A stretch of DNA of 64,000 nt, from the NCBI GenBank assembly GCA_937871435.1, contig CALMQM010000121.1, positions 1-64,000 on the forward strand, written 5' to 3'. Positions 1 to 64,000 of the stretch are shown here, in pieces. The DNA is from an uncultured Bacteroidota bacterium. GTDB lineage: Bacteria; Bacteroidota; Bacteroidia; AKYH767-A; 2013-40CM-41-45. Below the pieces are notes generated by a model, which made no database searches, had not been told where the DNA came from, and saw nothing but the letters and a program-made list of their open reading frames with translations. Position 1 is the first letter of the stretch. Every line of letters starts with the position of its first letter. The translations under genes and the position numbers were made by a program.

Positions 1-1015
1 TTGGTAATAATTAATTAGTTTAGCTAAAATGTTGCACTAGAAACTTGATCCGAAGTTATATTGATTTTAAAATATTAAATAATAAAATATAAACAAAAAG
101 CGACAAATAAAATATTATAATAGAGATACGAATGTAGCAGAAGAAAATGCAATGGCAAAGAAAGTAATGTTAATTTTATTAATTTAACATACGACTCAAA
201 AAACCGTCGAATTTAACTCAAAAATTGATTTTTGGAAAGTCTTCTATTGAACTACTAAAAAAAGTATTATTCTCCTACGCCTGAAAAGTTATAACTTTTG
301 GACCATTTGTGTAAAGAAAAGCCATGCTGCCGTAGGTTTGGTTTCATCATAAATTAAAAGAATTTTTTAAAATTATTAGCTATTTGATGTTTCCAGGATT
401 AATCAAACAACTTTTATTTTTAACTCACATGGTTGATTTTAATTGTACCAGGAAAAGCATAAAAGAAAGCAGAACTTGAGCACCTTTGCGTGAACCGGAA
501 AATAAATAGTTCTTGCTTCCAAGAATTGTTGAATGAAACGAGTTTATAACCAAAATCTCGTCAATTTCTAAATAAGCGTATTTCTTAAAACGACTTTGTA
601 GCGTAAAAATTATGAATTGTATATACAATATTTATTTCACTGAAGCATATATTGAAGTTTGGGCATATGCATCTGCATCTTTCCTTAATTAATCTCACCA
701 GTAGAATAGCGGTTCAGGATTATACACACAACATTCCCATCCAATCTCTTCCAAGTGCATTTCTTGGCTTCAGCATCTCAAATTGAATGGGTGCTTTTCA
801 GAAGAAAATTTTTGTAGCTGGAAAATAATTAAGATCCTTCAGTGAAGATAGATCCCTTACACAGATTTGAGCGAAAAAAAAACGGCACAGACTTCCTCAT
901 TTCCCATCCAGCTTCGATTTCTTCCTGTTCCGCATCCTTCTTTTTTCTTTCCGTGAATTGGGATATAGTTTAGTAGTGAATTTCAAAATGGATTGAAATT
1001 CATTCTTTATTTCCC
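1..1015. other. AT-rich region without recognisable gene
   Basis: This kilobase is strongly AT-rich and broken by stop codons in all frames. The only short open frame, on the minus strand at about 425-628, has no signal peptide, no recognisable motif and no convincing start. I see no tRNA or rRNA. Just before the next gene, a TAGTTTAG box near 969-976 resembles the Bacteroidota -7 element TAnnTTTG with one mismatch, but no clear -33 partner is visible. Confidence 0.5.
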
Positions 1016-1768
1016 ATGTCCAAATCAAGAACTTCTGCGCAGTTATTTATTGCCGCATTGCTGTGTGTGCTCTTCCTGCTTGCTGCTTGTAAACACGAAC
1101 CTGATGTAATTCCTGCACCTGTAACTCAGAATACAGGTAACGGAATTGGAAATGGAAATGGAAACGGTTCAGGAAATACTCCTCAGTGTGATCCGGACAC
1201 TTCGTATTTTCAAAATGATGTCTTGCCATTATTTATTTCCAACTGCGCGATGAGCGGTTGTCATGATGCAGGAAGTCATCGCGAAGGAATTGTTCTGGAT
1301 TCTTATCAGAATATTATGGCTACAGGAAATATTCGCCCGTTCCGTATGGATGGAAAAGTAATGGAATCGATTACAACATCTGACCCCGGAGACCGCATGC
1401 CACCTGATCCTGCTTCTCCATTAAGTTCTTCTCAGATTGCAACCATCCAAAACTGGATCACGCAAGGTGCACAAAACAATGTGTGTACTGCCGGTAGTTG
1501 CGATAGCAGTAATGTTACCTACTCAGGTGTGATTGTTCCAATGATGCAAAATCAATGTACCGGATGTCACAGTACCGCGAATCCACGTGGTGGTATCAAT
1601 CTTGAAACGTATGCCGGCGTACAAAGTGTTGCGATGGATGGCAGACTGTTTGGATCTATTAACAGAGATGCAGGATATTCTCCTATGCCGAAAGGCGGAA
1701 ACCGTATGAGTGATTGCGAAATTGCTCAGGTAAGAATCTGGATCCAAAACGGCGCTCTGAACAACTAA
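1016..1768 (+). CDS. Putative diheme c-type cytochrome lipoprotein
   Basis: The 250-residue product begins with a lipoprotein signal; the lipobox LLAAC puts the acylated Cys at residue 25. A Gly/Asn-rich linker (about 40-55) leads into two similar halves. The first has a CX4CH motif (C77, C82, H83) and the second a canonical CxxCH (C181, C184, H185). Each is followed by a Met in a proline-rich context (M128 in DRMPP, M224 in SPMPKGG) that could be the distal axial ligand. This architecture resembles the Planctomycete-type cytochrome c domains of Bacteroidota lipoproteins. The protein is probably anchored in the outer membrane or periplasm and transfers electrons, but no redox partner is encoded nearby. 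Its stop lies 14 bp from the convergent adhesin stop. Confidence 0.7.
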   Translation: MSKSRTSAQLFIAALLCVLFLLAACKHEPDVIPAPVTQNTGNGIGNGNGNGSGNTPQCDPDTSYFQNDVLPLFISNCAMSGCHDAGSHREGIVLDSYQNIMATGNIRPFRMDGKVMESITTSDPGDRMPPDPASPLSSSQIATIQNWITQGAQNNVCTAGSCDSSNVTYSGVIVPMMQNQCTGCHSTANPRGGINLETYAGVQSVAMDGRLFGSINRDAGYSPMPKGGNRMSDCEIAQVRIWIQNGALNN

Positions 1769-1782
1769 ACTATTAAAACACT

Positions 1783-4700
1783 TTATCGCACAAGCGTCAC
1801 ATGCCCGAGATACTGGTGCGGTAAGTTCTCCATGTCATGCACGCGAATGATGTACACATACACATCCGCCTGACATTGTTTCTGGCTGTTGTTTGTTGTT
1901 CCGTCCCATCCTTTTTCCAGATTAGCGGAAGTAAAAATTTCAGATCCCCACCGATCGAAAATATGTAATTCAAAATCTTTGATCCCTATACCCAATGCGG
2001 AGAAATGATCATTGACCCCGTCTTCATTCGGAGTAAATGCGTCCGGGATGAAAATAGCAAACTCCCCACGAATTCTTACCACACTATATGTAGTATCCAT
2101 ACAACCTTTCGGACTGGTTGTGATTAATCGAACAGTATATAAACCGCTGTCGAGATAAGAATATTTCGGGAATCGTAATGTAGATGTTCCTTGACCGTCA
2201 CCAAAATCCCATTGCCACGCGGCACCTAATTTACTTTCATCGAAGAATGAAATTTCCGGTCTGAATATCGACGCGTCATCAGGCTGTGATGAGAATGCCG
2301 CTTCGGGAAGAGGGAAAACTTCTACCGCTGCAGGCACCTGTGCCTCCGTGCGACATCCCATTCCATTGGTAACAATATGACGAACGGTGTAATGTCCGGG
2401 TGTAGTAAACGTGTGTGTTGGATTTCGATTAATACTGGTAGTTCCATCGCCGAAGTCCCACATGTAAGTCGTTCCTGCCGGAGTCGTTCCCTGTTGACGA
2501 TATTGAACAATTAAAGGAGGACAACCACTTGCCGGGTTCGGTAGAAAATCAGCGGGCGGTCCGCTCACTACTGCGACTGGTACAGTAAGCACCACCGGCG
2601 GTGTTCCGCAATTATCAGAAACAGTTACTGTATATATCGCGCTCACAGCAGGACTAACCTGAATAGATTGCGTTCCTGCTCCATTACTCCAGACATAATT
2701 ATACGGTCCGCCATTTCCTCCAGCTGGATTCACAGAAAGATTTGCTGAATGTCCCACACAAATGGAATCATCACCGGCAGTAGAAGCAAGCAATCCCGGA
2801 AAGACATTCACCTGAATAGTTTGAGGAGCTGCAGTACAGCCATTCGCATCCGTAACTGAAACTGTATATACTGTTGTGCTTTGCGGAGCTGCCTGGATAG
2901 AAGCAGTAGTCGCTGTTGTATTCCATTGATAAGAATAATTTGCCGTTCCACCTGATGCAACAGCACTAAGAGTCGCATTTTGTCCGATACAAATCCAGGC
3001 GGAACCCTGAACACTCATACTGACAGGCGTTGGCTCTGATAATTGAACGGATGAAGTTTCGGAACATCCATGTGCATCAGTAACTGTAACGGAATAAATG
3101 CCTGCAGCTACTGCTCCAACAGATGCGTTTGTACTTCCGCCTGTCCAGCTATAAGAATAAGGTGACACTCCTCCGGATGGAAAAATTGTTGCAGTTGCAT
3201 CCTGAGAACCTGCACAGCGTGCAGCAGTTTGAGTAGCATTCAATGTTATTGGTGAAGGTGAACCAATGCTCACAGAAGATGATTCACTGCATCCATGTGC
3301 GTCAGTAACTGCAACAGTATAATTTCCAGCTCTTAATCCGGTAGCAGTTTCCAATGTTCCTCCCGAAGGAGACCAAACATAAGCATAAGGTGGAGTACCT
3401 CCGCTTAAGGAAGCACTCGCTATACCATCAGATGATCCGAAACATTGTGCATCCGTTGGTGTCAATGACAAAGCGAGTGCTAAAGGTTCAGCAATAGTCA
3501 CACTTTGTGCCTGACTGCAGCCATGCTGGTCGGTGATTGTCACCTGGTAGGTTCCTGCACGTAATCCGGAAACAGCGTTGGAAGTTTCGTTATTTGACCA
3601 ACTGTATGTATAAGCAGGAGTACCTCCTGTGTTTTCGACAAGTATGGATCCATCATTGCCACCGAAACAGTTCACGTTGTTTTGTGATACAGCTGTTACG
3701 ATTGGTGTTGGTTCAGAGATGCTCGTATATTCTATTGCAGTACATCCATGAGCATCAGTCACTGTCACATCATAATTACCGGAAGGGAGCGAGAAGACTG
3801 CAGCTGTGCTGTCACCATTACTCCACGAGTACCGATAAGGTTGTGTTCCTCCATTCACCACGACCATCACACTGCCGTCATTACCATTGGCACACAAAGC
3901 ATCTGTAGCAGAAGCTTGTGAAATCAACAGAGAGGGTTCAGTAATGGCAACTGTAAGTCCGGTCAGACAATTATTCGCATCTGCAACAATTACCGAATAA
4001 GAACCGGCTGAAAGTGATGAAGCAATGGAATCTGTTCCTCCTCCGGGTGACCATTGATATGTGAATGGCGATGTTCCGGAAATAACTGAAACAGTAGCCG
4101 AACCATTTTGTCCGCCGAAACAACTTACCTGGTTACTATCCGCGAGTGTGATGGATGGACCGCCAATATTGCTGACGAAAGTATTGAGAGTCGTTTGACA
4201 ATTGTGTGCGTCCGTCACTCGTACAGAATAAGATCCTGCAGGAATATTGGTAATAAAGTCATTTTGCATTCCGCCGGGCGTCCAGAAATAGCTATAAGGC
4301 AAAGTCCCACCGGTGACGGAAGCACTAACTGATCCGTTCGAAGATCCGCATGTTGCAGGTGTGGAAGCAGACGAAACCTGCAAAGCTGCCGGTTGTGAGA
4401 TACTCACTTGCGACTGCGAAGTGCATCCATGCGCATCCGTGATGTCCACTGTAAATGTACCCGGATTTAATCCTGCCACCTGAGCGGTAGAATCATTATT
4501 AGGATTCCATCGATATGTATAAGGCGAAGTTCCTCCTGTCACCGACAATGCAGCGCTACCATCATTTGCTCCGAAACAGGTAATGTTGTTGAATGCAGCG
4601 ATACTGCTTTGCAGCAGTGCTGGTTCAGTAATGTTAATGGATAATGTCTGAGAACAATTGAATGCATCGGTGATTGTTACTGCATAAATTCCTGCAGACA

Positions 4701-7700
4701 GATTTCCTGCTATTGGTGCATTTCCGATTCCTCCTGTCCATGTGTACACTAATGGAGGAGTTCCACCTGTGACCTGTACTGAAAGGGAACCATCCGTTCC
4801 ACCATAACACGATACATTATTCACTCCCGCTACAGCAGCCGACATAGATCCTGAATTCGTGACAAGCATTGAATTGACCACTGAACATCCATGTGCATCT
4901 GTTGCGGTGCAAGTATAAGTTCCCGCGGCAAGATTATTCAAAGAAGAAGTGTTTCCTCCGCCGGGACTCCACTGATAAGTATACGGAGCAGTTCCTCCGC
5001 CAACAGCTACTGAAGCGGATCCATTCGGTGCACCGCAAGTTCCGGCAACAACTGAAGGTACTGCAGTAAATACAGGAGGTTCAGATATACTAACTCCTAC
5101 GACATCTGTACAGGAATGCGCATCCGTGACGGTAACAGAATAATTTCCTGCCGGAATACCGGTGAGAGAAGCGGATGTTCCATTCACCGGTGACCATGCA
5201 TAAGTATAAGGAGCTGTCCCGCCTGCAACAACTACTCCCGCGTTGCCGTCATTGCCTCCGTTACAACTTACATCCCTCAGAGCAGACAAAGTTGCCTGCA
5301 ACAAAGAAGGTTCTGAAATACTTTGTACACTGGTGATGGTACAACCCATTTGATCCGTTACGGTAACGGAATAATTACCTGCAACAAGTGATGTCGCTGA
5401 TGAAGCATTCGGAGCACCGTTTGACCAGGCATAAGAATATGGTGTAGTTCCACCTGATACATTTAATGAAAATGAACCGGTATTTCCTCCGTTACATGCG
5501 ACGTTCGTAACTGACGGTGCAGCCTGCAACGGAGCAGGTTCAGTAATTTGAACGGGCACAGAAGTCTGACAGGAATTCCCATCAGTTACAGTAAGCACGT
5601 AGGATCCTGCATTCATCCCTGTAGCTGAAGAAGATGTTCCACCTGTCGGTGACCATGCATATTGATACAAAGGTGTGCCACCAGATGCCAGCATAGTAGC
5701 TGAACCATTCGATCCGCCCGCACAACTGACATTGTTTTGCGTTGTCAATTGAAGTGACAATACAGGTGGTTCAGAGACAACCGCTGTAGCATTTTGTACA
5801 CAACCATTGGCATCGTGTACAGTTACAGTGTAATTACCAGCTGGCACACCATTAAGAATATTTCCTGTTGATCCTCCTCCGGTCCATGCATAAGTGTATG
5901 CCCCAACTCCACCGGTTGCCAGCACTGTTGCTGTTCCATCGGATGCATGTGCACACAAGGCGTCGGTACTGATTATGTTCAGGTTCAATGCAGGAGGTTC
6001 AGTGATCACGACTGTGAGTCCGGACATGCAATGATTACCATCTGTAACCATCACGGAATAAGAACCTGCCTGTAAACCTGTAGCATTTACTGAGGTTCCT
6101 CCTGAAGGAGACCATTGATACAAGAAAGGAGCTGTTCCCCCACTCACTGAAATGGATGCGGATCCTGTTGACGCGCCTGCACACAATACATGTACAGTAG
6201 AAGTCAGGCTGACAGTGGGTCCACCGATATTGGAGACTGCGATGGATGCAGATTCTGTACATCCGTTGGCATCAGTTACAGTGACGGAATAATTACCGGC
6301 AGGCACAGATGAAATTGATGATGTCGTATTTCCTCCGGGAGACCATAAATATGAATAGGGTGACGTACCTCCTGTTGGAGTTACACTTGCACTGCCATTA
6401 GAACCCGCACAGGTAGCAGGAACAGTAGAACTGGATAAAGTCAGTAAAGGCGGCTCCGTAATTACAGCAGAAACAGATACAGTACATGCATTCACATCTG
6501 TAACTGTAACAGTATAATTTCCTGCGGCCAGATTGGTTGCATTGGGATTTGTTCCTCCCAAAGGAGACCATTGATATAAATATGGTTCTGTTCCGCCGAC
6601 TGCTTCAATTGTAACAGATCCCGCTGCATCTCCGTGACATGAGTTCATGGTGGTACTAAGTATAGAAGATGTAAGAACCGGAGGCTGGTTGACAGAGACA
6701 ATGGCCTGTTCCTGACAATTATTTGCATCACTAACGGTAACTGTATATGTATTTGCAGTGAGTGAAGACGCGTTAGCTGAAGTCCCGCCGGAAGGAGACC
6801 ACAAGTATGTATGAGGCAAAGTGCCTCCTCCTGACAATACTGTTGCCATCCCGTCATTTCCTCCGAAACAACTCACATTCACAGGTGAAAGAATTGTCGT
6901 AGTGAGTGCAGGCGGTTCGGTGATGTTGGCAGTGGCAGTGGAAAGACATCCTCGTGCATCAGCAACTTGTACGGAATAAGCACCGGCAGGCAAAGGGCCG
7001 GAATTGGAAGAAGTGCTTCCACTGCCTGACCACAAATAAGAATAAGGTGTAGTACCTCCACTCACATTCACAAGTACTACTCCTGTAGAATCACCATGAC
7101 ACAGTACAGGAACGCTTGTTGAAACCGATGATAACAACATCGCCGGTTCAGTGATTGTGACTGTCGCGTTTTGTGTACAGGCATTTGCATCGCTCACTGT
7201 CACCTGATAAGAACCTGCTTCCAGACCAACAATTGTCGGAAGGGCTCCGACAGAAGGAGACCAGTTGTAAGTATAAGGAGTAGTTCCTCCGCTTGCTGTT
7301 ACTGTTGCGCTTCCATTGCTGCCGCCATTGCACGATACAGGAGAATTGGAAGACACAGCAACGTTCAACTGTGGAGGTTGAGTAAGAGTAACAGATTCTG
7401 TGATTGTACAACCGTATGCATCGGTAAGTGTCACCTGATAATTACCGGCGACGAGATTTTGTGGATTGGCAGATGCGCCCGCTCCGTTCGACCAAGTATA
7501 TGTATAAGGTGTAACACCTCCACTCGCTGAAGAAAGTACGGAACCATTGTTGGAACCAAAACAGGAAGGACTTCCTGGTGTCAGACTAATCTGTAAAGGA
7601 TTCGGCTCTGTAATGTCTACAACTGTAGAGGACACACAGTTATTTCCATCTCTGACTACTACAGAATAACTTCCGGCCTGTAATCCGGATGCATAAGTAC

Positions 7701-9939
7701 CGGTACAAACAGAAGGATTCCATTGATAAGTATATGGAGCAGTTCCTCCACTCACTAAAATTGTCGCATCGCCGTTATTGCCACCGGCACATAGCACATT
7801 ATGCGTCGAGGCAACTGATACGGTAGGTCCACCGAGGTTTGATATTCCGGCTACGTCTGTGGCAGTACAACCATGAGCGTCAGTAATAGTAATGGTATAT
7901 GCACCTGCCGCCACACCCGAAAGTGTTGCAGTAGTAGAACTACCCGGACTCCATTGATAGGTATATGGAGAGGTTCCTCCCGAAGGAATAACTGTTGCAC
8001 TACCGTTAGAACTTCCACAAGTAGCGGAAACAGTGGATACACTGCTGCTCACAGCAGCAGGTTCAGTTACATTTACAGAAGAGACTGTTGTACATCCGCG
8101 AGCATCGGTTGTTGTTACCGAATAATTGCCCGCAGCCAGCCCGGAGAGTGTTGTACTCGTTGCTCCTCCAAGAGACCAATTATAGGAATAAGGTGTTGTA
8201 CCTCCGGAAGCATTCACAGTCGCTGTTCCTGTTGCATCACCATGACACAACAATGCTGTACTTCCACTAATGCTTGACAAAAGCAAAGCAGGTTGAACAA
8301 TTGATACAGTTGATGTCTTGATACAAGCATGAGCATCTGTTACTGTCACAGTATAAGTGCCGGCTGAAAGTCCGGAAGCAGAAGCTCCTGTTCCTCCGGA
8401 TGGTGACCAGGAATATGTATAAGGCGATGTTCCTCCACTCGCTGAAATTGCAGCTGCTCCATCGTTGCCTCCTCTGCAGGAAACACTCGATGAACCGGCT
8501 GTCGACAGTGTGATAGGAGTAGGTGTTGTGACACTTGTAGTAGCTGTGAGAGTACATCCGTTCGCGTCGGTGGCAGTCACAGTATATGTTCCTGCACCCA
8601 ATCCTGTGATGGTGGATGTTGTGGCTCCACCGGGAGACCATGAATAATGGAATGGCGAAGTTCCACTTGCATTTACAGTTGCTGTTCCGTTTAATGGAGT
8701 AGCACAAGCAGAAGGTGTTGACACTGCACTTGTACTCATGACAGGTACAAGAATGTCATAAGAATATGTTTGAAAACCCGCGCTCGGACAATTGTTATCC
8801 TGCACAGTAACGGTGAAGGTATATACCTGCGGTCGCGCGTCTGCTGCTGATGGTGTCCAGGTGAAAGTACCTGTCGGATGCGCAGCTCCGGTAGAAGTAA
8901 AAGTTGCACCAGAAATCGAATTGTTCCAGTACATCGTTACCAATTGTCCTGCATTTCCGTCATTCGATGTGATGTTAAATGACAAAGGTTGTCCGGGACA
9001 AGCGACAATACTGAAATTGTTCGTCCCGTTAATACCGGATGCTGTTGGCAAAATGTTAGAACAAGGTTGTGTCCAGATTTGCATATCCCTGATAACCGAT
9101 CCCACCAACACACCATTGTGGTATTCTCTCACGATAATTGCCATCACTCCTACTTCTGTTTGTGTCGGAGTTACCAGGATGTCTCCTGAAGCGTCAATTG
9201 TCATTGCAGGAGAAGATGAAATAGGACTGTTCACATTATAACCCGGCGCAAACACAACATTGGTGTTGGCAGCGGAACGGGGAGTGATAAATGCATAAGT
9301 GATAGAATCACCATCTGTTTCAAACGCTCCGTGGTTGTAGTGAAATGTTTGTCCGATACACAAAAATGAAATCGGAATATTTGAGAAGATCGGAGATGAG
9401 TTATGAGGCGCAGCTACGTTGTTCAAAGTTGCTTCTACATACAAAGCAGGAACTCCGGTACAATTGGGGGGTGTATAAGATAAAGTAGTAATCGCGCAGT
9501 TACGGCAACAAATTGAATATCCGAATCGCCAGTCTGTACATTGAGCAGGCAATGTTACAGTTCCGACATATTCATATTTCTGAATTCCGGGATTCGTTCC
9601 TCCGCTACAGGTCGTAAGTCCTGCTGTACACGGATGCGTAATTTCCTGTCCTGTTCCGGGCAATTTGTTCAAAGTAACATTCAGGTTGTAACCGCAGGAT
9701 ACTGAAGAATAGCTTACAGAAACGTTGTTCGGCGCAGAGACTCCGGAGCAATCACGATACAAAGTCAGATCAAGATTGTAAGTATTCCCGCTCACCCAGG
9801 TGTAGGTGATGTCTGCCCCACTGATATGTGTCGCAGAAGCTGTGAAGTTGAGACAGAACAATATGAAAAAAAGTACAGCCATTTGCAGAATGCTGCGAAT
9901 GGATATAGAAACTCTACCGGATTGAATAATTTTTTTCAT
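1783..9939 (-). CDS. Giant SprB-repeat adhesin, T9SS type B sorting domain
   Basis: This 2718-residue protein has an N-terminal signal peptide, then a conserved domain starting THISGADITYTW that is common at the front of giant Bacteroidota surface proteins. Ig-like segments follow to about residue 400. About 25 SprB-type repeats of roughly 76 residues fill 400-2310, then two Ig-like and two PKD domains with the motif WDFGDG. The end, from about 2629, is the gliding-motility-associated type B sorting domain (FTPNEDGVNDHF, then FDRWG). Such proteins are exported by T9SS and act as surface adhesins; SprB moves along the cell in gliding Flavobacterium. Whether this cell glides cannot be seen here. 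The ATG at 9939 is preferred over an in-frame TTG at 9948 because AAGGAG lies 10 nt upstream of the ATG and only 1 nt from the TTG. Confidence 0.9.
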   Translation of the reverse strand: MKKIIQSGRVSISIRSILQMAVLFFILFCLNFTASATHISGADITYTWVSGNTYNLDLTLYRDCSGVSAPNNVSVSYSSVSCGYNLNVTLNKLPGTGQEITHPCTAGLTTCSGGTNPGIQKYEYVGTVTLPAQCTDWRFGYSICCRNCAITTLSYTPPNCTGVPALYVEATLNNVAAPHNSSPIFSNIPISFLCIGQTFHYNHGAFETDGDSITYAFITPRSAANTNVVFAPGYNVNSPISSSPAMTIDASGDILVTPTQTEVGVMAIIVREYHNGVLVGSVIRDMQIWTQPCSNILPTASGINGTNNFSIVACPGQPLSFNITSNDGNAGQLVTMYWNNSISGATFTSTGAAHPTGTFTWTPSAADARPQVYTFTVTVQDNNCPSAGFQTYSYDILVPVMSTSAVSTPSACATPLNGTATVNASGTSPFHYSWSPGGATTSTITGLGAGTYTVTATDANGCTLTATTSVTTPTPITLSTAGSSSVSCRGGNDGAAAISASGGTSPYTYSWSPSGGTGASASGLSAGTYTVTVTDAHACIKTSTVSIVQPALLLSSISGSTALLCHGDATGTATVNASGGTTPYSYNWSLGGATSTTLSGLAAGNYSVTTTDARGCTTVSSVNVTEPAAVSSSVSTVSATCGSSNGSATVIPSGGTSPYTYQWSPGSSTTATLSGVAAGAYTITITDAHGCTATDVAGISNLGGPTVSVASTHNVLCAGGNNGDATILVSGGTAPYTYQWNPSVCTGTYASGLQAGSYSVVVRDGNNCVSSTVVDITEPNPLQISLTPGSPSCFGSNNGSVLSSASGGVTPYTYTWSNGAGASANPQNLVAGNYQVTLTDAYGCTITESVTLTQPPQLNVAVSSNSPVSCNGGSNGSATVTASGGTTPYTYNWSPSVGALPTIVGLEAGSYQVTVSDANACTQNATVTITEPAMLLSSVSTSVPVLCHGDSTGVVLVNVSGGTTPYSYLWSGSGSTSSNSGPLPAGAYSVQVADARGCLSTATANITEPPALTTTILSPVNVSCFGGNDGMATVLSGGGTLPHTYLWSPSGGTSANASSLTANTYTVTVSDANNCQEQAIVSVNQPPVLTSSILSTTMNSCHGDAAGSVTIEAVGGTEPYLYQWSPLGGTNPNATNLAAGNYTVTVTDVNACTVSVSAVITEPPLLTLSSSTVPATCAGSNGSASVTPTGGTSPYSYLWSPGGNTTSSISSVPAGNYSVTVTDANGCTESASIAVSNIGGPTVSLTSTVHVLCAGASTGSASISVSGGTAPFLYQWSPSGGTSVNATGLQAGSYSVMVTDGNHCMSGLTVVITEPPALNLNIISTDALCAHASDGTATVLATGGVGAYTYAWTGGGSTGNILNGVPAGNYTVTVHDANGCVQNATAVVSEPPVLSLQLTTQNNVSCAGGSNGSATMLASGGTPLYQYAWSPTGGTSSSATGMNAGSYVLTVTDGNSCQTSVPVQITEPAPLQAAPSVTNVACNGGNTGSFSLNVSGGTTPYSYAWSNGAPNASSATSLVAGNYSVTVTDQMGCTITSVQSISEPSLLQATLSALRDVSCNGGNDGNAGVVVAGGTAPYTYAWSPVNGTSASLTGIPAGNYSVTVTDAHSCTDVVGVSISEPPVFTAVPSVVAGTCGAPNGSASVAVGGGTAPYTYQWSPGGGNTSSLNNLAAGTYTCTATDAHGCSVVNSMLVTNSGSMSAAVAGVNNVSCYGGTDGSLSVQVTGGTPPLVYTWTGGIGNAPIAGNLSAGIYAVTITDAFNCSQTLSINITEPALLQSSIAAFNNITCFGANDGSAALSVTGGTSPYTYRWNPNNDSTAQVAGLNPGTFTVDITDAHGCTSQSQVSISQPAALQVSSASTPATCGSSNGSVSASVTGGTLPYSYFWTPGGMQNDFITNIPAGSYSVRVTDAHNCQTTLNTFVSNIGGPSITLADSNQVSCFGGQNGSATVSVISGTSPFTYQWSPGGGTDSIASSLSAGSYSVIVADANNCLTGLTVAITEPSLLISQASATDALCANGNDGSVMVVVNGGTQPYRYSWSNGDSTAAVFSLPSGNYDVTVTDAHGCTAIEYTSISEPTPIVTAVSQNNVNCFGGNDGSILVENTGGTPAYTYSWSNNETSNAVSGLRAGTYQVTITDQHGCSQAQSVTIAEPLALALSLTPTDAQCFGSSDGIASASLSGGTPPYAYVWSPSGGTLETATGLRAGNYTVAVTDAHGCSESSSVSIGSPSPITLNATQTAARCAGSQDATATIFPSGGVSPYSYSWTGGSTNASVGAVAAGIYSVTVTDAHGCSETSSVQLSEPTPVSMSVQGSAWICIGQNATLSAVASGGTANYSYQWNTTATTASIQAAPQSTTVYTVSVTDANGCTAAPQTIQVNVFPGLLASTAGDDSICVGHSANLSVNPAGGNGGPYNYVWSNGAGTQSIQVSPAVSAIYTVTVSDNCGTPPVVLTVPVAVVSGPPADFLPNPASGCPPLIVQYRQQGTTPAGTTYMWDFGDGTTSINRNPTHTFTTPGHYTVRHIVTNGMGCRTEAQVPAAVEVFPLPEAAFSSQPDDASIFRPEISFFDESKLGAAWQWDFGDGQGTSTLRFPKYSYLDSGLYTVRLITTSPKGCMDTTYSVVRIRGEFAIFIPDAFTPNEDGVNDHFSALGIGIKDFELHIFDRWGSEIFTSANLEKGWDGTTNNSQKQCQADVYVYIIRVHDMENLPHQYLGHVTLVR
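3010..8735 (-). repeat. Array of about 25 SprB-type coding repeats
   Basis: Each unit of about 76 codons follows the plan C-x-G-x-(N/D)-G, then SGGTxPYxYxW, then AGxYxVTVTDAxGC, ending in (T/S)EP. I counted 25 units by eye. The units are diverged, so this is an old protein-level array rather than a recent DNA tandem repeat. Variant units (TCGSSNG type, ending SNIGGP or similar) recur at positions 4, 11 and 20, with a related unit at 17. Confidence 0.85.
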
Positions 9940-10383
9940 ACCATACAATCTCCTTCAAAATTTTTCTCCTTCAGGAAATCAAATCCGATCCGGGCGAAGC
10001 CGGGGATTCTCCACTATATAGTGGTTCAGACGGCAGAAAGGGAGAAATGTTGGAGCAGTTCTGGCTCAATTCAAACAGAAATTCCGGCTTTATTCAATTG
10101 TTAAAAATTGAATTTTATTGTTTTTCAATGCTCTCAAAATCAAACATCAGGCATTTATATAATCAGAAAAAGATTCAAATCGGGAATTTTTAACCGAAAT
10201 GAAGATTCAGGTTAATTGAAAAAAGAGCATTTTAATTTTTCATGAAAAAAAAGAATAGAATTTCTTACAGATTCTGCCTCTTGTTGAAGTATGAATGATT
10301 CGTCATCTGATCTCATTTCTGTTCATTGAAAGGAAATGAGAGACATGTTGCGTTATAATACAAAGGCTATTCCGTATTTGCAT
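9940..10383. other. Intergenic region upstream of the giant adhesin
   Basis: This 444-bp AT-rich gap separates the adhesin start from the 3' end of the MBL-fold gene, which is transcribed the same way. It contains the 14-bp palindrome listed separately and an AAGGAG ribosome site for the adhesin. No further gene and no clear terminator of the upstream gene are visible. Confidence 0.5.
10011..10024. promoter_or_regulatory. Perfect 14-bp palindrome, possible operator
   Basis: The sequence CCACTATATAGTGG is its own reverse complement and lies about 72 bp upstream of the adhesin ATG at 9939. It could be a dimeric regulator site near the adhesin promoter. It has no T-tract, so it is unlikely to be a terminator. 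The operator role is an inference from symmetry and position only. Confidence 0.35.
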
Positions 10384-11412
10384 TTACTTTTCAAAATTCC
10401 ACCATGACGAATATTTTGCAGGCTGAAGATACGCGGCAGGCTGACCAATGAGTGGAGTAATGGTTTTGAAAGCAGCGCTCTCAGCAGCTTTCATAAATCT
10501 GGTGACAGGCTCATTCCATGGATGAACAGACAAAACAAATTTTCCCCAATGTGCAGGGAGTACCACCTTCGCGGCAATGTCTGTTGCAGCACGAACCGTT
10601 TCTTCCGGAATCATGTGAATGCTTGGCCAGCCTTTTCCATATTGTCCGCAATCAAGCATAGCAAAATCAAAACGAGAAAATTTTTCTCCGATAGATTTAA
10701 AATGTGAGCCATACCCGGAATCACCACCAAGATAAATCTGCTGGTCAAAAAGATTAAGCACAAAAGAAGCCCAGAGAGTTTTTGCTCTTGTGATTGATCT
10801 TCCGGAAAAATGTCTTGACGGCGCTGCTGTGATGCGACCAAAATCAGGAAGTGTCGCAGTTTCCCACCAATCCAGCTCTGTAATCATTTCTCCGGGAATT
10901 CCCCAGTAACGCAAATGGGAACCCACTCCCAATGCAGTGATAATTCGTTTTGTTTTGGGAATCAGTTGCAATACTGTTTTGTAATCCAAATGATCGTAAT
11001 GATCATGTGTAATCAGTAATACATCCAGTTCCGGAAAATCCTTTACTCCATATACATCACTTCCTTCAAACGCCTTTCCAAAAGTTGTGAAGGGAGAAGC
11101 ATGTCCGCTTAGAACAGGATCCACCAGCATACGGAAATTTTTGTACGCTAAATATATCGATGAATGCCCGAGCCAAATAACAGTTGGCGATGACACATCC
11201 AGTTTGTGCAAATCTGTTTTTTCAGTTGGCAATACAGAAGAAGGTTTTACGCTTGCCGGCTTATTTATGTATTCACGAAGTATTTGAAAAAAGGAAACTT
11301 CCGCCATCACTTCAGTATGTTCTACATTCTGAAACTTTCCGTTCTTGTAATTCGGACTCTCAACAATTTTTTTCAAATGTTCACCGGACGGATTTTTACC
11401 TAATACTTTCAT
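10384..11412 (-). CDS. MBL-fold metallo-hydrolase, NAPE-PLD/UlaG-like
   Basis: The 342-residue protein carries the metallo-beta-lactamase signature HDHYDH at 136-141, which binds the dinuclear metal site. It also has the strand motif WLGHSS (about 80-85) and a downstream PAHWGKF that would supply another metal ligand. The pattern WLGHS, then DP, then SPF, places it with the NAPE-PLD/UlaG-like branch of the superfamily. There is no signal peptide, so it is probably cytoplasmic; the substrate (a phosphodiester or lactone) is unknown. The ATG at 11412 (MKVLGKNPSGE) matches the usual family N-terminus and is preferred to an upstream in-frame TTG at 11445. Confidence 0.85.
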   Translation of the reverse strand: MKVLGKNPSGEHLKKIVESPNYKNGKFQNVEHTEVMAEVSFFQILREYINKPASVKPSSVLPTEKTDLHKLDVSSPTVIWLGHSSIYLAYKNFRMLVDPVLSGHASPFTTFGKAFEGSDVYGVKDFPELDVLLITHDHYDHLDYKTVLQLIPKTKRIITALGVGSHLRYWGIPGEMITELDWWETATLPDFGRITAAPSRHFSGRSITRAKTLWASFVLNLFDQQIYLGGDSGYGSHFKSIGEKFSRFDFAMLDCGQYGKGWPSIHMIPEETVRAATDIAAKVVLPAHWGKFVLSVHPWNEPVTRFMKAAESAAFKTITPLIGQPAAYLQPAKYSSWWNFEK

Positions 11413-11696
11413 TGTTATTTTTGAATCGATTGATGTATGGTCCAAATAAAATTGAAATTCTCTGTCTCCTTTAGTTCCGGAAAATGATGTTGCTGATGCG
11501 CGGCAAAAAGATTAAACCAGATTGAATATTGTAGCAGACGATTTACCCTGATGATTATTTTAAAGTGGCCCACATTTTCGTTCCGCCTTTATAACACACT
11601 GAATAACGGAACTTTCCGAAAGTTTGAAGATAACTGACAATCCCGGAATTCTAATCAAACAGATTGTCTTTTATAACAACCTGAGTGGTGATGCAT

Positions 11697-12668
11697 TCAA
11701 AGTGCCTTCTTTTCGGAAAATATTTTCGCCTGTTTCAATTGACGAATAAGACCCTCTGTTCTAAGGTTGCGGCCAGATCCGTTCAAATGGTATACTGTAT
11801 CATAAAACAGGGAATCGGAAAAGACCATGTCTTCCGGAGTATTGAGTACCGGAATTGAAAGTCGACTCGAAATGTCCGCCGCATAAATTTGAATTGCACG
11901 AATATTATTCTCATAGACTGATTGCGGAAAATTCGGATACAGGAAATAAACCTTGACATTCCTCTTAATTGCTTCTTTGTAAAATTCATTCAGCAATGGG
12001 ATTCCATCGTATCCTTTGACAGGAAGCGGATCAATATCTGAAGCACGTATGGAGCTTTTTCCATTCAACTGACATTCTTCATCTCCGTATGCATTAAAGC
12101 ATGCCCGTCGGTATACATTTACACTTTCTTTATTCCCTGAAGAAGGCCGCATGGTTTGAAGGATTGATTGCTTCACCATACTGAGGTTCTCCTGCATCGC
12201 ACTTCTTTTTCTTTCGATACGGTATCGGATGTCGCCTACATACTCGTGCTCAAAGTATGCTCCAGAGGAGGGATAAAATTCCGCTGCTTTATGTTTCAGC
12301 TGATAATCTCCTTTTAACGACATAAAATATTCAAGCGAAATCAGGATCACATCTCCTGAACGCATTTCGCTTTTCAATTCATTCAGGATAAACTCCAGTC
12401 CAAGTCCGGCATGTAAGCCAAGATTCACTACAGGAACGGAAAATACGGAATCGAGCAAGTGACTGTTGATTCCAAATGCAAGATTGGAACCTCCTGCCAA
12501 AATTAGTCGTGGTCCTTGTAAATTTTCAAGGAGGTGATGCTTATCCACCATAGCAGCAAGATAATCCGCCGGATCAGTTTTTCGCAGTCGCATACCCAGA
12601 GTCATCACCAGAACTATCAGGATAAAAGCAAAGATTCCGCACGTTGTATAAAATTTCCTGATCATCAT
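11697..12668 (-). CDS. SGNH-like accessory protein of an MBOAT acyltransferase
   Basis: This 323-residue protein has one N-terminal membrane segment (about 8-26) and an extracytoplasmic domain with an SGNH-hydrolase layout. The motif GGSNLAFG at 59-66 replaces the usual GDS block I, and YDTVYHLN near the end supplies D290 and H294, a DxxxH pair like the AlgJ/AlgX/DltD-type partners of MBOAT proteins. The ATG directly abuts the MBOAT stop (TAAATG), so the two genes are surely co-transcribed and probably translationally coupled. In such pairs the MBOAT protein carries acyl groups across the membrane and the SGNH protein transfers them to a glycan. The target glycan cannot be identified here. 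Confidence 0.75.
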   Translation of the reverse strand: MMIRKFYTTCGIFAFILIVLVMTLGMRLRKTDPADYLAAMVDKHHLLENLQGPRLILAGGSNLAFGINSHLLDSVFSVPVVNLGLHAGLGLEFILNELKSEMRSGDVILISLEYFMSLKGDYQLKHKAAEFYPSSGAYFEHEYVGDIRYRIERKRSAMQENLSMVKQSILQTMRPSSGNKESVNVYRRACFNAYGDEECQLNGKSSIRASDIDPLPVKGYDGIPLLNEFYKEAIKRNVKVYFLYPNFPQSVYENNIRAIQIYAADISSRLSIPVLNTPEDMVFSDSLFYDTVYHLNGSGRNLRTEGLIRQLKQAKIFSEKKAL

Positions 12669-14108
12669 TTAGAATTGAAAATAAATGAATGGTTGATCTT
12701 CTGCAGGTTTCAACAGTAAAATCGCTAGAACAATAAGATAGTAGAAACTCCATCGTACAAATCTGCTTCGTTGAATTCCGAAGGTTTCTATCGCGTAGTG
12801 ATTTTTTCTTCCATTCCATTCAATCACCAGAAATATGAGGATTAGGACTGTCACGTTCCCGGTAATGAATTCAGGTTTTGTAAAAAAAGAAGCAGAAAAT
12901 ATTTTCCCGATCATGCTCACAGCCTTTGAAAGAGTTTCTGCACGGAAAAAGATCCAGGCAAAAACAGTGAGAGAAAATGTAATGAGCATTCCCGATAATT
13001 CCCTGAATGAAGGCCATGTTCTTCCTTCAGCAACAGTATCGAGTGAAAGTCTGTTTCTCTTTAAAACAAGTAAAGGCAGAAAGTAAATCGCGTTAAGCAA
13101 TCCCCATACGATAAATGTCCAGTTGGCTCCATGCCAAAATCCGCTGATCAGAAAGATGATCATGGTATTACGAATCGCTCTGAGCATTCCATTTCTGCTG
13201 CCGCCCAAAGGAATGTAGAGATAATCTCGAAACCAGGTAGTAAGCGAAATATGCCAGCGTCTCCAAAACTCCGCAATGTCGCGCGAAAAATAGGGGAATG
13301 AAAAATTTTGAAGCAACTCAATACCGAGTATGCGTGCTGTACCAAGAGCGATGTCTGAATAGCCTGAGAAATCACCATAGATCTGAAAAGAGAAGAACAC
13401 AGCGCCAAGAAAAAGTGTACTTCCGGAATAATCTCCCGGATGATTGAAGACGAGATTTACATAATGCGCACAGGTATCGGCAATGACAATTTTCTTAAAC
13501 AATCCCCACAGGATTTGTTTCATTCCATCAACTGCCTTGGCGTAATTGAATTGACGCGGCTTTTCGATTTGAGGAAGAAGATGTGTCGCTCTTTCGATCG
13601 GTCCGGCAACAAGCAGTGGAAAAAATCCTACAAACAGGGAATAATTAATCCAGCTCGGACAAGGTTGAATTTTCCGGTTGTAAATATCAAAGACGTATGA
13701 AAGTCCGTGAAAAGTATAGAATGAAATTCCGACGGGAAGAACAATAGACAACACATGCATACCCGGATGCAAACCCAATCCATGAAGCAAAGCACTGAAA
13801 TTGTCTATAAAAAAATTCATGTACTTAAAGAATGCAAGAAAGCCCACATTGATCAGGACACTAAGGAGAAGCCAGGCTCTCCTGATTCTGAGTGTATTCG
13901 ATTGAGCAATTTTATTTCCGGTAAAAAAATCGAGTGCAGTGGAAAAAATCAACAGGAAAAGAAATCTCCAGTCCCAACAGGCATAAAAGAAATAACTTGC
14001 GAATAATAAAAACAGATTTTGCACTTTCAGACTACGCTTTAAAAGCAGACTGTTTATGACAAACAGGAGAGGAAAGAAAATGGCAAACTCCAGAGAATTA
14101 AACAGCAT
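12669..14108 (-). CDS. MBOAT family O-acyltransferase (AlgI/DltB-like)
   Basis: The 479-residue polytopic membrane protein has roughly ten or more hydrophobic segments. The core signature is clear: SFQIYGDFSGYSDIA at 240-254, FWRRWHISL at 281-289, and SGFWHGANW with the invariant His at 326. Length and motif order match AlgI-type enzymes of polysaccharide O-acetylation. It is first in a two-gene unit with the downstream SGNH-like partner. No alginate or cellulose synthesis genes are adjacent, so the acceptor, perhaps an exopolysaccharide, LPS glycan or O-glycan, is open. Confidence 0.92.
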   Translation of the reverse strand: MLFNSLEFAIFFPLLFVINSLLLKRSLKVQNLFLLFASYFFYACWDWRFLFLLIFSTALDFFTGNKIAQSNTLRIRRAWLLLSVLINVGFLAFFKYMNFFIDNFSALLHGLGLHPGMHVLSIVLPVGISFYTFHGLSYVFDIYNRKIQPCPSWINYSLFVGFFPLLVAGPIERATHLLPQIEKPRQFNYAKAVDGMKQILWGLFKKIVIADTCAHYVNLVFNHPGDYSGSTLFLGAVFFSFQIYGDFSGYSDIALGTARILGIELLQNFSFPYFSRDIAEFWRRWHISLTTWFRDYLYIPLGGSRNGMLRAIRNTMIIFLISGFWHGANWTFIVWGLLNAIYFLPLLVLKRNRLSLDTVAEGRTWPSFRELSGMLITFSLTVFAWIFFRAETLSKAVSMIGKIFSASFFTKPEFITGNVTVLILIFLVIEWNGRKNHYAIETFGIQRSRFVRWSFYYLIVLAILLLKPAEDQPFIYFQF

Positions 14109-14190
14109 GACAGGAAGAAGAAATCCGTTGATGAGCAGGCAACTTTAAAGGGCCCTACCAATAACCTTTTTTGGGTGATGTACGCAGAGA

Positions 14191-14272
14191 TTTTTTTGCA
14201 CTACGAGGCGTGAGGAAGGAGGATACTGAAACTACGTATCCGACTAACGAGGAACGACGTTGGGCAAAAAAA
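14191..14272. repeat. 82-nt foldback element with poly-T/poly-A inverted ends
   Basis: The element starts TTTTTTTGC and ends GCAAAAAAA, a perfect 9-bp terminal inverted repeat. Inside it, GGATAC at 14221-14226 pairs with GTATCC across a 9-nt loop. The interior is richer in G and C than the surroundings. It sits between the convergence-free ends of the FGE-fold gene and the MBOAT start. It looks like a dispersed intergenic foldback or a small structured RNA. No second copy exists in this window, so its repetitive nature is an inference. Confidence 0.5.
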
Positions 14273-14375
14273 GATCATTATTGATCTGTTCAAATAAGTT
14301 GATGAATTAAATTGAACAGCACCTGAAAGAGGTTTTTAGAGATGCCCTAAAGATATAAAAAACGAATTGTCCGGA

Positions 14376-15194
14376 TTATTTCTGATCCGACAGAAATAAA
14401 AAGTAGCGGAATCCGATATGGCTCGCTTGAGCCTGCATCTGTCCCTTGCTTTCAAGATACATGGCAAGTTCTGTGTCGATGAAGCCTCCACCTTTGGTGA
14501 CTCCTTTCTCGGCAATCATTTCGGCTGCATTTCCGGCCATATTGTAAATACCGTAGGAACAAGGCCAGTAGGATTTCACAGGAGCAAGCATCAGTAAATC
14601 ACCCGGATCGGGCATGTTGGGATTGTTCCAGACCGGCAAGTCGGTTCGCTTATAATTCGCCATTGGAATACTGTCTTTGTTTTTCAGGCCCGGACCGGTT
14701 GGATAAATGGAGCCGGGATTTTTTCCTTTCGCTGCCTGGATCCACTCCACTTCTTTTGGCAATCGGATTGATACTTTGTTGTATTTGCGGTCGGGAAATG
14801 AATTGTACTTCTGAGTTAGCCATTCGCAAAATAAATTGGCGGCTTCGTAGGTGATATTCACCACCGGAAACTCATCGTATTGTTTGTCGGTATGATACTG
14901 TTTACTCAACGCAGCAATGTACACAGGTTGTTGCAACCATCCGGTAGAATCGATGCGGGCAATTTCCAGTTCATTTTTCTTTTTCTGTATACTGAGATCA
15001 TTGATGAATTGTCGGTACAACCAATTGTTTACTTCATACTTTCCCGCGAACATTCCGGGAGTGATTTTAACCACCGACTTCTCAATATACTCCGCATTCA
15101 GAATTTGCTTCTCTTTCTGACAGTAGGATGAGAGAACACTCAATTGAAAAATAAAAAGTAGGAATATTTTTTTTCTCAACATGATGAATTTCAT
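14376..15194 (-). CDS. Exported FGE/SUMF1-fold protein, apparently non-catalytic
   Basis: The product (272 residues from the ATG at 15194; an alternative ATG at 15182 also fits) has a signal peptide ending near SSYCQ. It then shows the formylglycine-generating-enzyme fold landmarks: YEVNNWLYRQF, FPVVNITYEAANLFCEWL, RLPKEVEWIQAAKG, YNMAGNAAEM and a final IGFRYF. The segment that carries the two active-site cysteines in true FGE has none here, so sulfatase activation is unlikely. In Bacteroidota the same fold is used structurally by the GldJ and GldK lipoproteins of gliding and T9SS, but this one is shorter and stands alone. A longer frame starting at a TTG (15209) was rejected. Confidence 0.8.
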   Translation of the reverse strand: MKFIMLRKKIFLLFIFQLSVLSSYCQKEKQILNAEYIEKSVVKITPGMFAGKYEVNNWLYRQFINDLSIQKKKNELEIARIDSTGWLQQPVYIAALSKQYHTDKQYDEFPVVNITYEAANLFCEWLTQKYNSFPDRKYNKVSIRLPKEVEWIQAAKGKNPGSIYPTGPGLKNKDSIPMANYKRTDLPVWNNPNMPDPGDLLMLAPVKSYWPCSYGIYNMAGNAAEMIAEKGVTKGGGFIDTELAMYLESKGQMQAQASHIGFRYFLFLSDQK

Positions 15195-15391
15195 TAGGAC
15201 AAACCACAAGATCCCAAACAGAAAATTTCGCTTTCAGAACAAACTTAACAATTTATGGTCGCGCCGGTTCGATCGGAAACTATTTTTTTTAACATTCAGC
15301 TTTGTAATGCCTTTTGCTAAATCCTGTTTTGTACAGAATAAAACAGGAAAGGTTACCAAAGAATAAAAAAGGTAAGCTACAGGTAAGATTC

Positions 15392-15949
15392 TCAGAGGTC
15401 ATTCTCCTCAGCCGCACTGCTTACATTCAAGAGTCTGAGTTCCTTAATTTTCATGAGGCGATCTCCCGTAAAATCGGCCAGCACTATAGAACGGACGATA
15501 CCGGATGTTACGCATGCATGCTGATTCCATTTTTCAGCTATTCCCATGCTTCCGCTTTCACTTTCTGTTCTGCCAATAGTGATATGTGGAACGTAGGGAA
15601 TGTCAGAGCGCAGGTAGGGTTGAAGAGAATGAACATACAATTGAGTATGCAGTTGTTGAAATGAATCGTTCCCTGTTTCTGTCGTCAAAAACACCATGTA
15701 CTGATTTGTGATCACATCCTGAATCACCTCCGCTTTGAACAAGGAGAATTGAAATGCTCCGAAATCATCTACAACCGAATTTATTTCAAGAAGAAGTTTA
15801 TCCGTAAGTTTTACATTGGCAGGAAAAACCAATGTGAAATGAGGATCAACAATTGAAAACTGCTGTTGATCATATTGTTTGCGGAATTGTTGTATCCGTT
15901 GCAAGACACCGGCGTCCAATTCAGGATAGGCCAGGATTACGAGAGACAT
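15392..15949 (-). CDS. 2H phosphoesterase, 2'-5' RNA ligase (LigT/ThpR) family
   Basis: This 185-residue cytoplasmic protein has the paired HxT motifs that define the 2H superfamily: PHFTLVFP with H37 and T39, and PHITIGR with H122 and T124. Spacing and total length match LigT/CPDase-type enzymes, which cleave or form 2'-5' or cyclic phosphodiesters in RNA-related substrates. The natural substrate is not predictable. It is followed upstream, with a 15-bp gap, by the SdiA-regulated-like gene on the same strand, so the two may form a transcription unit. Confidence 0.85.
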   Translation of the reverse strand: MSLVILAYPELDAGVLQRIQQFRKQYDQQQFSIVDPHFTLVFPANVKLTDKLLLEINSVVDDFGAFQFSLFKAEVIQDVITNQYMVFLTTETGNDSFQQLHTQLYVHSLQPYLRSDIPYVPHITIGRTESESGSMGIAEKWNQHACVTSGIVRSIVLADFTGDRLMKIKELRLLNVSSAAEENDL

Positions 15950-15964
15950 AAATTGGTTATTTAA

Positions 15965-16849
15965 TTATTCATAATTAAGTCGGAGCAAAGTCGGACGCTT
16001 TAGCTGCGCTTCATTGGTGATCAGCATATCACCATTGGATAAAAATGTGATTCCTTCGGCTTTGTTGTAAACCGAAGCATCAAGCTGTTCAACATGCAAA
16101 ATGTCACCATTCGCATTAAAAACAAAAAGCATGTGGTCCGCAGCAGAAAGCAGGTACAATTCATTTGTAAAAGGATGAAGAGCTATTGCTGATGTTCTGA
16201 AGCGAATCATAGGTTCAGAACCGCTGTTGTTCTTTTTTACTCTGACGGTGGTAGAAACACTATTCTTTACGACAAAAGATTTTATTTCAGACATATTGAA
16301 AGTGAACACAGGATTCTGTTGAAGTTTTTTTGTAAGTAAATCAAACGCATACACCATTCGGAGATCCTTGAACTCCGGGCCCTTTCCAACTTTACTTTTG
16401 CATGCGATCAACAAACGATTGGCGGAAGCATCGTAACACAATCCTTCGTTATTATCCGCAGGAATTCCGGTAATGTAGGTTTTCACATTTTTATCAGGAA
16501 AATGAAAATTGGGTATTTCGATCAGTAAACCATCGCTTCTTAATATATACATGGCATTTCCAACACGCGCAATTCCTTCGTAATCGCCATCCGGATGAAA
16601 TAAACCCTGACTACGGATTTTCTTTTCTTGCAAATCGTAAATAAAAAGTATCCCGTTTTCGTCCTGCACACAGGCTACGGTTTGTGAATCGATTTCGGTG
16701 ACACCTGAGATTTCACGCAATGTATCGGGAAGTACAAAAGTCTGATGAGGTTTGCTAAAGTCATACCTTCTCCCCTTTTCCTTCTCTGAAGCTATCAAAT
16801 AAAAATTCGAAGAAACTATTATTACGAAAGCAATGAAGATTTTTCTCAT
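15965..16849 (-). CDS. SdiA-regulated-like exported beta-propeller protein
   Basis: The 294-residue product has an N-terminal signal peptide (about 1-21) and repeated propeller-like blades. Diagnostic stretches are LREISGVTE, DGDYEGIARV, NNEGLCYD and KAEGITFLSNGDMLITNE, which match the SdiA-regulated (YjiK-like) family. The biochemical role of this family is unknown; it is probably periplasmic or surface-bound and may bind a ligand. It lies 15 bp upstream of the 2H phosphoesterase gene on the same strand. A TACCTTTG box (reverse strand, 16895-16902) fits the Bacteroidota -7 element about 46 bp before the ATG. Confidence 0.75.
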   Translation of the reverse strand: MRKIFIAFVIIVSSNFYLIASEKEKGRRYDFSKPHQTFVLPDTLREISGVTEIDSQTVACVQDENGILFIYDLQEKKIRSQGLFHPDGDYEGIARVGNAMYILRSDGLLIEIPNFHFPDKNVKTYITGIPADNNEGLCYDASANRLLIACKSKVGKGPEFKDLRMVYAFDLLTKKLQQNPVFTFNMSEIKSFVVKNSVSTTVRVKKNNSGSEPMIRFRTSAIALHPFTNELYLLSAADHMLFVFNANGDILHVEQLDASVYNKAEGITFLSNGDMLITNEAQLKRPTLLRLNYE

Positions 16850-16894
16850 ACATGTTCATTTACAGTTCTATGAAAACAATTCATTCTATTGCGA

Positions 16895-16902
16895 CAAAGG
16901 TA
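16895..16902 (-). promoter_or_regulatory. Candidate -7 promoter box
   Basis: Read on the minus strand the octamer is TACCTTTG, an exact match to the Bacteroidota -7 consensus TAnnTTTG, 46 bp upstream of the SdiA-regulated-like gene. A TTTG lies 16 nt further upstream, shorter than the usual 19-21 nt spacing, so support is moderate. Confidence 0.35.
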
Positions 16903-17091
16903 AAATGTCTGGCAAGAACAAAAAAACGAAAGAACCATAAAAATAATGTGTAAGATTTAAAATTTATTCAAGGATATCTCTATGGACACCACATAGCTCA
17001 GTTGACAGCAATATATTTAACAATAGATCAAGAATCCCGGCCGGAATGCCGGATCTCAGAGCAATTCAAATGTATCCGAAATTGTGAAATT

Positions 17092-17478
17092 TCAGTTAGA
17101 AATCAGAGGATACACGAATCCTGTTGTTTCTTCCTTCATCTTAATGGATCGTACCTCGATGCGGGTATCCGAGTTGAATTTGAATTCAGGATTTTGTTTG
17201 GCAATTTTTACTGCTTCTTCAAAGCTCGCCGCACGGATGTGGTAATATCCACCGATGACTTCATCATTCGCTTCAAAACTGAATTCATTCAACACATCGC
17301 CATCTCTGGAAATAATTTTGCCTGTCCATTCGATCGGCTGAGCGGAAACCAGCTTTCCATCTCTTTTGAGATCCGAAATATATTTCTCACAGCTCCGGAG
17401 AAATTTTTCGTGTTGAACTGGTGACAAAGCTTCGTTGCTGTCGCTTTGTTTGCGGATAAAAAACATAAATTCTTTCAT
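17092..17478 (-). CDS. YCII-related domain protein
   Basis: The 128-residue protein starts MKEFMFFIRKQ and contains the pattern of small YCII/DGPF-type dimeric proteins, with GGYYHIRAASFEEAVKIAKQNPEF in the second half. These have a ferredoxin-like fold and often sit next to ECF sigma factors, but none is present here. Function is unknown and it is predicted cytoplasmic. The ATG at 17478 is chosen; the longer frame starts at a TTG at 17508 and adds residues atypical of the family. Confidence 0.75.
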   Translation of the reverse strand: MKEFMFFIRKQSDSNEALSPVQHEKFLRSCEKYISDLKRDGKLVSAQPIEWTGKIISRDGDVLNEFSFEANDEVIGGYYHIRAASFEEAVKIAKQNPEFKFNSDTRIEVRSIKMKEETTGFVYPLISN

Positions 17479-17740
17479 GTATGGGGTTTTAGGAATTTGC
17501 AGTTTCAACGAATGTATCTATCACCTGAAGACACGGAAAATAACAAATCAAAAATCTACCCGACAAAACAGCATGAAAGCTATTCAGCATAATAAAAATC
17601 TGAACAGCGAATGTCAATCGCCATGCTGTTTTCATTTCCCTCTAACGAAACAGAATTAGAATGACTGTGAACGCAAGCGTTCGATGATGAAAATTAATGA
17701 ATAAATCTGAAAAGTTTTACAAAAAAGTAAAAGTTCATGT

Positions 17741-20700
17741 TTATTTCACCAGCTTTTTATTCAGATTCACTCCTTCACCGGTAATTTGAACGAGATACAC
17801 ACCTTTTGAAATTCCCGAAACTGGAATTGTTAAAGGAATATTTGTCTGAATTTTAGATTGAAAGAGCTTTTGTCCGCTCAATGAATAAACTGTGACAAAT
17901 CCCTCTTCGCTTTCCGATGATCTCCAGAAAGCTTTGACTTCATTTTGTGCAGGGACCGGCGATAAAGAGAAGTTTTCATTTTTGTTATTTTCAAAAGGAA
18001 GTCCGGAACCCGGAAGACTAAAAATCTCAATGTTATCTATGTAGAGTTCGCAACGCGCAACACTCTTCACTTCAAAACCGATTTGAAAAGGTGCATTTTG
18101 TGCAAAAGGATACAACGAAATTGTATCTGTTGTCCATGAACTTGAATCAAATGAGATGCTGTAATTGGTATACACGCTGTCGGTTTTTAAATCAAGTCCG
18201 CCTTTGACGAAAAAATAATGTTTGGTAAATCCACAGTCGTAAGAATAAAAAAGTTTCAGTGTATCCGCCTGAGTGGGGTTATAGTCATACGCATACAGTA
18301 AATCAAAGCGAAGAACGGGATCTGGTACAAGAGAAAGATCAATATCCGGAGTAATAAAATAATCCTCATACGCTCCATCATTTGTCCATGTATTGTAGCT
18401 GACAGATTTTCGTGTTTGCTGATAACCACCATACAGTGTACTTCTTCCAAATGTAATATTCGGATTGTAATGATTCCAATTCCAACCGGTCGGAGGAAAA
18501 ACAGAACCTTCGAAATCCTCGCTAAACGGTGCTTGCAACGGTGGAGGTAAATCAACCACAACTACTCCTGTTTTCACAATACTGTCGCTTCCATTATTTG
18601 CAGTCATGACCAGGTTTACATCATAGGTTCCGGGAACCGTGTATGAAACCCGAGGATTCGGGAGAGTTGACTGAGAAGGATTACCACCCGGAAACGACCA
18701 ATGATAAACGGATGCATAACCCTGACCCGCATTCAAACTGTTGTCATAAAAATGAATCGTATCACCCGGACAAATATGATTTTTATCCTGCATGAAATCA
18801 CTTTCCAGGGGCTGGAATGGATCAAACAATGAGCTTTCCCAAACTCCTCTTCCGAGTGTAGACACACGCACAATGCCGGATGACTGCATAGCTTTAATCG
18901 CCATTACTGTTGTCGCCGGCAATCCCTGATAAAATGGTTGCCAGTTGCTCAGAGAGTTGTCGAGATAATATACAGAGGTACCTGTAACTAAAAATATTCC
19001 GTCATTGGAATTATTGAGGCATTCAATTTTAAGATTGTTTGTTGTTAACGGAACATCGATGGTATTGATTTGAGTCCAGGTATTTCCCGTATCAGCAGAA
19101 AAATAAATTTTGATTTTGTTGATTTGATATTGTGCTGACCAAACTTTGTTGTATTCATCCGGATCCACCGCATACACAGGTTTATTCATCGGTAACCAGG
19201 TCAGGCCCTGATCATGTGTACGGTTAAAACGAGTGAACAGAGTTGATGTATCCGGATTTCCAACCATCAAAAAAGATCCTACACCTGAATTGCTGAATGC
19301 AGAAATCGCGTGCACTGTATCTCCGCGGTCGGTGCTTTTCCACACATTGGAAACTCCGAGGTAGAGAGAATTCGGATTCAGCGGATTAAAAACCAGTGGA
19401 AATCCTGCACTGAATCCATAGGTGCTTTCGGTCAAACCTTCGAGCAATGTCGTATAATCCTGAGTATGTCCTCCATCATACGTTCTTGTATACCCATATT
19501 GATTTTTTCCGAAAAAATTATTTGCATTGAATGGATTGATACTAACATCCACTCCATCACCTGCAAATGTATTTGCCCATCCGGTGTCCTGGTGTACAAG
19601 AACAGAACAATCATTTGCTCCGGCGATAAATACTGAAGTGTCTTGCTGAGCACATGACAAAGAAATAAACTGGGCTACACTTAGTCCATTTGTTTTGTCA
19701 ATGAATGTAATGCCACCATCTTCACTTTTATACAACCCTCCATCATTTCCATCCCAATATGTTCCGCCATTGAACAGAATGCAGCGGTGATCCGGATGAA
19801 CATATGGCAAAACGGATGTGCTGTCGTAAGAATATGTACAGGCAAAATTCCATGTTGATCCGCCGTCATCAGAGCGGGAAATCATTTCTCCGCCAATGAT
19901 TACCACATCGCGGTTTGTACCACTAACTGCAATGATGGGATACAGCATGTAGGCATTGATATTGGTAGAAGAAGGTTTGGTGATAAATGTATTTCCACCG
20001 TCAAGAGAAACATGCACACCTCCGTAGGATGTAGAATAACGATAGGAAACATAAATGCAATTGCTGTCGGCCGGCGTCACAGCGATAGCATATCCGGCCG
20101 GATTAAACGTTGCCACAGAATCAAAATGCAATCCTCCATCAATCGAACTCAAAAAATTACTACCGTTCAAAGCATACAACACATCGGCATTACCGGGTTT
20201 GACAGCCTGAGGAAGAATGGTGTTAATCAGGTTCCAACTGAGTCCGGCATCGGTAGATTTAAACAATCCGTTTTGAGCCATACTCAGGTAAATGGTATTC
20301 GGCTGTGATACATCCAACAGAATTGTGCCTGTGTACGCAGGTGAATTGAACACTTGTAACCAGGTGCTGCCTGTATCGGTAGTCTTGAATAAATTTCCCT
20401 GAAACAAAACATAACATGTTCCCGCGTCAGTTGTACTAAATTTTACATCCCGGACAGCAATCCCCGCAATTGAATCTGTGAGCGCCTGCCAATGATTTCC
20501 ATCGTCAAGTGATCTCCACAGTCCACCGGCCGGAGTCCCCGCGAAAACAATGTTGCTGTCGACCGGACTCACTGCCATCGGAAAAACTCTTCCGATTCCA
20601 TTCCCTGCTCCGGTGACACCTGAAAAAGTCGCATGCGAGTCAAAAGGGCCACGGCATTTCCATGTTCCCTGAATTTGCTGTGTCGAGTTTAGTCCATTGT

Positions 20701-21043
20701 CTTCTCGCTGTCGTTGAAATTGCTTCCAGATCACTTCTGCAGGCAATGGAGTTCCCTGCTTGTCGTATTTCCCTTCAGCTTCGAGCAACCAATGATGAAA
20801 ATGTTCCTGCCCTTCTTCTTTTATTTCAGCAATGTGTTCAAGTTTTTCTTTTGAAATCATTCTGGAAAAATAACTGCCATGACTTTTTTGAACCATACTG
20901 TCTTCCCAATGCGTGTATGAATTGACAATTTTAAAATAATTGGAAGAAGGATTTTGCATGAGGCTGATCCATTCCGGTGCCTGAGCAAAACTCTGTACAT
21001 TCAAAAAGAAAAGCAGTAATAAACTGTTGGCGATTATTTTCAT
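17741..21043 (-). CDS. T9SS cargo: Asp-box propeller, PKD and jelly-roll domains
   Basis: This 1100-residue secreted protein has a signal peptide ending SFAQ. Residues about 120-740 contain repeated Asp-box style blades (S-x-D-x-G-x-x-W, for example SLDDGNHW, TTDTGSTW, STDAGLSW) typical of sortilin/BNR-like propellers. One PKD domain follows (about 755-840), then a cleaved-adhesin or choice-of-anchor jelly-roll domain starting PFSEDFEGSVFPPTGW. The end carries a type A sorting domain (LSPVPAQNEVKAFW, then SGISKGVYLVQI). It is exported across the outer membrane by T9SS; a binding or hydrolytic role is possible but no catalytic residues stand out. The ATG at 21043 is preferred over an in-frame TTG at 21055. 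Confidence 0.85.
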   Translation of the reverse strand: MKIIANSLLLLFFLNVQSFAQAPEWISLMQNPSSNYFKIVNSYTHWEDSMVQKSHGSYFSRMISKEKLEHIAEIKEEGQEHFHHWLLEAEGKYDKQGTPLPAEVIWKQFQRQREDNGLNSTQQIQGTWKCRGPFDSHATFSGVTGAGNGIGRVFPMAVSPVDSNIVFAGTPAGGLWRSLDDGNHWQALTDSIAGIAVRDVKFSTTDAGTCYVLFQGNLFKTTDTGSTWLQVFNSPAYTGTILLDVSQPNTIYLSMAQNGLFKSTDAGLSWNLINTILPQAVKPGNADVLYALNGSNFLSSIDGGLHFDSVATFNPAGYAIAVTPADSNCIYVSYRYSTSYGGVHVSLDGGNTFITKPSSTNINAYMLYPIIAVSGTNRDVVIIGGEMISRSDDGGSTWNFACTYSYDSTSVLPYVHPDHRCILFNGGTYWDGNDGGLYKSEDGGITFIDKTNGLSVAQFISLSCAQQDTSVFIAGANDCSVLVHQDTGWANTFAGDGVDVSINPFNANNFFGKNQYGYTRTYDGGHTQDYTTLLEGLTESTYGFSAGFPLVFNPLNPNSLYLGVSNVWKSTDRGDTVHAISAFSNSGVGSFLMVGNPDTSTLFTRFNRTHDQGLTWLPMNKPVYAVDPDEYNKVWSAQYQINKIKIYFSADTGNTWTQINTIDVPLTTNNLKIECLNNSNDGIFLVTGTSVYYLDNSLSNWQPFYQGLPATTVMAIKAMQSSGIVRVSTLGRGVWESSLFDPFQPLESDFMQDKNHICPGDTIHFYDNSLNAGQGYASVYHWSFPGGNPSQSTLPNPRVSYTVPGTYDVNLVMTANNGSDSIVKTGVVVVDLPPPLQAPFSEDFEGSVFPPTGWNWNHYNPNITFGRSTLYGGYQQTRKSVSYNTWTNDGAYEDYFITPDIDLSLVPDPVLRFDLLYAYDYNPTQADTLKLFYSYDCGFTKHYFFVKGGLDLKTDSVYTNYSISFDSSSWTTDTISLYPFAQNAPFQIGFEVKSVARCELYIDNIEIFSLPGSGLPFENNKNENFSLSPVPAQNEVKAFWRSSESEEGFVTVYSLSGQKLFQSKIQTNIPLTIPVSGISKGVYLVQITGEGVNLNKKLVK

Positions 21044-21060
21044 ACAGAGGATCAAGTTGC

Positions 21061-21068
21061 CAAAAATA
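21061..21068 (-). promoter_or_regulatory. TAnnTTTG-like octamer upstream of the Asp-box cargo gene
   Basis: On the minus strand the octamer is TATTTTTG, an exact -7 box match 18 bp before the ATG at 21043. The nearest TTTG is about 24 nt upstream, too far for the usual spacing, and the implied leader would be very short. It is recorded as weak. Confidence 0.2.
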
Positions 21069-21219
21069 CTCCAAAGACAATAGCGTATTTGGCAAACAAA
21101 ACAATTTTGTAGGTGAATTCTATGTAAAAAGTACGTTTGAGATCAAACCAGTTTGAATCTCGTGTTTATTTATTTTCAAAAATACCAAATCGTACCCCTG
21201 TTAAATTTTCTGAATTTTT

Positions 21220-21249
21220 TTTGCAAATAAAAAAAGCTGTATATCTTAG
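21220..21249 (+). promoter_or_regulatory. Candidate Bacteroidota promoter of the VOC gene
   Basis: TTTG at 21220-21223 is followed 18 nt later by TATCTTAG at 21242-21249, which matches TAnnTTTG at seven of eight positions. This gives a leader of about 90 nt before the VOC gene ATG at 21344. The arrangement fits the -33/-7 promoter of the Bacteroidota primary sigma factor. Confidence 0.4.
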
Positions 21250-21343
21250 GAAGATCCGGTTCTGACATTGACACAATCAATCAACCATTCCTTCCAGATG
21301 ATCAACATCTCTATATATAAGTATACATTTAAAAATTAAAAAA

Positions 21344-21730
21344 ATGGACAAAAACACAAATTCACTCAATTGGTTCGAAATTCCTGCACAGGACATTTCG
21401 AGAGCACAGAAATTCTACGAAAACACTTTCAACCTGAAATTAGAACCCATGCAGGAAATGCCGGGAATGAAAATGGTTGGATTTCCAATGGACATGGGTA
21501 ACGGAAAAGTGAGCGGCGCATTGGTTCAAAGCGAAATGCACAAGCCATCCACTGATGGAGCTGTCATTTACCTCAATGCCAATCCGAGCATTCAGAATGT
21601 GATTGACAGGATTGAAAAATCCGGCGGTAAAATGATTATGCCGAAAACACAGATCAGTCCCGAGATCGGCTATATGGCTTTCTTCATTGACAGTGAAGGG
21701 AATCGAATGGCATTGCATGCTCAAAACTGA
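21344..21730 (+). CDS. VOC family (glyoxalase-like) protein
   Basis: The 128-residue protein has the vicinal-oxygen-chelate fold pattern: NSLNWFEIPAQDISRAQKFYENTFNLKL at the start and IGYMAFFIDSEGNRMALH at the end. The N-terminal strand has Glu rather than His at the usual first metal position, and the acidic residue of strand eight is replaced by the M-A-L-H ending. It therefore resembles the Bacteroidota VOC subgroup of unknown function and not glyoxalase I itself. It is cytoplasmic and monocistronic, with its own promoter candidate and a strong terminator directly downstream. Confidence 0.85.
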   Translation: MDKNTNSLNWFEIPAQDISRAQKFYENTFNLKLEPMQEMPGMKMVGFPMDMGNGKVSGALVQSEMHKPSTDGAVIYLNANPSIQNVIDRIEKSGGKMIMPKTQISPEIGYMAFFIDSEGNRMALHAQN

Positions 21731-21737
21731 GCATTGA

Positions 21738-21803
21738 CTTGTATTCTTTGTGGCTTCGTGTGAATTATTTCATCCGGAGCCGCAAAGAACACAAGTATTT
21801 TTT
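21738..21803 (+). terminator. Rho-independent terminator after the VOC gene
   Basis: An 18-nt arm (CTTGTATTCTTTGTGGCT, 21738-21755) pairs with 21778-21795 with one mismatch and one G·T wobble, across a 22-nt loop. It is followed by seven T residues. It ends transcription of the VOC gene before the protease gene starts at 21845. Confidence 0.75.
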
Positions 21804-21844
21804 TACTTTCATGGCTCAGGCAAATTGCCTGCAGACCCTTTTTT

Positions 21845-24800
21845 ATGAAAGCATTCTTCCTTCTGGTGTTGTCTTTTTTCATCATCACCTTTTCTTCTCA
21901 AGCTCAATCCTCACTTCAATCTACAGGCCGCGTTAATCAGGACGTTCTGAGACAGCGTTACTCTCCGCCATGTCCGAGCGATCTTTTATTGCATCGCTTG
22001 ATGGCCGGTGATTCTTCCATCAGAAACCGTCATGAAAATCTTGATCAGTTCATTTATGATCAGCTGAACATTGCCGGAAACAATCAGCAACGAATTCACA
22101 ATCCGCAGAATCACCCGCGGACACTCTATTCGATTCCTGTTGTCGTACACATCATCCATAACAATGGAGCTGAAAATATCTCTGATGCACAAGTCGCATT
22201 GGCGATTCAGGATTTGAATGAAGCCTATTCCAACAGCGGAGTGTTTGCTCAGATAAATGGTGTAGATGTAGGTATTCAGTTTTGTCTGGCCACCCAGGAT
22301 CCAAACGGCGCATTCACCACTGGAATTACCAGAGATGTTTCCACATTGACTGAGTTGACAATGGAAACAGATGATATCACATTAAAAAATATTAACCGGT
22401 GGGATCCGCTTCGTTATGTCAATATCTGGGTTGTTCGTGATATTTCTTCTCTATCAATGGGAAGTGGTGTCGCGGGTTACGCCTATTTTCCATCTTCGCA
22501 TGGAAATCCGGAAGATGGAATTGTGAATGAAGCAGCTTACTTCGGAAATTCTCACGACAACTCAAAAGTGTTGATCCATGAAGCTGGCCACTACCTGGGA
22601 TTGTATCACACATTTGAAGGTGGCTGCACCAACAACAATTGTCTCACTGATGGAGATCATGTGTGCGATACACCTCCTGATAATTCAACGGCAAGCACAG
22701 CATGCAATGCCGCTCCGAACACTTGTACTTCCGATGACGCGGATGCATCTGTGAACAATCCTTTTCGTCCGGTAAGCGCAGGAGGTCTGGGCGATCAACC
22801 GGATCAGATTGAAAATTACATGGACTATGGTTTTCTGACCTGTCATACTCTTTTCACCAGCGGCCAGGCAGACAGAATGTCAACAGCTCTGAGCAGTTCA
22901 AGAGCCAGTTTACTCGCTTCGCATGGTTGCTGGAGTTTGTGTACAAGTCCTATCGTCGCGGCTTTCGATACTTCCGTCAGCAATGTGTCGATCGGTGCAA
23001 CACTAAATCTGAGTAATTTCAGTACAGGCGCGACTTCGTATGAATGGTTTCTTAATGGGATTTCTGTTTCTACTTCACAGGATCTGAGCTACGTATTTTC
23101 TTCCCCCGGAACATACATCATTACAATGATTGCATCGAATGGTGACAGTTCCTGTACAAAATCCGCTGCCGATACAATCCGGGTGGATTGTTCAACAGTA
23201 AGCACTTTTACATACAGTACTTCCAATTGCATTCCTAAAAACACTGCTGTATTATTTACAAATACAACCAGCGGTAGTGTGACTTGTCAGTGGTTGCTGG
23301 ATGGACAAGTAATCGGGACAGGTAACACGATTCCGTACAACTTTTATCAAAGCGGAGGATTCCAGGTTTCCCTGGTTTCTTACAATGGATCCTGTTATGA
23401 TACTTCAGCTTCAGAATACATTCAGGTCGGGAGATGTCAGGACCTTGAAGCTGCGAACTGGTATTTCGGAAATTATGCCGGATTGGATTTTACATCCGGT
23501 AGTCCTGTTGCAGTAACCAATAGCGCGATGTTTGATTTCGAAGGAAGTGTAAGCATGTCCGACAAGAGTGGAAATCTGCAATTCTATACCTATGGCGATA
23601 GTGTATTCAACATGAATCATGTCGCGATGCCGAATTCTATATATATGTATGGCGGCTTCTCAGCAAGCCAGAGCGGGCTCGCGGTTGCATGGCCAAACCG
23701 TCCGAACAAATACATCTACTTTCAAACAGCAGTATTTGAAGACACATTTGCAGCACCATTCCGTTATTCTGTTATTGACATGAATATGAATGGAGGCAGC
23801 GGTGATATTTATCCTTACAATGTTTTCCTTCATTCACCGGTTGTGGAAAAAATTACCGGAACGATGCATTGCAACGGAAAACAAATCTGGATTCTTACTC
23901 ACGAATGGAACAGCAATCGTTTTCTTGCATACCTGGTTGACAGCAATGGAGTGAATACTACTCCTGTGATCAGCGCGGTGGGACAAAATATTGCCGGAAA
24001 TTATCAGACACCGGGACAGGGTCAGATGAAATTCTCCAGTGATGGAAAATGGCTGGCGGTGACAACATTTAGTTTGTCTTTTGAAATATTTCATTTTGAC
24101 AATGCTACCGGCATTGTTTCAAATCCGATTACCATTCCTGCATCCTATTACAATTACGGTGTAGAATTTTCTCCGGACAATACCAAGGTGTACACATTTG
24201 AACACTCCGGTTCAGCCGATGGTCACATCATTCAATTTGATCTTAGCTCTGGCAACCCGACAACGATCGCCAATTCCTGGACTGAAGTTTTGCTGATTGC
24301 TCCGGGAAATCAGAATTCACTACAGCTTGCGCCAAACGGAAAAATTTATTTTTCAAATGGCTTCTCTCCGTTTGATGCATATGTAGGAGTGATTAATTAT
24401 CCGAATGCTACGGGTGTTGCTTGCCAGGCTGCCGCGAACGGTGTATATCTGAATGGAAAATCCAGCATTTTAGGATTGCCCAACTTCATGAGTACTGCGT
24501 TTTATACTGATGATCTTCTCATCAACGGCCCGGACACAATTTGTCCGAATGCTACTGCAGTTCAGTATTCCATTCATGCTAACGTCTGGAATCTTGGAAC
24601 GTATAACTGGAGTTTACTCGGAAATTCAACCATCACTTCTTACACTGACAGTACGGTGAACATTGATTTTTCATCCGGAGGTATTGATACATTGGTGATA
24701 TTGAAATCCACCAATTGTGGAATGCTGAGTGATACTATGTTTATTCATGTCATTCCTCAACTTCCTGATCTTGGTCCGGATACTTCAGTGTGTAGTGGCG

Positions 24801-26287
24801 ACACATTGATTCTTTCATTGCCGGATGCTTACTTTTCATATTCCTGGCAGGATGGTTCCTCCAGTCCTACTTTTTCAGCATTGCAACCGGGAGATTATTG
24901 GGTAGATGTACTAAGCGCGAACGGATGCCTGCTTCGTGATTCAATTTCCATCACACTTGACACCAGTACCACTCAGGTGGATTTAGGTCCGGATAAAACT
25001 ATTTGTACCGGTGCTGTGGTTGTACTTGATGCCGGATCAGGTTACGATACTTATCGATGGCAGGACGGATCACCCAATTCTCAATTCACAGCATGGCAAT
25101 CCGGAACTTATTGGGTGCAGGTAAGCAAACGAGGAGATTGCAACGCGTTTGCTGTTGACACGATCCATGTCCTCTTTGACAACACACTTCAGATTTCATT
25201 GGGAACAGATACTACATTGTGTGACGGAGGCTCCCTCCTTCTAAGTCCCGGAAATGGTTTTGCAACTTATTTATGGTCGGATCAAAGTACTGCTTCATCA
25301 CTCACTGTGACTGCCAGCGGAGATTATACTGTACAGGTTGTATCCGCATTGAATTGTATCGCTTCAGATACAATTCAGGTAATCATTGATACTTTACATG
25401 CAGACCTTGGCCCTGATCTTAGCGTGTGTTCAGGTGGATTGCTCGTACTTACTCCGGGACTTTCATTTGCATCCTATGCATGGTCGGATCAAAGTACTGC
25501 TTCAACACTGAGTGTTACTCAATCCGGAGATTATTCTGTGCGTGTGAGCACAAGCAACAACTGTATTTCTTCCGACACTATTCACATCGATAATTATACT
25601 GTTCCTCCTGTTTACCTTGGACCGGACACGAGTTTGTGTCCGGGTGAAAGCCTCACGCTGACTGCAACACCGGGATTTAGTTCCTATCATTGGTCTACCA
25701 ATGAAACCGGCAATTCCATCACTGTAACTCAGGATGGAGACTATGCTGTTACAGCTACTACTGCGCAAAATTGCAATGCGATTGATTCGATCCATGTACG
25801 CTATTATGTTGTCCAGGCTATTGATGCCGGTCCGGACACGACCATTTGTGAGAATGAAGTTATCACCTTACATGCGAGCAACAATTTTTATGTATACAAC
25901 TGGTCAACCGGTTCGCATGATTCAACGACGCAGGTTTCGCAGGCAGGTATTTATTGGGTAACAGCTTCGGCAGACATCAGCTGTCTGAGTGCGGATACCG
26001 TTGAAGTATTCACGAAAGAATGCAAAGGTCCTCAGTATTATATTCACATTTTTCCAAATCCTTTTGATGATAATTTTTCACTGGAAATATTCCAGGGAAG
26101 AAACATCAATGATTTACAGATCGATTTGTATGATGAACTCGGGCAATGGGTTTATCATGGAAGTATGGATACACAAAAGGATCTGATTATCAAAAAAGAT
26201 ATTGCGGTGAATCTTGCTGCAGGAATTTACTTACTGTACCTCAAAGGTGATGATGTGAATGAACGCGTGAAATTATTACGTTATTGA
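21845..26287 (+). CDS. T9SS-secreted M43 (pappalysin-like) metalloprotease
   Basis: This 1480-residue protein has a signal peptide ending SSQAQ and a zinc peptidase domain to about residue 360. The extended motif HEAGHYLGLYH has zinc ligands H245, H249 and H255 with E246 as the base, and NYMDYGF lies in the Met-turn region. Two PKD-like domains follow, then a propeller-like module (about 540-890) starting ANWYFGNYAGLDF. Six Ig-like repeats of the type LGPDTxxCxG come next, and a type A sorting domain (FPNPFDDNFSLEIF, AAGIYLLYL) ends the protein. M43 enzymes cleave extracellular proteins. It is transcribed alone after the VOC terminator. The propeller module recurs in the cargo at 58366-59856. 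Confidence 0.92.
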   Translation: MKAFFLLVLSFFIITFSSQAQSSLQSTGRVNQDVLRQRYSPPCPSDLLLHRLMAGDSSIRNRHENLDQFIYDQLNIAGNNQQRIHNPQNHPRTLYSIPVVVHIIHNNGAENISDAQVALAIQDLNEAYSNSGVFAQINGVDVGIQFCLATQDPNGAFTTGITRDVSTLTELTMETDDITLKNINRWDPLRYVNIWVVRDISSLSMGSGVAGYAYFPSSHGNPEDGIVNEAAYFGNSHDNSKVLIHEAGHYLGLYHTFEGGCTNNNCLTDGDHVCDTPPDNSTASTACNAAPNTCTSDDADASVNNPFRPVSAGGLGDQPDQIENYMDYGFLTCHTLFTSGQADRMSTALSSSRASLLASHGCWSLCTSPIVAAFDTSVSNVSIGATLNLSNFSTGATSYEWFLNGISVSTSQDLSYVFSSPGTYIITMIASNGDSSCTKSAADTIRVDCSTVSTFTYSTSNCIPKNTAVLFTNTTSGSVTCQWLLDGQVIGTGNTIPYNFYQSGGFQVSLVSYNGSCYDTSASEYIQVGRCQDLEAANWYFGNYAGLDFTSGSPVAVTNSAMFDFEGSVSMSDKSGNLQFYTYGDSVFNMNHVAMPNSIYMYGGFSASQSGLAVAWPNRPNKYIYFQTAVFEDTFAAPFRYSVIDMNMNGGSGDIYPYNVFLHSPVVEKITGTMHCNGKQIWILTHEWNSNRFLAYLVDSNGVNTTPVISAVGQNIAGNYQTPGQGQMKFSSDGKWLAVTTFSLSFEIFHFDNATGIVSNPITIPASYYNYGVEFSPDNTKVYTFEHSGSADGHIIQFDLSSGNPTTIANSWTEVLLIAPGNQNSLQLAPNGKIYFSNGFSPFDAYVGVINYPNATGVACQAAANGVYLNGKSSILGLPNFMSTAFYTDDLLINGPDTICPNATAVQYSIHANVWNLGTYNWSLLGNSTITSYTDSTVNIDFSSGGIDTLVILKSTNCGMLSDTMFIHVIPQLPDLGPDTSVCSGDTLILSLPDAYFSYSWQDGSSSPTFSALQPGDYWVDVLSANGCLLRDSISITLDTSTTQVDLGPDKTICTGAVVVLDAGSGYDTYRWQDGSPNSQFTAWQSGTYWVQVSKRGDCNAFAVDTIHVLFDNTLQISLGTDTTLCDGGSLLLSPGNGFATYLWSDQSTASSLTVTASGDYTVQVVSALNCIASDTIQVIIDTLHADLGPDLSVCSGGLLVLTPGLSFASYAWSDQSTASTLSVTQSGDYSVRVSTSNNCISSDTIHIDNYTVPPVYLGPDTSLCPGESLTLTATPGFSSYHWSTNETGNSITVTQDGDYAVTATTAQNCNAIDSIHVRYYVVQAIDAGPDTTICENEVITLHASNNFYVYNWSTGSHDSTTQVSQAGIYWVTASADISCLSADTVEVFTKECKGPQYYIHIFPNPFDDNFSLEIFQGRNINDLQIDLYDELGQWVYHGSMDTQKDLIIKKDIAVNLAAGIYLLYLKGDDVNERVKLLRY

Positions 26288-26623
26288 TCCAAAAGTTATT
26301 CGGCCTGAAGGTTCTGCTCTATTGTTTCTTTGGTATGGTCTGAAAATACATCGATTCTTCAAATCAAAATGAAGAAGATGTATCATTTTACATTCTTTTC
26401 TTACACTTTTATTTTTTTTCAAAATGAAGTCTGAAGATTTTTTTTGTTGAAATACTGTGTCCTGTTGATTATTCAACACTTCAACGGGATTGAATCTTAC
26501 AACTCACTTTTCTCTTCCCGGAAACTGATTGAAGCAGCTCCCGTAAGACCCAATACATTGCGCGTGCTGTGTTATTTCACATGTACGCTCCTCACTACAT
26601 TGTATACGAAATCTTTATTGAAC
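26288..26623. other. Intergenic region before the small lipoprotein
   Basis: This 336-bp AT-rich stretch has no supported gene. An open frame runs through its second half into the lipoprotein, but its upstream part shows no protein-like features. A 7-bp hairpin (TTCTTCA/TGAAGAA, 26355-26376) lacks a T-tract. Confidence 0.45.
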
Positions 26624-27037
26624 ATGAAGAAAATTTACTACTTGTCTATTGCCTGTCTGGTATTGCTTACAGGCATTACATTTTCATCCTGTGAAAAATC
26701 AGAATTCCTGAAATCTGAAAAGGGAGTTATGTCGGAACTTAATGGTTCCTGGAGCATGATTCAAATACCCAGCAGCCTGCCCGGTGAAGTATGGACCATC
26801 GACAATGGAACTCTGGTAAGAACCACTCCGGCGACTAACGGGGAAGGAACGACAGAATTAGGAAGAGGAACTATTTCAGTACATACAACAATGACCAAGG
26901 TGGAAATCACTATTGATGGATTTCCGCGTTACAATGGAACATGGGAAGTTGTAAAACTGGATAAATCTGTATTGGTGATTGATACTGACCAGGACGGAAC
27001 GACAGGACTTTTGGAAAAGAATTTTCAAAAACTTTGA
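26624..27037 (+). CDS. Small lipocalin-like lipoprotein
   Basis: The 137-residue protein starts MKKIYYLSIACLVLL and has the lipobox TFSSC, so it is an acylated outer-membrane or periplasmic lipoprotein. The remainder is beta-rich, with LNGSWSMIQIP near the start and FPRYNGTWEVVKLDKSVLVI later. This resembles small lipocalin-like Bacteroidota lipoproteins that bind unknown ligands. The reading frame is open upstream to 26444, but the ATG at 26624 directly starts the signal sequence and is clearly correct. A strong terminator follows 77 bp downstream. Confidence 0.75.
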   Translation: MKKIYYLSIACLVLLTGITFSSCEKSEFLKSEKGVMSELNGSWSMIQIPSSLPGEVWTIDNGTLVRTTPATNGEGTTELGRGTISVHTTMTKVEITIDGFPRYNGTWEVVKLDKSVLVIDTDQDGTTGLLEKNFQKL

Positions 27038-27114
27038 GAATGAATTCGTTTCATTCCCGAGTATTAATAATTCAAATGAAAGCTTAGTTTTTGTACTGCG
27101 AAATTTTAATTCTT

Positions 27115-27147
27115 AAAAAAGGATGCACAGTTTGCATCCTTTTTTTT
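27115..27147. terminator. Rho-independent terminator after the lipoprotein gene
   Basis: The arm AAAAAAGGATGCA (27115-27127) pairs perfectly with TGCATCCTTTTTT (27133-27145) around a 5-nt CAGTT loop, followed by more T residues. The A/T flanks would let it work in either direction, but only the plus-strand lipoprotein gene needs it. Confidence 0.85.
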
Positions 27148-27383
27148 ATCTTTTACATCAGTGTTCATTTCAGAGGTGCTTTTTAACACAAATACTAAAC
27201 TATTTCCGGTCTTTTTTGTTTCTTTTAGATTTTTGAACCAATAACATTTTTCCGTTTTCACTGAGTAATTAAGCGCTTGATGCTGAACAGGATTTCAATG
27301 AAATCAATGAAGAGCATTCCCTGACGCGCATTTTTCAAAAAATTAAAATTCTAAATCTTACCTTGCAGACAAAATCAACGACC

Positions 27384-28232
27384 ATGAAAAAAATATTTCT
27401 ACTTTCCGCAGCCATTGTTTTGGCTATTCTACATTCAGGCTCTGCTTCAGCGCAGCTTGTATTGCCACAACCCAGTCCAAAAGCCAGTGTGATGCAGGCT
27501 GTAGGGTTGACAGATATCACAATTGACTACAGTAGTCCCGGAGTGAAAGGACGTGTTATTTGGGGCGAAGTTGTTCCATACGATCAGCTCTGGCGCACCG
27601 GAGCAAATGCCGCGACAAAAATCACCTTCAGTAAAGATGTGAAAATTGGTGAAACCGCTGTTCCAAAAGGAAGCTATTCCATTTTCACTATTCCCGGAAA
27701 AAGCACCTGGACATTTATTCTGAACAAAAATGCTTCAGCCTCTACAGGTGAGTATAAAAAAGAAGAAGATTTGTTGAGAATGACTGTTACTCCTGAGGCG
27801 ATTCCTTCACGTGAAAGACTTGCATTCATTTTTTCAGACTTCAATGATGATTATGCAAAAATCAACATGGAATGGGAAAAAGTGCGCATCACAATTCCGG
27901 TGACAACTTTCACCAGTGATCAGGCGATGGACAATATTCGCAATAGCACAGAAGGAAGCTGGAGAGTTTTCAATTCCGCTGCACGTTATATGATGGACAC
28001 AAAGAAAGATTACGATGCCGGAATGAAATATGTTGAACAATCTTTGTCACTTGGAAACGACTGGCTGAATAACTGGACAAAAGCTCAATTGCTTGCCGCT
28101 AAAAACAATTACAAAGAAGCATTGGTGTGGGCAAACAAAGCAAAAACACTCGGTGATAAAAACCCGGATGGTTTCTTTTTCAAAACTCAGGTAGAAAAAG
28201 CACTGGCTGACTGGCCGGCAAAAGCTAAATAA
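27384..28232 (+). CDS. Exported DUF2911 protein with TPR-like tail
   Basis: The 282-residue protein has a signal peptide ending SASAQ, then the DUF2911 domain (about 28-170): PSPKASVMQAVGLTDITIDYSSPGVKGR, then YDQLWRTGANAATKITFSKDV and VPKGSYSIFTIP. The C-terminal half is helical and ends with a TPR-like segment (NNYKEALVWANKAKTLGDKNP). DUF2911 proteins are very common in Bacteroidota and their function is unknown; a periplasmic location is likely. The ATG at 27384 is preferred to a TTG at 27363. It converges on the symporter gene with a shared hairpin terminator. Confidence 0.85.
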   Translation: MKKIFLLSAAIVLAILHSGSASAQLVLPQPSPKASVMQAVGLTDITIDYSSPGVKGRVIWGEVVPYDQLWRTGANAATKITFSKDVKIGETAVPKGSYSIFTIPGKSTWTFILNKNASASTGEYKKEEDLLRMTVTPEAIPSRERLAFIFSDFNDDYAKINMEWEKVRITIPVTTFTSDQAMDNIRNSTEGSWRVFNSAARYMMDTKKDYDAGMKYVEQSLSLGNDWLNNWTKAQLLAAKNNYKEALVWANKAKTLGDKNPDGFFFKTQVEKALADWPAKAK

Positions 28233-28250
28233 ACAGAATTTCATTTTGTT

Positions 28251-28286
28251 AAAAACGCATGAAGAGCAATCTTCATGCGTTTTTTA
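28251..28286. terminator. Bidirectional terminator overlapping a coding 3' end
   Basis: AAAAACGCATGAAGA (28251-28265) pairs perfectly over 15 bp with TCTTCATGCGTTTTT (28271-28285 region) around a GCAA tetraloop of the GNRA type. It lies 18 bp after the DUF2911 stop. The right arm also encodes the final lysine, asparagine and alanine codons and the TGA stop of the convergent symporter gene. Confidence 0.9.
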
Positions 28287-29979
28287 TTTGGGATACATTG
28301 CTCTTATCGTTCAGTGAAAACAACAATGCAAAACACACTACACAGGCACATCCAAGCAAATTCAGCCAGAGAAAGGCCGTGAGTTCTATCCAAAAACAAT
28401 ACAAAACAACAGCTTCAGCAAGCAATGCCGCATAAAACACAGCGGCACCTTTTACATGTTTGATATAGAAAGCGACAACAAAAATTCCGAGAATCGTTCC
28501 ATAAAACAAGGAGCCGAGTTTATTTACCGCTTCAATCAAACTACCAAGCTGATTGGCAAACATCGCCACCATGATGGCATAGATTCCCCAGCAAACAGTC
28601 GCCACTTTGGAAACGCGAAGATCATGTCGCGCATCGCTGTCCTTTTTGAAAAGTCTTTTGTAAATATCGACAACGGTTGCTGAAGCGAGCGCATTGAGTT
28701 CCGAAGATGTAGAAGACATGGATGCAGAAAAAATCACTGCAATGAGCAAACCTATTAATCCGGCAGGAAAATATTTCATCACAAAAGACAGAAAGATGTA
28801 ATTCGTATCATTCGTTTCAGCTTTACTGTCATTTTTTTTCATCAACGCGATTCCATCAGCTCGCAGTGAGTTCATTTCCGCCTGTTTTTGTTTGGCGATA
28901 GAACCCAATTCATTACTTTTCGCTTCATCGCCTGAATGGATCGCTTTCACGAGATCTTCCATCACGGCTTTTTTCTCGCGATACACTTTTTCATTCTTTG
29001 ATTCCAGGATTTTATATTCAGGTGCCAGAGAACTATTGCTGATTTTATCTACTTCCACATTGTTGAAATGCAACGGCGGTTGCTGAAATTGATAGAACAC
29101 ACAGAGCAATGCTCCGATCAGTAATATGCTGAATTGCATTGGTATTTTGATCACGCCGTTGAACAACAGACCGAGTCTGCTTTGTCCCACACTTTTTCCA
29201 CTCAAATATCTTCCTACCTGTGACTGGTCAGTTCCGAAATAGGACAACATCAGGAAAAGCCCGCCAATCAAGCCTGACCAGACATTGTACTGATTTTTGA
29301 GATCGAAAGAAAAATCGATCACATTCAGTTTTCCCATTTTCCCTGCAAGATTCAGTGATTCTCTGAATGAAATATTTTCCGGCAACAAATGCACGACCAT
29401 GAAACCGGCAGCAACCATTCCAACCAGAATCACTGCCATTTGCTGCATTTGTGTGATACTGACAGCTCTCGTCCCGCCTGCCACAGTATACAAAACAACC
29501 AATCCTCCCATAAATAAATTCGTCCAGTAAATATTCCATCCAAGAATGGATGATAAAATAATTGACGGCGCGTAAATGGTAAGTCCGCATGCTAATCCAC
29601 GTTGTATAAGAAATAAAAATGCTGTGAGCGCGCGGGTTTTCAGATCAAATCTTTTCTCCAGAAACTCATAAGCTGTGTACACATTCAACCGGTGAAAGAT
29701 CGGAACGAAGGTGACACAGAGTATGACCATCGCGATTGGCAATCCAAAATAAAACTGCACGAAACGCATCCCGTCTGTATAAGCCTGCCCCGGCGCGGAG
29801 AGAAAAGTAATCGCACTCGCCTGTGTGGCCATAATGGAAATTCCAACCACATACCAGGGCATAGTTTTGTCAGCCAATAAGAATCCATCAATGTTCTTGT
29901 CGCCTTTACTTTTCCACATTCCATACAAAACGATGAAAAGCAAAGTCCCGATGAGCACAATCCAATCGATGCTACTCAT
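28273..29979 (-). CDS. Sodium:solute symporter (SSS/SLC5 family)
   Basis: This 568-residue inner-membrane transporter has about 13 hydrophobic segments. The family pattern is visible in GISIMATQASAITFLSAPGQAY (residues about 47-68), VAGGTRAVSITQMQQ and SSTSSELNALASATVVDIYK. A hydrophilic, helical insert at about 305-390, rich in Lys and Glu, separates two membrane bundles. The substrate is unknown; candidates include sugars, amino sugars or organic acids. Its ATG overlaps the stop of a 39-residue membrane protein by four bases (ATGA), and that gene follows the PIG-L deacetylase, so all three appear to be one operon. Confidence 0.9.
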   Translation of the reverse strand: MSSIDWIVLIGTLLFIVLYGMWKSKGDKNIDGFLLADKTMPWYVVGISIMATQASAITFLSAPGQAYTDGMRFVQFYFGLPIAMVILCVTFVPIFHRLNVYTAYEFLEKRFDLKTRALTAFLFLIQRGLACGLTIYAPSIILSSILGWNIYWTNLFMGGLVVLYTVAGGTRAVSITQMQQMAVILVGMVAAGFMVVHLLPENISFRESLNLAGKMGKLNVIDFSFDLKNQYNVWSGLIGGLFLMLSYFGTDQSQVGRYLSGKSVGQSRLGLLFNGVIKIPMQFSILLIGALLCVFYQFQQPPLHFNNVEVDKISNSSLAPEYKILESKNEKVYREKKAVMEDLVKAIHSGDEAKSNELGSIAKQKQAEMNSLRADGIALMKKNDSKAETNDTNYIFLSFVMKYFPAGLIGLLIAVIFSASMSSTSSELNALASATVVDIYKRLFKKDSDARHDLRVSKVATVCWGIYAIMVAMFANQLGSLIEAVNKLGSLFYGTILGIFVVAFYIKHVKGAAVFYAALLAEAVVLYCFWIELTAFLWLNLLGCACVVCFALLFSLNDKSNVSQIKNA

Positions 29980-30095
29980 GAGAAATATTTCATAAAAGCA
30001 TAAAACAATACAATCAGGAGAAGCAACTGAATGATAACAGCTGCATACATCTTAGTCCATGTGGAAAAAAACGGGGGTTTTTCTTCTGCTGACAT
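29976..30095 (-). CDS. 39-residue single-pass membrane protein
   Basis: I found this short gene by translating the gap between the PIG-L and symporter genes. It starts ATG at 30095, encodes MSAEEKPPFFSTW at the front, then one hydrophobic segment at about 17-36, and ends FMKYFS. Its TGA overlaps the symporter ATG as ATGA, and the PIG-L stop is 31 bp upstream. The tight spacing, the transmembrane segment and the charged ends argue for a real protein. It may be a small accessory subunit of the symporter, comparable in kind to small membrane partners of other carriers. That role is an inference. Confidence 0.7.
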   Translation of the reverse strand: MSAEEKPPFFSTWTKMYAAVIIQLLLLIVLFYAFMKYFS

Positions 30096-30126
30096 AAAGC
30101 ATCTACATTGTATAAAAGTTTAAAGA

Positions 30127-32610
30127 TTAATGTACCGGTTGTTTTCCCAATGAAATTAAATTTTCAAATAATCGATAAGCTCCGGGAACACCGGCAGGCA
30201 ATTCACGGAAGAAAACCAATCCGGTATATATGTAATGTCCTTTGCCATATCTTCCCGTGATGAGACTTCCTTCCAAAGGTTTTTCTCCGGGATCATTCAT
30301 GGATAACAAAGCTGAGTATTGCTTGTCCCAATCGCCTGCAAAATAAATTCCTCTTTCCTGGATCCATCCTTTAAAATCATCTTGTGTAATTTTATTCGGA
30401 TAGTTGAATACTGTATTTGTAGAATCGAGTATGGTAATTTTCGCGTTCTCGTCGGTAACTCTGTCGCGTGTTATCTTAAAAGGATATGGTCCCAGTTCCG
30501 CTTTAAGCGTACTTAAGAAATTGTTGGTGTTGTATTGCACCAATAATGTTCCGCCAAGTCGAACAAATTCCATCAGTCTGGGTTGATAAATCGGAATCCG
30601 TTCGTTGGTGTTGTATGCGCGAATACCTGTAATGATCACATCATATGCCTGCAATTCTCCTTTACTCAGGACATCGTCACTGAGTACGGTGACCTGATAG
30701 CCCATTTGTCTCAGACACTCCGGTATTTTATCCCCTGCTCCTTCAATGTAACCAATTTTCAATGGAGTTACTGAATTAGAAAAATGCACAAGTTTCAATT
30801 CACAGTCTCTCACCAATGTTTGAACAGGAATGTGATCATAGTTTACATGTTCCAGTGACTTGTTATATTTTTTCTGATCCACTACAACATATGGATGTAC
30901 AACAATTTCAGAAGCGGCTGATGGAGCCTGGACAGAAAAGCTGACATCCATTTCATCTTCTTTGGATAGCAGATTAAACAGGACAGAATTTGGTGTACAA
31001 GTCCAGCCGGCAGGCAAGGACAAAAATAATTCTCCGTTTACATTTGCTTTGCCGGCTTTCAGCTTCATGTGCACATTGTGAGGAGTATTTCCACCGAACA
31101 CAAAAACTTTTTCAGGAGTGATAAGACTGACAGGGGGAATTACTTCGACAGCTCTGTATAATTCTCCTCTTACAGGATCCACCCACTTGTATACAACAGG
31201 TCGGCTAATGTTTAGTGTTTCATCATTCCATTTCAATTGAAATTGCACCTCCATGAATGCCGGATTTTCGGGAACACCGATTTGTTCCTGTTGATTCACA
31301 CTAAACATACCCGGCCCATGAGCTGATTGCAACCAATATGGATTACTGTATGCAATATCACTTCTGATTTCAACTGAATCAGAAATATTTACCTGCTCGT
31401 TGCCCTTGAGTGTCATCGACACCAGGGAATCGCTACGATCAAAACGAACGGCAGTCAGTTGAAACGGCTGGCTCGTACGTTGAATGATACTTGATGTAAT
31501 TTTTATTTTCTCTCCTGGTGTAGTTGAATAGGTATCCGCGAATGCTTCTGCAAAAAAACCTCCGCAAGCAGCGATCAGTTCATCAATCTCTTTCACTTTT
31601 AATTCTCTCCAGTAATTGTCCTTGATTTCATTGTTAATTTTTTTTCGCAATGCAAATAAGGCAGGAATACTTGCAGAAGGATCAAGATCATTAAAGGCTT
31701 TGCTGAGCTTTTGGATTTCAGCGGCTATGGCGTCACCACCTTTTACACGCGTCCATGTGGTGTTAATTCCGGAAAGTTCATTTTGCTGAAAAGGAGTACC
31801 GTCAATTTGTTTAAGATAATCAGGTTGTTTACCGCGACTACGGGCTGTTCCGAATCCCTGACTTTTGTGCATGCTTCTGCTTTCTGAAGCCAGCTCACCA
31901 TACGATTTTCCAAGCAATGGATTGAACGCTCCTATGTCGACACTTGTGATATCCGGTTTGTCTTTTACTTCCTCTTCCTTTGGACGAAACATATTCCAGA
32001 AGATTCGTTCCGCTTTCCACACTTGTACGTATTTGAGTTGTTCGGGAAAACGTGTCGGATCGGCTGCGGCCTTGAATGCTTCTACTGCGAGGATAGCGGA
32101 AGCAGTATGATGACCATGACCACCTTCACCGGTTGTAGGGAAACGCATGATGATAATATCCGGACGAACTTTACGAATCGCCCACACGACATCCGCGAGA
32201 ATAGAATCTTTGTTCCAGAATGAAAATGTTTCTTCCGGATTTTTTGAATAACCAAAATCCACGGCACGACTGAACATTTGTTCAGCGCCGTCTACTCGTC
32301 GGGCTGCGAGTAATTCCTGTGTACGGATTACACCAAGCAATTCGCCCTGCTCTGATCCGATCAGATTTTGTCCGCCGTCACCACGAGTCATCGCGATGTA
32401 TGTGGTGCGAAAATGTTTCTCGTTCGCGTAATAACCGAGGACGCGTGTATTTTCATCATCAGGATGAGCGGCGACATACAAAACAGAACCAAGAGTATTC
32501 AATTTTTCCAGGTTCAATCGGATTTCGGCCAGACTGTTACGGACAGGTTGAGCAAAAGTGATTACTGATCCGAAGCAGAAAAATAAAAGGAGGGTTAACG
32601 ATCTCTTCAT
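30127..32610 (-). CDS. Exported PIG-L family deacetylase with C-terminal extensions
   Basis: The 827-residue protein has a signal peptide (MKRSLTLLLFF to ITFAQ). The LmbE/PIG-L domain spans about 40-290, with the zinc motif AHPDDEN (H49, D52) and a second site GHGHHTAS (H165-H168). PIG-L enzymes remove N-acetyl groups from sugars such as GlcNAc conjugates. A beta-rich middle follows, including a NEW3-like domain. At about 680-827 there is a ThuA/glutamine-amidotransferase-like Rossmann segment (DVIITGIRAYNTNERI, then GGTLLVQYNTNN). The frame is open for 61 further codons upstream, but the signal peptide fixes the ATG at 32610. It is the first gene of the apparent operon with the small membrane protein and the symporter. 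Confidence 0.88.
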   Translation of the reverse strand: MKRSLTLLLFFCFGSVITFAQPVRNSLAEIRLNLEKLNTLGSVLYVAAHPDDENTRVLGYYANEKHFRTTYIAMTRGDGGQNLIGSEQGELLGVIRTQELLAARRVDGAEQMFSRAVDFGYSKNPEETFSFWNKDSILADVVWAIRKVRPDIIIMRFPTTGEGGHGHHTASAILAVEAFKAAADPTRFPEQLKYVQVWKAERIFWNMFRPKEEEVKDKPDITSVDIGAFNPLLGKSYGELASESRSMHKSQGFGTARSRGKQPDYLKQIDGTPFQQNELSGINTTWTRVKGGDAIAAEIQKLSKAFNDLDPSASIPALFALRKKINNEIKDNYWRELKVKEIDELIAACGGFFAEAFADTYSTTPGEKIKITSSIIQRTSQPFQLTAVRFDRSDSLVSMTLKGNEQVNISDSVEIRSDIAYSNPYWLQSAHGPGMFSVNQQEQIGVPENPAFMEVQFQLKWNDETLNISRPVVYKWVDPVRGELYRAVEVIPPVSLITPEKVFVFGGNTPHNVHMKLKAGKANVNGELFLSLPAGWTCTPNSVLFNLLSKEDEMDVSFSVQAPSAASEIVVHPYVVVDQKKYNKSLEHVNYDHIPVQTLVRDCELKLVHFSNSVTPLKIGYIEGAGDKIPECLRQMGYQVTVLSDDVLSKGELQAYDVIITGIRAYNTNERIPIYQPRLMEFVRLGGTLLVQYNTNNFLSTLKAELGPYPFKITRDRVTDENAKITILDSTNTVFNYPNKITQDDFKGWIQERGIYFAGDWDKQYSALLSMNDPGEKPLEGSLITGRYGKGHYIYTGLVFFRELPAGVPGAYRLFENLISLGKQPVH

Positions 32611-32671
32611 ACATTCAATTTGAGGAATGTCAAAGATAAAAAATCGTTGATGCAAATCCTTAAAGGACTTG

Positions 32672-33226
32672 TTAAGAAATATGCCTGAAACAGCTTTCGC
32701 GCAGCATTTGCATGGCATGCAATCCTTTCTGTCTTGCCAGATGAATATTTCGTTCAGGAATGCTGTCGATATCCGGATGCGCGTCAATGACACGACTCAG
32801 ACTTTCTTCTCTCAGCAAATGCAGCATGGGATAAGGTGAACGATTCGTGTAGTTTGCGGCGTCATCCGGGGAAGAACCGGAAAAAAGATATTCAGGATGA
32901 AAGCTTGCAACCTGGTAGATTCCTTCATACCCGTTTTCCGCAAGCTCATCTTCCGCTGCATTGACAAAATTCAGGTATTCGTTAAAATCTGTGTAACTAT
33001 CAGGGAAAATGATCAATGTGGTTTCAATCTCCGCTTGTTGATCCAATTGCGAAAATGCTGTCAACACCATTTCCAGATGTTCCTCTACTGAATCTCCTTC
33101 AGCCACGATATAATGAACACTTCCCTTTTTCACTTCTTTTGCAGCGAAGGGACAAAAGTTTAAACCGACCACAACATCAATTACCCAGTTCTTTGTATGC
33201 CTGATGATTTCTTCTTCGCTGAGCAT
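32672..33226 (-). CDS. DUF1415 family protein
   Basis: The 184-residue cytoplasmic protein matches DUF1415: WVIDVVVGLNFCPFAAKEVKKG near the start, IIFPDSYTDFNEYLNFVN in the middle, and NRSPYPMLHLLREESL with HPDIDSIPERNI towards the end. The conserved Cys of NFCPFA and the paired Pro-rich motifs are present. Function is unknown in the literature I can recall. It lies 61 bp upstream of the PIG-L gene on the same strand and may share its transcript. Confidence 0.85.
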   Translation of the reverse strand: MLSEEEIIRHTKNWVIDVVVGLNFCPFAAKEVKKGSVHYIVAEGDSVEEHLEMVLTAFSQLDQQAEIETTLIIFPDSYTDFNEYLNFVNAAEDELAENGYEGIYQVASFHPEYLFSGSSPDDAANYTNRSPYPMLHLLREESLSRVIDAHPDIDSIPERNIHLARQKGLHAMQMLRESCFRHIS

Positions 33227-33314
33227 TTTGGGTTACATTAATCTGGACTATTGTTTCAATACTAAATTGTAAAGAGTAATATTAGAATAAGATAAAATTC
33301 CGTTCGTTGCTTTC

Positions 33315-34580
33315 TTAAATTCTCACACCCATAATCAGGACATCATCAATCTGTTCGTGGTTTCCTTTCCATTCATCAAAAACAGAATTCAGACCGGAGC
33401 GCTGTTCTTCCATGGAAAGATGACGGATGGATATCAATGTTTCCTTTAATTTTTTTGTCATGAATTTTTTTCCAAGCTCTCCTCCAAACTGATCCGCGTA
33501 ACCATCGCTGAAGATATAGAATGTATCATTCTTTTTTAATTCAATCGAATGAGTTTTGAAATTTTCATCATGTACAATTTGCAAACCTCCGATTGGATAT
33601 TTATCCGCCGCGAATGTGATCAATTCTCCGTCACGAACAAGCCACAAAGGACGGTTTGCACCGGCATATGTGAGAAGATTATTTTTCAAATCCACGGAAC
33701 ACAAGGCGATATCCATTCCATCCGTAGATTCTCCGGTACGTTGATTGAGTGTTTCTACTATCAGTACATGCAAGGTGTCCAGAATTTTTCCGGGGTCTGT
33801 GATCCGCTTTTCCGCGACAATCTGGTTCAGGAGTGAATTACCAACAACACTCAGGAAGGCTCCAGTAACGCCATGACCTGTGCAATCTGCTGCTATAAGG
33901 ATTGCACCATTCGGTTGAGGGAAAAACGAATAAAAATCTCCACTCACAATATCCTTTGGTCTGTACAATACAAATGCCTGCTGAAATGCTGAACGTATTT
34001 TGTCTATATCAGGAAGAATGGCTGTTTGAATTCGCTTTGCATAATTTACATTCGCTGTAATCTCCTGATTTTTCAAAGAGATCTCTTCGTTCCGCAATTT
34101 CAATTCCTTCGTCCGTTCATCCACCAACCTGCTCAATTCTTCTTCGCGTGTTCTTAATTGGCGAATGATAGATTCATTCTGACTTCTCAAACGACGTGTC
34201 AGGGCGCTGATGATCTTCTTGGCAACTTCGGGCTGGCTTTGCAGCAGGCCGAAAAATTGTTCTCTGCTGATTTTAAACAAATGTACTTCATCAACCGCAG
34301 ATACAGACATCGAACGTGGAGCCTCATCAAGCAGGGAAAATTCTCCGAAATAATTCCCGGGCTCCATGACAGCAATGGTATGTTCACCGTCATGAACTTT
34401 CACCTTTCCGGTGGCGAGCACAAACATGGCATTGCCTTCTTCGCCTTTTTGAATAATCAGTTCTGTGGGTTGAAAACGGAGTTTCTCAAGTCTGCCTGCA
34501 AGTTGTTCCAGCAGTTCAGCCGGAATACCTTTAAAAATTTCTACGCTTTGCAAAAGTTCCTGAACGGAGGTATCAATCAT
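33315..34580 (-). CDS. Cyclic-nucleotide-binding SpoIIE/RsbU-type phosphatase
   Basis: This 421-residue cytoplasmic regulator starts with a cyclic-nucleotide-binding domain (about 10-135), whose phosphate-binding cassette is FGEFSLLDEAPRS at 79-91. A coiled coil (about 135-185) connects to a PP2C-like SpoIIE domain. Metal-binding acidic residues are seen in VSGDFYSF (D215), IAADCTGHGVTGAF (D232) and FSDGYADQFGG, with TYAGANRPLWLV between. Such enzymes dephosphorylate anti-sigma antagonists or similar Ser/Thr-phosphorylated partners in response to a nucleotide. No anti-sigma factor or antagonist lies next to it, so the target is distant or different. Strand and position suggest an independent gene. 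Confidence 0.9.
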   Translation of the reverse strand: MIDTSVQELLQSVEIFKGIPAELLEQLAGRLEKLRFQPTELIIQKGEEGNAMFVLATGKVKVHDGEHTIAVMEPGNYFGEFSLLDEAPRSMSVSAVDEVHLFKISREQFFGLLQSQPEVAKKIISALTRRLRSQNESIIRQLRTREEELSRLVDERTKELKLRNEEISLKNQEITANVNYAKRIQTAILPDIDKIRSAFQQAFVLYRPKDIVSGDFYSFFPQPNGAILIAADCTGHGVTGAFLSVVGNSLLNQIVAEKRITDPGKILDTLHVLIVETLNQRTGESTDGMDIALCSVDLKNNLLTYAGANRPLWLVRDGELITFAADKYPIGGLQIVHDENFKTHSIELKKNDTFYIFSDGYADQFGGELGKKFMTKKLKETLISIRHLSMEEQRSGLNSVFDEWKGNHEQIDDVLIMGVRI

Positions 34581-34735
34581 ACAATACTAATAGTGTGGCG
34601 AAGTTAATCAATTCCGGATGTGCCGGAAACGAAAGTTCCATTTGACACAAAGAAAAGAACCGATGTAAATTCAAAAGTAAAATTGTTCAAATTATTTTAC
34701 AAAAAGAAAAGGGCTGTTCTTCAATTTTTTCAAAC

Positions 34736-34767
34736 AAAAAAAGGCCACGCTATTTAAGCATGGCCTT
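34736..34767 (-). terminator. Terminator downstream of the DUF6268 gene
   Basis: AAGGCCA (34741-34747) pairs with TGGCCTT (34761-34767), with an inner GCT/AGC pairing, and seven T residues follow on the minus strand. It lies 37 bp after the stop of the gene at 34804-35724. Confidence 0.75.
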
Positions 34768-34803
34768 GTAATCAATAAGGTTTGAATCGTATAAAAGCTT
34801 TGG

Positions 34804-35724
34804 TTATTCCTTATCCAGTCTGAAGCGATATGCAATTCCAAATGTCACAAACATTCCATCATTACTTTTTCTGAAAATACTTGCAGTCTCCTGCAATTCG
34901 TTTGCTTTATTGTAAAGAGTGTATGTACGATAAAATGTCTCACCAGTTTCCGCATACACTACGAGATGTTTGCTGAGATATGCATTGAGGTAAATTTTTA
35001 CTTCATCGTGTCCCATTGTTTTATCTCCCTCACGTACATACATTCCTCCGGTGGAAGCGTTTAATCGGTAAGAACTGATATTGGTGAGCAATGCTATGCC
35101 GGAATAAATGGAATTGGAAATTTTGTATTCGAAGTTCATGTTATTGGGCAAATCACCAAAAAGGTTCATGTGTTCATTGATTTTCCAATCGATACCAAGC
35201 AATGGCAGAAAATAATCTCCAAAAAATTCCCGGTTGTAATAGAGACCAAAATGATATTTGAGATTCTCCTTCTTTTTATAATTGAATAACAGCACTCCTC
35301 CAAGCTGCGCATCATCCATACTGATGTCTTTATAATCAGAGTTGATTTTTGGAAGGAGCAATACTGTAGTTCTCCATTTCTGATTTTTCATACCAAGTTC
35401 TGCTCCGAGCAAAAGCGATGTGCTATAGAGATCCGATTGCATATTGATTGCACCACTTGTTTTAAAATGCAGTTGTGTGTAATCACCTCCAATTAAAATA
35501 ACGTCTTTGTTTTTTTGTTCCATCGGAAGCAGGAATGTTGCTTCGCTTTGATATCCTGAAAGTTTTGAAGTACCATCTGCAGAAAATTCTTGCGGAGAGA
35601 AGAGTTGCATCTTCGCATTGAACAAATCGACAAAGGGTTGGGCAAGAACTTCCATCGGATTCAGAAGGATAACTGTGACCCTGACGAAAAACATCAGAAT
35701 GGAAATTTTGATACTTGATTTCAT
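34804..35724 (-). CDS. DUF6268-type outer-membrane beta-barrel protein
   Basis: The 306-residue protein has a signal peptide ending EVLAQP and alternating hydrophobic/polar strands through to the end, where FVTFGIAYRFRLDKE carries an aromatic near the C-terminus. Recognisable stretches, such as KYHFGLYYNREFFGDYFLPLLGIDW and NFEYKISNSIYSGIAL, match Bacteroidota DUF6268 proteins. Known members are predicted outer-membrane barrels of unknown function. It is monocistronic with its own terminator; no porin or TonB partner is adjacent. The 431-bp region upstream contains foldback copy A. Confidence 0.7.
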   Translation of the reverse strand: MKSSIKISILMFFVRVTVILLNPMEVLAQPFVDLFNAKMQLFSPQEFSADGTSKLSGYQSEATFLLPMEQKNKDVILIGGDYTQLHFKTSGAINMQSDLYSTSLLLGAELGMKNQKWRTTVLLLPKINSDYKDISMDDAQLGGVLLFNYKKKENLKYHFGLYYNREFFGDYFLPLLGIDWKINEHMNLFGDLPNNMNFEYKISNSIYSGIALLTNISSYRLNASTGGMYVREGDKTMGHDEVKIYLNAYLSKHLVVYAETGETFYRTYTLYNKANELQETASIFRKSNDGMFVTFGIAYRFRLDKE

Positions 35725-35997
35725 TTGAACAGTTTTTACCGGAAATACGCCGGTGTATTTATTCTGTGTACCTGATTCAACACTGAAAGTTGTAAGAAGA
35801 CATAGAATTCATTACACTGAAAATTGCTCAAAAAACAAGATTCATTCAAAAAAGTTCGTTTTTTTAATAAATTCAGACTCCTCTTTACAAAAACAATTGA
35901 ATCTTACCGAAAAGGTTAGATGGATTTTGACAAGAATTTTCTGATTTAATCTTTATAAAAAGACATTCAGCATATGCTACAACGAGGATTACGGATT

Positions 35998-36139
35998 CCG
36001 CTGCGACTGACCTGTTAACCATTTGTCGCATGTATTCTTATACTAAAGGTAATAAATATTGCAGCGCTTCGACGGACATTCGTCCGGAGAAGCTATGACG
36101 TGCGTTTATTTGAAAGTTAAAACAAATCAGGCACAGCGG
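35998..36139. repeat. Foldback element, copy A
   Basis: This roughly 140-nt element is 92% identical to copy B at 37810-37947 over 101 nt (93 matches by my count) and shares the end GGCACAGCGG. Structure: terminal CCGCTG pairs with CAGCGG; TGCGAC pairs with GTCGCA (36002-36007 and 36024-36029); GCTTC pairs with GAAGC enclosing CGGAC/GTCCG, the two helices separated by a GA/GA internal loop. The element lies 17 bp beyond the stop of the cargo at 36156-37748. The rest of this 431-bp gap (35725-35997) is AT-rich with no gene. Confidence 0.75.
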
Positions 36140-36155
36140 GAAATTTTTAGTTCCA

Positions 36156-37748
36156 TCAATATTTCAACAACTTAGAAACAGCGCCATCTTCTGTTCTTAA
36201 AAAATATACACCGGGAACAAGATCGGAGATGTCCAGTTTTTCATTTTGAAATTTTAGTTCAAAATGTTTGATCATTTCTCCGGAAAGGGAATAAATGTTT
36301 ATGCTTTGAGGGATGAGTACCTTCTCAGTATAAATAAAGTCACTGGCAGGATTTGGGAAAAAAGTGATTCCCTCAAGGCTCGTTTCGGGGATTGAGTTTA
36401 TGATTGAACCGAGTTTTGCAACCCAAAAATCTGTGTTCCCGCCATGAAAATTTGAAACGTCAAATCCGGGACCATAGGTATTGGAACACAATGCTAAACC
36501 ATGATCAATCGTTTGAATAACTTTTTTGCACTCATCACCGTATGGGCTTCCGAAACATTTTTGTGATTGAATCACTCCTAGCTCCGAAAACTGTACTAAC
36601 CAATTATCTTGCGCCGAACTATGATTACCACTCACATCATCATCATTTGACATCGTAAATCCTACTGTAACAAATGAACTATCCTCTGCTTGTAGAATTG
36701 AATAAAATTCATCACCATCAGTTCCTCCCATTGCATGTTGCCATATCAAGTTTCCCATGCTATCAATCTTAACAACCCAACCATCAGCAGCTAAATTGTC
36801 ATGTCTGTTCGTTACGTCATAATCGATTGATTCTGCAAAACCGGTTAGTATAAATCCTTTATCATTTGTTTCAACTGCATCCGTACACCAATCATCTCTA
36901 CTTCCACCGAAATTATTATTCCACAACATATCCCCCGTGGAATCCGTTTTAACTACCCAATATTGTTTGTCTCTTCCAAGTGGTATGTTGGGTTGGCCAT
37001 CATTACTATCTGTAAAGCCACATAATACGTAGCCTCCATCAGAAGTTTGTTTCATGGAAAAAGGACTTTCCCGAGTACTTCCTCCATAACAATGTTGCCA
37101 TATGACATTTGCCGATGAATCCAGTTTTACCAACCAAAAATCTTCATCTCCGTGGTTACCTTGCACCCATATATCATTTGAATATGTTGCCCCAAAAGCA
37201 ACAATTGAGTGATCAGCTAATTCCACAATTGACTCAAAGCCATCTCCTTCCGATCCACCGATACACTTTTGCCATATTATACCACCAACACTATCTAATT
37301 TTACAATCCAGGCATCACTACTACCATGATTCCCGGATACATCTCCATCATTTGAAAATGTAATTCCTGCAATCAAGTATCCCGAACCAGATAAAGAAAC
37401 ACTTCTTCCAATGTCCATCATTGATCCTCCCAAAGATTTAGACCATTCGATATTCCCAACTGTACTCAGTTTAACAACCCACGTATCAAAACAATATGCT
37501 GTGGAGCAATTTCCTGGATGAAATCCAACAACATCTCCGTCATTTGATGAAGTGTATCCAACTACTAAATATCCTGAATCAAGTGTTTGACAAATACTAT
37601 AATTATAATCATCGCTACTTCCTCCTAAACTTATTTCCCATTCAATGTTCTGTGAGAAAACTGAAGAATGATGAAATAGAAAATAGAGAAATATTAATGT
37701 AGATAAGTTAATTCTAAAACAGGAGAATCTTTTACGGGTTATTTTCAT
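36156..37748 (-). CDS. T9SS cargo with repeated delta-60-like propeller
   Basis: The 530-residue protein has a signal peptide (about 1-32) and nearly identical propeller blades of about 60 residues: IxWxxSLGGSxxDxxxS, then SGYLVxGYTxSNDGDV, then WVVKLDSxGN. I count seven or so. This repeat is common in Bacteroidota secreted proteins. It ends in a type A sorting domain (ITFFPNPASDFIY, VPGVYFLRTEDG). The propeller likely binds ligands or is structural, and no catalytic residues are evident. The gene looks more AT-rich than its giant neighbours and is bracketed by foldback copies A and B in direct orientation. Confidence 0.88.
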   Translation of the reverse strand: MKITRKRFSCFRINLSTLIFLYFLFHHSSVFSQNIEWEISLGGSSDDYNYSICQTLDSGYLVVGYTSSNDGDVVGFHPGNCSTAYCFDTWVVKLSTVGNIEWSKSLGGSMMDIGRSVSLSGSGYLIAGITFSNDGDVSGNHGSSDAWIVKLDSVGGIIWQKCIGGSEGDGFESIVELADHSIVAFGATYSNDIWVQGNHGDEDFWLVKLDSSANVIWQHCYGGSTRESPFSMKQTSDGGYVLCGFTDSNDGQPNIPLGRDKQYWVVKTDSTGDMLWNNNFGGSRDDWCTDAVETNDKGFILTGFAESIDYDVTNRHDNLAADGWVVKIDSMGNLIWQHAMGGTDGDEFYSILQAEDSSFVTVGFTMSNDDDVSGNHSSAQDNWLVQFSELGVIQSQKCFGSPYGDECKKVIQTIDHGLALCSNTYGPGFDVSNFHGGNTDFWVAKLGSIINSIPETSLEGITFFPNPASDFIYTEKVLIPQSINIYSLSGEMIKHFELKFQNEKLDISDLVPGVYFLRTEDGAVSKLLKY

Positions 37749-37809
37749 GTATACATTTCAACTATTTTATACGCATCGCCATGTGATCATTTTAAAAAAA
37801 ATAAACCCT

Positions 37810-37947
37810 CTGCGACGGACTTTTAAACCATTTGTCGCATGAATTCTTATTCTAAAGGTAATAAATATTGCAGCGCTTCGACAGACATTCGTCCGGAGAA
37901 GCTATAACGTACTATTGAGAAAATTATAAGTAATTCCGGCACAGCGG
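37810..37947. repeat. Foldback element, copy B
   Basis: This is the second copy, in the same orientation as copy A and 62 bp upstream of the cargo start at 37748. The TGCGAC/GTCGCA stem and the GCTTC/GAAGC stem are both preserved. One base in the inner stem differs (CAGAC opposite GTCCG), and the terminal pairing keeps five of six base pairs. The interval also lies 55 bp beyond the 3' end of the cargo at 38003-40870. Confidence 0.75.
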
Positions 37948-38002
37948 AGTCATTCAGAAAAAAAAGAAAAGATAATAAGTATATACCGTGTTCAAAAATT
38001 AA

Positions 38003-40870
38003 TCAATAAACAAATTTCTCCGTCAATTCCTCATCCTTGAATACAACCTGGATTGTATATACGCCATGAGCCACAGTTGAAAAAATGAATTGACATTGCA
38101 TAATCCGTGCTTCGGTTATCAGTGGTAGATTCTGAACTATTCTTCCAAGCGGATCTCGCAGAATCACATTGGCATTTCCGTTTTCCGGAAACCGAATCTG
38201 TACCTGCACATGCCCGTTCGCTGCATCAGGAAACACATGAATAATCTGAAATTGAGTAGATCGAAAACGAATGGAAACAATATTACTCAGTGAAAAATGC
38301 CCGTCAAAATCTGTTTGCCTTATCCGATAATACGATAAGCCATTGAATGGCTCATCATCCAATGCATCGTATTCCAGTGTTTGCGTGCTGTTCCCGGCTC
38401 CATCGATATTTTTGACAGATTCAAAATGAATACCATCCTTACTTCTTTCAATTGTGAAATAATCATTGTTTATTTCTGTAGCCGTTACCCAGTGCAACTG
38501 CACCGCTTCGCCTTTTGCAGTTGCTTCGAAGGAAAGTAACTCAACAGGCAAAGGATTTTCGGATGTAATCGATGCAAGAGTAAAAGGTCCGTAATTAGCG
38601 GTTACGAAACTACTTACCGTTCCGGACAAGGTATTTCCTGTTGTCGCTGTATTGCCTTCATTTTCCCAAAAACTTGAATTGAAACGGGCAACACGCAAGT
38701 CAGATAAATTTGTCACTCCACAACTTGTCGCGTCCCAACTCAATGTCACAATTTTTTGCGCACTGCCTGAATTTTTATCGAGTGTCCAGTATTCACAATG
38801 ACTGATGTGATCCAAAGTCGGGTCAATAGCACTTCCATACACTAAGGTTGGATCAGTATAAAAATATTCTGCTGTATAGCTGTCTGAAACAGATGCGGAA
38901 ATACCGGCATTGAAAGCGATGGATCTATACCTGTTGTTTTTCCCAACCGGAAAGACAAAAGCGTCATTCCCGATTTTACGCATCGGACCATTTATAAAAC
39001 TTAAATTAGAAGATCCGGTAGCACCCGCATTGTCTTCTACTTCTATTAAGGATGAAGCCGAAGTCAGAAATTGACCGCTCAACAAATTGATATTGCCATA
39101 CACAAAAACATCTTTGGAAACATTCACCTGCGCGCCGCTTTTATTGATCTCCAGTTTCCAGATTTGAACTGTACCACTTCCGGAAATCGTTTGCGCGACG
39201 TTTCCGCTGAATAGCAATTTGGAAGTACTCGATCCATAGGTGTGCATTCCATCACACTGAAAATTATTCTGTACTTCAAATCCGGTCCCTTCGTTTCTCA
39301 ATGTACACCCGGATTTGATAATTATGGAACCCATCACTTTTACAGGTGATGTATGCGAATTTGAATTTAAAAAACTCAACGCTGATGAACCATTCCCTCC
39401 GACATAAAAATTTCCTTTGATGACAGGATAATTATTCGATCCCTGGAATTTACAGAGATTGTTGCTGTTCCATGTAGCCGCATTGTTTTCAATCCAAAGA
39501 TTTCCATAATACACCTGCGGATAAGGTGGCCCTCCGTTGGTAGTAGAAATGGATGGTTCCACCGCGGAGCCGGCGGCTTTGCGACAAATCCAGTTAGAAG
39601 TAGACGGAATGGAAGAAATTCCATTGTAATATTTTAGCTGCCAGTTGGTGGAATTCGTGTTGTATGTTTTGATATATGTTGCTGTATTTCCCAATCTCCA
39701 GCGCGCTGTGTTCACCCATACAACACTGATGTTACTGGAATCTTCCAACGTTCCGAGTACATCAAGATCCACTGCATTCGGGCCGTCGTCAATGGCGAGG
39801 GCTGTTCCCCAGGCATTCCACAAGGTCGCTCCGGATTCAATTCTCAACTCATCAACCACCAGATTAGGTAATCCTGCAGTTGTTACGGTATGAGGAGCAC
39901 GAATCTGAATAAATTTATCTCCAGTAGATGGAATTGTTGTCGCTGCATTCCATGTAATACTATCCGGAGAACTTTCCCATGTAGCAGTTGCATTCCAGTT
40001 TCCTGAAGCGACTGAGCGAAAATACATTGGGTTAGTAATTGGATCCGCGCTTACAACAATGTTGTCGATTGCCATACCACATGAACCACTTCCAACAGGA
40101 TTCGGATCTCTGCTAAATGCCCAGCGAAGCTGAATGGTATTCTGATTATCCGCATTGGCATTCAGAGGCAGACTCACAAAATAATCGATCTGATTTTGCG
40201 AACGATCGGAACTGTTGTGATTGTAAGATGAATCCACCACTGTAAAAGTTCCGCTGTTTCCCACGCGGTATTGAAATACAATTCCGGTTTTCTTTGGCTG
40301 CGGATTGATCATTTCTATCTCATACGAAACTCTGATGTTTTGATACCCGGTTGTTTTCAAAGCAAGCACCAGTTGATCCGTTCCTGAAGAACTGTTGCTG
40401 CTTGTTTGAATATACAATTGTCCGTTGTTGACATTTACTCCGCCAGTACCAATTCCCGAATATCCATATCCTGTGCCATTACTTTTTACAACAGTGGCTG
40501 AATCAAAAGACGATTCATTGTTGTTCGGAGTACTGTTTGATGCTGCCAGCAAGGATGTACTCGGACTACCGGCTACACGCCATACGGCAAAACCCGCAGG
40601 AATCCCTGAATTCTTAAACCAACTGTTTCCAAAATCCTGTGAGTAGGGAATTTGTTGCGGAGTCGGATTTGTCTGAGCAAATGCACCGTCAACGTTAAGA
40701 ATTCCCGAAATAATACAGATGAAAATTACAATCCGGTTCAATAGTTTTTTGCTTCCGGAGAACCCGGTGATGCATAGCACTACAAGAATGCCAGAACAGA
40801 ATTCCTTCAGATGAGAAAATTCAATGAAATTAGGGGATCTTCCATTCATATTGCATCTTCTGTTAACCAT
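38003..40870 (-). CDS. T9SS cargo with beta-helix-like and FN3-like domains
   Basis: This protein of up to 955 residues has a jelly-roll-like N-terminal domain after the signal region (IPYSQDFGNSW), a large beta-rich middle with many SG and GN turns, and from about 774 an FN3-like domain starting LPVELLSFEA that often precedes sorting domains. The last ~85 residues form a diverged type A sorting domain: FPDAANGHVQVQI replaces the usual FPNP, followed by VAHGVYTIQVVF. The start is uncertain. ATG 40870 has AGAGGA almost touching it; ATG 40849 and TTG 40741 are alternatives. The last would start directly on the signal peptide (NRIVIFICIISG to GAFAQ), whereas the upstream starts add about 40 residues and a second hydrophobic stretch. 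Confidence 0.8.
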   Translation of the reverse strand: MVNRRCNMNGRSPNFIEFSHLKEFCSGILVVLCITGFSGSKKLLNRIVIFICIISGILNVDGAFAQTNPTPQQIPYSQDFGNSWFKNSGIPAGFAVWRVAGSPSTSLLAASNSTPNNNESSFDSATVVKSNGTGYGYSGIGTGGVNVNNGQLYIQTSSNSSSGTDQLVLALKTTGYQNIRVSYEIEMINPQPKKTGIVFQYRVGNSGTFTVVDSSYNHNSSDRSQNQIDYFVSLPLNANADNQNTIQLRWAFSRDPNPVGSGSCGMAIDNIVVSADPITNPMYFRSVASGNWNATATWESSPDSITWNAATTIPSTGDKFIQIRAPHTVTTAGLPNLVVDELRIESGATLWNAWGTALAIDDGPNAVDLDVLGTLEDSSNISVVWVNTARWRLGNTATYIKTYNTNSTNWQLKYYNGISSIPSTSNWICRKAAGSAVEPSISTTNGGPPYPQVYYGNLWIENNAATWNSNNLCKFQGSNNYPVIKGNFYVGGNGSSALSFLNSNSHTSPVKVMGSIIIKSGCTLRNEGTGFEVQNNFQCDGMHTYGSSTSKLLFSGNVAQTISGSGTVQIWKLEINKSGAQVNVSKDVFVYGNINLLSGQFLTSASSLIEVEDNAGATGSSNLSFINGPMRKIGNDAFVFPVGKNNRYRSIAFNAGISASVSDSYTAEYFYTDPTLVYGSAIDPTLDHISHCEYWTLDKNSGSAQKIVTLSWDATSCGVTNLSDLRVARFNSSFWENEGNTATTGNTLSGTVSSFVTANYGPFTLASITSENPLPVELLSFEATAKGEAVQLHWVTATEINNDYFTIERSKDGIHFESVKNIDGAGNSTQTLEYDALDDEPFNGLSYYRIRQTDFDGHFSLSNIVSIRFRSTQFQIIHVFPDAANGHVQVQIRFPENGNANVILRDPLGRIVQNLPLITEARIMQCQFIFSTVAHGVYTIQVVFKDEELTEKFVY

Positions 40871-41023
40871 TCCTCTTCTAAAAGGTTAAACCAATTCAAT
40901 ACGAAATCTTACATCTTTTTTACAAATAATTTCAAAAAGTAATGTTGCTATAAAACACAAAATCAAAGCGTCAAATTCCCGAATTCATTGTTTTACCATT
41001 GAACGGATAATATAATTTAATCG

Positions 41024-41058
41024 AAAAAAAAGGCTGCCTCGCATTAAGGCAGCCTTTT
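41024..41058 (-). terminator. Terminator of the 2856-residue protein gene
   Basis: A perfect 12-bp stem (AAAAGGCTGCCT with AGGCAGCCTTTT) closes a 7-nt loop, and eight T residues follow on the minus strand. It begins 51 bp after the giant gene's stop. The flanking A/T runs could make it act in both directions. Confidence 0.85.
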
Positions 41059-41108
41059 GTGTTCATGTGATGATGAGTTTTCCGGAAATTTTTTCCATCA
41101 GTAATTCA

Positions 41109-44100
41109 TCATTCAACATTTATCCTGACAGGTTGAGTTGTTCCGTCCTGATCTTCTATCGTAAGCAAATACATTCCTTTGGCTTCCTTGCTCAGATCAA
41201 ACTCTGCCATATTCAAACCGGCAGATACATCCACTACCTTGTACATGAGGCAATGTCCGGGAAGGTCAAAGATTCTGAAAATCCTGTATCCTTCCTGCTG
41301 TGAATTGAATTGAAGAGTAAACAATCCCCTGTTAGGGTTCGGATAGATTTGCAACAACTGATCCTGAGACATTTCTTCTCCGGAAGTTCTGCATGCAAGA
41401 TTCACTGCTATGTTCAGCTGAGCCGGTTGTCCTGATCCGCAGGCATTTGTTCCTTTCACTTTCAAAAGTGCCGAAGTGGAAGTTGCTGAATTATAATTTA
41501 CAGAAACCGAAGTTCCGGAAGGAACAGAAGACGCTCCTCCGGTAATCGACCAGCTATAGGTATTCGCGCCGTTGATAGTTGCAATGGAATATGTCTGAAC
41601 AGAAGATTTGCAAACGGTGGTCGGACCTGTGATTGCTCCTGCTGTTGCAGGCAATGAAGAAACAATCAGACATCGGAAAATTCCGGAGCCACACGCGTTG
41701 AGAGCCTGTACACATACATTTCCACTGCTGAAGTTTGCCGGTATGGAAACCGTAATGGAAGTAGTTCCTTGTCCGCTGAGAATGCTGGTTCCCGCCGGAG
41801 TCGTCCAGTTATACGATGTTGCGGAAGCCACTGCCGCAATACTGTATGCTACAGTTTGTGCTCCGCACAAGTTAAAGTAAGGGCCGGTTATAGCTCCAGG
41901 TTGCGCCGGTACTGATTTGATTGCCACCGATCGCTGATAACTTCCGCAACTTGTGATAGCGTCTACCATCAAATTTCCGCTTGTGAATCCGGGAAGGAAA
42001 TTCACTACACAACTCAATCCGTTTTGTGAAACGATGCTAATGTAAGGTGTATTGGTTGTCCACAGATAGGATGTGGCTCCAACCACCGTACCGAAAGAAT
42101 AGCTGACATTATTTGTTCCGCCACAAACAACTGTTGGTCCTGTTATCGGGATAGAGTTTGCGGGAATTCCGGTAATGTATATTCCGCGTGTCGCTGAATT
42201 ACCCACACAATTCGATGCATACACCGAAAGACTTCCTTGTCCGAATCCTGCCGGAACAGAAACTGAAATTGTATTCGTTCCTTGTCCACCAGTGATAGCG
42301 ACTCCTGTACCTGTGACGGACCAGTTGTAAGATGTTGCATTTGCAACCAATGGCGTGGAGAATGTATGTGTTCCCGGTCCACAAATGATGGTGTTCCCTA
42401 TGATAGATCCCGGAACTGCCGGTTTCACTGTGAGCACCGGAGCATTAATACATGTTGCCGAACTACTTCCACAACCGTTGTTTGCCGTGACACAAATAAA
42501 TCCTCCTCCATAATTAGCCGGGAAATTCACTGAGATACAATTTGAAGCTGAAGATCCTGTAACTCCGGATGGTAAAGTCCAGGTATAGGAAGTTGCGCCG
42601 GCAACAGGATTTACACAATACACGATGCCGGTTTGATTTCTGCAAACACCAACCGGACCTGAAACCGGACCCGGTGCTGCAGGAGCTGATCCTCCTCCGG
42701 CTACTGTTGTTGATGCACTTCCTGTGCAGCCATTGGCATCCGTGATCACAACATAGTAAGCGCCTGCTGGAATCGAACTGAGTGTTGATGAAGATTGTGT
42801 TGTTCCTCCATTCCATGAATACGAATAAGGTGCTGTTCCTCCACTTGCAACGACTGTAGCGGAGCCATTCGATAAGCCGCAAGTTGCCGCGACAGTAGAT
42901 ATCAGTCCTTCAACCTTCGATGGTTCGGTGAGTGTCACTGAAGTTGTAACAGAACATCCATTTGCATCACTAATGATGTATGCAGAAGTTCCGGCATTCA
43001 CATTACAGAAAGCACCTGTTCCACTGTAAGCCGGAGTCCCTCCTGTTGCGCTCACGAGTACACATCCGCTTCCACCATAGCAGGTGATCGGAGTAGTAAC
43101 AGAAACAGTCGGGAGAATCGGATCCGGCTGGAGAATATCAATGGAAGTTGTATTGAAATCTCCGGTTGCATCGGTTACTGTTACTGTATACGTCCCCGCG
43201 GACAAACCTGAAATTGACTGAGTGTAAATTCCATTTCCCCAATCATATGTATACGGACTCACACCTCCTGTTGGTGAAACACTGATACTTCCTGTTGATC
43301 CGTTGTAACAGGGTACATTGGTATATGAAATATTATCAAGATTGATATTTTTCTCACAGGATTTAAAGACAATATCATCGATTCCATAATCATAGCCAAT
43401 GAGATTGCTTGGATTCGTTTGTCTGATTCGCAAGGAAGCTGACTGAATATTCGCTGCAGCAGTAAAGCTTGTACAATAGGTAGTCCACATACCATTCACC
43501 ATCGAAACAGCCGGAACACTGAGAATAACTGATGAGCCTAACATGACATCGAGGCTGGGTTTATCCGTACTACCGGAAACATTCGGATGTACAGCAAAGC
43601 TAAAAGTATAGGTTCTACCAATGACAATATTCCCGACAGATTGCTGCCACACAATGGTAGGAGCTGCATTCCTGCCATCGACAATAAGGTAATTTGCATT
43701 TCCTGTTCCGGTACCTGAGGTATTATCAGGAATGAGCAAGAAGTTTGCACATTTAACCTTTGCTGTATTACCTACACAATAGCTTCCCTGCAGACAGGTA
43801 CAAATATTCGGGAGATCACTGGTAAATCCTGTATTACCTGCGGAGAAATTACCGTTCACCACTTTATTCGGCGAAAGGTGATGCACACTGTCGCATGGAC
43901 AAACACAGGAAATAATCGGATCGTGGTGAACGACACCATTGAGACAATAGTCCTGAGTACAAGGATTGTTGTCATCAACATCAATAATCACATTTACCAT
44001 TACATAATTGGTATCCTTGCAACCGCCTGCGGATGTCGCGATCAAAGCATATTGAGTAGACACCATCGGCGTTACATTCATCGGATTTCCATTTCCTATC

Positions 44101-47100
44101 GGAACAAATCCGGGTAAAGAATACCAGGCATATGTCACACCAACAACAACAGGAGCTTGCAGCGGTACAGTGGTACCCTGACATATGGTAGTACTGCTCG
44201 CATAGTAATCAATACATAATTGTGGTCTGATGGCAGCATTTGCATTTTCTCTTGAAGCAAAATTAATCGCGTGATAATAATTTATCGGATTGAGAGGATC
44301 ATCAGCGAGTTGCAACATCATTCCATTGTTTACACCTGTATTGGAAATGTTCTGGATAATATTTGTCACTGTTACACTGAGATTGGTGGTAGTATTATCC
44401 CCCAGATCTGCGCCAGGATCAGTAAGACCATTTGCTGCAGGTGCTCCATTCCAGGTAACAGTATTTTCTGTCCACGGTGCCGACAAACCACTCACGATAG
44501 AATTATTTCCATACAACGGAGTGGCGAACCAGGGATTCAATCCACTTAAGTCACGGTGAATATCATTCGGTGCACACGTTGGACAATTCGATAAAAGAAG
44601 AGTCGCATTGACAACGGAATTGGAAGGAATAGACGCCATGTTGAATTTAAACAACGCACGTGTATTGTAGAAAGGTCCTGTACTGTACGTCCAACGGGAA
44701 ACATTAATGAATGGATAATTGCTGTAATTTGTGGTTGGGGCAAACTGACTAATCACGGCATCTTCGGTAGCAACGAGACACGTAGTTTTAAATACTCCGG
44801 CTTGTGGACTAAGTTGCCATTCACATTCTAAATTAATTGTATCTGTTCGTGTACATCCATTGGAGTCGGCAATTGTCACTACATAAATTCCGGCGCACAA
44901 CTGATTGCCATAATTGTAGAATGGTACATCTGTAACATTTCCGCTCTGAGAATAGACAGCAGTTGAAGTATTCCCGCTGATTTGACTGATCAGAATATTA
45001 TACGGTACATGTGCGGTAGGATAAAATAAATTGAACGGTGTTCCTCCTGAACCATACGCTGTGATGGTTCCATCGCACTGATCAACAGATGGGGGCGTAA
45101 ACGAAACATGCAACTCGAGACAAGGCGGGTCAACCAGATCCAGAGTAGCACTCGATGTGCAACCGTTTGCATCTGTAACAACAATCGTGTATTGCCCAGC
45201 CGGCGCTGCATTCGGCGAACTGAATAACGGTCCGCTTACATTCGAATATTGCTGTATGGTTGTTGAAAAGCCGCCGGAAGAAATCCGCATCTCAATAGTA
45301 TAGGGCCCCGTGCCTCCATTGATATGTGTCACGAATCGGCCACTGTCACCACAACACAAAGGATTGATTGCATCCACTGAAATTATCGGTGGAACAGGTT
45401 CATGCATTGTTACATGAATGGAATCAATGCATCCATTGGAATCAGTTACATAAATGGTGTAATCGCCTGCCGGATATTTTTGGAGTGTTGAAAAACCCAT
45501 GGTTTGAAAAAATGAACAAGGATAATTTTGAACACAAGGAGATGTACTTATGGTATATGGACCCACTCCACCACCGGGAATAAAACTAAATGATCCCAAA
45601 CCGCCGCAGGTAGGCGCATCAAATACAATTACATTGATTGAAAGAGCTGGTGGCTCTGTGACTGTGTAACAACATGACGCGGTTATTCCGTTTGCATCTG
45701 TTACAGTAACACAATATACACCTGCAGCCAATCCGTTAGCGCAGGAAGTTGTTGTGGAAATTGCATTCCCGTTTTTAGTCCATGAATAATTGAATGGAGC
45801 AGTGCCACAATTCGTAGTTACACAGGCTGACCCGTTCAGTCCGCCATGACAGGTAACATTCGTACCCTGACAATTGACAGTCAATGGTGCGTCCGGCATA
45901 ATAGCAGTAAATGTTTTTACACAACCATTCGCATCTGTAAGAATGAAATCATATGATCCCGGAGGAAAATTTGAAACGGAAATACCAAGAGGATTGACAG
46001 GATAGGTACACCCCAAAGTAGGACAGGGTTCAATTGAAAGAGTATAATTCGCTGTACCACCTGAAGGAATTAAAGTGAATCCTCCTGTTTGTCCGCAACC
46101 AGCCGGAGGAAATACTGTGATTGAAAGATCCATCGCCGGTGGTTCTGTAACTGTATAACAGCAAGATTCAATACTGCCATTTGCGGGAATCACAGTGATG
46201 CAATAGGTCCCGGCTGTCAAATCTGTTAAACACAAAGAATTCGGACCCGGGAAAAGAACTCCGTTGCGTGTCCAGGAAATACTGTAAGGTGGATCCGGAC
46301 AAGCAATCGTTGCACACACAGAACCAGTACTTGCTCCATGACACACAATATTTGTTCCCTGACAAGTAAGTCCCAGATCCCGAATCGTCACACAAACCGT
46401 ATCGGTATCATTACATCCGTTCGCGTCAGTAGTGATTAATGCATAGCAGGTATTTGTTGTCGGACATACTGTAATAAAATTGGATCCTCCAGGAATCGGA
46501 ACAAATCCGGGAAGGCTGAACCAGTTGTATGCTGTCATTCCACTGACAGGCGCTGCACCAATTGTCGCACATTCATTTCTGCAAATTGAGATATCCGGAC
46601 CGGCATCCGCCGCCATGAAGCTCGGGTTACAAGTGCCATGTTTCAGTAAATGATTTCCGGAAATGGTTCCTGAAATATCGAATCCCATCACCGACCCCCC
46701 GAGGTTTCTCAGATCTACTCTCAAATGATGCACTCCGCTTGTAAGAAAATATGCCTGATGATAATCCAATCCGCCATACCCATTATACGGTCCCTGTGGA
46801 AAGACGATTGCATAATTATCAATGTAGACCAGAATCGAATCATCGAGACCTGCACTGAAGTCAAAATGTACTGTATCATCCTGACAAACACAGAACATAT
46901 ATTCAAATGTGAACGCCGGTCCTGTTGCATTATTCCCGACAGTAAGTGCGGAAAGAGAAGAAGAAATCCATTGTGAATTAGCAAAAGTTGGTTTTCCATT
47001 GTATCCATAAGCGATAGTAAATGGAGCCATCGGAAGAGAAAGCCCTTCACTTGCAGGTGCGCCGGTCAGCACCCAGTTCATTTCACTTTGTCCGATTCCG

Positions 47101-49679
47101 GTCGCGGAATTAGTTGTCTCATTGTATCCTGTGTTAATCGTAAGCGATGGAATAAGGTTGGAAGGATCACATGGATTACAACATGCTGTTTTGTGTATCG
47201 TTACTGTCACCGTTTCACCCGCTGAATTGGAAACAACCAATACATAATCGCCTTCAGGAAAAACTCCGGTAATGCATGCACTACCCTGACCACTGGTGAT
47301 GCTGGCTCCAGGTGGTACATTCCATACATAAGTATAGGGACCACAACAGCTCGTAACATTTGCACACAGAGTATTACAATCTGTAAATTCGAGTGTAGCA
47401 GACAAATAAGTAGGATTGAAACATGCATTGTCGAATGCGGCGATTTCATCACCACCATTGTAATCAATTTCAAAAGCAACTCTGTCGATCATATTGGTCA
47501 CAGGATCCCAGTCGTTTGCGGCAGTTCCTGCCAACGGTTCCCACAATCCTAATGAAGAAACAGGAGCCGGATTGCAATTTGTTATCGGAGCGCAAATGCG
47601 GTGCCAGCCATCTGTTTCGGTTACTGTAACAGAAGAAGTGAATTTGAATCCTTTTCCATTTCTGTAAATGTAAAAGACAGGATGAAGATTCAGCACATTT
47701 TGCGGATCACCATCATCAATTACTTTGTAGTCGTAACAGAATTCTCCGCAGCACCATCTACCATTATAACCCGGCTCCGCCATCAACTGCGACATGCCGG
47801 TAAGATCCGATGCCAGAACATAGTAATCACCCGCGCCATTCTGTGATCCAACATTGCTGATCTGAACATCAACCATCGGTGCATTCGGATTGGGTTGCCA
47901 GTCATGCAGGTTATTGTCATCAAAATTCCGACAATACCCGGCGTTGCATGGACAATCCACAACGGTAATTGTGTTCGCGACTGAATCAAGATGTCCGCAT
48001 GAATCGGTGAACACGTAATACAGAGTATGTACACCAATTTGAGCCTGGCCCGGATTAAACCATTCATCAGCATAGGTGCCCGGACCATGATAAACTCCAC
48101 CGGCTGGTGAACCTCCGGTCAAATGGAAGGAAATATCACCGCTGCATTCTCTTGGCAGAATTGTATTCCATGTCAATGTCGGAGGTGTATAAATGGAAAT
48201 GCATACGGTATCAGTATCAGAACAAATCCCGGCATTGCTTACAATTACTGCATAACATGTAGCCGCTGAAGGACACACTGTGACCGTATTGCTACCGCCG
48301 GGAATGGCCACCCAACCTGCAAGAGTATACCATTGATAAGAAGTTGCACTTCCACCTGCAGGAGTTGAAAGTGTAATACAGGAGCCTGCACATATTGTCG
48401 AATCCGGACCTGCATCAGCTACCGGCTCAGCAACTATTTTTATCGTGTCACAACATTCGTAGAGACCACATGGAGTTATTGCCGAAACACAAAGCACACC
48501 AACAATTCCTGTTTGCATAGCTGCGGCTGTCCATCCTATAGTTACTGATGAACTTCCCTGTCCGGACAACAAATTCATCCCGGCCGGTAATGACCATGAG
48601 TAAGCTGTCGCTCCCGGAACTGCAGCGATAGAAAAAGTTGCGGTTCCTGATGAAGGAATTCCGCAGAAAATTTTCGGACCGAGAATCGGACAAATGTCTG
48701 TTACAGGAGAAGAAGAAGTACAAGGAGAACAAGCTGCAAGATTGAGTGATCTGTTTGGGGTCAGAATCAAATCATCAAAAACATCTGTGAAGCCATCGCC
48801 ATTTAAATCGGTATTAAAATATCCATTGATACCATTCTGAATGTCATTCTGCATAATTGGTTCATCACAATCATTGATCAGCCCATCCTGATTCAGATCG
48901 CCGGAATAAATGGACCATACCCCTTCGCTGTTCACATCAATCATATTTTCACAATACGCTTTAGAAGCACCGGTGCTGAAATCATAAAAAGTATTTCCGG
49001 ACATGCCAATCGGAACTGAACTCCATGTTTCGAGTGAACTGCGATGTCTTATTACGATGTAATAGTTGCCTCCGTTTAGTGAACAGGGAAATTCACAATG
49101 CAAACTTCCATCGGTTTGTAACATGCCGGTATCACTGGCGATCACTAAACAGGCATCTGTCACATCATGCAATTCCACAATTACTGAATCAACATCAGTA
49201 GGATTATACGGAGGGATGGCTCCAAGCTCATTGTAAATTGCCGGTGACATGGTTCCGTTTCCCTGATAATATCCCTGAATAAATAATTTCAGATCAAGTA
49301 CTACCTGTGGAAGAACAGTAACTGTTACAAAGGAACATGCTCCTGGAGTCACACATCCACCTTCTCCCCTTACGAAATATGTTTCGGTCGTAAAAGGCAC
49401 AACTGTGATAGCAAAACCATTACCTGCCGGTACACCTCCACACGATCCGCTATACCAAAACCAGTCTGTAGCATCATTTAAATTTCCTGATGCAATCGAC
49501 AACACAACCGCATTGCCGACACACACTGAATTCTGCGAAACGGAGATTGCAGGTAAATCCGCATCCTGACAAGTCATTTCAGATTGAGCCTCATTCAAAA
49601 CAGGGCTTGCTCCAATTGTCAGATTAGACAAAATCATAAAGAAAAGAATAGAGAAGCAGAGGTGTAGTGATGTTTTCAT
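41109..49679 (-). CDS. 2856-residue multidomain T9SS surface protein
   Basis: After the signal peptide (ends near TIGAS) come Ig-like segments, then a dockerin-like pair of calcium loops (GDLNQDGLINDCDE and DLNGDGFTDVFDD). Ig-like and CC-rich SprB-type repeats fill the middle, along with a carbohydrate-binding-like domain (EFCYDYKVIDDGDPQ region). A DNRLRE domain follows (ALFKFNMASIPSNS, PWTENTVTWNGAP). SprB repeats and at least six PKD-like repeats of the type GATSYxWTxPxG with GQGTxSIxV fill the C-terminal third. A type A sorting domain (LLQIYPNPNRGLFTLQF, KGMYLLTIED) ends the protein. It is likely a surface adhesin or matrix protein; no enzyme core is obvious. It is transcribed alone with a strong terminator. 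Confidence 0.9.
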   Translation of the reverse strand: MKTSLHLCFSILFFMILSNLTIGASPVLNEAQSEMTCQDADLPAISVSQNSVCVGNAVVLSIASGNLNDATDWFWYSGSCGGVPAGNGFAITVVPFTTETYFVRGEGGCVTPGACSFVTVTVLPQVVLDLKLFIQGYYQGNGTMSPAIYNELGAIPPYNPTDVDSVIVELHDVTDACLVIASDTGMLQTDGSLHCEFPCSLNGGNYYIVIRHRSSLETWSSVPIGMSGNTFYDFSTGASKAYCENMIDVNSEGVWSIYSGDLNQDGLINDCDEPIMQNDIQNGINGYFNTDLNGDGFTDVFDDLILTPNRSLNLAACSPCTSSSPVTDICPILGPKIFCGIPSSGTATFSIAAVPGATAYSWSLPAGMNLLSGQGSSSVTIGWTAAAMQTGIVGVLCVSAITPCGLYECCDTIKIVAEPVADAGPDSTICAGSCITLSTPAGGSATSYQWYTLAGWVAIPGGSNTVTVCPSAATCYAVIVSNAGICSDTDTVCISIYTPPTLTWNTILPRECSGDISFHLTGGSPAGGVYHGPGTYADEWFNPGQAQIGVHTLYYVFTDSCGHLDSVANTITVVDCPCNAGYCRNFDDNNLHDWQPNPNAPMVDVQISNVGSQNGAGDYYVLASDLTGMSQLMAEPGYNGRWCCGEFCYDYKVIDDGDPQNVLNLHPVFYIYRNGKGFKFTSSVTVTETDGWHRICAPITNCNPAPVSSLGLWEPLAGTAANDWDPVTNMIDRVAFEIDYNGGDEIAAFDNACFNPTYLSATLEFTDCNTLCANVTSCCGPYTYVWNVPPGASITSGQGSACITGVFPEGDYVLVVSNSAGETVTVTIHKTACCNPCDPSNLIPSLTINTGYNETTNSATGIGQSEMNWVLTGAPASEGLSLPMAPFTIAYGYNGKPTFANSQWISSSLSALTVGNNATGPAFTFEYMFCVCQDDTVHFDFSAGLDDSILVYIDNYAIVFPQGPYNGYGGLDYHQAYFLTSGVHHLRVDLRNLGGSVMGFDISGTISGNHLLKHGTCNPSFMAADAGPDISICRNECATIGAAPVSGMTAYNWFSLPGFVPIPGGSNFITVCPTTNTCYALITTDANGCNDTDTVCVTIRDLGLTCQGTNIVCHGASTGSVCATIACPDPPYSISWTRNGVLFPGPNSLCLTDLTAGTYCITVIPANGSIESCCYTVTEPPAMDLSITVFPPAGCGQTGGFTLIPSGGTANYTLSIEPCPTLGCTYPVNPLGISVSNFPPGSYDFILTDANGCVKTFTAIMPDAPLTVNCQGTNVTCHGGLNGSACVTTNCGTAPFNYSWTKNGNAISTTTSCANGLAAGVYCVTVTDANGITASCCYTVTEPPALSINVIVFDAPTCGGLGSFSFIPGGGVGPYTISTSPCVQNYPCSFFQTMGFSTLQKYPAGDYTIYVTDSNGCIDSIHVTMHEPVPPIISVDAINPLCCGDSGRFVTHINGGTGPYTIEMRISSGGFSTTIQQYSNVSGPLFSSPNAAPAGQYTIVVTDANGCTSSATLDLVDPPCLELHVSFTPPSVDQCDGTITAYGSGGTPFNLFYPTAHVPYNILISQISGNTSTAVYSQSGNVTDVPFYNYGNQLCAGIYVVTIADSNGCTRTDTINLECEWQLSPQAGVFKTTCLVATEDAVISQFAPTTNYSNYPFINVSRWTYSTGPFYNTRALFKFNMASIPSNSVVNATLLLSNCPTCAPNDIHRDLSGLNPWFATPLYGNNSIVSGLSAPWTENTVTWNGAPAANGLTDPGADLGDNTTTNLSVTVTNIIQNISNTGVNNGMMLQLADDPLNPINYYHAINFASRENANAAIRPQLCIDYYASSTTICQGTTVPLQAPVVVGVTYAWYSLPGFVPIGNGNPMNVTPMVSTQYALIATSAGGCKDTNYVMVNVIIDVDDNNPCTQDYCLNGVVHHDPIISCVCPCDSVHHLSPNKVVNGNFSAGNTGFTSDLPNICTCLQGSYCVGNTAKVKCANFLLIPDNTSGTGTGNANYLIVDGRNAAPTIVWQQSVGNIVIGRTYTFSFAVHPNVSGSTDKPSLDVMLGSSVILSVPAVSMVNGMWTTYCTSFTAAANIQSASLRIRQTNPSNLIGYDYGIDDIVFKSCEKNINLDNISYTNVPCYNGSTGSISVSPTGGVSPYTYDWGNGIYTQSISGLSAGTYTVTVTDATGDFNTTSIDILQPDPILPTVSVTTPITCYGGSGCVLVSATGGTPAYSGTGAFCNVNAGTSAYIISDANGCSVTTSVTLTEPSKVEGLISTVAATCGLSNGSATVVASGGTAPYSYSWNGGTTQSSSTLSSIPAGAYYVVITDANGCTGSASTTVAGGGSAPAAPGPVSGPVGVCRNQTGIVYCVNPVAGATSYTWTLPSGVTGSSASNCISVNFPANYGGGFICVTANNGCGSSSATCINAPVLTVKPAVPGSIIGNTIICGPGTHTFSTPLVANATSYNWSVTGTGVAITGGQGTNTISVSVPAGFGQGSLSVYASNCVGNSATRGIYITGIPANSIPITGPTVVCGGTNNVSYSFGTVVGATSYLWTTNTPYISIVSQNGLSCVVNFLPGFTSGNLMVDAITSCGSYQRSVAIKSVPAQPGAITGPYFNLCGAQTVAYSIAAVASATSYNWTTPAGTSILSGQGTTSITVSIPANFSSGNVCVQALNACGSGIFRCLIVSSLPATAGAITGPTTVCKSSVQTYSIATINGANTYSWSITGGASSVPSGTSVSVNYNSATSTSALLKVKGTNACGSGQPAQLNIAVNLACRTSGEEMSQDQLLQIYPNPNRGLFTLQFNSQQEGYRIFRIFDLPGHCLMYKVVDVSAGLNMAEFDLSKEAKGMYLLTIEDQDGTTQPVRINVE

Positions 49680-50095
49680 ATAATTTGATTTAATAAGTCG
49701 AAATTCACTTTGGAAATACTAAATTCCATCGTATTGATACAGACAATACTAAGGATTTGCAATGCCAATCCCGACGAAAAATCCATCGACTTGATAAATG
49801 GTATGTTTTGGGGAACAAGTGGTCTTCAGACAGAAAATTATGGAATCTAAAAAAGAAGCTCAATCAGCAAAGCCTGATCTGGAAAGCCTTTCCGCAATGT
49901 TCAGAATTCTCTCCCCGCTAATTAATCAAGATCCGGATTTTGGTATCAACGCCGGAACAATGTGTCGTTTTGCTTTTCTGATTGCGTTTAATTCGGATAA
50001 ATAAAAAAGATCAATTCGATCGTACAAAGCACAAGTAAAACTGATATTCACTAATTTTCATTCAATGATTGTTCACCCGATCACAAAATCATTAT
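49680..50095. other. Intergenic region upstream of the giant gene
   Basis: This 416-bp AT-rich gap lies between two minus-strand genes. A plus-strand frame at 49798-50004 is open for 68 codons, but it has no ribosome site, no domain and no conserved character that I recognise. No clear terminator for the kinase gene was found. Confidence 0.4.
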
Positions 50096-53023
50096 TCAAA
50101 ATACGATGTAGACCTTTGTTCCTGTTTGTTCTCCCTGCTCGTTTAATACAGATTGTATTTCACAACGTACATTTTTCCCATAAGCTTTGTTGTATGCAAG
50201 GATTCTTTCCTGTACAAGCGTTCTTCCCAAAGAACTTTTTACCGGTCGTCCAAAGCCCGTAGTTCGTTCCGTATTTTTTACTGGTCCGCCATTGTCTTCG
50301 ATGCAAACCTGAATATAGTTATTCAAGTCCTGCACATGGATTCTGATTTTACCGTCTTGATTCTTATTTTTCAATCCATGTTTGAAAGCATTTTCAACAT
50401 AAGGTTGCAAAATCATGGTGGGAATTTTAATCATGGAAATATCAAGTCCGGGATCACAAATTATTTCAATAGTCGTATCTTTTGAATATTGTTCCTTTTC
50501 CAATTCAACATAAACACGAATCATAGAGAGCTCCTCTTCCAGACTACATTCCTGTTTATCGCTTTGATCAAGTGTATAACGAACAAGTTTTGCGAATGAA
50601 GTGAGGTATTTTTCAGCTTCCAGAGAATTATTCTCTTTCATGTAGTGCCTGATTGAATCCATCACATTAAAAACAAAATGAGGATTCATTTGTGCACGTA
50701 AAGCGGTGAGACGAAGAGATGCCTGTCGTATTTCCATTTCGTAATTCGCTTTCGTGCGCGACAAGCGAAATCTATATAAAACGTAAGAAACTATTCCTAT
50801 ACAGAACAACACAACTATTCTGAACCAAAGTGTATTCCACCAGGCAGGGTTCACTATAAAATTAATTGCTGCCGGCATACTGTTAGCCAGACCGGATGAA
50901 TTTACCGCACTTACTTCGAAACGATAATTCCCCGGAAGCAGAACCGGAAACTCCGCGAACCGCGAGGACGTTTCTGAATACAATGTATCTCCATCGGAAA
51001 TTAACTTATACAGATATTGTATTTTTTTATTGCTTCGAAAGGATAAGCCGTTGAATCGAATGCGTATATTATTTTCCGTATAGTCAAGAACAAGTTTGTC
51101 ATGCAGGTTTTTCTTAGCATTATTTACTTCAAAAGAAATTATTTCATTCAATGGCGGGATTGCATTTTTAAAACTATTACGTGTATCAAGCTTTGAAACT
51201 CCCGATTTTGTTGCTACATATAAATAGCCCAACGATTTCGTCATAGCATTCACCTCATTACTTTGAAGTCCGTCATCAACAGTAATTTGTTCTACACTAT
51301 ATGGACTCCTGCCCAATGAATTTAAAAACCGAATTCTTGACACACCTTTGTTCGTTGCACACCAAATCTGATTGCCGTCAAGGAGCAGTTCATTACACAA
51401 ATTTGACGTGAGACCATTATTTTCATTTATTGTCAGGCGAAAATTTTTTGCCAGTATAATTATGCCATATCCTTTTGTGGCCAGATACATTGTATCCTTC
51501 CGTATTTGCAAATCATCAATCCGAATTGTTTTGAATTCAGGTAGTGTATCACTAACTATTCCGGTATTAATATTCAGACAACGCAAACCCTGAAGAGTAC
51601 CAATGATCATCTTATCCTTCCCAATAAAATCAAAACACAAACATTTCCCTCGCACTTCACCTATAACACTGATCCTATCCGCCTGAAATTTAAAAATCTC
51701 GCTGTTCCCTACACTACACATAACTCCCTCGTCATTAGTTTTAATTCCTTCTGTAGCAGTAAAAGTGAATTTGCCGGGAATTGATTTGAAAGTTTCGTTT
51801 ACAATATATCCAGAAAAGGGAGAGCCGACATACACTGTTTCATCCGGAGGCATATTGGAGAGGGCGTAGATGAAATTGTCGTTATTGAATTTATCGGAAG
51901 TAGGAATGTAAGTGCATTTCTCCTGATCGATGTGGACAACCTGGCCACCTTGCAATCCGACAAACAGATCATTTTTTTTCCCTGATAAAATTGCAGTTGC
52001 ACTTTGAGAGAAAGCTTGCGGAAAACTCCATCTTTCAATTCCCAGGTGGGGATAATAATACACTCCATCTTCCAGAGTTCCGAACCAGAAAGAACCTTCG
52101 TTATCCTTGAAAATTGCCGATACACTTTTCTTTGGCAGTAAATGTAGTTCCGGTTGAAGGCTTATAGAATCACGGAAAAAATAAGCACCGTCCGTTGTCC
52201 CTATCCATAATCCGGAACTATCAGCAAACAACTGAAGAATAACATCTGTATTCCACGGCATTTCCTTTTTCCATTTTCCGGATTCAAAAACATAAAACTG
52301 ATTGTTTACTGCCACATACAACACACCCTTATACAGGCAATAACACAATTTGCCGTTGGCTAATGGGCCGAAATTAACAGAGTCAGAAACATTGTTGTGT
52401 GTATAGCATAAGATATTCTCCCATGAAAAGGTCGAAAAATTAGATACGGATTTCATTAATTTCCCGGGAGAAATTTCGTACAGATCTAAATATCTTGTTT
52501 GCTGTGTAACGTCATGATACGAAATTATACGTTTGGTATGTCCTGAACTATCAATCGCCAGAACTCCTGAATATGTAAAACTCACATAAAATGTTCCATT
52601 ACTGTCAATTTGAAAATCAATCGGCACAGCCTGCTGACAAAAATCGACAACGGTTTTTGTGAATTTATATGGCAGAATTTTGCCTTCCTCTTCATAATAA
52701 ATATTTCCGGATCGTCCTATCATCCAGACTCGTCCTCTTGAATCCAACGTCAAACGCAGAATTGAAATATCCAATAAACCTTCAGCTATCCCAAATGATT
52801 TTATCTCATATCCGTCAAATTTTGAAACTCCGCGATCTGTAGCAATCCAGATATACCCTTTCGAATCCTCCACAATTTTGTGAACTTCTGAACTTGGCAA
52901 ACCATCGTCAGCAGAAAAATGTCGTGATGGAATTTCTTTTTGCTGAGCCTGAACAGAGCTTATAAAAATGTTGATGAAAACAATAAGCCGGGTTATACAA
53001 AAAATGCCATTCGAACGAATCAC
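50096..53023 (-). CDS. Propeller-sensor histidine kinase (LytS/YesM type)
   Basis: The 975-residue protein has a signal peptide and repeated two-component-regulator propeller blades (GYIWIATDRGVSKFDG, then RVWMIGRSG), forming two large propellers to about residue 625. A Y_Y_Y domain and one membrane segment near 730-752 follow. The cytoplasmic part has the His-kinase box MNPHFVFN with H782, an N-box QPYVENAFKHG with N878, and EDNGG with D910. Known relatives sense polysaccharides outside the cell and signal to LytTR regulators. No response regulator lies in this window. The start is a GTG; no in-frame ATG precedes the signal peptide, and an in-frame stop lies just upstream. Confidence 0.88.
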   Translation of the reverse strand: MIRSNGIFCITRLIVFINIFISSVQAQQKEIPSRHFSADDGLPSSEVHKIVEDSKGYIWIATDRGVSKFDGYEIKSFGIAEGLLDISILRLTLDSRGRVWMIGRSGNIYYEEEGKILPYKFTKTVVDFCQQAVPIDFQIDSNGTFYVSFTYSGVLAIDSSGHTKRIISYHDVTQQTRYLDLYEISPGKLMKSVSNFSTFSWENILCYTHNNVSDSVNFGPLANGKLCYCLYKGVLYVAVNNQFYVFESGKWKKEMPWNTDVILQLFADSSGLWIGTTDGAYFFRDSISLQPELHLLPKKSVSAIFKDNEGSFWFGTLEDGVYYYPHLGIERWSFPQAFSQSATAILSGKKNDLFVGLQGGQVVHIDQEKCTYIPTSDKFNNDNFIYALSNMPPDETVYVGSPFSGYIVNETFKSIPGKFTFTATEGIKTNDEGVMCSVGNSEIFKFQADRISVIGEVRGKCLCFDFIGKDKMIIGTLQGLRCLNINTGIVSDTLPEFKTIRIDDLQIRKDTMYLATKGYGIIILAKNFRLTINENNGLTSNLCNELLLDGNQIWCATNKGVSRIRFLNSLGRSPYSVEQITVDDGLQSNEVNAMTKSLGYLYVATKSGVSKLDTRNSFKNAIPPLNEIISFEVNNAKKNLHDKLVLDYTENNIRIRFNGLSFRSNKKIQYLYKLISDGDTLYSETSSRFAEFPVLLPGNYRFEVSAVNSSGLANSMPAAINFIVNPAWWNTLWFRIVVLFCIGIVSYVLYRFRLSRTKANYEMEIRQASLRLTALRAQMNPHFVFNVMDSIRHYMKENNSLEAEKYLTSFAKLVRYTLDQSDKQECSLEEELSMIRVYVELEKEQYSKDTTIEIICDPGLDISMIKIPTMILQPYVENAFKHGLKNKNQDGKIRIHVQDLNNYIQVCIEDNGGPVKNTERTTGFGRPVKSSLGRTLVQERILAYNKAYGKNVRCEIQSVLNEQGEQTGTKVYIVF

Positions 53024-53085
53024 AGGAAAATTGTTAGATACAATACGAGATTAACAAACCTATGAAATAAATCGGGAACAGCACA

Positions 53086-53112
53086 ATACCATGCAGGGAA
53101 TTTCCATGGTAT
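53086..53112 (-). terminator. Hairpin directly after a cargo stop, weak terminator candidate
   Basis: ATACCATG (53086-53093) pairs perfectly with CATGGTAT (53105-53112) across an 11-nt loop, starting 7 nt past the stop of the cargo gene at 53120. There is no T-tract, so it may be an attenuating or stabilising stem and not a classic terminator. Confidence 0.35.
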
Positions 53113-53119
53113 CATCGTT

Positions 53120-54952
53120 TCATTGCAGAATCAATTTCCCAACAGATCTTCCTTTGTCTGCATACAATGAATAAAAGTATATTCCATTTGCCCAGGATAA
53201 CCTGTTTACCTCAATAGTGTTTTTGCCGGCTAAACAAGGAATATTTTTACGGGAGTAAACAATTCTGCCACTGACATCACTTATCTCTAATCTGGCTGTT
53301 TGCGATTCAGACATGTTGAATTCAATATTCACTTTATCTTTCACGGGACTTGGATAAACTGAAGTATGAATCTTATCATCACCGGGTGCAGTTGAAAGAC
53401 CGAGAGTAAGATCTACTTTTGCAAAAACAATATCATTCAAAGTTTTTCTATTAAAACATAAATTTGACGACACTCCGGCACCGGGAATACTGTCTCGTTG
53501 ATAAATCAGAGCGGCTCCTTCATAACTTCGAATATTCCTTGCCATTGAAGGATATGCTGCTTCCTCAAATTCTCCGTTGCCGCCTTGTGCCTGGTTGCGC
53601 ACTACATCAAACGGCGCAGACCATGAAGCACCACCATCCGCTGAAGCCATTATAAATACATGATGATGTGCTTCTCCCCAAATTGTTGTATCCGCAAATG
53701 GAGCTTCACAAGGGGACATGAATGAAACATACAATACATTGTTTTCATCTACACCTGCACTTGGTAAAATTGTTGAGCCACCACCATCTAAATAAATCGG
53801 TCGACAATAAGGCATTGGAACAGCGATATTTCCGTCATGGTCCAGATCTGGTGTTGAGGTAAGTTTCATGGATGAATCTGTACCCATCGTTTCATTCCAA
53901 TACATCAGCCCATCAGATTCTGAATATACAGGAGAATAAAATCCTGCAGGTGTTCCGGTCGCACGGAACCATCTCAAAGCTCCCCACCATGCATGACATA
54001 AGCCATTGTTATCAATCAAAACATTGACATCACCGCTTGAAGCAGTCACAGTGTCAACCACTCCACTTCCGGTCCAATAGGTATAACTGGTATCCATACT
54101 AAAAAAAGGAATCGGAAATGTTTTGATGATAGTTTTAGTCCAGGTATTACCACCATCGGTAGATTTAAGAAGTCCGATGTCTGTTTTATAATCTCCATAT
54201 GCAATCGCAACAGTTTGACCTGATGCATCAATAGAAAAACTGCTTCCACCAAAACCCAAATAAAATGAAGAATCAATTTCATGTATGATTTGATCAACAA
54301 CCGGCCAGGTTTGTCCTCCATCATCTGAACGAGAAAAATAGATAGGACCGTTTTGCCCATTTTTTAATAAACCGCTAATGCCACTTCCGTTCCAGATCGC
54401 ATACACAGTATTTCCTGAACTGCTTACTTTGGCCCAGGAATCTTCCGTAGATGAAGAAGAAAATGCACCGGTTTGTAAATCCCAGGCAATACCTGGTCCT
54501 TTCACAGGTCTCCAATTTTGCACCATTCGAAAGAAAGCAAATGAAGCATGAGCAATAGTCATTTCTGCTCCGCTGTCTGTAACTGCCAAGGCAGGAAACC
54601 CTGTTCGAAGACTTCCTTCTGTTCGCTGACTAGGATACGCTCCGGCAACTCCGTTAGGATGATAATACCATTTGGAACTTGTCGCAGCATTCGGATCATA
54701 ATAGTTGTATGCTGTTCCACGATTCGGATAATTACTTAGTGTATCCGGGGAGAACATCCACGCTGCAGAATAAGTCCCATCATTATTTCTGACCAACAAA
54801 TCCCCTGAAGATCCGTTTGCTTGCAAATCATAATATGTTTGTCCGATTATTTCGTCAAGTATCACCGGACTATTTGTAATGATATTGCCGGATTGACCTT
54901 TCACAAAAATCTGAAGAGAAAAGAAAGCAAGGAGTAAAATTTTATTTTTCAT
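53120..54952 (-). CDS. T9SS cargo with Asp-box (BNR/sialidase-like) propeller
   Basis: The 610-residue secreted protein has a signal peptide ending FVKGQ. Asp-box blades (SRSDDGGQTW, KSTDGGNTW, SADGGASW) mark a sialidase-like six-bladed fold. I do not see the arginine triad and Tyr/Glu pair in positions that would support sialidase activity, so a binding or unknown enzyme role is safer. It ends in a type A sorting domain (SVYPSPVKDKVNIEF, LSWANGIYFYSLY). The gene is monocistronic and divergent from the DUF6624 gene. Confidence 0.82.
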   Translation of the reverse strand: MKNKILLLAFFSLQIFVKGQSGNIITNSPVILDEIIGQTYYDLQANGSSGDLLVRNNDGTYSAAWMFSPDTLSNYPNRGTAYNYYDPNAATSSKWYYHPNGVAGAYPSQRTEGSLRTGFPALAVTDSGAEMTIAHASFAFFRMVQNWRPVKGPGIAWDLQTGAFSSSSTEDSWAKVSSSGNTVYAIWNGSGISGLLKNGQNGPIYFSRSDDGGQTWPVVDQIIHEIDSSFYLGFGGSSFSIDASGQTVAIAYGDYKTDIGLLKSTDGGNTWTKTIIKTFPIPFFSMDTSYTYWTGSGVVDTVTASSGDVNVLIDNNGLCHAWWGALRWFRATGTPAGFYSPVYSESDGLMYWNETMGTDSSMKLTSTPDLDHDGNIAVPMPYCRPIYLDGGGSTILPSAGVDENNVLYVSFMSPCEAPFADTTIWGEAHHHVFIMASADGGASWSAPFDVVRNQAQGGNGEFEEAAYPSMARNIRSYEGAALIYQRDSIPGAGVSSNLCFNRKTLNDIVFAKVDLTLGLSTAPGDDKIHTSVYPSPVKDKVNIEFNMSESQTARLEISDVSGRIVYSRKNIPCLAGKNTIEVNRLSWANGIYFYSLYADKGRSVGKLILQ

Positions 54953-55307
54953 GTTGCAAGTATTTATTGTTTACATTTTAGAAATCAAATATAAAATCCA
55001 GATACAGAATAAAATTCAATACAAATCAAAATTGAATTTGCAATGGAATGTTGAAAAACTAAGAATGACCGAATGTCATCCAAGGGTCAATGTTACAAAT
55101 TTAACAGCCAAAATTTCTTTAAATTCAAATTCTCTTTTCCTAAAAATCCGCGAATATTCTTTTTATTTCCATGCATGGCTTTTTCAGGTTTCCCCTCGCC
55201 CAAATTTCGGTTTCATTTTAAAGAAAATATTAAATTGCAGAAAGAATGCGTTGGTCTCAACTCTGAGACAGCTACAATAAAAATTATGTTTCAAAACCAG
55301 AAATAAA
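54953..55307. other. Divergent intergenic region
   Basis: This 355-bp AT-rich gap separates the cargo gene (minus) from the DUF6624 gene (plus), so it must hold two divergent promoters. I find no exact TAnnTTTG box with correct spacing, and the short open frames within it have no protein-like character. Confidence 0.4.
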
Positions 55308-55880
55308 ATGTCGGTTTCGAGGTTTATTCTATTGGGTCTATTTTGTTTCAGTTGCAAATTCGCGACGGCACAGCGCGATGTGGACACGACAGGAATTAAA
55401 AAAGCCCTTTCGCAAATCATGGAACGTGATCAATACATCCGGAAATCTGACGACTCCGCGGCATACAGGTCCATGATTGACAGCTCCAATCTTGCTTATG
55501 TAGAAATGTTGATTCGCAATTATGGATGGCCGGGGAAAAGTTTTGTCGGAGCTTCAGGCAATTATACTGTTTGGTTAATTATTCAACATGCCGATCTCAG
55601 CACACAACAAAAGTATTTACCATTGCTTGAAGCTTCCGTTCAACAGGGTGAATCCAGGGAAGTAGATCTTGTCTATTTACAAGACAGAATACTCATGCGT
55701 GAAGGGAAAAATCAATTGTATGGCACGCAAGTCTGGACTAACTCCAAAACCGGAGTACAGGAATTCTGGCCTATAGAAGACGCGAAACACGTCAATGAAC
55801 GTCGTGAAAAATACGGACTTGAAAAAATCGAAGACTATGCGAAACGCTTTGGAATGGAATACAAAATTCCGGAAGAATAA
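55308..55880 (+). CDS. Exported DUF6624 family protein
   Basis: The 190-residue protein has a signal peptide (about 1-21, ending ATAQR). The body matches DUF6624: YGWPGKSFVGASGNYTVWLI, then HADLSTQQKYLPLLEASVQQGE, LVYLQDRILMREGKNQLYGTQ and GLEKIEDYAKRFGMEY at the end. The family has no known function; it is mostly helical and periplasmic or lipoprotein-like. The Cys in FSCKFA is within the signal segment and not a good lipobox. It is monocistronic and ends 39 bp from the convergent DUF4956 gene. Confidence 0.85.
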   Translation: MSVSRFILLGLFCFSCKFATAQRDVDTTGIKKALSQIMERDQYIRKSDDSAAYRSMIDSSNLAYVEMLIRNYGWPGKSFVGASGNYTVWLIIQHADLSTQQKYLPLLEASVQQGESREVDLVYLQDRILMREGKNQLYGTQVWTNSKTGVQEFWPIEDAKHVNERREKYGLEKIEDYAKRFGMEYKIPEE

Positions 55881-55919
55881 ATATAAATCAGAGAGCGTGT
55901 TACAGAAATTCGTCCCTAT

Positions 55920-56540
55920 TTATTGTACGCGCTGCTTTCTTTTTTGGTAGAAATAAATTCTTACCACCGCGGCATCAATCAGGAAATCCACTTTGACAAC
56001 CCTTGCATGATGTACATCAAAACCTGTTCGCATTTTTAAGTCTTCCAATAAATCCGGGTAGCGGTCGGGGTGAATGAGTTGAAGATTCTCATATTGTACA
56101 TCGTAATAGAATTCATTCTTCATCAGCAGATTTCCATCCAGGAGAAATGTAAGCGCAAGAACAATTCCATTGATCAGCGTGATTTCAAACCATGTTGCCT
56201 TGCTCACTGCATTGATCAGCCCCAACGCGATGCACAAAAACAAATAGGTCATTTCTTTTGCGGAAATATCTTCAGTCCGGTAGCGCAACAATGAAAATAC
56301 TGCGAAGAGACCAAATGCAGCACCCATACTCATATCCACTTTATTCAGCAGATAGGTGATGACAAATATTAATGTGTTAAAAAGAAAATAAGTAAACACA
56401 TATTCCTTTCTTCTGTAGATAGGATAATAAATAAAACGGATCAGGATGAGCATAAAAAATAAATCCATTCCGTATCTCCAGAAAAATTTATCGGATAATT
56501 TATCAAACAATTCTACTGTTGCTGTGTCTTGTAATATCAT
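55920..56540 (-). CDS. DUF4956 membrane protein
   Basis: The 206-residue protein has four membrane segments between about 25 and 140 and a cytoplasmic tail. Signature stretches are GAAFGLFAVFSLLRYRTEDISAKEMTYLFLCIALGLINAV and a C-terminal ferredoxin-like part with VHHARVVKVDFLIDAAVVRIYF. DUF4956 proteins are frequently encoded with VTC-domain polyphosphate polymerases. Its ATG overlaps the VTC gene's stop (ATGA), so both are translationally coupled. A role in locating the polymerase at the membrane or in handling polyphosphate is an inference. Confidence 0.88.
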   Translation of the reverse strand: MILQDTATVELFDKLSDKFFWRYGMDLFFMLILIRFIYYPIYRRKEYVFTYFLFNTLIFVITYLLNKVDMSMGAAFGLFAVFSLLRYRTEDISAKEMTYLFLCIALGLINAVSKATWFEITLINGIVLALTFLLDGNLLMKNEFYYDVQYENLQLIHPDRYPDLLEDLKMRTGFDVHHARVVKVDFLIDAAVVRIYFYQKRKQRVQ

Positions 56541-57283
56541 GACGCGTTTTTAATTTTCGTTATCGTTCTTTGTGTAGGCAGAAATAAATTGTGTTTGTTC
56601 TCCGGATACAATTGTGTCACACCGTATACATATTTACTCATAGCACCGGGTCGGAAGCCTTGCTCCACCAGTTTTCTCACCAGCGGAACACCAAGTGTTT
56701 TCTTTTCCTGTTTTAATTCAAGGATGACAAGATTTTTTGCTTCTGCCATGTTGGTGCGATCTTCAACAACCATGTTCATATCAATGGTCATTCGCTCTTG
56801 TTTGTATTTATGCACCAGGGTGATCCGGTGAAAATTTGTCCAGAGCTTTGCTTCCATTTTACTGCCATCACAACCCGCTATTTCGTCGATTAGTTGGAGT
56901 GAAGCCTGACCGAGGCTCGCTTGCTTATCTTTCACCTGAACCCTCGACTTCACCGTTCTCTCTTTATTGTTCTTTTCTTTTATTTCAAAAAAATGAAGGT
57001 CGGATTCAACATAAATCCGGTGGCGGAATTTGTAACGGCTTTTACGTTGGTTATGATGATTCAGGTAATGTTGAAAATCCTGCGTATCAAAATACAAAGT
57101 ATGGTAGGTGTGAATTCTTGTTTTCTTTACTTCCAGTACAAAATAATCGGCAGTGAGAAATTGCAGGAGGTCCGCTAACATTGATCCCCGCAACAGAAAT
57201 TTCTGATCATAGCGGTCGAACAGCATGACCCGATCCATTTCCTGGAGAGATATGCTGTCAAAAGTCTGCAGAACATTTTCCAT
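56537..57283 (-). CDS. VTC-domain polyphosphate polymerase
   Basis: The 248-residue protein matches the VTC domain: LMDR-like LFDRYDQKFLL at the start, then YFDTQDFQHYLNHHNQR, KSRYKFRHRIYVES, FFEIKEKNNKERTVKSR, a Glu-containing MEAKLWTNFHRITLV and VILELKQEKK. The Arg/Lys and Glu positions of the tunnel fold appear intact. VTC enzymes make inorganic polyphosphate from ATP. The start is uncertain: a GTG at 57349 would add 22 residues; ATG 57283 (MENVLQTFDSISLQEM) matches the usual family beginning. It overlaps DUF4956 by four bases. Confidence 0.82.
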   Translation of the reverse strand: MENVLQTFDSISLQEMDRVMLFDRYDQKFLLRGSMLADLLQFLTADYFVLEVKKTRIHTYHTLYFDTQDFQHYLNHHNQRKSRYKFRHRIYVESDLHFFEIKEKNNKERTVKSRVQVKDKQASLGQASLQLIDEIAGCDGSKMEAKLWTNFHRITLVHKYKQERMTIDMNMVVEDRTNMAEAKNLVILELKQEKKTLGVPLVRKLVEQGFRPGAMSKYVYGVTQLYPENKHNLFLPTQRTITKIKNAS

Positions 57284-57586
57284 TTCATGAAATAATGGAA
57301 CGTTTCTGTCCGGACTATGCAGCGGAACTTTCGGGAAAACTGAATTCACGGGGATAAATCAGCCGCAAGGATATTGCGCTGACCATGTTTTTTAGATGAA
57401 TGAAATCTCATTCCTCTTCACCCATCACGAAAATTGTCTGAATTTTTACTCTATATGGAAAAGATTCATCTGTTCTACATCTTCAATTGACAGAGACTGG
57501 CGTAACACTTCCGGACAATGCATTTAATGAACTATGCAACGCAAAGAATATTCACGCAACACATTTTTCTAAAATTCAGCGGAAGA

Positions 57587-58369
57587 TTATTTTGAAATGA
57601 GAAATCTGCAAGGAATACCCGGTTTATCAGAAGAAACGAGGTAGTTTCCATTTGGCAGAAAAGACAAGTCAATCGTTTTGGATTCTTTTGGTCCGATCAA
57701 GGTTTTAAATACAATCCTTCCTGATTCATCCATGATAAGCAGCTCTCTTTTCTCACTCAGGAAGTTTGAAATTGCAAAATTACCTGAAGACACTGTCGGA
57801 AATAACTCGATATTAACTTTAGATTCCGGATGAAAAACTCCATTGATAATTTGTGCAGCCAATAAATGCACATTGGATTGAACGGAATACGTGTATGACA
57901 AAATCGTTAATGTGTCACTGCAGAAGCCAACAGAAGGGTCCACAAACTCCAATGTCAGGTAACCAAATGTAGTATCTCCCGGACTGTTTACCATGTATAC
58001 TCCCATGTACTTTAATCCTGAATTAGGCGACCAGAGGGAATTCCAGTTGCAACCCAAAGTTGCCTGATAGATGAGGCTTAAAGAAGATAAATAATTGAAT
58101 GGCGTAGAAGTCAGCTGCGGGTAAGAAATCTGTACACCGGAATGAAGGGCATATCCTGCACATTCAGTATGATCAATTCCTGAGTATCTGCGAATACTCA
58201 AATCATCGTTTAAATCGACATTCAAATCTAATGCGACTGTATCATGTGTGTAATATACCTGCTTCATGATCGGCACAGTGATCGTTTGAGCTGAACCGGT
58301 TCGACCTCCTGATATTAACTCAAATAATATAAAAAGCAGAGATACTGTCTTTTTCATAGTTAATTTCAT
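57587..58369 (-). CDS. Small T9SS cargo of unknown function
   Basis: The 260-residue protein has a signal peptide (start MKLTMKKTVSLLF, ending TGSAQ) and a beta-rich body of about 140 residues that I do not recognise, with scattered Cys. The last ~75 residues form a type A sorting domain (ELFPTVSSGNFAI, LPNGNYLVSSDK). Its ATG overlaps the upstream cargo's stop as ATGA, so the two are co-expressed. It may be a ligand-binding partner for that propeller protein. That pairing is an inference from position. Confidence 0.75.
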   Translation of the reverse strand: MKLTMKKTVSLLFILFELISGGRTGSAQTITVPIMKQVYYTHDTVALDLNVDLNDDLSIRRYSGIDHTECAGYALHSGVQISYPQLTSTPFNYLSSLSLIYQATLGCNWNSLWSPNSGLKYMGVYMVNSPGDTTFGYLTLEFVDPSVGFCSDTLTILSYTYSVQSNVHLLAAQIINGVFHPESKVNIELFPTVSSGNFAISNFLSEKRELLIMDESGRIVFKTLIGPKESKTIDLSFLPNGNYLVSSDKPGIPCRFLISK

Positions 58370-59856
58370 TTTACCAATTTGACAACCTGTGTATTTGTTT
58401 CGTTTTTTATGGAAAGAAAATAAATACCATGCGGTAAAGATTCGGTTTGCAATTCAATAGATTCATTTATTATATGACTTTGAATATCCAGTATTTCTCC
58501 GAAAGAATTGATCAAATCTATTTTAACACCTTTCGATTTTTTACTTTTTAAATAGAGTCTCGATTCAAATGGATTTGGAAATACAAATACAGAATTTTCA
58601 TCTGTTGATTGAAAGGGAAGGACTGAATCAGGCAATCCCAGGGTATCACAAATTGTTCCGCCGGCTGCAGGCAGAGTAAAATTGATCTGATAAGGAAATG
58701 AATTGTCGTTATATGTAGGCAACACAATCGCGTGCTGATTCAAATCACAAGCAGCTCCGGCCTGATCGGGAAAATTGATCACGTGCAAATAACGTGTTGT
58801 ATTTCCGGTACTGATATATATTTTGTTGTCAGGGGCCAGACGAGCGGTGTGAAACAAAGCAGCATAAGGAGGACCAGATGGATCATACGTTGAATCCCAG
58901 GATGCAATTAAGGATAGGCTCAGATTTGTCTGATTCATATCTATCTGAAAAACGGAATCAATGTTTGTGATGTACAAATAATTTCCCAATGATGAAAAGG
59001 CTCCGCTTAAAAATCCCTGCCAATGGGGAATTAAAACATTTCTGTGATTACTTAAATCGCCGGAACATCTGTCAAAGTCAAAAACATCTACACCGTGATC
59101 CGCTCCAATCGTAGCAAGCATTTTTCCGTCTGAAGAAAATACAGTGGTTGGATTAAAGCCATTTCTTACCGATCCAATCGCCAGAATTCGTGGAGAAGAG
59201 ATACCATTTGGAGTGAATAGAAATTCCACAAAATCATTTTTGCTGTTACGATGACATACAATCCACCAATCACGACCATTCCCATGTCTACATACTGCAA
59301 ATCCGCCCTGATTGATAGAATCACTCAACAAAATATTATTCTTACTCACAACAGCACCTAATCCTCCATCCAATGACATATCAATTATTGAATAATACAG
59401 AAAGCGGGAGAATAAAACTCCATGTGTATCAAATGTATCCAGTGTACAATGAAATAAATAATATTCATCCGGATGGCCGGGTGAAGGCACTGCAACGGAG
59501 GCTTGCGACAATTCCAAACCGAGATTCATTGATGACTGACTGGATGTATAAAAGGATGGGCTGAGCTGATCACCATTCATCATCACTGCATCATTGCGGT
59601 TGCTTACATACACTCCATTGCTGTAGAAAAGTAAATTCCCCAGACTATCAGACATACATGTAGTGGTTAATCCGAAATTCATGGGTTGGTAAGAATATGA
59701 AAATGCAAATCCTGAGTTGAAATTTATAGTTGTTCTACCTGTTTGCACACTAAATAAGCTGTCATAACCAAGGATCCAATTGGCATTTTGCAACTGACAA
59801 AATGTATTGGAAGCAATTTCCGACATCAACCAGGCCAAAATGATAATTTTTCTCAT
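58366..59856 (-). CDS. T9SS cargo with propeller module shared with the M43 protease
   Basis: The 496-residue protein has a signal peptide ending TFCQ and then one propeller-like module: NANWILGYDSLF, CMSDSLGNLLFYSNG, YYSIIDMSLDGGLG, TVFSSDGKMLATIG and LAPDNKIYIS with VINFPDQAGAACDL. The module aligns along its length with residues about 540-890 of the M43 protease at 21845. It ends with a type A sorting domain (VFPNPFESRLYL, LPHGIYFLSIKN). Function is unknown; with the overlapping downstream cargo it forms a two-gene operon. An inverted-repeat terminator of the neighbouring cargo lies just upstream of the start. Confidence 0.85.
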   Translation of the reverse strand: MRKIIILAWLMSEIASNTFCQLQNANWILGYDSLFSVQTGRTTINFNSGFAFSYSYQPMNFGLTTTCMSDSLGNLLFYSNGVYVSNRNDAVMMNGDQLSPSFYTSSQSSMNLGLELSQASVAVPSPGHPDEYYLFHCTLDTFDTHGVLFSRFLYYSIIDMSLDGGLGAVVSKNNILLSDSINQGGFAVCRHGNGRDWWIVCHRNSKNDFVEFLFTPNGISSPRILAIGSVRNGFNPTTVFSSDGKMLATIGADHGVDVFDFDRCSGDLSNHRNVLIPHWQGFLSGAFSSLGNYLYITNIDSVFQIDMNQTNLSLSLIASWDSTYDPSGPPYAALFHTARLAPDNKIYISTGNTTRYLHVINFPDQAGAACDLNQHAIVLPTYNDNSFPYQINFTLPAAGGTICDTLGLPDSVLPFQSTDENSVFVFPNPFESRLYLKSKKSKGVKIDLINSFGEILDIQSHIINESIELQTESLPHGIYFLSIKNETNTQVVKLVK

Positions 59857-59863
59857 ATAAACT

Positions 59864-59900
59864 AAAAGAGGTACATACAGATTGTTTGTATGTACCTCTT
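59864..59900 (-). terminator. Terminator of the beta-helix cargo gene
   Basis: AAGAGGTACATACA (59866-59879) pairs perfectly over 14 bp with TGTATGTACCTCTT (59887-59900) around a 7-nt loop, and TTTT follows on the minus strand. It starts 15 bp after the stop at 59915. Confidence 0.8.
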
Positions 59901-59914
59901 AAAGATAGAACTTA

Positions 59915-62900
59915 TTATTTAATGACTGAGAACTTACCGACGCCTACGAGTGTATTTTTACTGATCACTTTGTAATTGTACACTCCGTTCCTCAACTGAA
60001 GCGAAGAGAACTCAAATTGATTTGCTTTCCAATCAAGATGATAGGTGGCGACAATCTTACCAAGAGAATTGTAAATTTCAAGTCGACCGTCTGCTTCATT
60101 TTCCAGACTATATACCAAAGTAGCAGAACCTGAAGTGGGGTTCGGATAGATGCTTGTGGATGCAAGCAACTCCTCTCCTCCTATTTCACGCAAACTAATT
60201 CCGTTAGCAAGACAAGTATTCAGGTCATCGTATTCCGCTTCTTCATCTATCGAAGAATACAATGCTCTGGCTTTCCACACTGCGTTTCCTCCTGCAAGCG
60301 GACACTGGTTGGCAATGCGATACAGAATATCAATTTGATCTCTTGAAAATTCATCCTCATCTCTGGCAATTGTTGAAAGATAAATTTCATTCACCTGTCT
60401 TTCATTTTCTTCAATAATCTCAGATGTGGCCAGACTATTGTTGAGTTGCCGCACATTATCAGAGGAAAGAATTCTGGTGTTCGCTGCAAGATCCAAAGCT
60501 GTATTGTTATATGAAACGAGATTGGAAATAGTGTTCATATAACCGGCAATGATCGCTCTTTCGGATGCAAGTTGAGCATCAGTAAGAGTACCACTGAGTA
60601 TAAGATCTAAATGTTGACGTAAATCATCGTGATTCAGATCTATCATTTGTACATTTTGAATAACATTGTTCGCAACCTGAGGATCCATGTTGTACATCGA
60701 ATTGCTACCATCACCGATTTCTTTCAGAATAGACAACATTCCTCCTTCGTTTGCAACATAAAAACTATCCAACACAGGGAAACTATCTCTGTATTCAGGA
60801 TTTTGTTGCAACTTTTCGAACAAGGCACGTGCGAGTGAGAAGAAACTTTCGTCTGTATACGTTCCATTTGAAATTCTTTCCTGCGCAATTCGAATATCAT
60901 AGTCGCGCGTACACGATGGGCAATCTACACGTGCAAACTGATTACAATAACCTCCTGAATTTGCGCATTCAAAATTGGCGTTGCCCTGGTTAAAGAACCA
61001 ATAGGAAGGATACCAGGACATAGGCTCAACTGTCGGACCAGGTGAACTTCCCGGATCGTAATTGAATTTATAGACTGCCGCGTTATTCAGATCTTCATAG
61101 ATAGCATTTACACCGGAACCAACAGCCGGAACAAACCACTGGTTCCCTTTCCAATATTGCGATCCAATAATTGTGTATGGTGACAAATGCAAGCCCCACG
61201 TATGTTCATTGATGTTGTTTCCTTTTACATCAGTACTGTAGGCATACCCATTAAAATAAATTCCATTGATGGTTCCGTCGACAGTATTACAGGATACTGT
61301 ATGTCCGTCTCCCATATCTACTTTGATGGCGCTTTGGTACTTGTCATTATTGTAAGCAGTATACGAACCGATTACTGTATTACAACTTACTTCATCCTTA
61401 ATACAACCATGTGTAATGATTCCATTCCGGTTAATTACATTGTTGGTCATGGTGAGAGTGTTGCTGGTCACCTGGTATCTGGTAGCAGAATACATATTGA
61501 TTCCGTTTGCAGCATTGGTTGCACCCGGATTATAATAGATGGAGTTGCCGTGAATTTTTGAATCCGGATTGTCGCCGTTTGATTCCATCACACGGATAGC
61601 ATCAACACCTTTCATCAATTGAGTAAGAGCATAACCGAAATGAATCGCATTTGACTGGACAAGCAAATGACGGGCATGGTCATTATATCTTAGGATCATT
61701 CCAAACAGATTGCAATAGATATAATTATCTATCACATCAATTACCATATTACTTCCATTGTCAATTCCATAACCATAATTCATACGTGTCATTTTGTTTG
61801 CACGTGAATCAACGTTCATGCGTTTGGCATAGATACCACGATTACAGTTGTCAAACGAAGCAGCGCCTGTACTTCCATATCCTGTCTGACGCAAACTGAA
61901 ATATCCATGACCACCCTGGCAGTTGATACCGGTTCCGTTATATGTAACCAACGGATTGTACTGAGTGTCCGCGTAAATATTCCGGAAATCCGTTCTTGCG
62001 ACACGAACATTACAACGGCTGGTAACAACTCCATTGCTCATTCTGCTGAAATGATTGCTATTAGTCCCAAGTCCTGTTAAATCTATCATGGCATCATATG
62101 CCTGAATACCAGCGAAGGAATTCGTGGTAGGTGCGGGTGTCTGCCCTGTAAATGGTGCATGGAGTGAAGAAGAATTTGTGAACGTACAATCATCTATTAG
62201 CTCTCCAACGACATTGTATCCAAGTGAACTTTGCGGAATATACAAGGAAACAAAATTTCTGTCGAAGGTTGAACTATAAAAACCAATGCTCGATCCGTCA
62301 TTAGCATAGACAGCATATTGTGCATCCATAATGCGCGACCTTCTCACTGTACAATTGGAACCTGACTCAACATAAATTCCCTGCCACATATTACTACATG
62401 CTTCAATGGTACTGTTATCAACCATCAGTGTAGACTGATTCATGACGGTAATTTTCGCGCCAGGCTCCATGGTTACAGTACAATTGCTGAAAACGAAAGT
62501 CTGATCAACAAAAAATTCTCCTGTAATGTCCACAGTAGTGGATTGCAACAATCCGCCGAGTGAACTCGAATACGTTCCGTCTGAAATCATCACATTCTGC
62601 TGACAACAAGGAGGCAATACATTAACAGCCTGAATCAGTTCAGACATTGCGCCATTGTCAATGACAGTATGTTTAATATAATAAGTACCAGGAGGTAGAC
62701 CAGATTGAATGCTGGGAACATTGTCAATGTAATCATCAAAGTAACACCATGTTTTTATAGGAGCGCCGTTAAAAGGTGTAGCGCGGTAATCATCGAAATC
62801 CCAGATGTGAGTCGCAGTCGGAGAAGTGTTCGTCGCTGTTACAGTAACACATCCATGACCATCACATGGAGTTTGTTGAACGGTGAAACCTGCATCAGGT

Positions 62901-64000
62901 GCTGTACATCCCGGACAACCGGAAAAGAAAATATGATATCCTTGTGTCCACGGCGAAAATGTAGGAGTAGTCGCTCCTGTCTGGTACAAATCCACATGAT
63001 ACGACGTATTGGAATAAGGCGCAATGGCCCAACACAAATGAGAAGTCTCACATGGCGGAATCGGATTTACATAAGTGAAATTGATTGTAGCAAATGAATA
63101 AGGCCCGATCACACTCACCGGATTATCGTATACTATATTAATTGTAGTCACGTAATAATCTACCCCGGCAATTGTGGTATAAATGGAAGGGTTGGTCACG
63201 ATTGAAGAATTTGCGAAATCAATATTCTGACCTACAAAGGATTCAAAAGTATTGAGTGCTGTCAGTGAAGTTGGCGGTGCAATGAAGCTTGGGTACACAA
63301 TTTGCAAATTCATCCTCTTGATAGCAGGAATAGGTGTATGCACACCAATCACAACCGGTACAGGATTCCCAAGAACACAATCGCTGTTTCCATAAACGAT
63401 CATCGGGCATCCGTACATAATCGTCACACAGTTACTTGCAGTATATTGCTGACCTCCACCTGTAAGCGTAACATTGTTGGTATGATCCGGGTCCGGACAC
63501 AATCCGTTTGTAGTGAAATATCCGGAATACACGAAGTCTGTACAACCTGTCGGCAAATTGTTAATGGTAGATGCCACAGGATAGCCCGGGAAATTCGGGA
63601 AATTGGGTGGAGTAGTAATGATCACAAAATTTGGTGGCAATTGATCAGACAATGTAATGTTTGCCGGACCTCCTGTATTGTTGCACACTGTAATCGTGTA
63701 TTGTATCGGATGTCCGGCATAGGTTTGTGTTACATTTGATGTTTTCGTGATCGTGAAACCGCAAGTAGTGACATTCACTGTAACAACATCAGAAGAAGCT
63801 CCGCATCCATTGGATGCTGTAATAGTATATGTAGTTGTCGCGCCTGGATTGGCAACCGGGTTCGGACAATTAATACAGGACAATCCGTTTGTCGGACTCC
63901 ATGTTATACTTCCATTACTTACTGTTGCATTAATAGGTACTGATCCGCCGGGACAAATATTGAGATCAGGTCCGGCATTGACTACAGGTGCAGCAGTTGC
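59915..64000 (-). CDS. T9SS cargo with DUF11, PKD and beta-helix domains, 5' partial
   Basis: The frame is open to the right edge, so the start lies outside the window; a TTG at 63883 is not the start because an Ig-like domain (AGPDLNICPGGSVPIN) runs through it. At least 1361 codons are present. In order: Ig-like repeat, a DUF11 domain (NVTQTYAGHPIQYTITVCNN), a cohesin-like strand domain, a PKD domain (HIWDFDD), then a right-handed parallel beta-helix with repeated SN/N-x-x ladder motifs. A helical domain of about 250 residues follows, then a type A sorting domain (SIYPNPTSGSATLVY, RNGVYNYKVISK). Beta-helix cargos often bind or cleave polysaccharides; no catalytic signature is certain. Confidence 0.88.
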   Translation of the reverse strand, partial: ATAAPVVNAGPDLNICPGGSVPINATVSNGSITWSPTNGLSCINCPNPVANPGATTTYTITASNGCGASSDVVTVNVTTCGFTITKTSNVTQTYAGHPIQYTITVCNNTGGPANITLSDQLPPNFVIITTPPNFPNFPGYPVASTINNLPTGCTDFVYSGYFTTNGLCPDPDHTNNVTLTGGGQQYTASNCVTIMYGCPMIVYGNSDCVLGNPVPVVIGVHTPIPAIKRMNLQIVYPSFIAPPTSLTALNTFESFVGQNIDFANSSIVTNPSIYTTIAGVDYYVTTINIVYDNPVSVIGPYSFATINFTYVNPIPPCETSHLCWAIAPYSNTSYHVDLYQTGATTPTFSPWTQGYHIFFSGCPGCTAPDAGFTVQQTPCDGHGCVTVTATNTSPTATHIWDFDDYRATPFNGAPIKTWCYFDDYIDNVPSIQSGLPPGTYYIKHTVIDNGAMSELIQAVNVLPPCCQQNVMISDGTYSSSLGGLLQSTTVDITGEFFVDQTFVFSNCTVTMEPGAKITVMNQSTLMVDNSTIEACSNMWQGIYVESGSNCTVRRSRIMDAQYAVYANDGSSIGFYSSTFDRNFVSLYIPQSSLGYNVVGELIDDCTFTNSSSLHAPFTGQTPAPTTNSFAGIQAYDAMIDLTGLGTNSNHFSRMSNGVVTSRCNVRVARTDFRNIYADTQYNPLVTYNGTGINCQGGHGYFSLRQTGYGSTGAASFDNCNRGIYAKRMNVDSRANKMTRMNYGYGIDNGSNMVIDVIDNYIYCNLFGMILRYNDHARHLLVQSNAIHFGYALTQLMKGVDAIRVMESNGDNPDSKIHGNSIYYNPGATNAANGINMYSATRYQVTSNTLTMTNNVINRNGIITHGCIKDEVSCNTVIGSYTAYNNDKYQSAIKVDMGDGHTVSCNTVDGTINGIYFNGYAYSTDVKGNNINEHTWGLHLSPYTIIGSQYWKGNQWFVPAVGSGVNAIYEDLNNAAVYKFNYDPGSSPGPTVEPMSWYPSYWFFNQGNANFECANSGGYCNQFARVDCPSCTRDYDIRIAQERISNGTYTDESFFSLARALFEKLQQNPEYRDSFPVLDSFYVANEGGMLSILKEIGDGSNSMYNMDPQVANNVIQNVQMIDLNHDDLRQHLDLILSGTLTDAQLASERAIIAGYMNTISNLVSYNNTALDLAANTRILSSDNVRQLNNSLATSEIIEENERQVNEIYLSTIARDEDEFSRDQIDILYRIANQCPLAGGNAVWKARALYSSIDEEAEYDDLNTCLANGISLREIGGEELLASTSIYPNPTSGSATLVYSLENEADGRLEIYNSLGKIVATYHLDWKANQFEFSSLQLRNGVYNYKVISKNTLVGVGKFSVIK

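Follow-up and report, generated by a model that had tools for sequence, protein, structure and literature searches.

The window considered here, a 64-kb stretch of DNA, contains two near-identical intergenic elements that lie on either side of a single gene for a secreted protein. This arrangement raises the question of whether gene and elements form a cassette that is moved or excised by recombination, whether the elements are structured RNAs attached to the 3' ends of the genes that they follow, or whether more ordinary processes have placed them there.

Two elements around one T9SS cargo gene

Copies A (35996-36139) and B (37805-37947) are in direct orientation, are each about 143 nt long and are better read on the minus strand. 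Copy A is an imperfect palindrome (CCGCTGTGCC...GTCGCAGCGG) with the inverted ends CCGCTGTGCCTGATTTGTT and CCGCTGCGACTGACCTGTT, and it starts 16 nt past the stop codon of the enclosed gene (36156-37748, minus strand). Copy B shares its core with A, differs in the left arm and starts about 55 nt past the stop codon of the gene at 38003-40870 (minus strand). A central hairpin was located by reading at 36066-36093 in A (minus strand; GCTTC-TC-CGGAC-GAAT-GTCCG-TC-GAAGC) and at 37875-37902 in B (minus strand). Aligned over 142 positions, the two copies are identical at 118 (83%), rising to 33/34 (97%) in the hairpin and 29/31 (94%) in the core, with 91% identity along an ungapped stretch of 104 nt. 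When the genome was searched with copy A as query, B was matched at E = 3.5e-39, which excludes chance as the source of this likeness. The sequence-only reading had described near-identical elements in direct orientation, with a common end, GGCACAGCGG, after a diverged stretch. This is in agreement with the present comparison, in which the diverged stretch, of about 30 nt, proves to be the left arm (17 matches in 32 positions). No other copies are found in the window and, as had been stated, no transposase was found among those ORFs of the window that were compared with Pfam.

The same reading was also correct in that A and B enclose exactly one T9SS cargo gene. Its 530-aa product is propeller-like, with weak similarity to SBBP-type propellers, and ends in a T9SS type A sorting domain (Por_Secre_tail). 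The gene had been described as looking more AT-rich than its giant neighbours; it is AT-rich (GC 0.374, with a GC3 of 0.269 that is the lowest among the genes measured), but not exceptionally so, since several neighbours have a GC of 0.374-0.384. The gene upstream of copy B encodes 955 aa without a Pfam or NCBIfam match, despite a C-terminus that resembles a T9SS sorting tail. Elsewhere in the window, the giant repeat-rich ORFs at 1783-9948 and 41109-49679 have in common a related unit of about 230 nt, present in about 29 copies.

A family of seven copies

A BLAST search of the organism's own genome (4.36 Mb in 128 contigs) with copy A returned five copies at E<=4e-24: A and B on contig C121, two on C110 (C110a and C110b) and one at the edge of C124. 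A covariance model built from these five found two more, with E-values of 1.2e-9 and 6.4e-5, one elsewhere on C121 (104035-104174; C121far) and one on C44 (7722-7861). When the model was rebuilt on all seven, no eighth copy was found in this genome. The presence of only these two copies, with fixed synteny in relatives, had been named as a pointer to a simple local duplication, here of a single intergenic region, an explanation suggested by the nearness and likeness of A and B. Seven copies on four contigs refute it, and A resembles C110a (89% identity) more than it does B (83%); the probability of this explanation is negligible.

In all seven cases a stop codon is no more than about 80 nt away. 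For three copies (A, C110a and C124) the preceding genes are T9SS propeller paralogues, at a distance of 15-27 nt, and for B and C110b they are other T9SS-type genes, at about 55-70 nt. The C44 copy lies about 80 nt past a DUF4296-like lipoprotein gene, and C121far lies just past a LytTR-type response regulator gene, to which it is inverted; both of these genes were named from their sequences. The element is thus 3' of a T9SS-type gene in five of seven cases. Cargo neighbours are to be expected, since at least 150 T9SS sorting domains are encoded in this genome, yet five of seven still exceeds what the cargo share of genes would predict. Three of these five copies are, however, not independent of one another, owing to a common tail.

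A tail common to three genes

In the A, C110a and C124 paralogues the last 45 or so codons make up, with the element and a short spacer before it, one common tail of about 300 bp, which was found in just these three genes genome-wide. In the enclosed gene the coding part of the tail, which carries the sorting signal, is at 36156-36293 (minus strand) and is shared at the DNA level with the two other element-bearing paralogues. Over the last 45 codons, identity among the three genes is 69-82% for amino acids and 78-84% for nucleotides, compared with mostly 24-62% amino acid identity between their bodies. Similarity drops abruptly about 45 codons before the stop codon; in the other direction it continues past the stop codon and spacer and stops at the far end of the element. 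At identical residues, third positions are conserved in 70-81% of cases in the tail and mostly in 30-60% in the bodies. Gene conversion or 3'-end duplication accounts for the common tail better than protein-level selection alone. The association of the element with T9SS genes would then be partly due to recombination, and inflated because conversion of the block would have copied the element along with the T9SS tails.

Structure and probable decay of the element

The elements have no ORF of their own. In A, B and C124 the two arms are inverted repeats of each other, with scores reached by 0.8-2% of shuffles. By the same comparison of arms with shuffles, palindromy was undetectable in C110a, C110b, C121far and C44, and the terminal inverted repeats of these copies have decayed. 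One type of left arm is found in A, C110a, C110b and C124 (76-94% alike), from which that of B differs. The left arm of C121far matches that of B at 19/32 positions and those of the other copies at 16-19/33, so that a second type comprising B and C121far is suggested and not firmly drawn, C121far being only slightly nearer to B than to the rest. The match of the C44 copy is confined to the right half of the element, and one of the seven copies is truncated.

In size and form (about 143 nt, non-coding, with terminal inverted repeats in A, B and C124) the element corresponds to a MITE. No target-site duplication was seen by eye at the best copies, possibly through loss with age, and no empty site was visible for any copy. 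A clear GTAG- or CGTC-tagged REP unit of 20-40 bp was not identified in the element, and seven copies are few for REP or REPIN sequences, which are typically high in copy number.

Relatives and a possible mobiliser

The best relative of the element was found in a genome of the same family (G004), where locus L067 contains an exact match to 21 nt of the hairpin and an outer arm matching at 24/29 positions, a score that 0-0.15% of shuffles attain for the four copies with the first type of left arm. The stop codon of a gene for a REP-associated tyrosine transposase (RAYT), which scores above the NCBIfam cut-off for REP_Tyr_transpos, lies about 80 nt before the start of this half-element. The likeness is one-sided, as no matching arm is present in the 128 bases available upstream of the RAYT. 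When the 11-kb contig was scanned with the arms alone, other places equalled or approached this score for two of the four copies, so that much of the evidence comes from the hairpin. The RAYT and half-element at this locus (L067:129-1289, on G004:C43) abut a Fic ORF that may be 5'-truncated.

The pattern TTCGACGGACNNNNGTCC occurs in three of 247 genomes of the class, among them the organism's own and another of the same family, G007; G004 was absent from that draw, yet it also contains TTCGACGGACNNNNGTCC. In G007 a similar hairpin cluster with this pattern adjoins a copy of the repeat that flanks that genome's RAYT. As a rule, RAYT genes of the order have inverted repeats of their own on their flanks, as has been described in other phyla (PMC3733652). 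At L070, L074, L076 and L081 these flanking repeats are distinct, inverted or palindromic, with arms of about 25-47 nt. RAYT mobilisation of the element is offered as a lead, the link coming mainly from the one G004 locus, which was found post hoc.

The organism's own genome has no RAYT of the L018 type. Its only Y1_Tnp is an IS200-type TnpA, which was rejected as mobiliser because it is tied to a different repeat. A tandem array with a GCCCGAAGGGC palindrome (L019:1-515, on G000:C55) lies directly upstream of the sole Y1/IS200-type transposase gene.

The covariance model gave three weak matches among 395 genomes of the class, in or mostly in coding sequence and taken as chance, and a match at L017 in G006 also looks like chance. 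At another G006 locus (L055:1494-1641, on G006:C257) an intergenic hairpin is followed by GCTGCAATTTTTATTTCCTTT, which resembles the core of the element, with a weak score. An exact core pattern had one match in GTDB genome contigs, in an Oscillospiraceae MAG and taken as chance, and none in viral contigs; blastn of plasmids and phages gave no match. The family is likely to be lineage-specific.

Alternative explanations

Recombination between dispersed elements was one of the two readings first put forward. The element would be a recombination site, either integron attC-like or homologous, and gene plus element the mobile unit. Gene and then element do follow one another in a single direction throughout at C121 and C110, and varied gene bodies carry one common tail. 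The pairs do not correspond, however: at C121 it is the gene between the two copies that carries the tail, at C110 the upstream gene, and the genes enclosed at the two loci are about 25% identical in amino acids, not orthologues and unrelated beyond the propeller fold. LytTR and lipoprotein genes also precede copies, arrays never exceed two, and most copies are not in clean pairs. Integron attC cassettes are similar in having a palindromic site of about 140 nt 3' of the gene in direct orientation. Here the best match to an integron integrase falls under the curated cut-off and scores slightly higher as a Xer-type recombinase, no RYYYAAC/GTTRRRY boxes were read by eye at the element ends, and the common tail extends into coding sequence, which an attC boundary would not do. 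Movement or excision of a cassette by way of the two copies is thus not supported, and we regard this explanation as very improbable. A further proposal, in which sorting-signal codons and palindromic element form an exchangeable 3' module through which recombination grafts the T9SS export tag onto new bodies, seems to us improbable. A diversity-generating retroelement TR/VR pair was also rejected: the differences between A and B fall on all bases and are not adenine-specific, and the elements are outside the CDS.

That the element acts as a structured RNA, a 3' UTR element or sRNA controlling the stability or termination of cargo mRNA, would be consistent with its position 3' of genes, with a fold of copy A far better than that of shuffles (z = -4.85), with retention of the hairpin in most copies and with conservation of the unpaired core CAATATTTATTACCTTTAGAATATGAAT. 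Covariation is no higher than in shuffles, although five sequences are few for such a test, and conserved RNA structure is therefore not supported. Furthermore, copy B folds no better than shuffles (z = -1.0), Rfam gives no match, one copy runs opposite to the gene upstream of it and no terminator-like site lies within the elements. Of the earlier suggestion, then, a dispersed element 3' of cargo genes stands and the structured RNA lacks support; we consider the latter rather unlikely. A MITE of a TIR-type insertion sequence unrelated to RAYTs would be a variant of the preferred explanation with another mobiliser. It would account for the length, the terminal inverted repeats, the intergenic non-coding position and the truncated copy, but no full-length parent with these ends was found in the organism's own genome or the 395 class genomes, no target-site duplication was seen and the best relative adjoins a RAYT. 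This variant is unlikely.

A probable orphan repeat family and proposed exchange of sorting tails

The explanation that we favour, and hold to be probable with some reserve, is that A and B belong to an orphan, decaying REPIN/MITE-like family of intergenic repeats and that gene conversion has separately affected the tails of T9SS genes. Imperfect-palindrome repeats of about 143 nt, similar to REPIN, ERIC or MITE sequences, would have spread by transposition into intergenic sequence 3' of genes and would now be decaying. They may have been mobilised as a gene-less miniature of a RAYT-type transposon, a proposal made because a homologous half-element sits a short way 3' of the RAYT gene in G004. 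As an independent process, homologous recombination (gene conversion) would have copied a block of about 300 bp (CTD codons, spacer and element) between three T9SS propeller genes. Given insertion near stop codons and conversion of this block, the enclosed gene would merely sit between its own copy and that of its neighbour.

REPIN/REP sequences and their RAYTs are likewise palindromic, intergenic and mostly just 3' of coding regions (PMC3116915, PMC3733652), and the half-element in G004 adjoins a RAYT; they are abundant, whereas here there are seven copies with degenerate arms and no resident RAYT. ERIC, RUP, NEMIS and other bacterial MITEs are similar in being non-coding, gene-adjacent imperfect palindromes of about 100-200 bp (PMC10969869, PMC3733652). 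The present element differs in its very low copy number and lack of a target-site duplication, and the likeness is one of form, no sequence relation having been noticed. In Porphyromonas gingivalis, domain shuffling and allelic exchange of surface proteins yield mosaics with a conserved CTD (PMC5266723). That exchange is between strains and involves adhesin or catalytic modules (PMC5266723); the one proposed here is within one genome and involves the CTD end and an intergenic repeat.

A suggestive cassette thereby becomes a checkable case of two ordinary processes, in which a small mobile repeat decays and the sorting tails of T9SS genes undergo gene conversion. Were the exchangeable 3' module real, it would have diversified the secreted repertoire. 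The abrupt drop in similarity and the alike third positions in the tail are a clear signature of tail exchange among genes for secreted proteins and, if such exchange is general, it would help to explain how a Bacteroidota genome keeps at least 150 cargo genes tagged for export.
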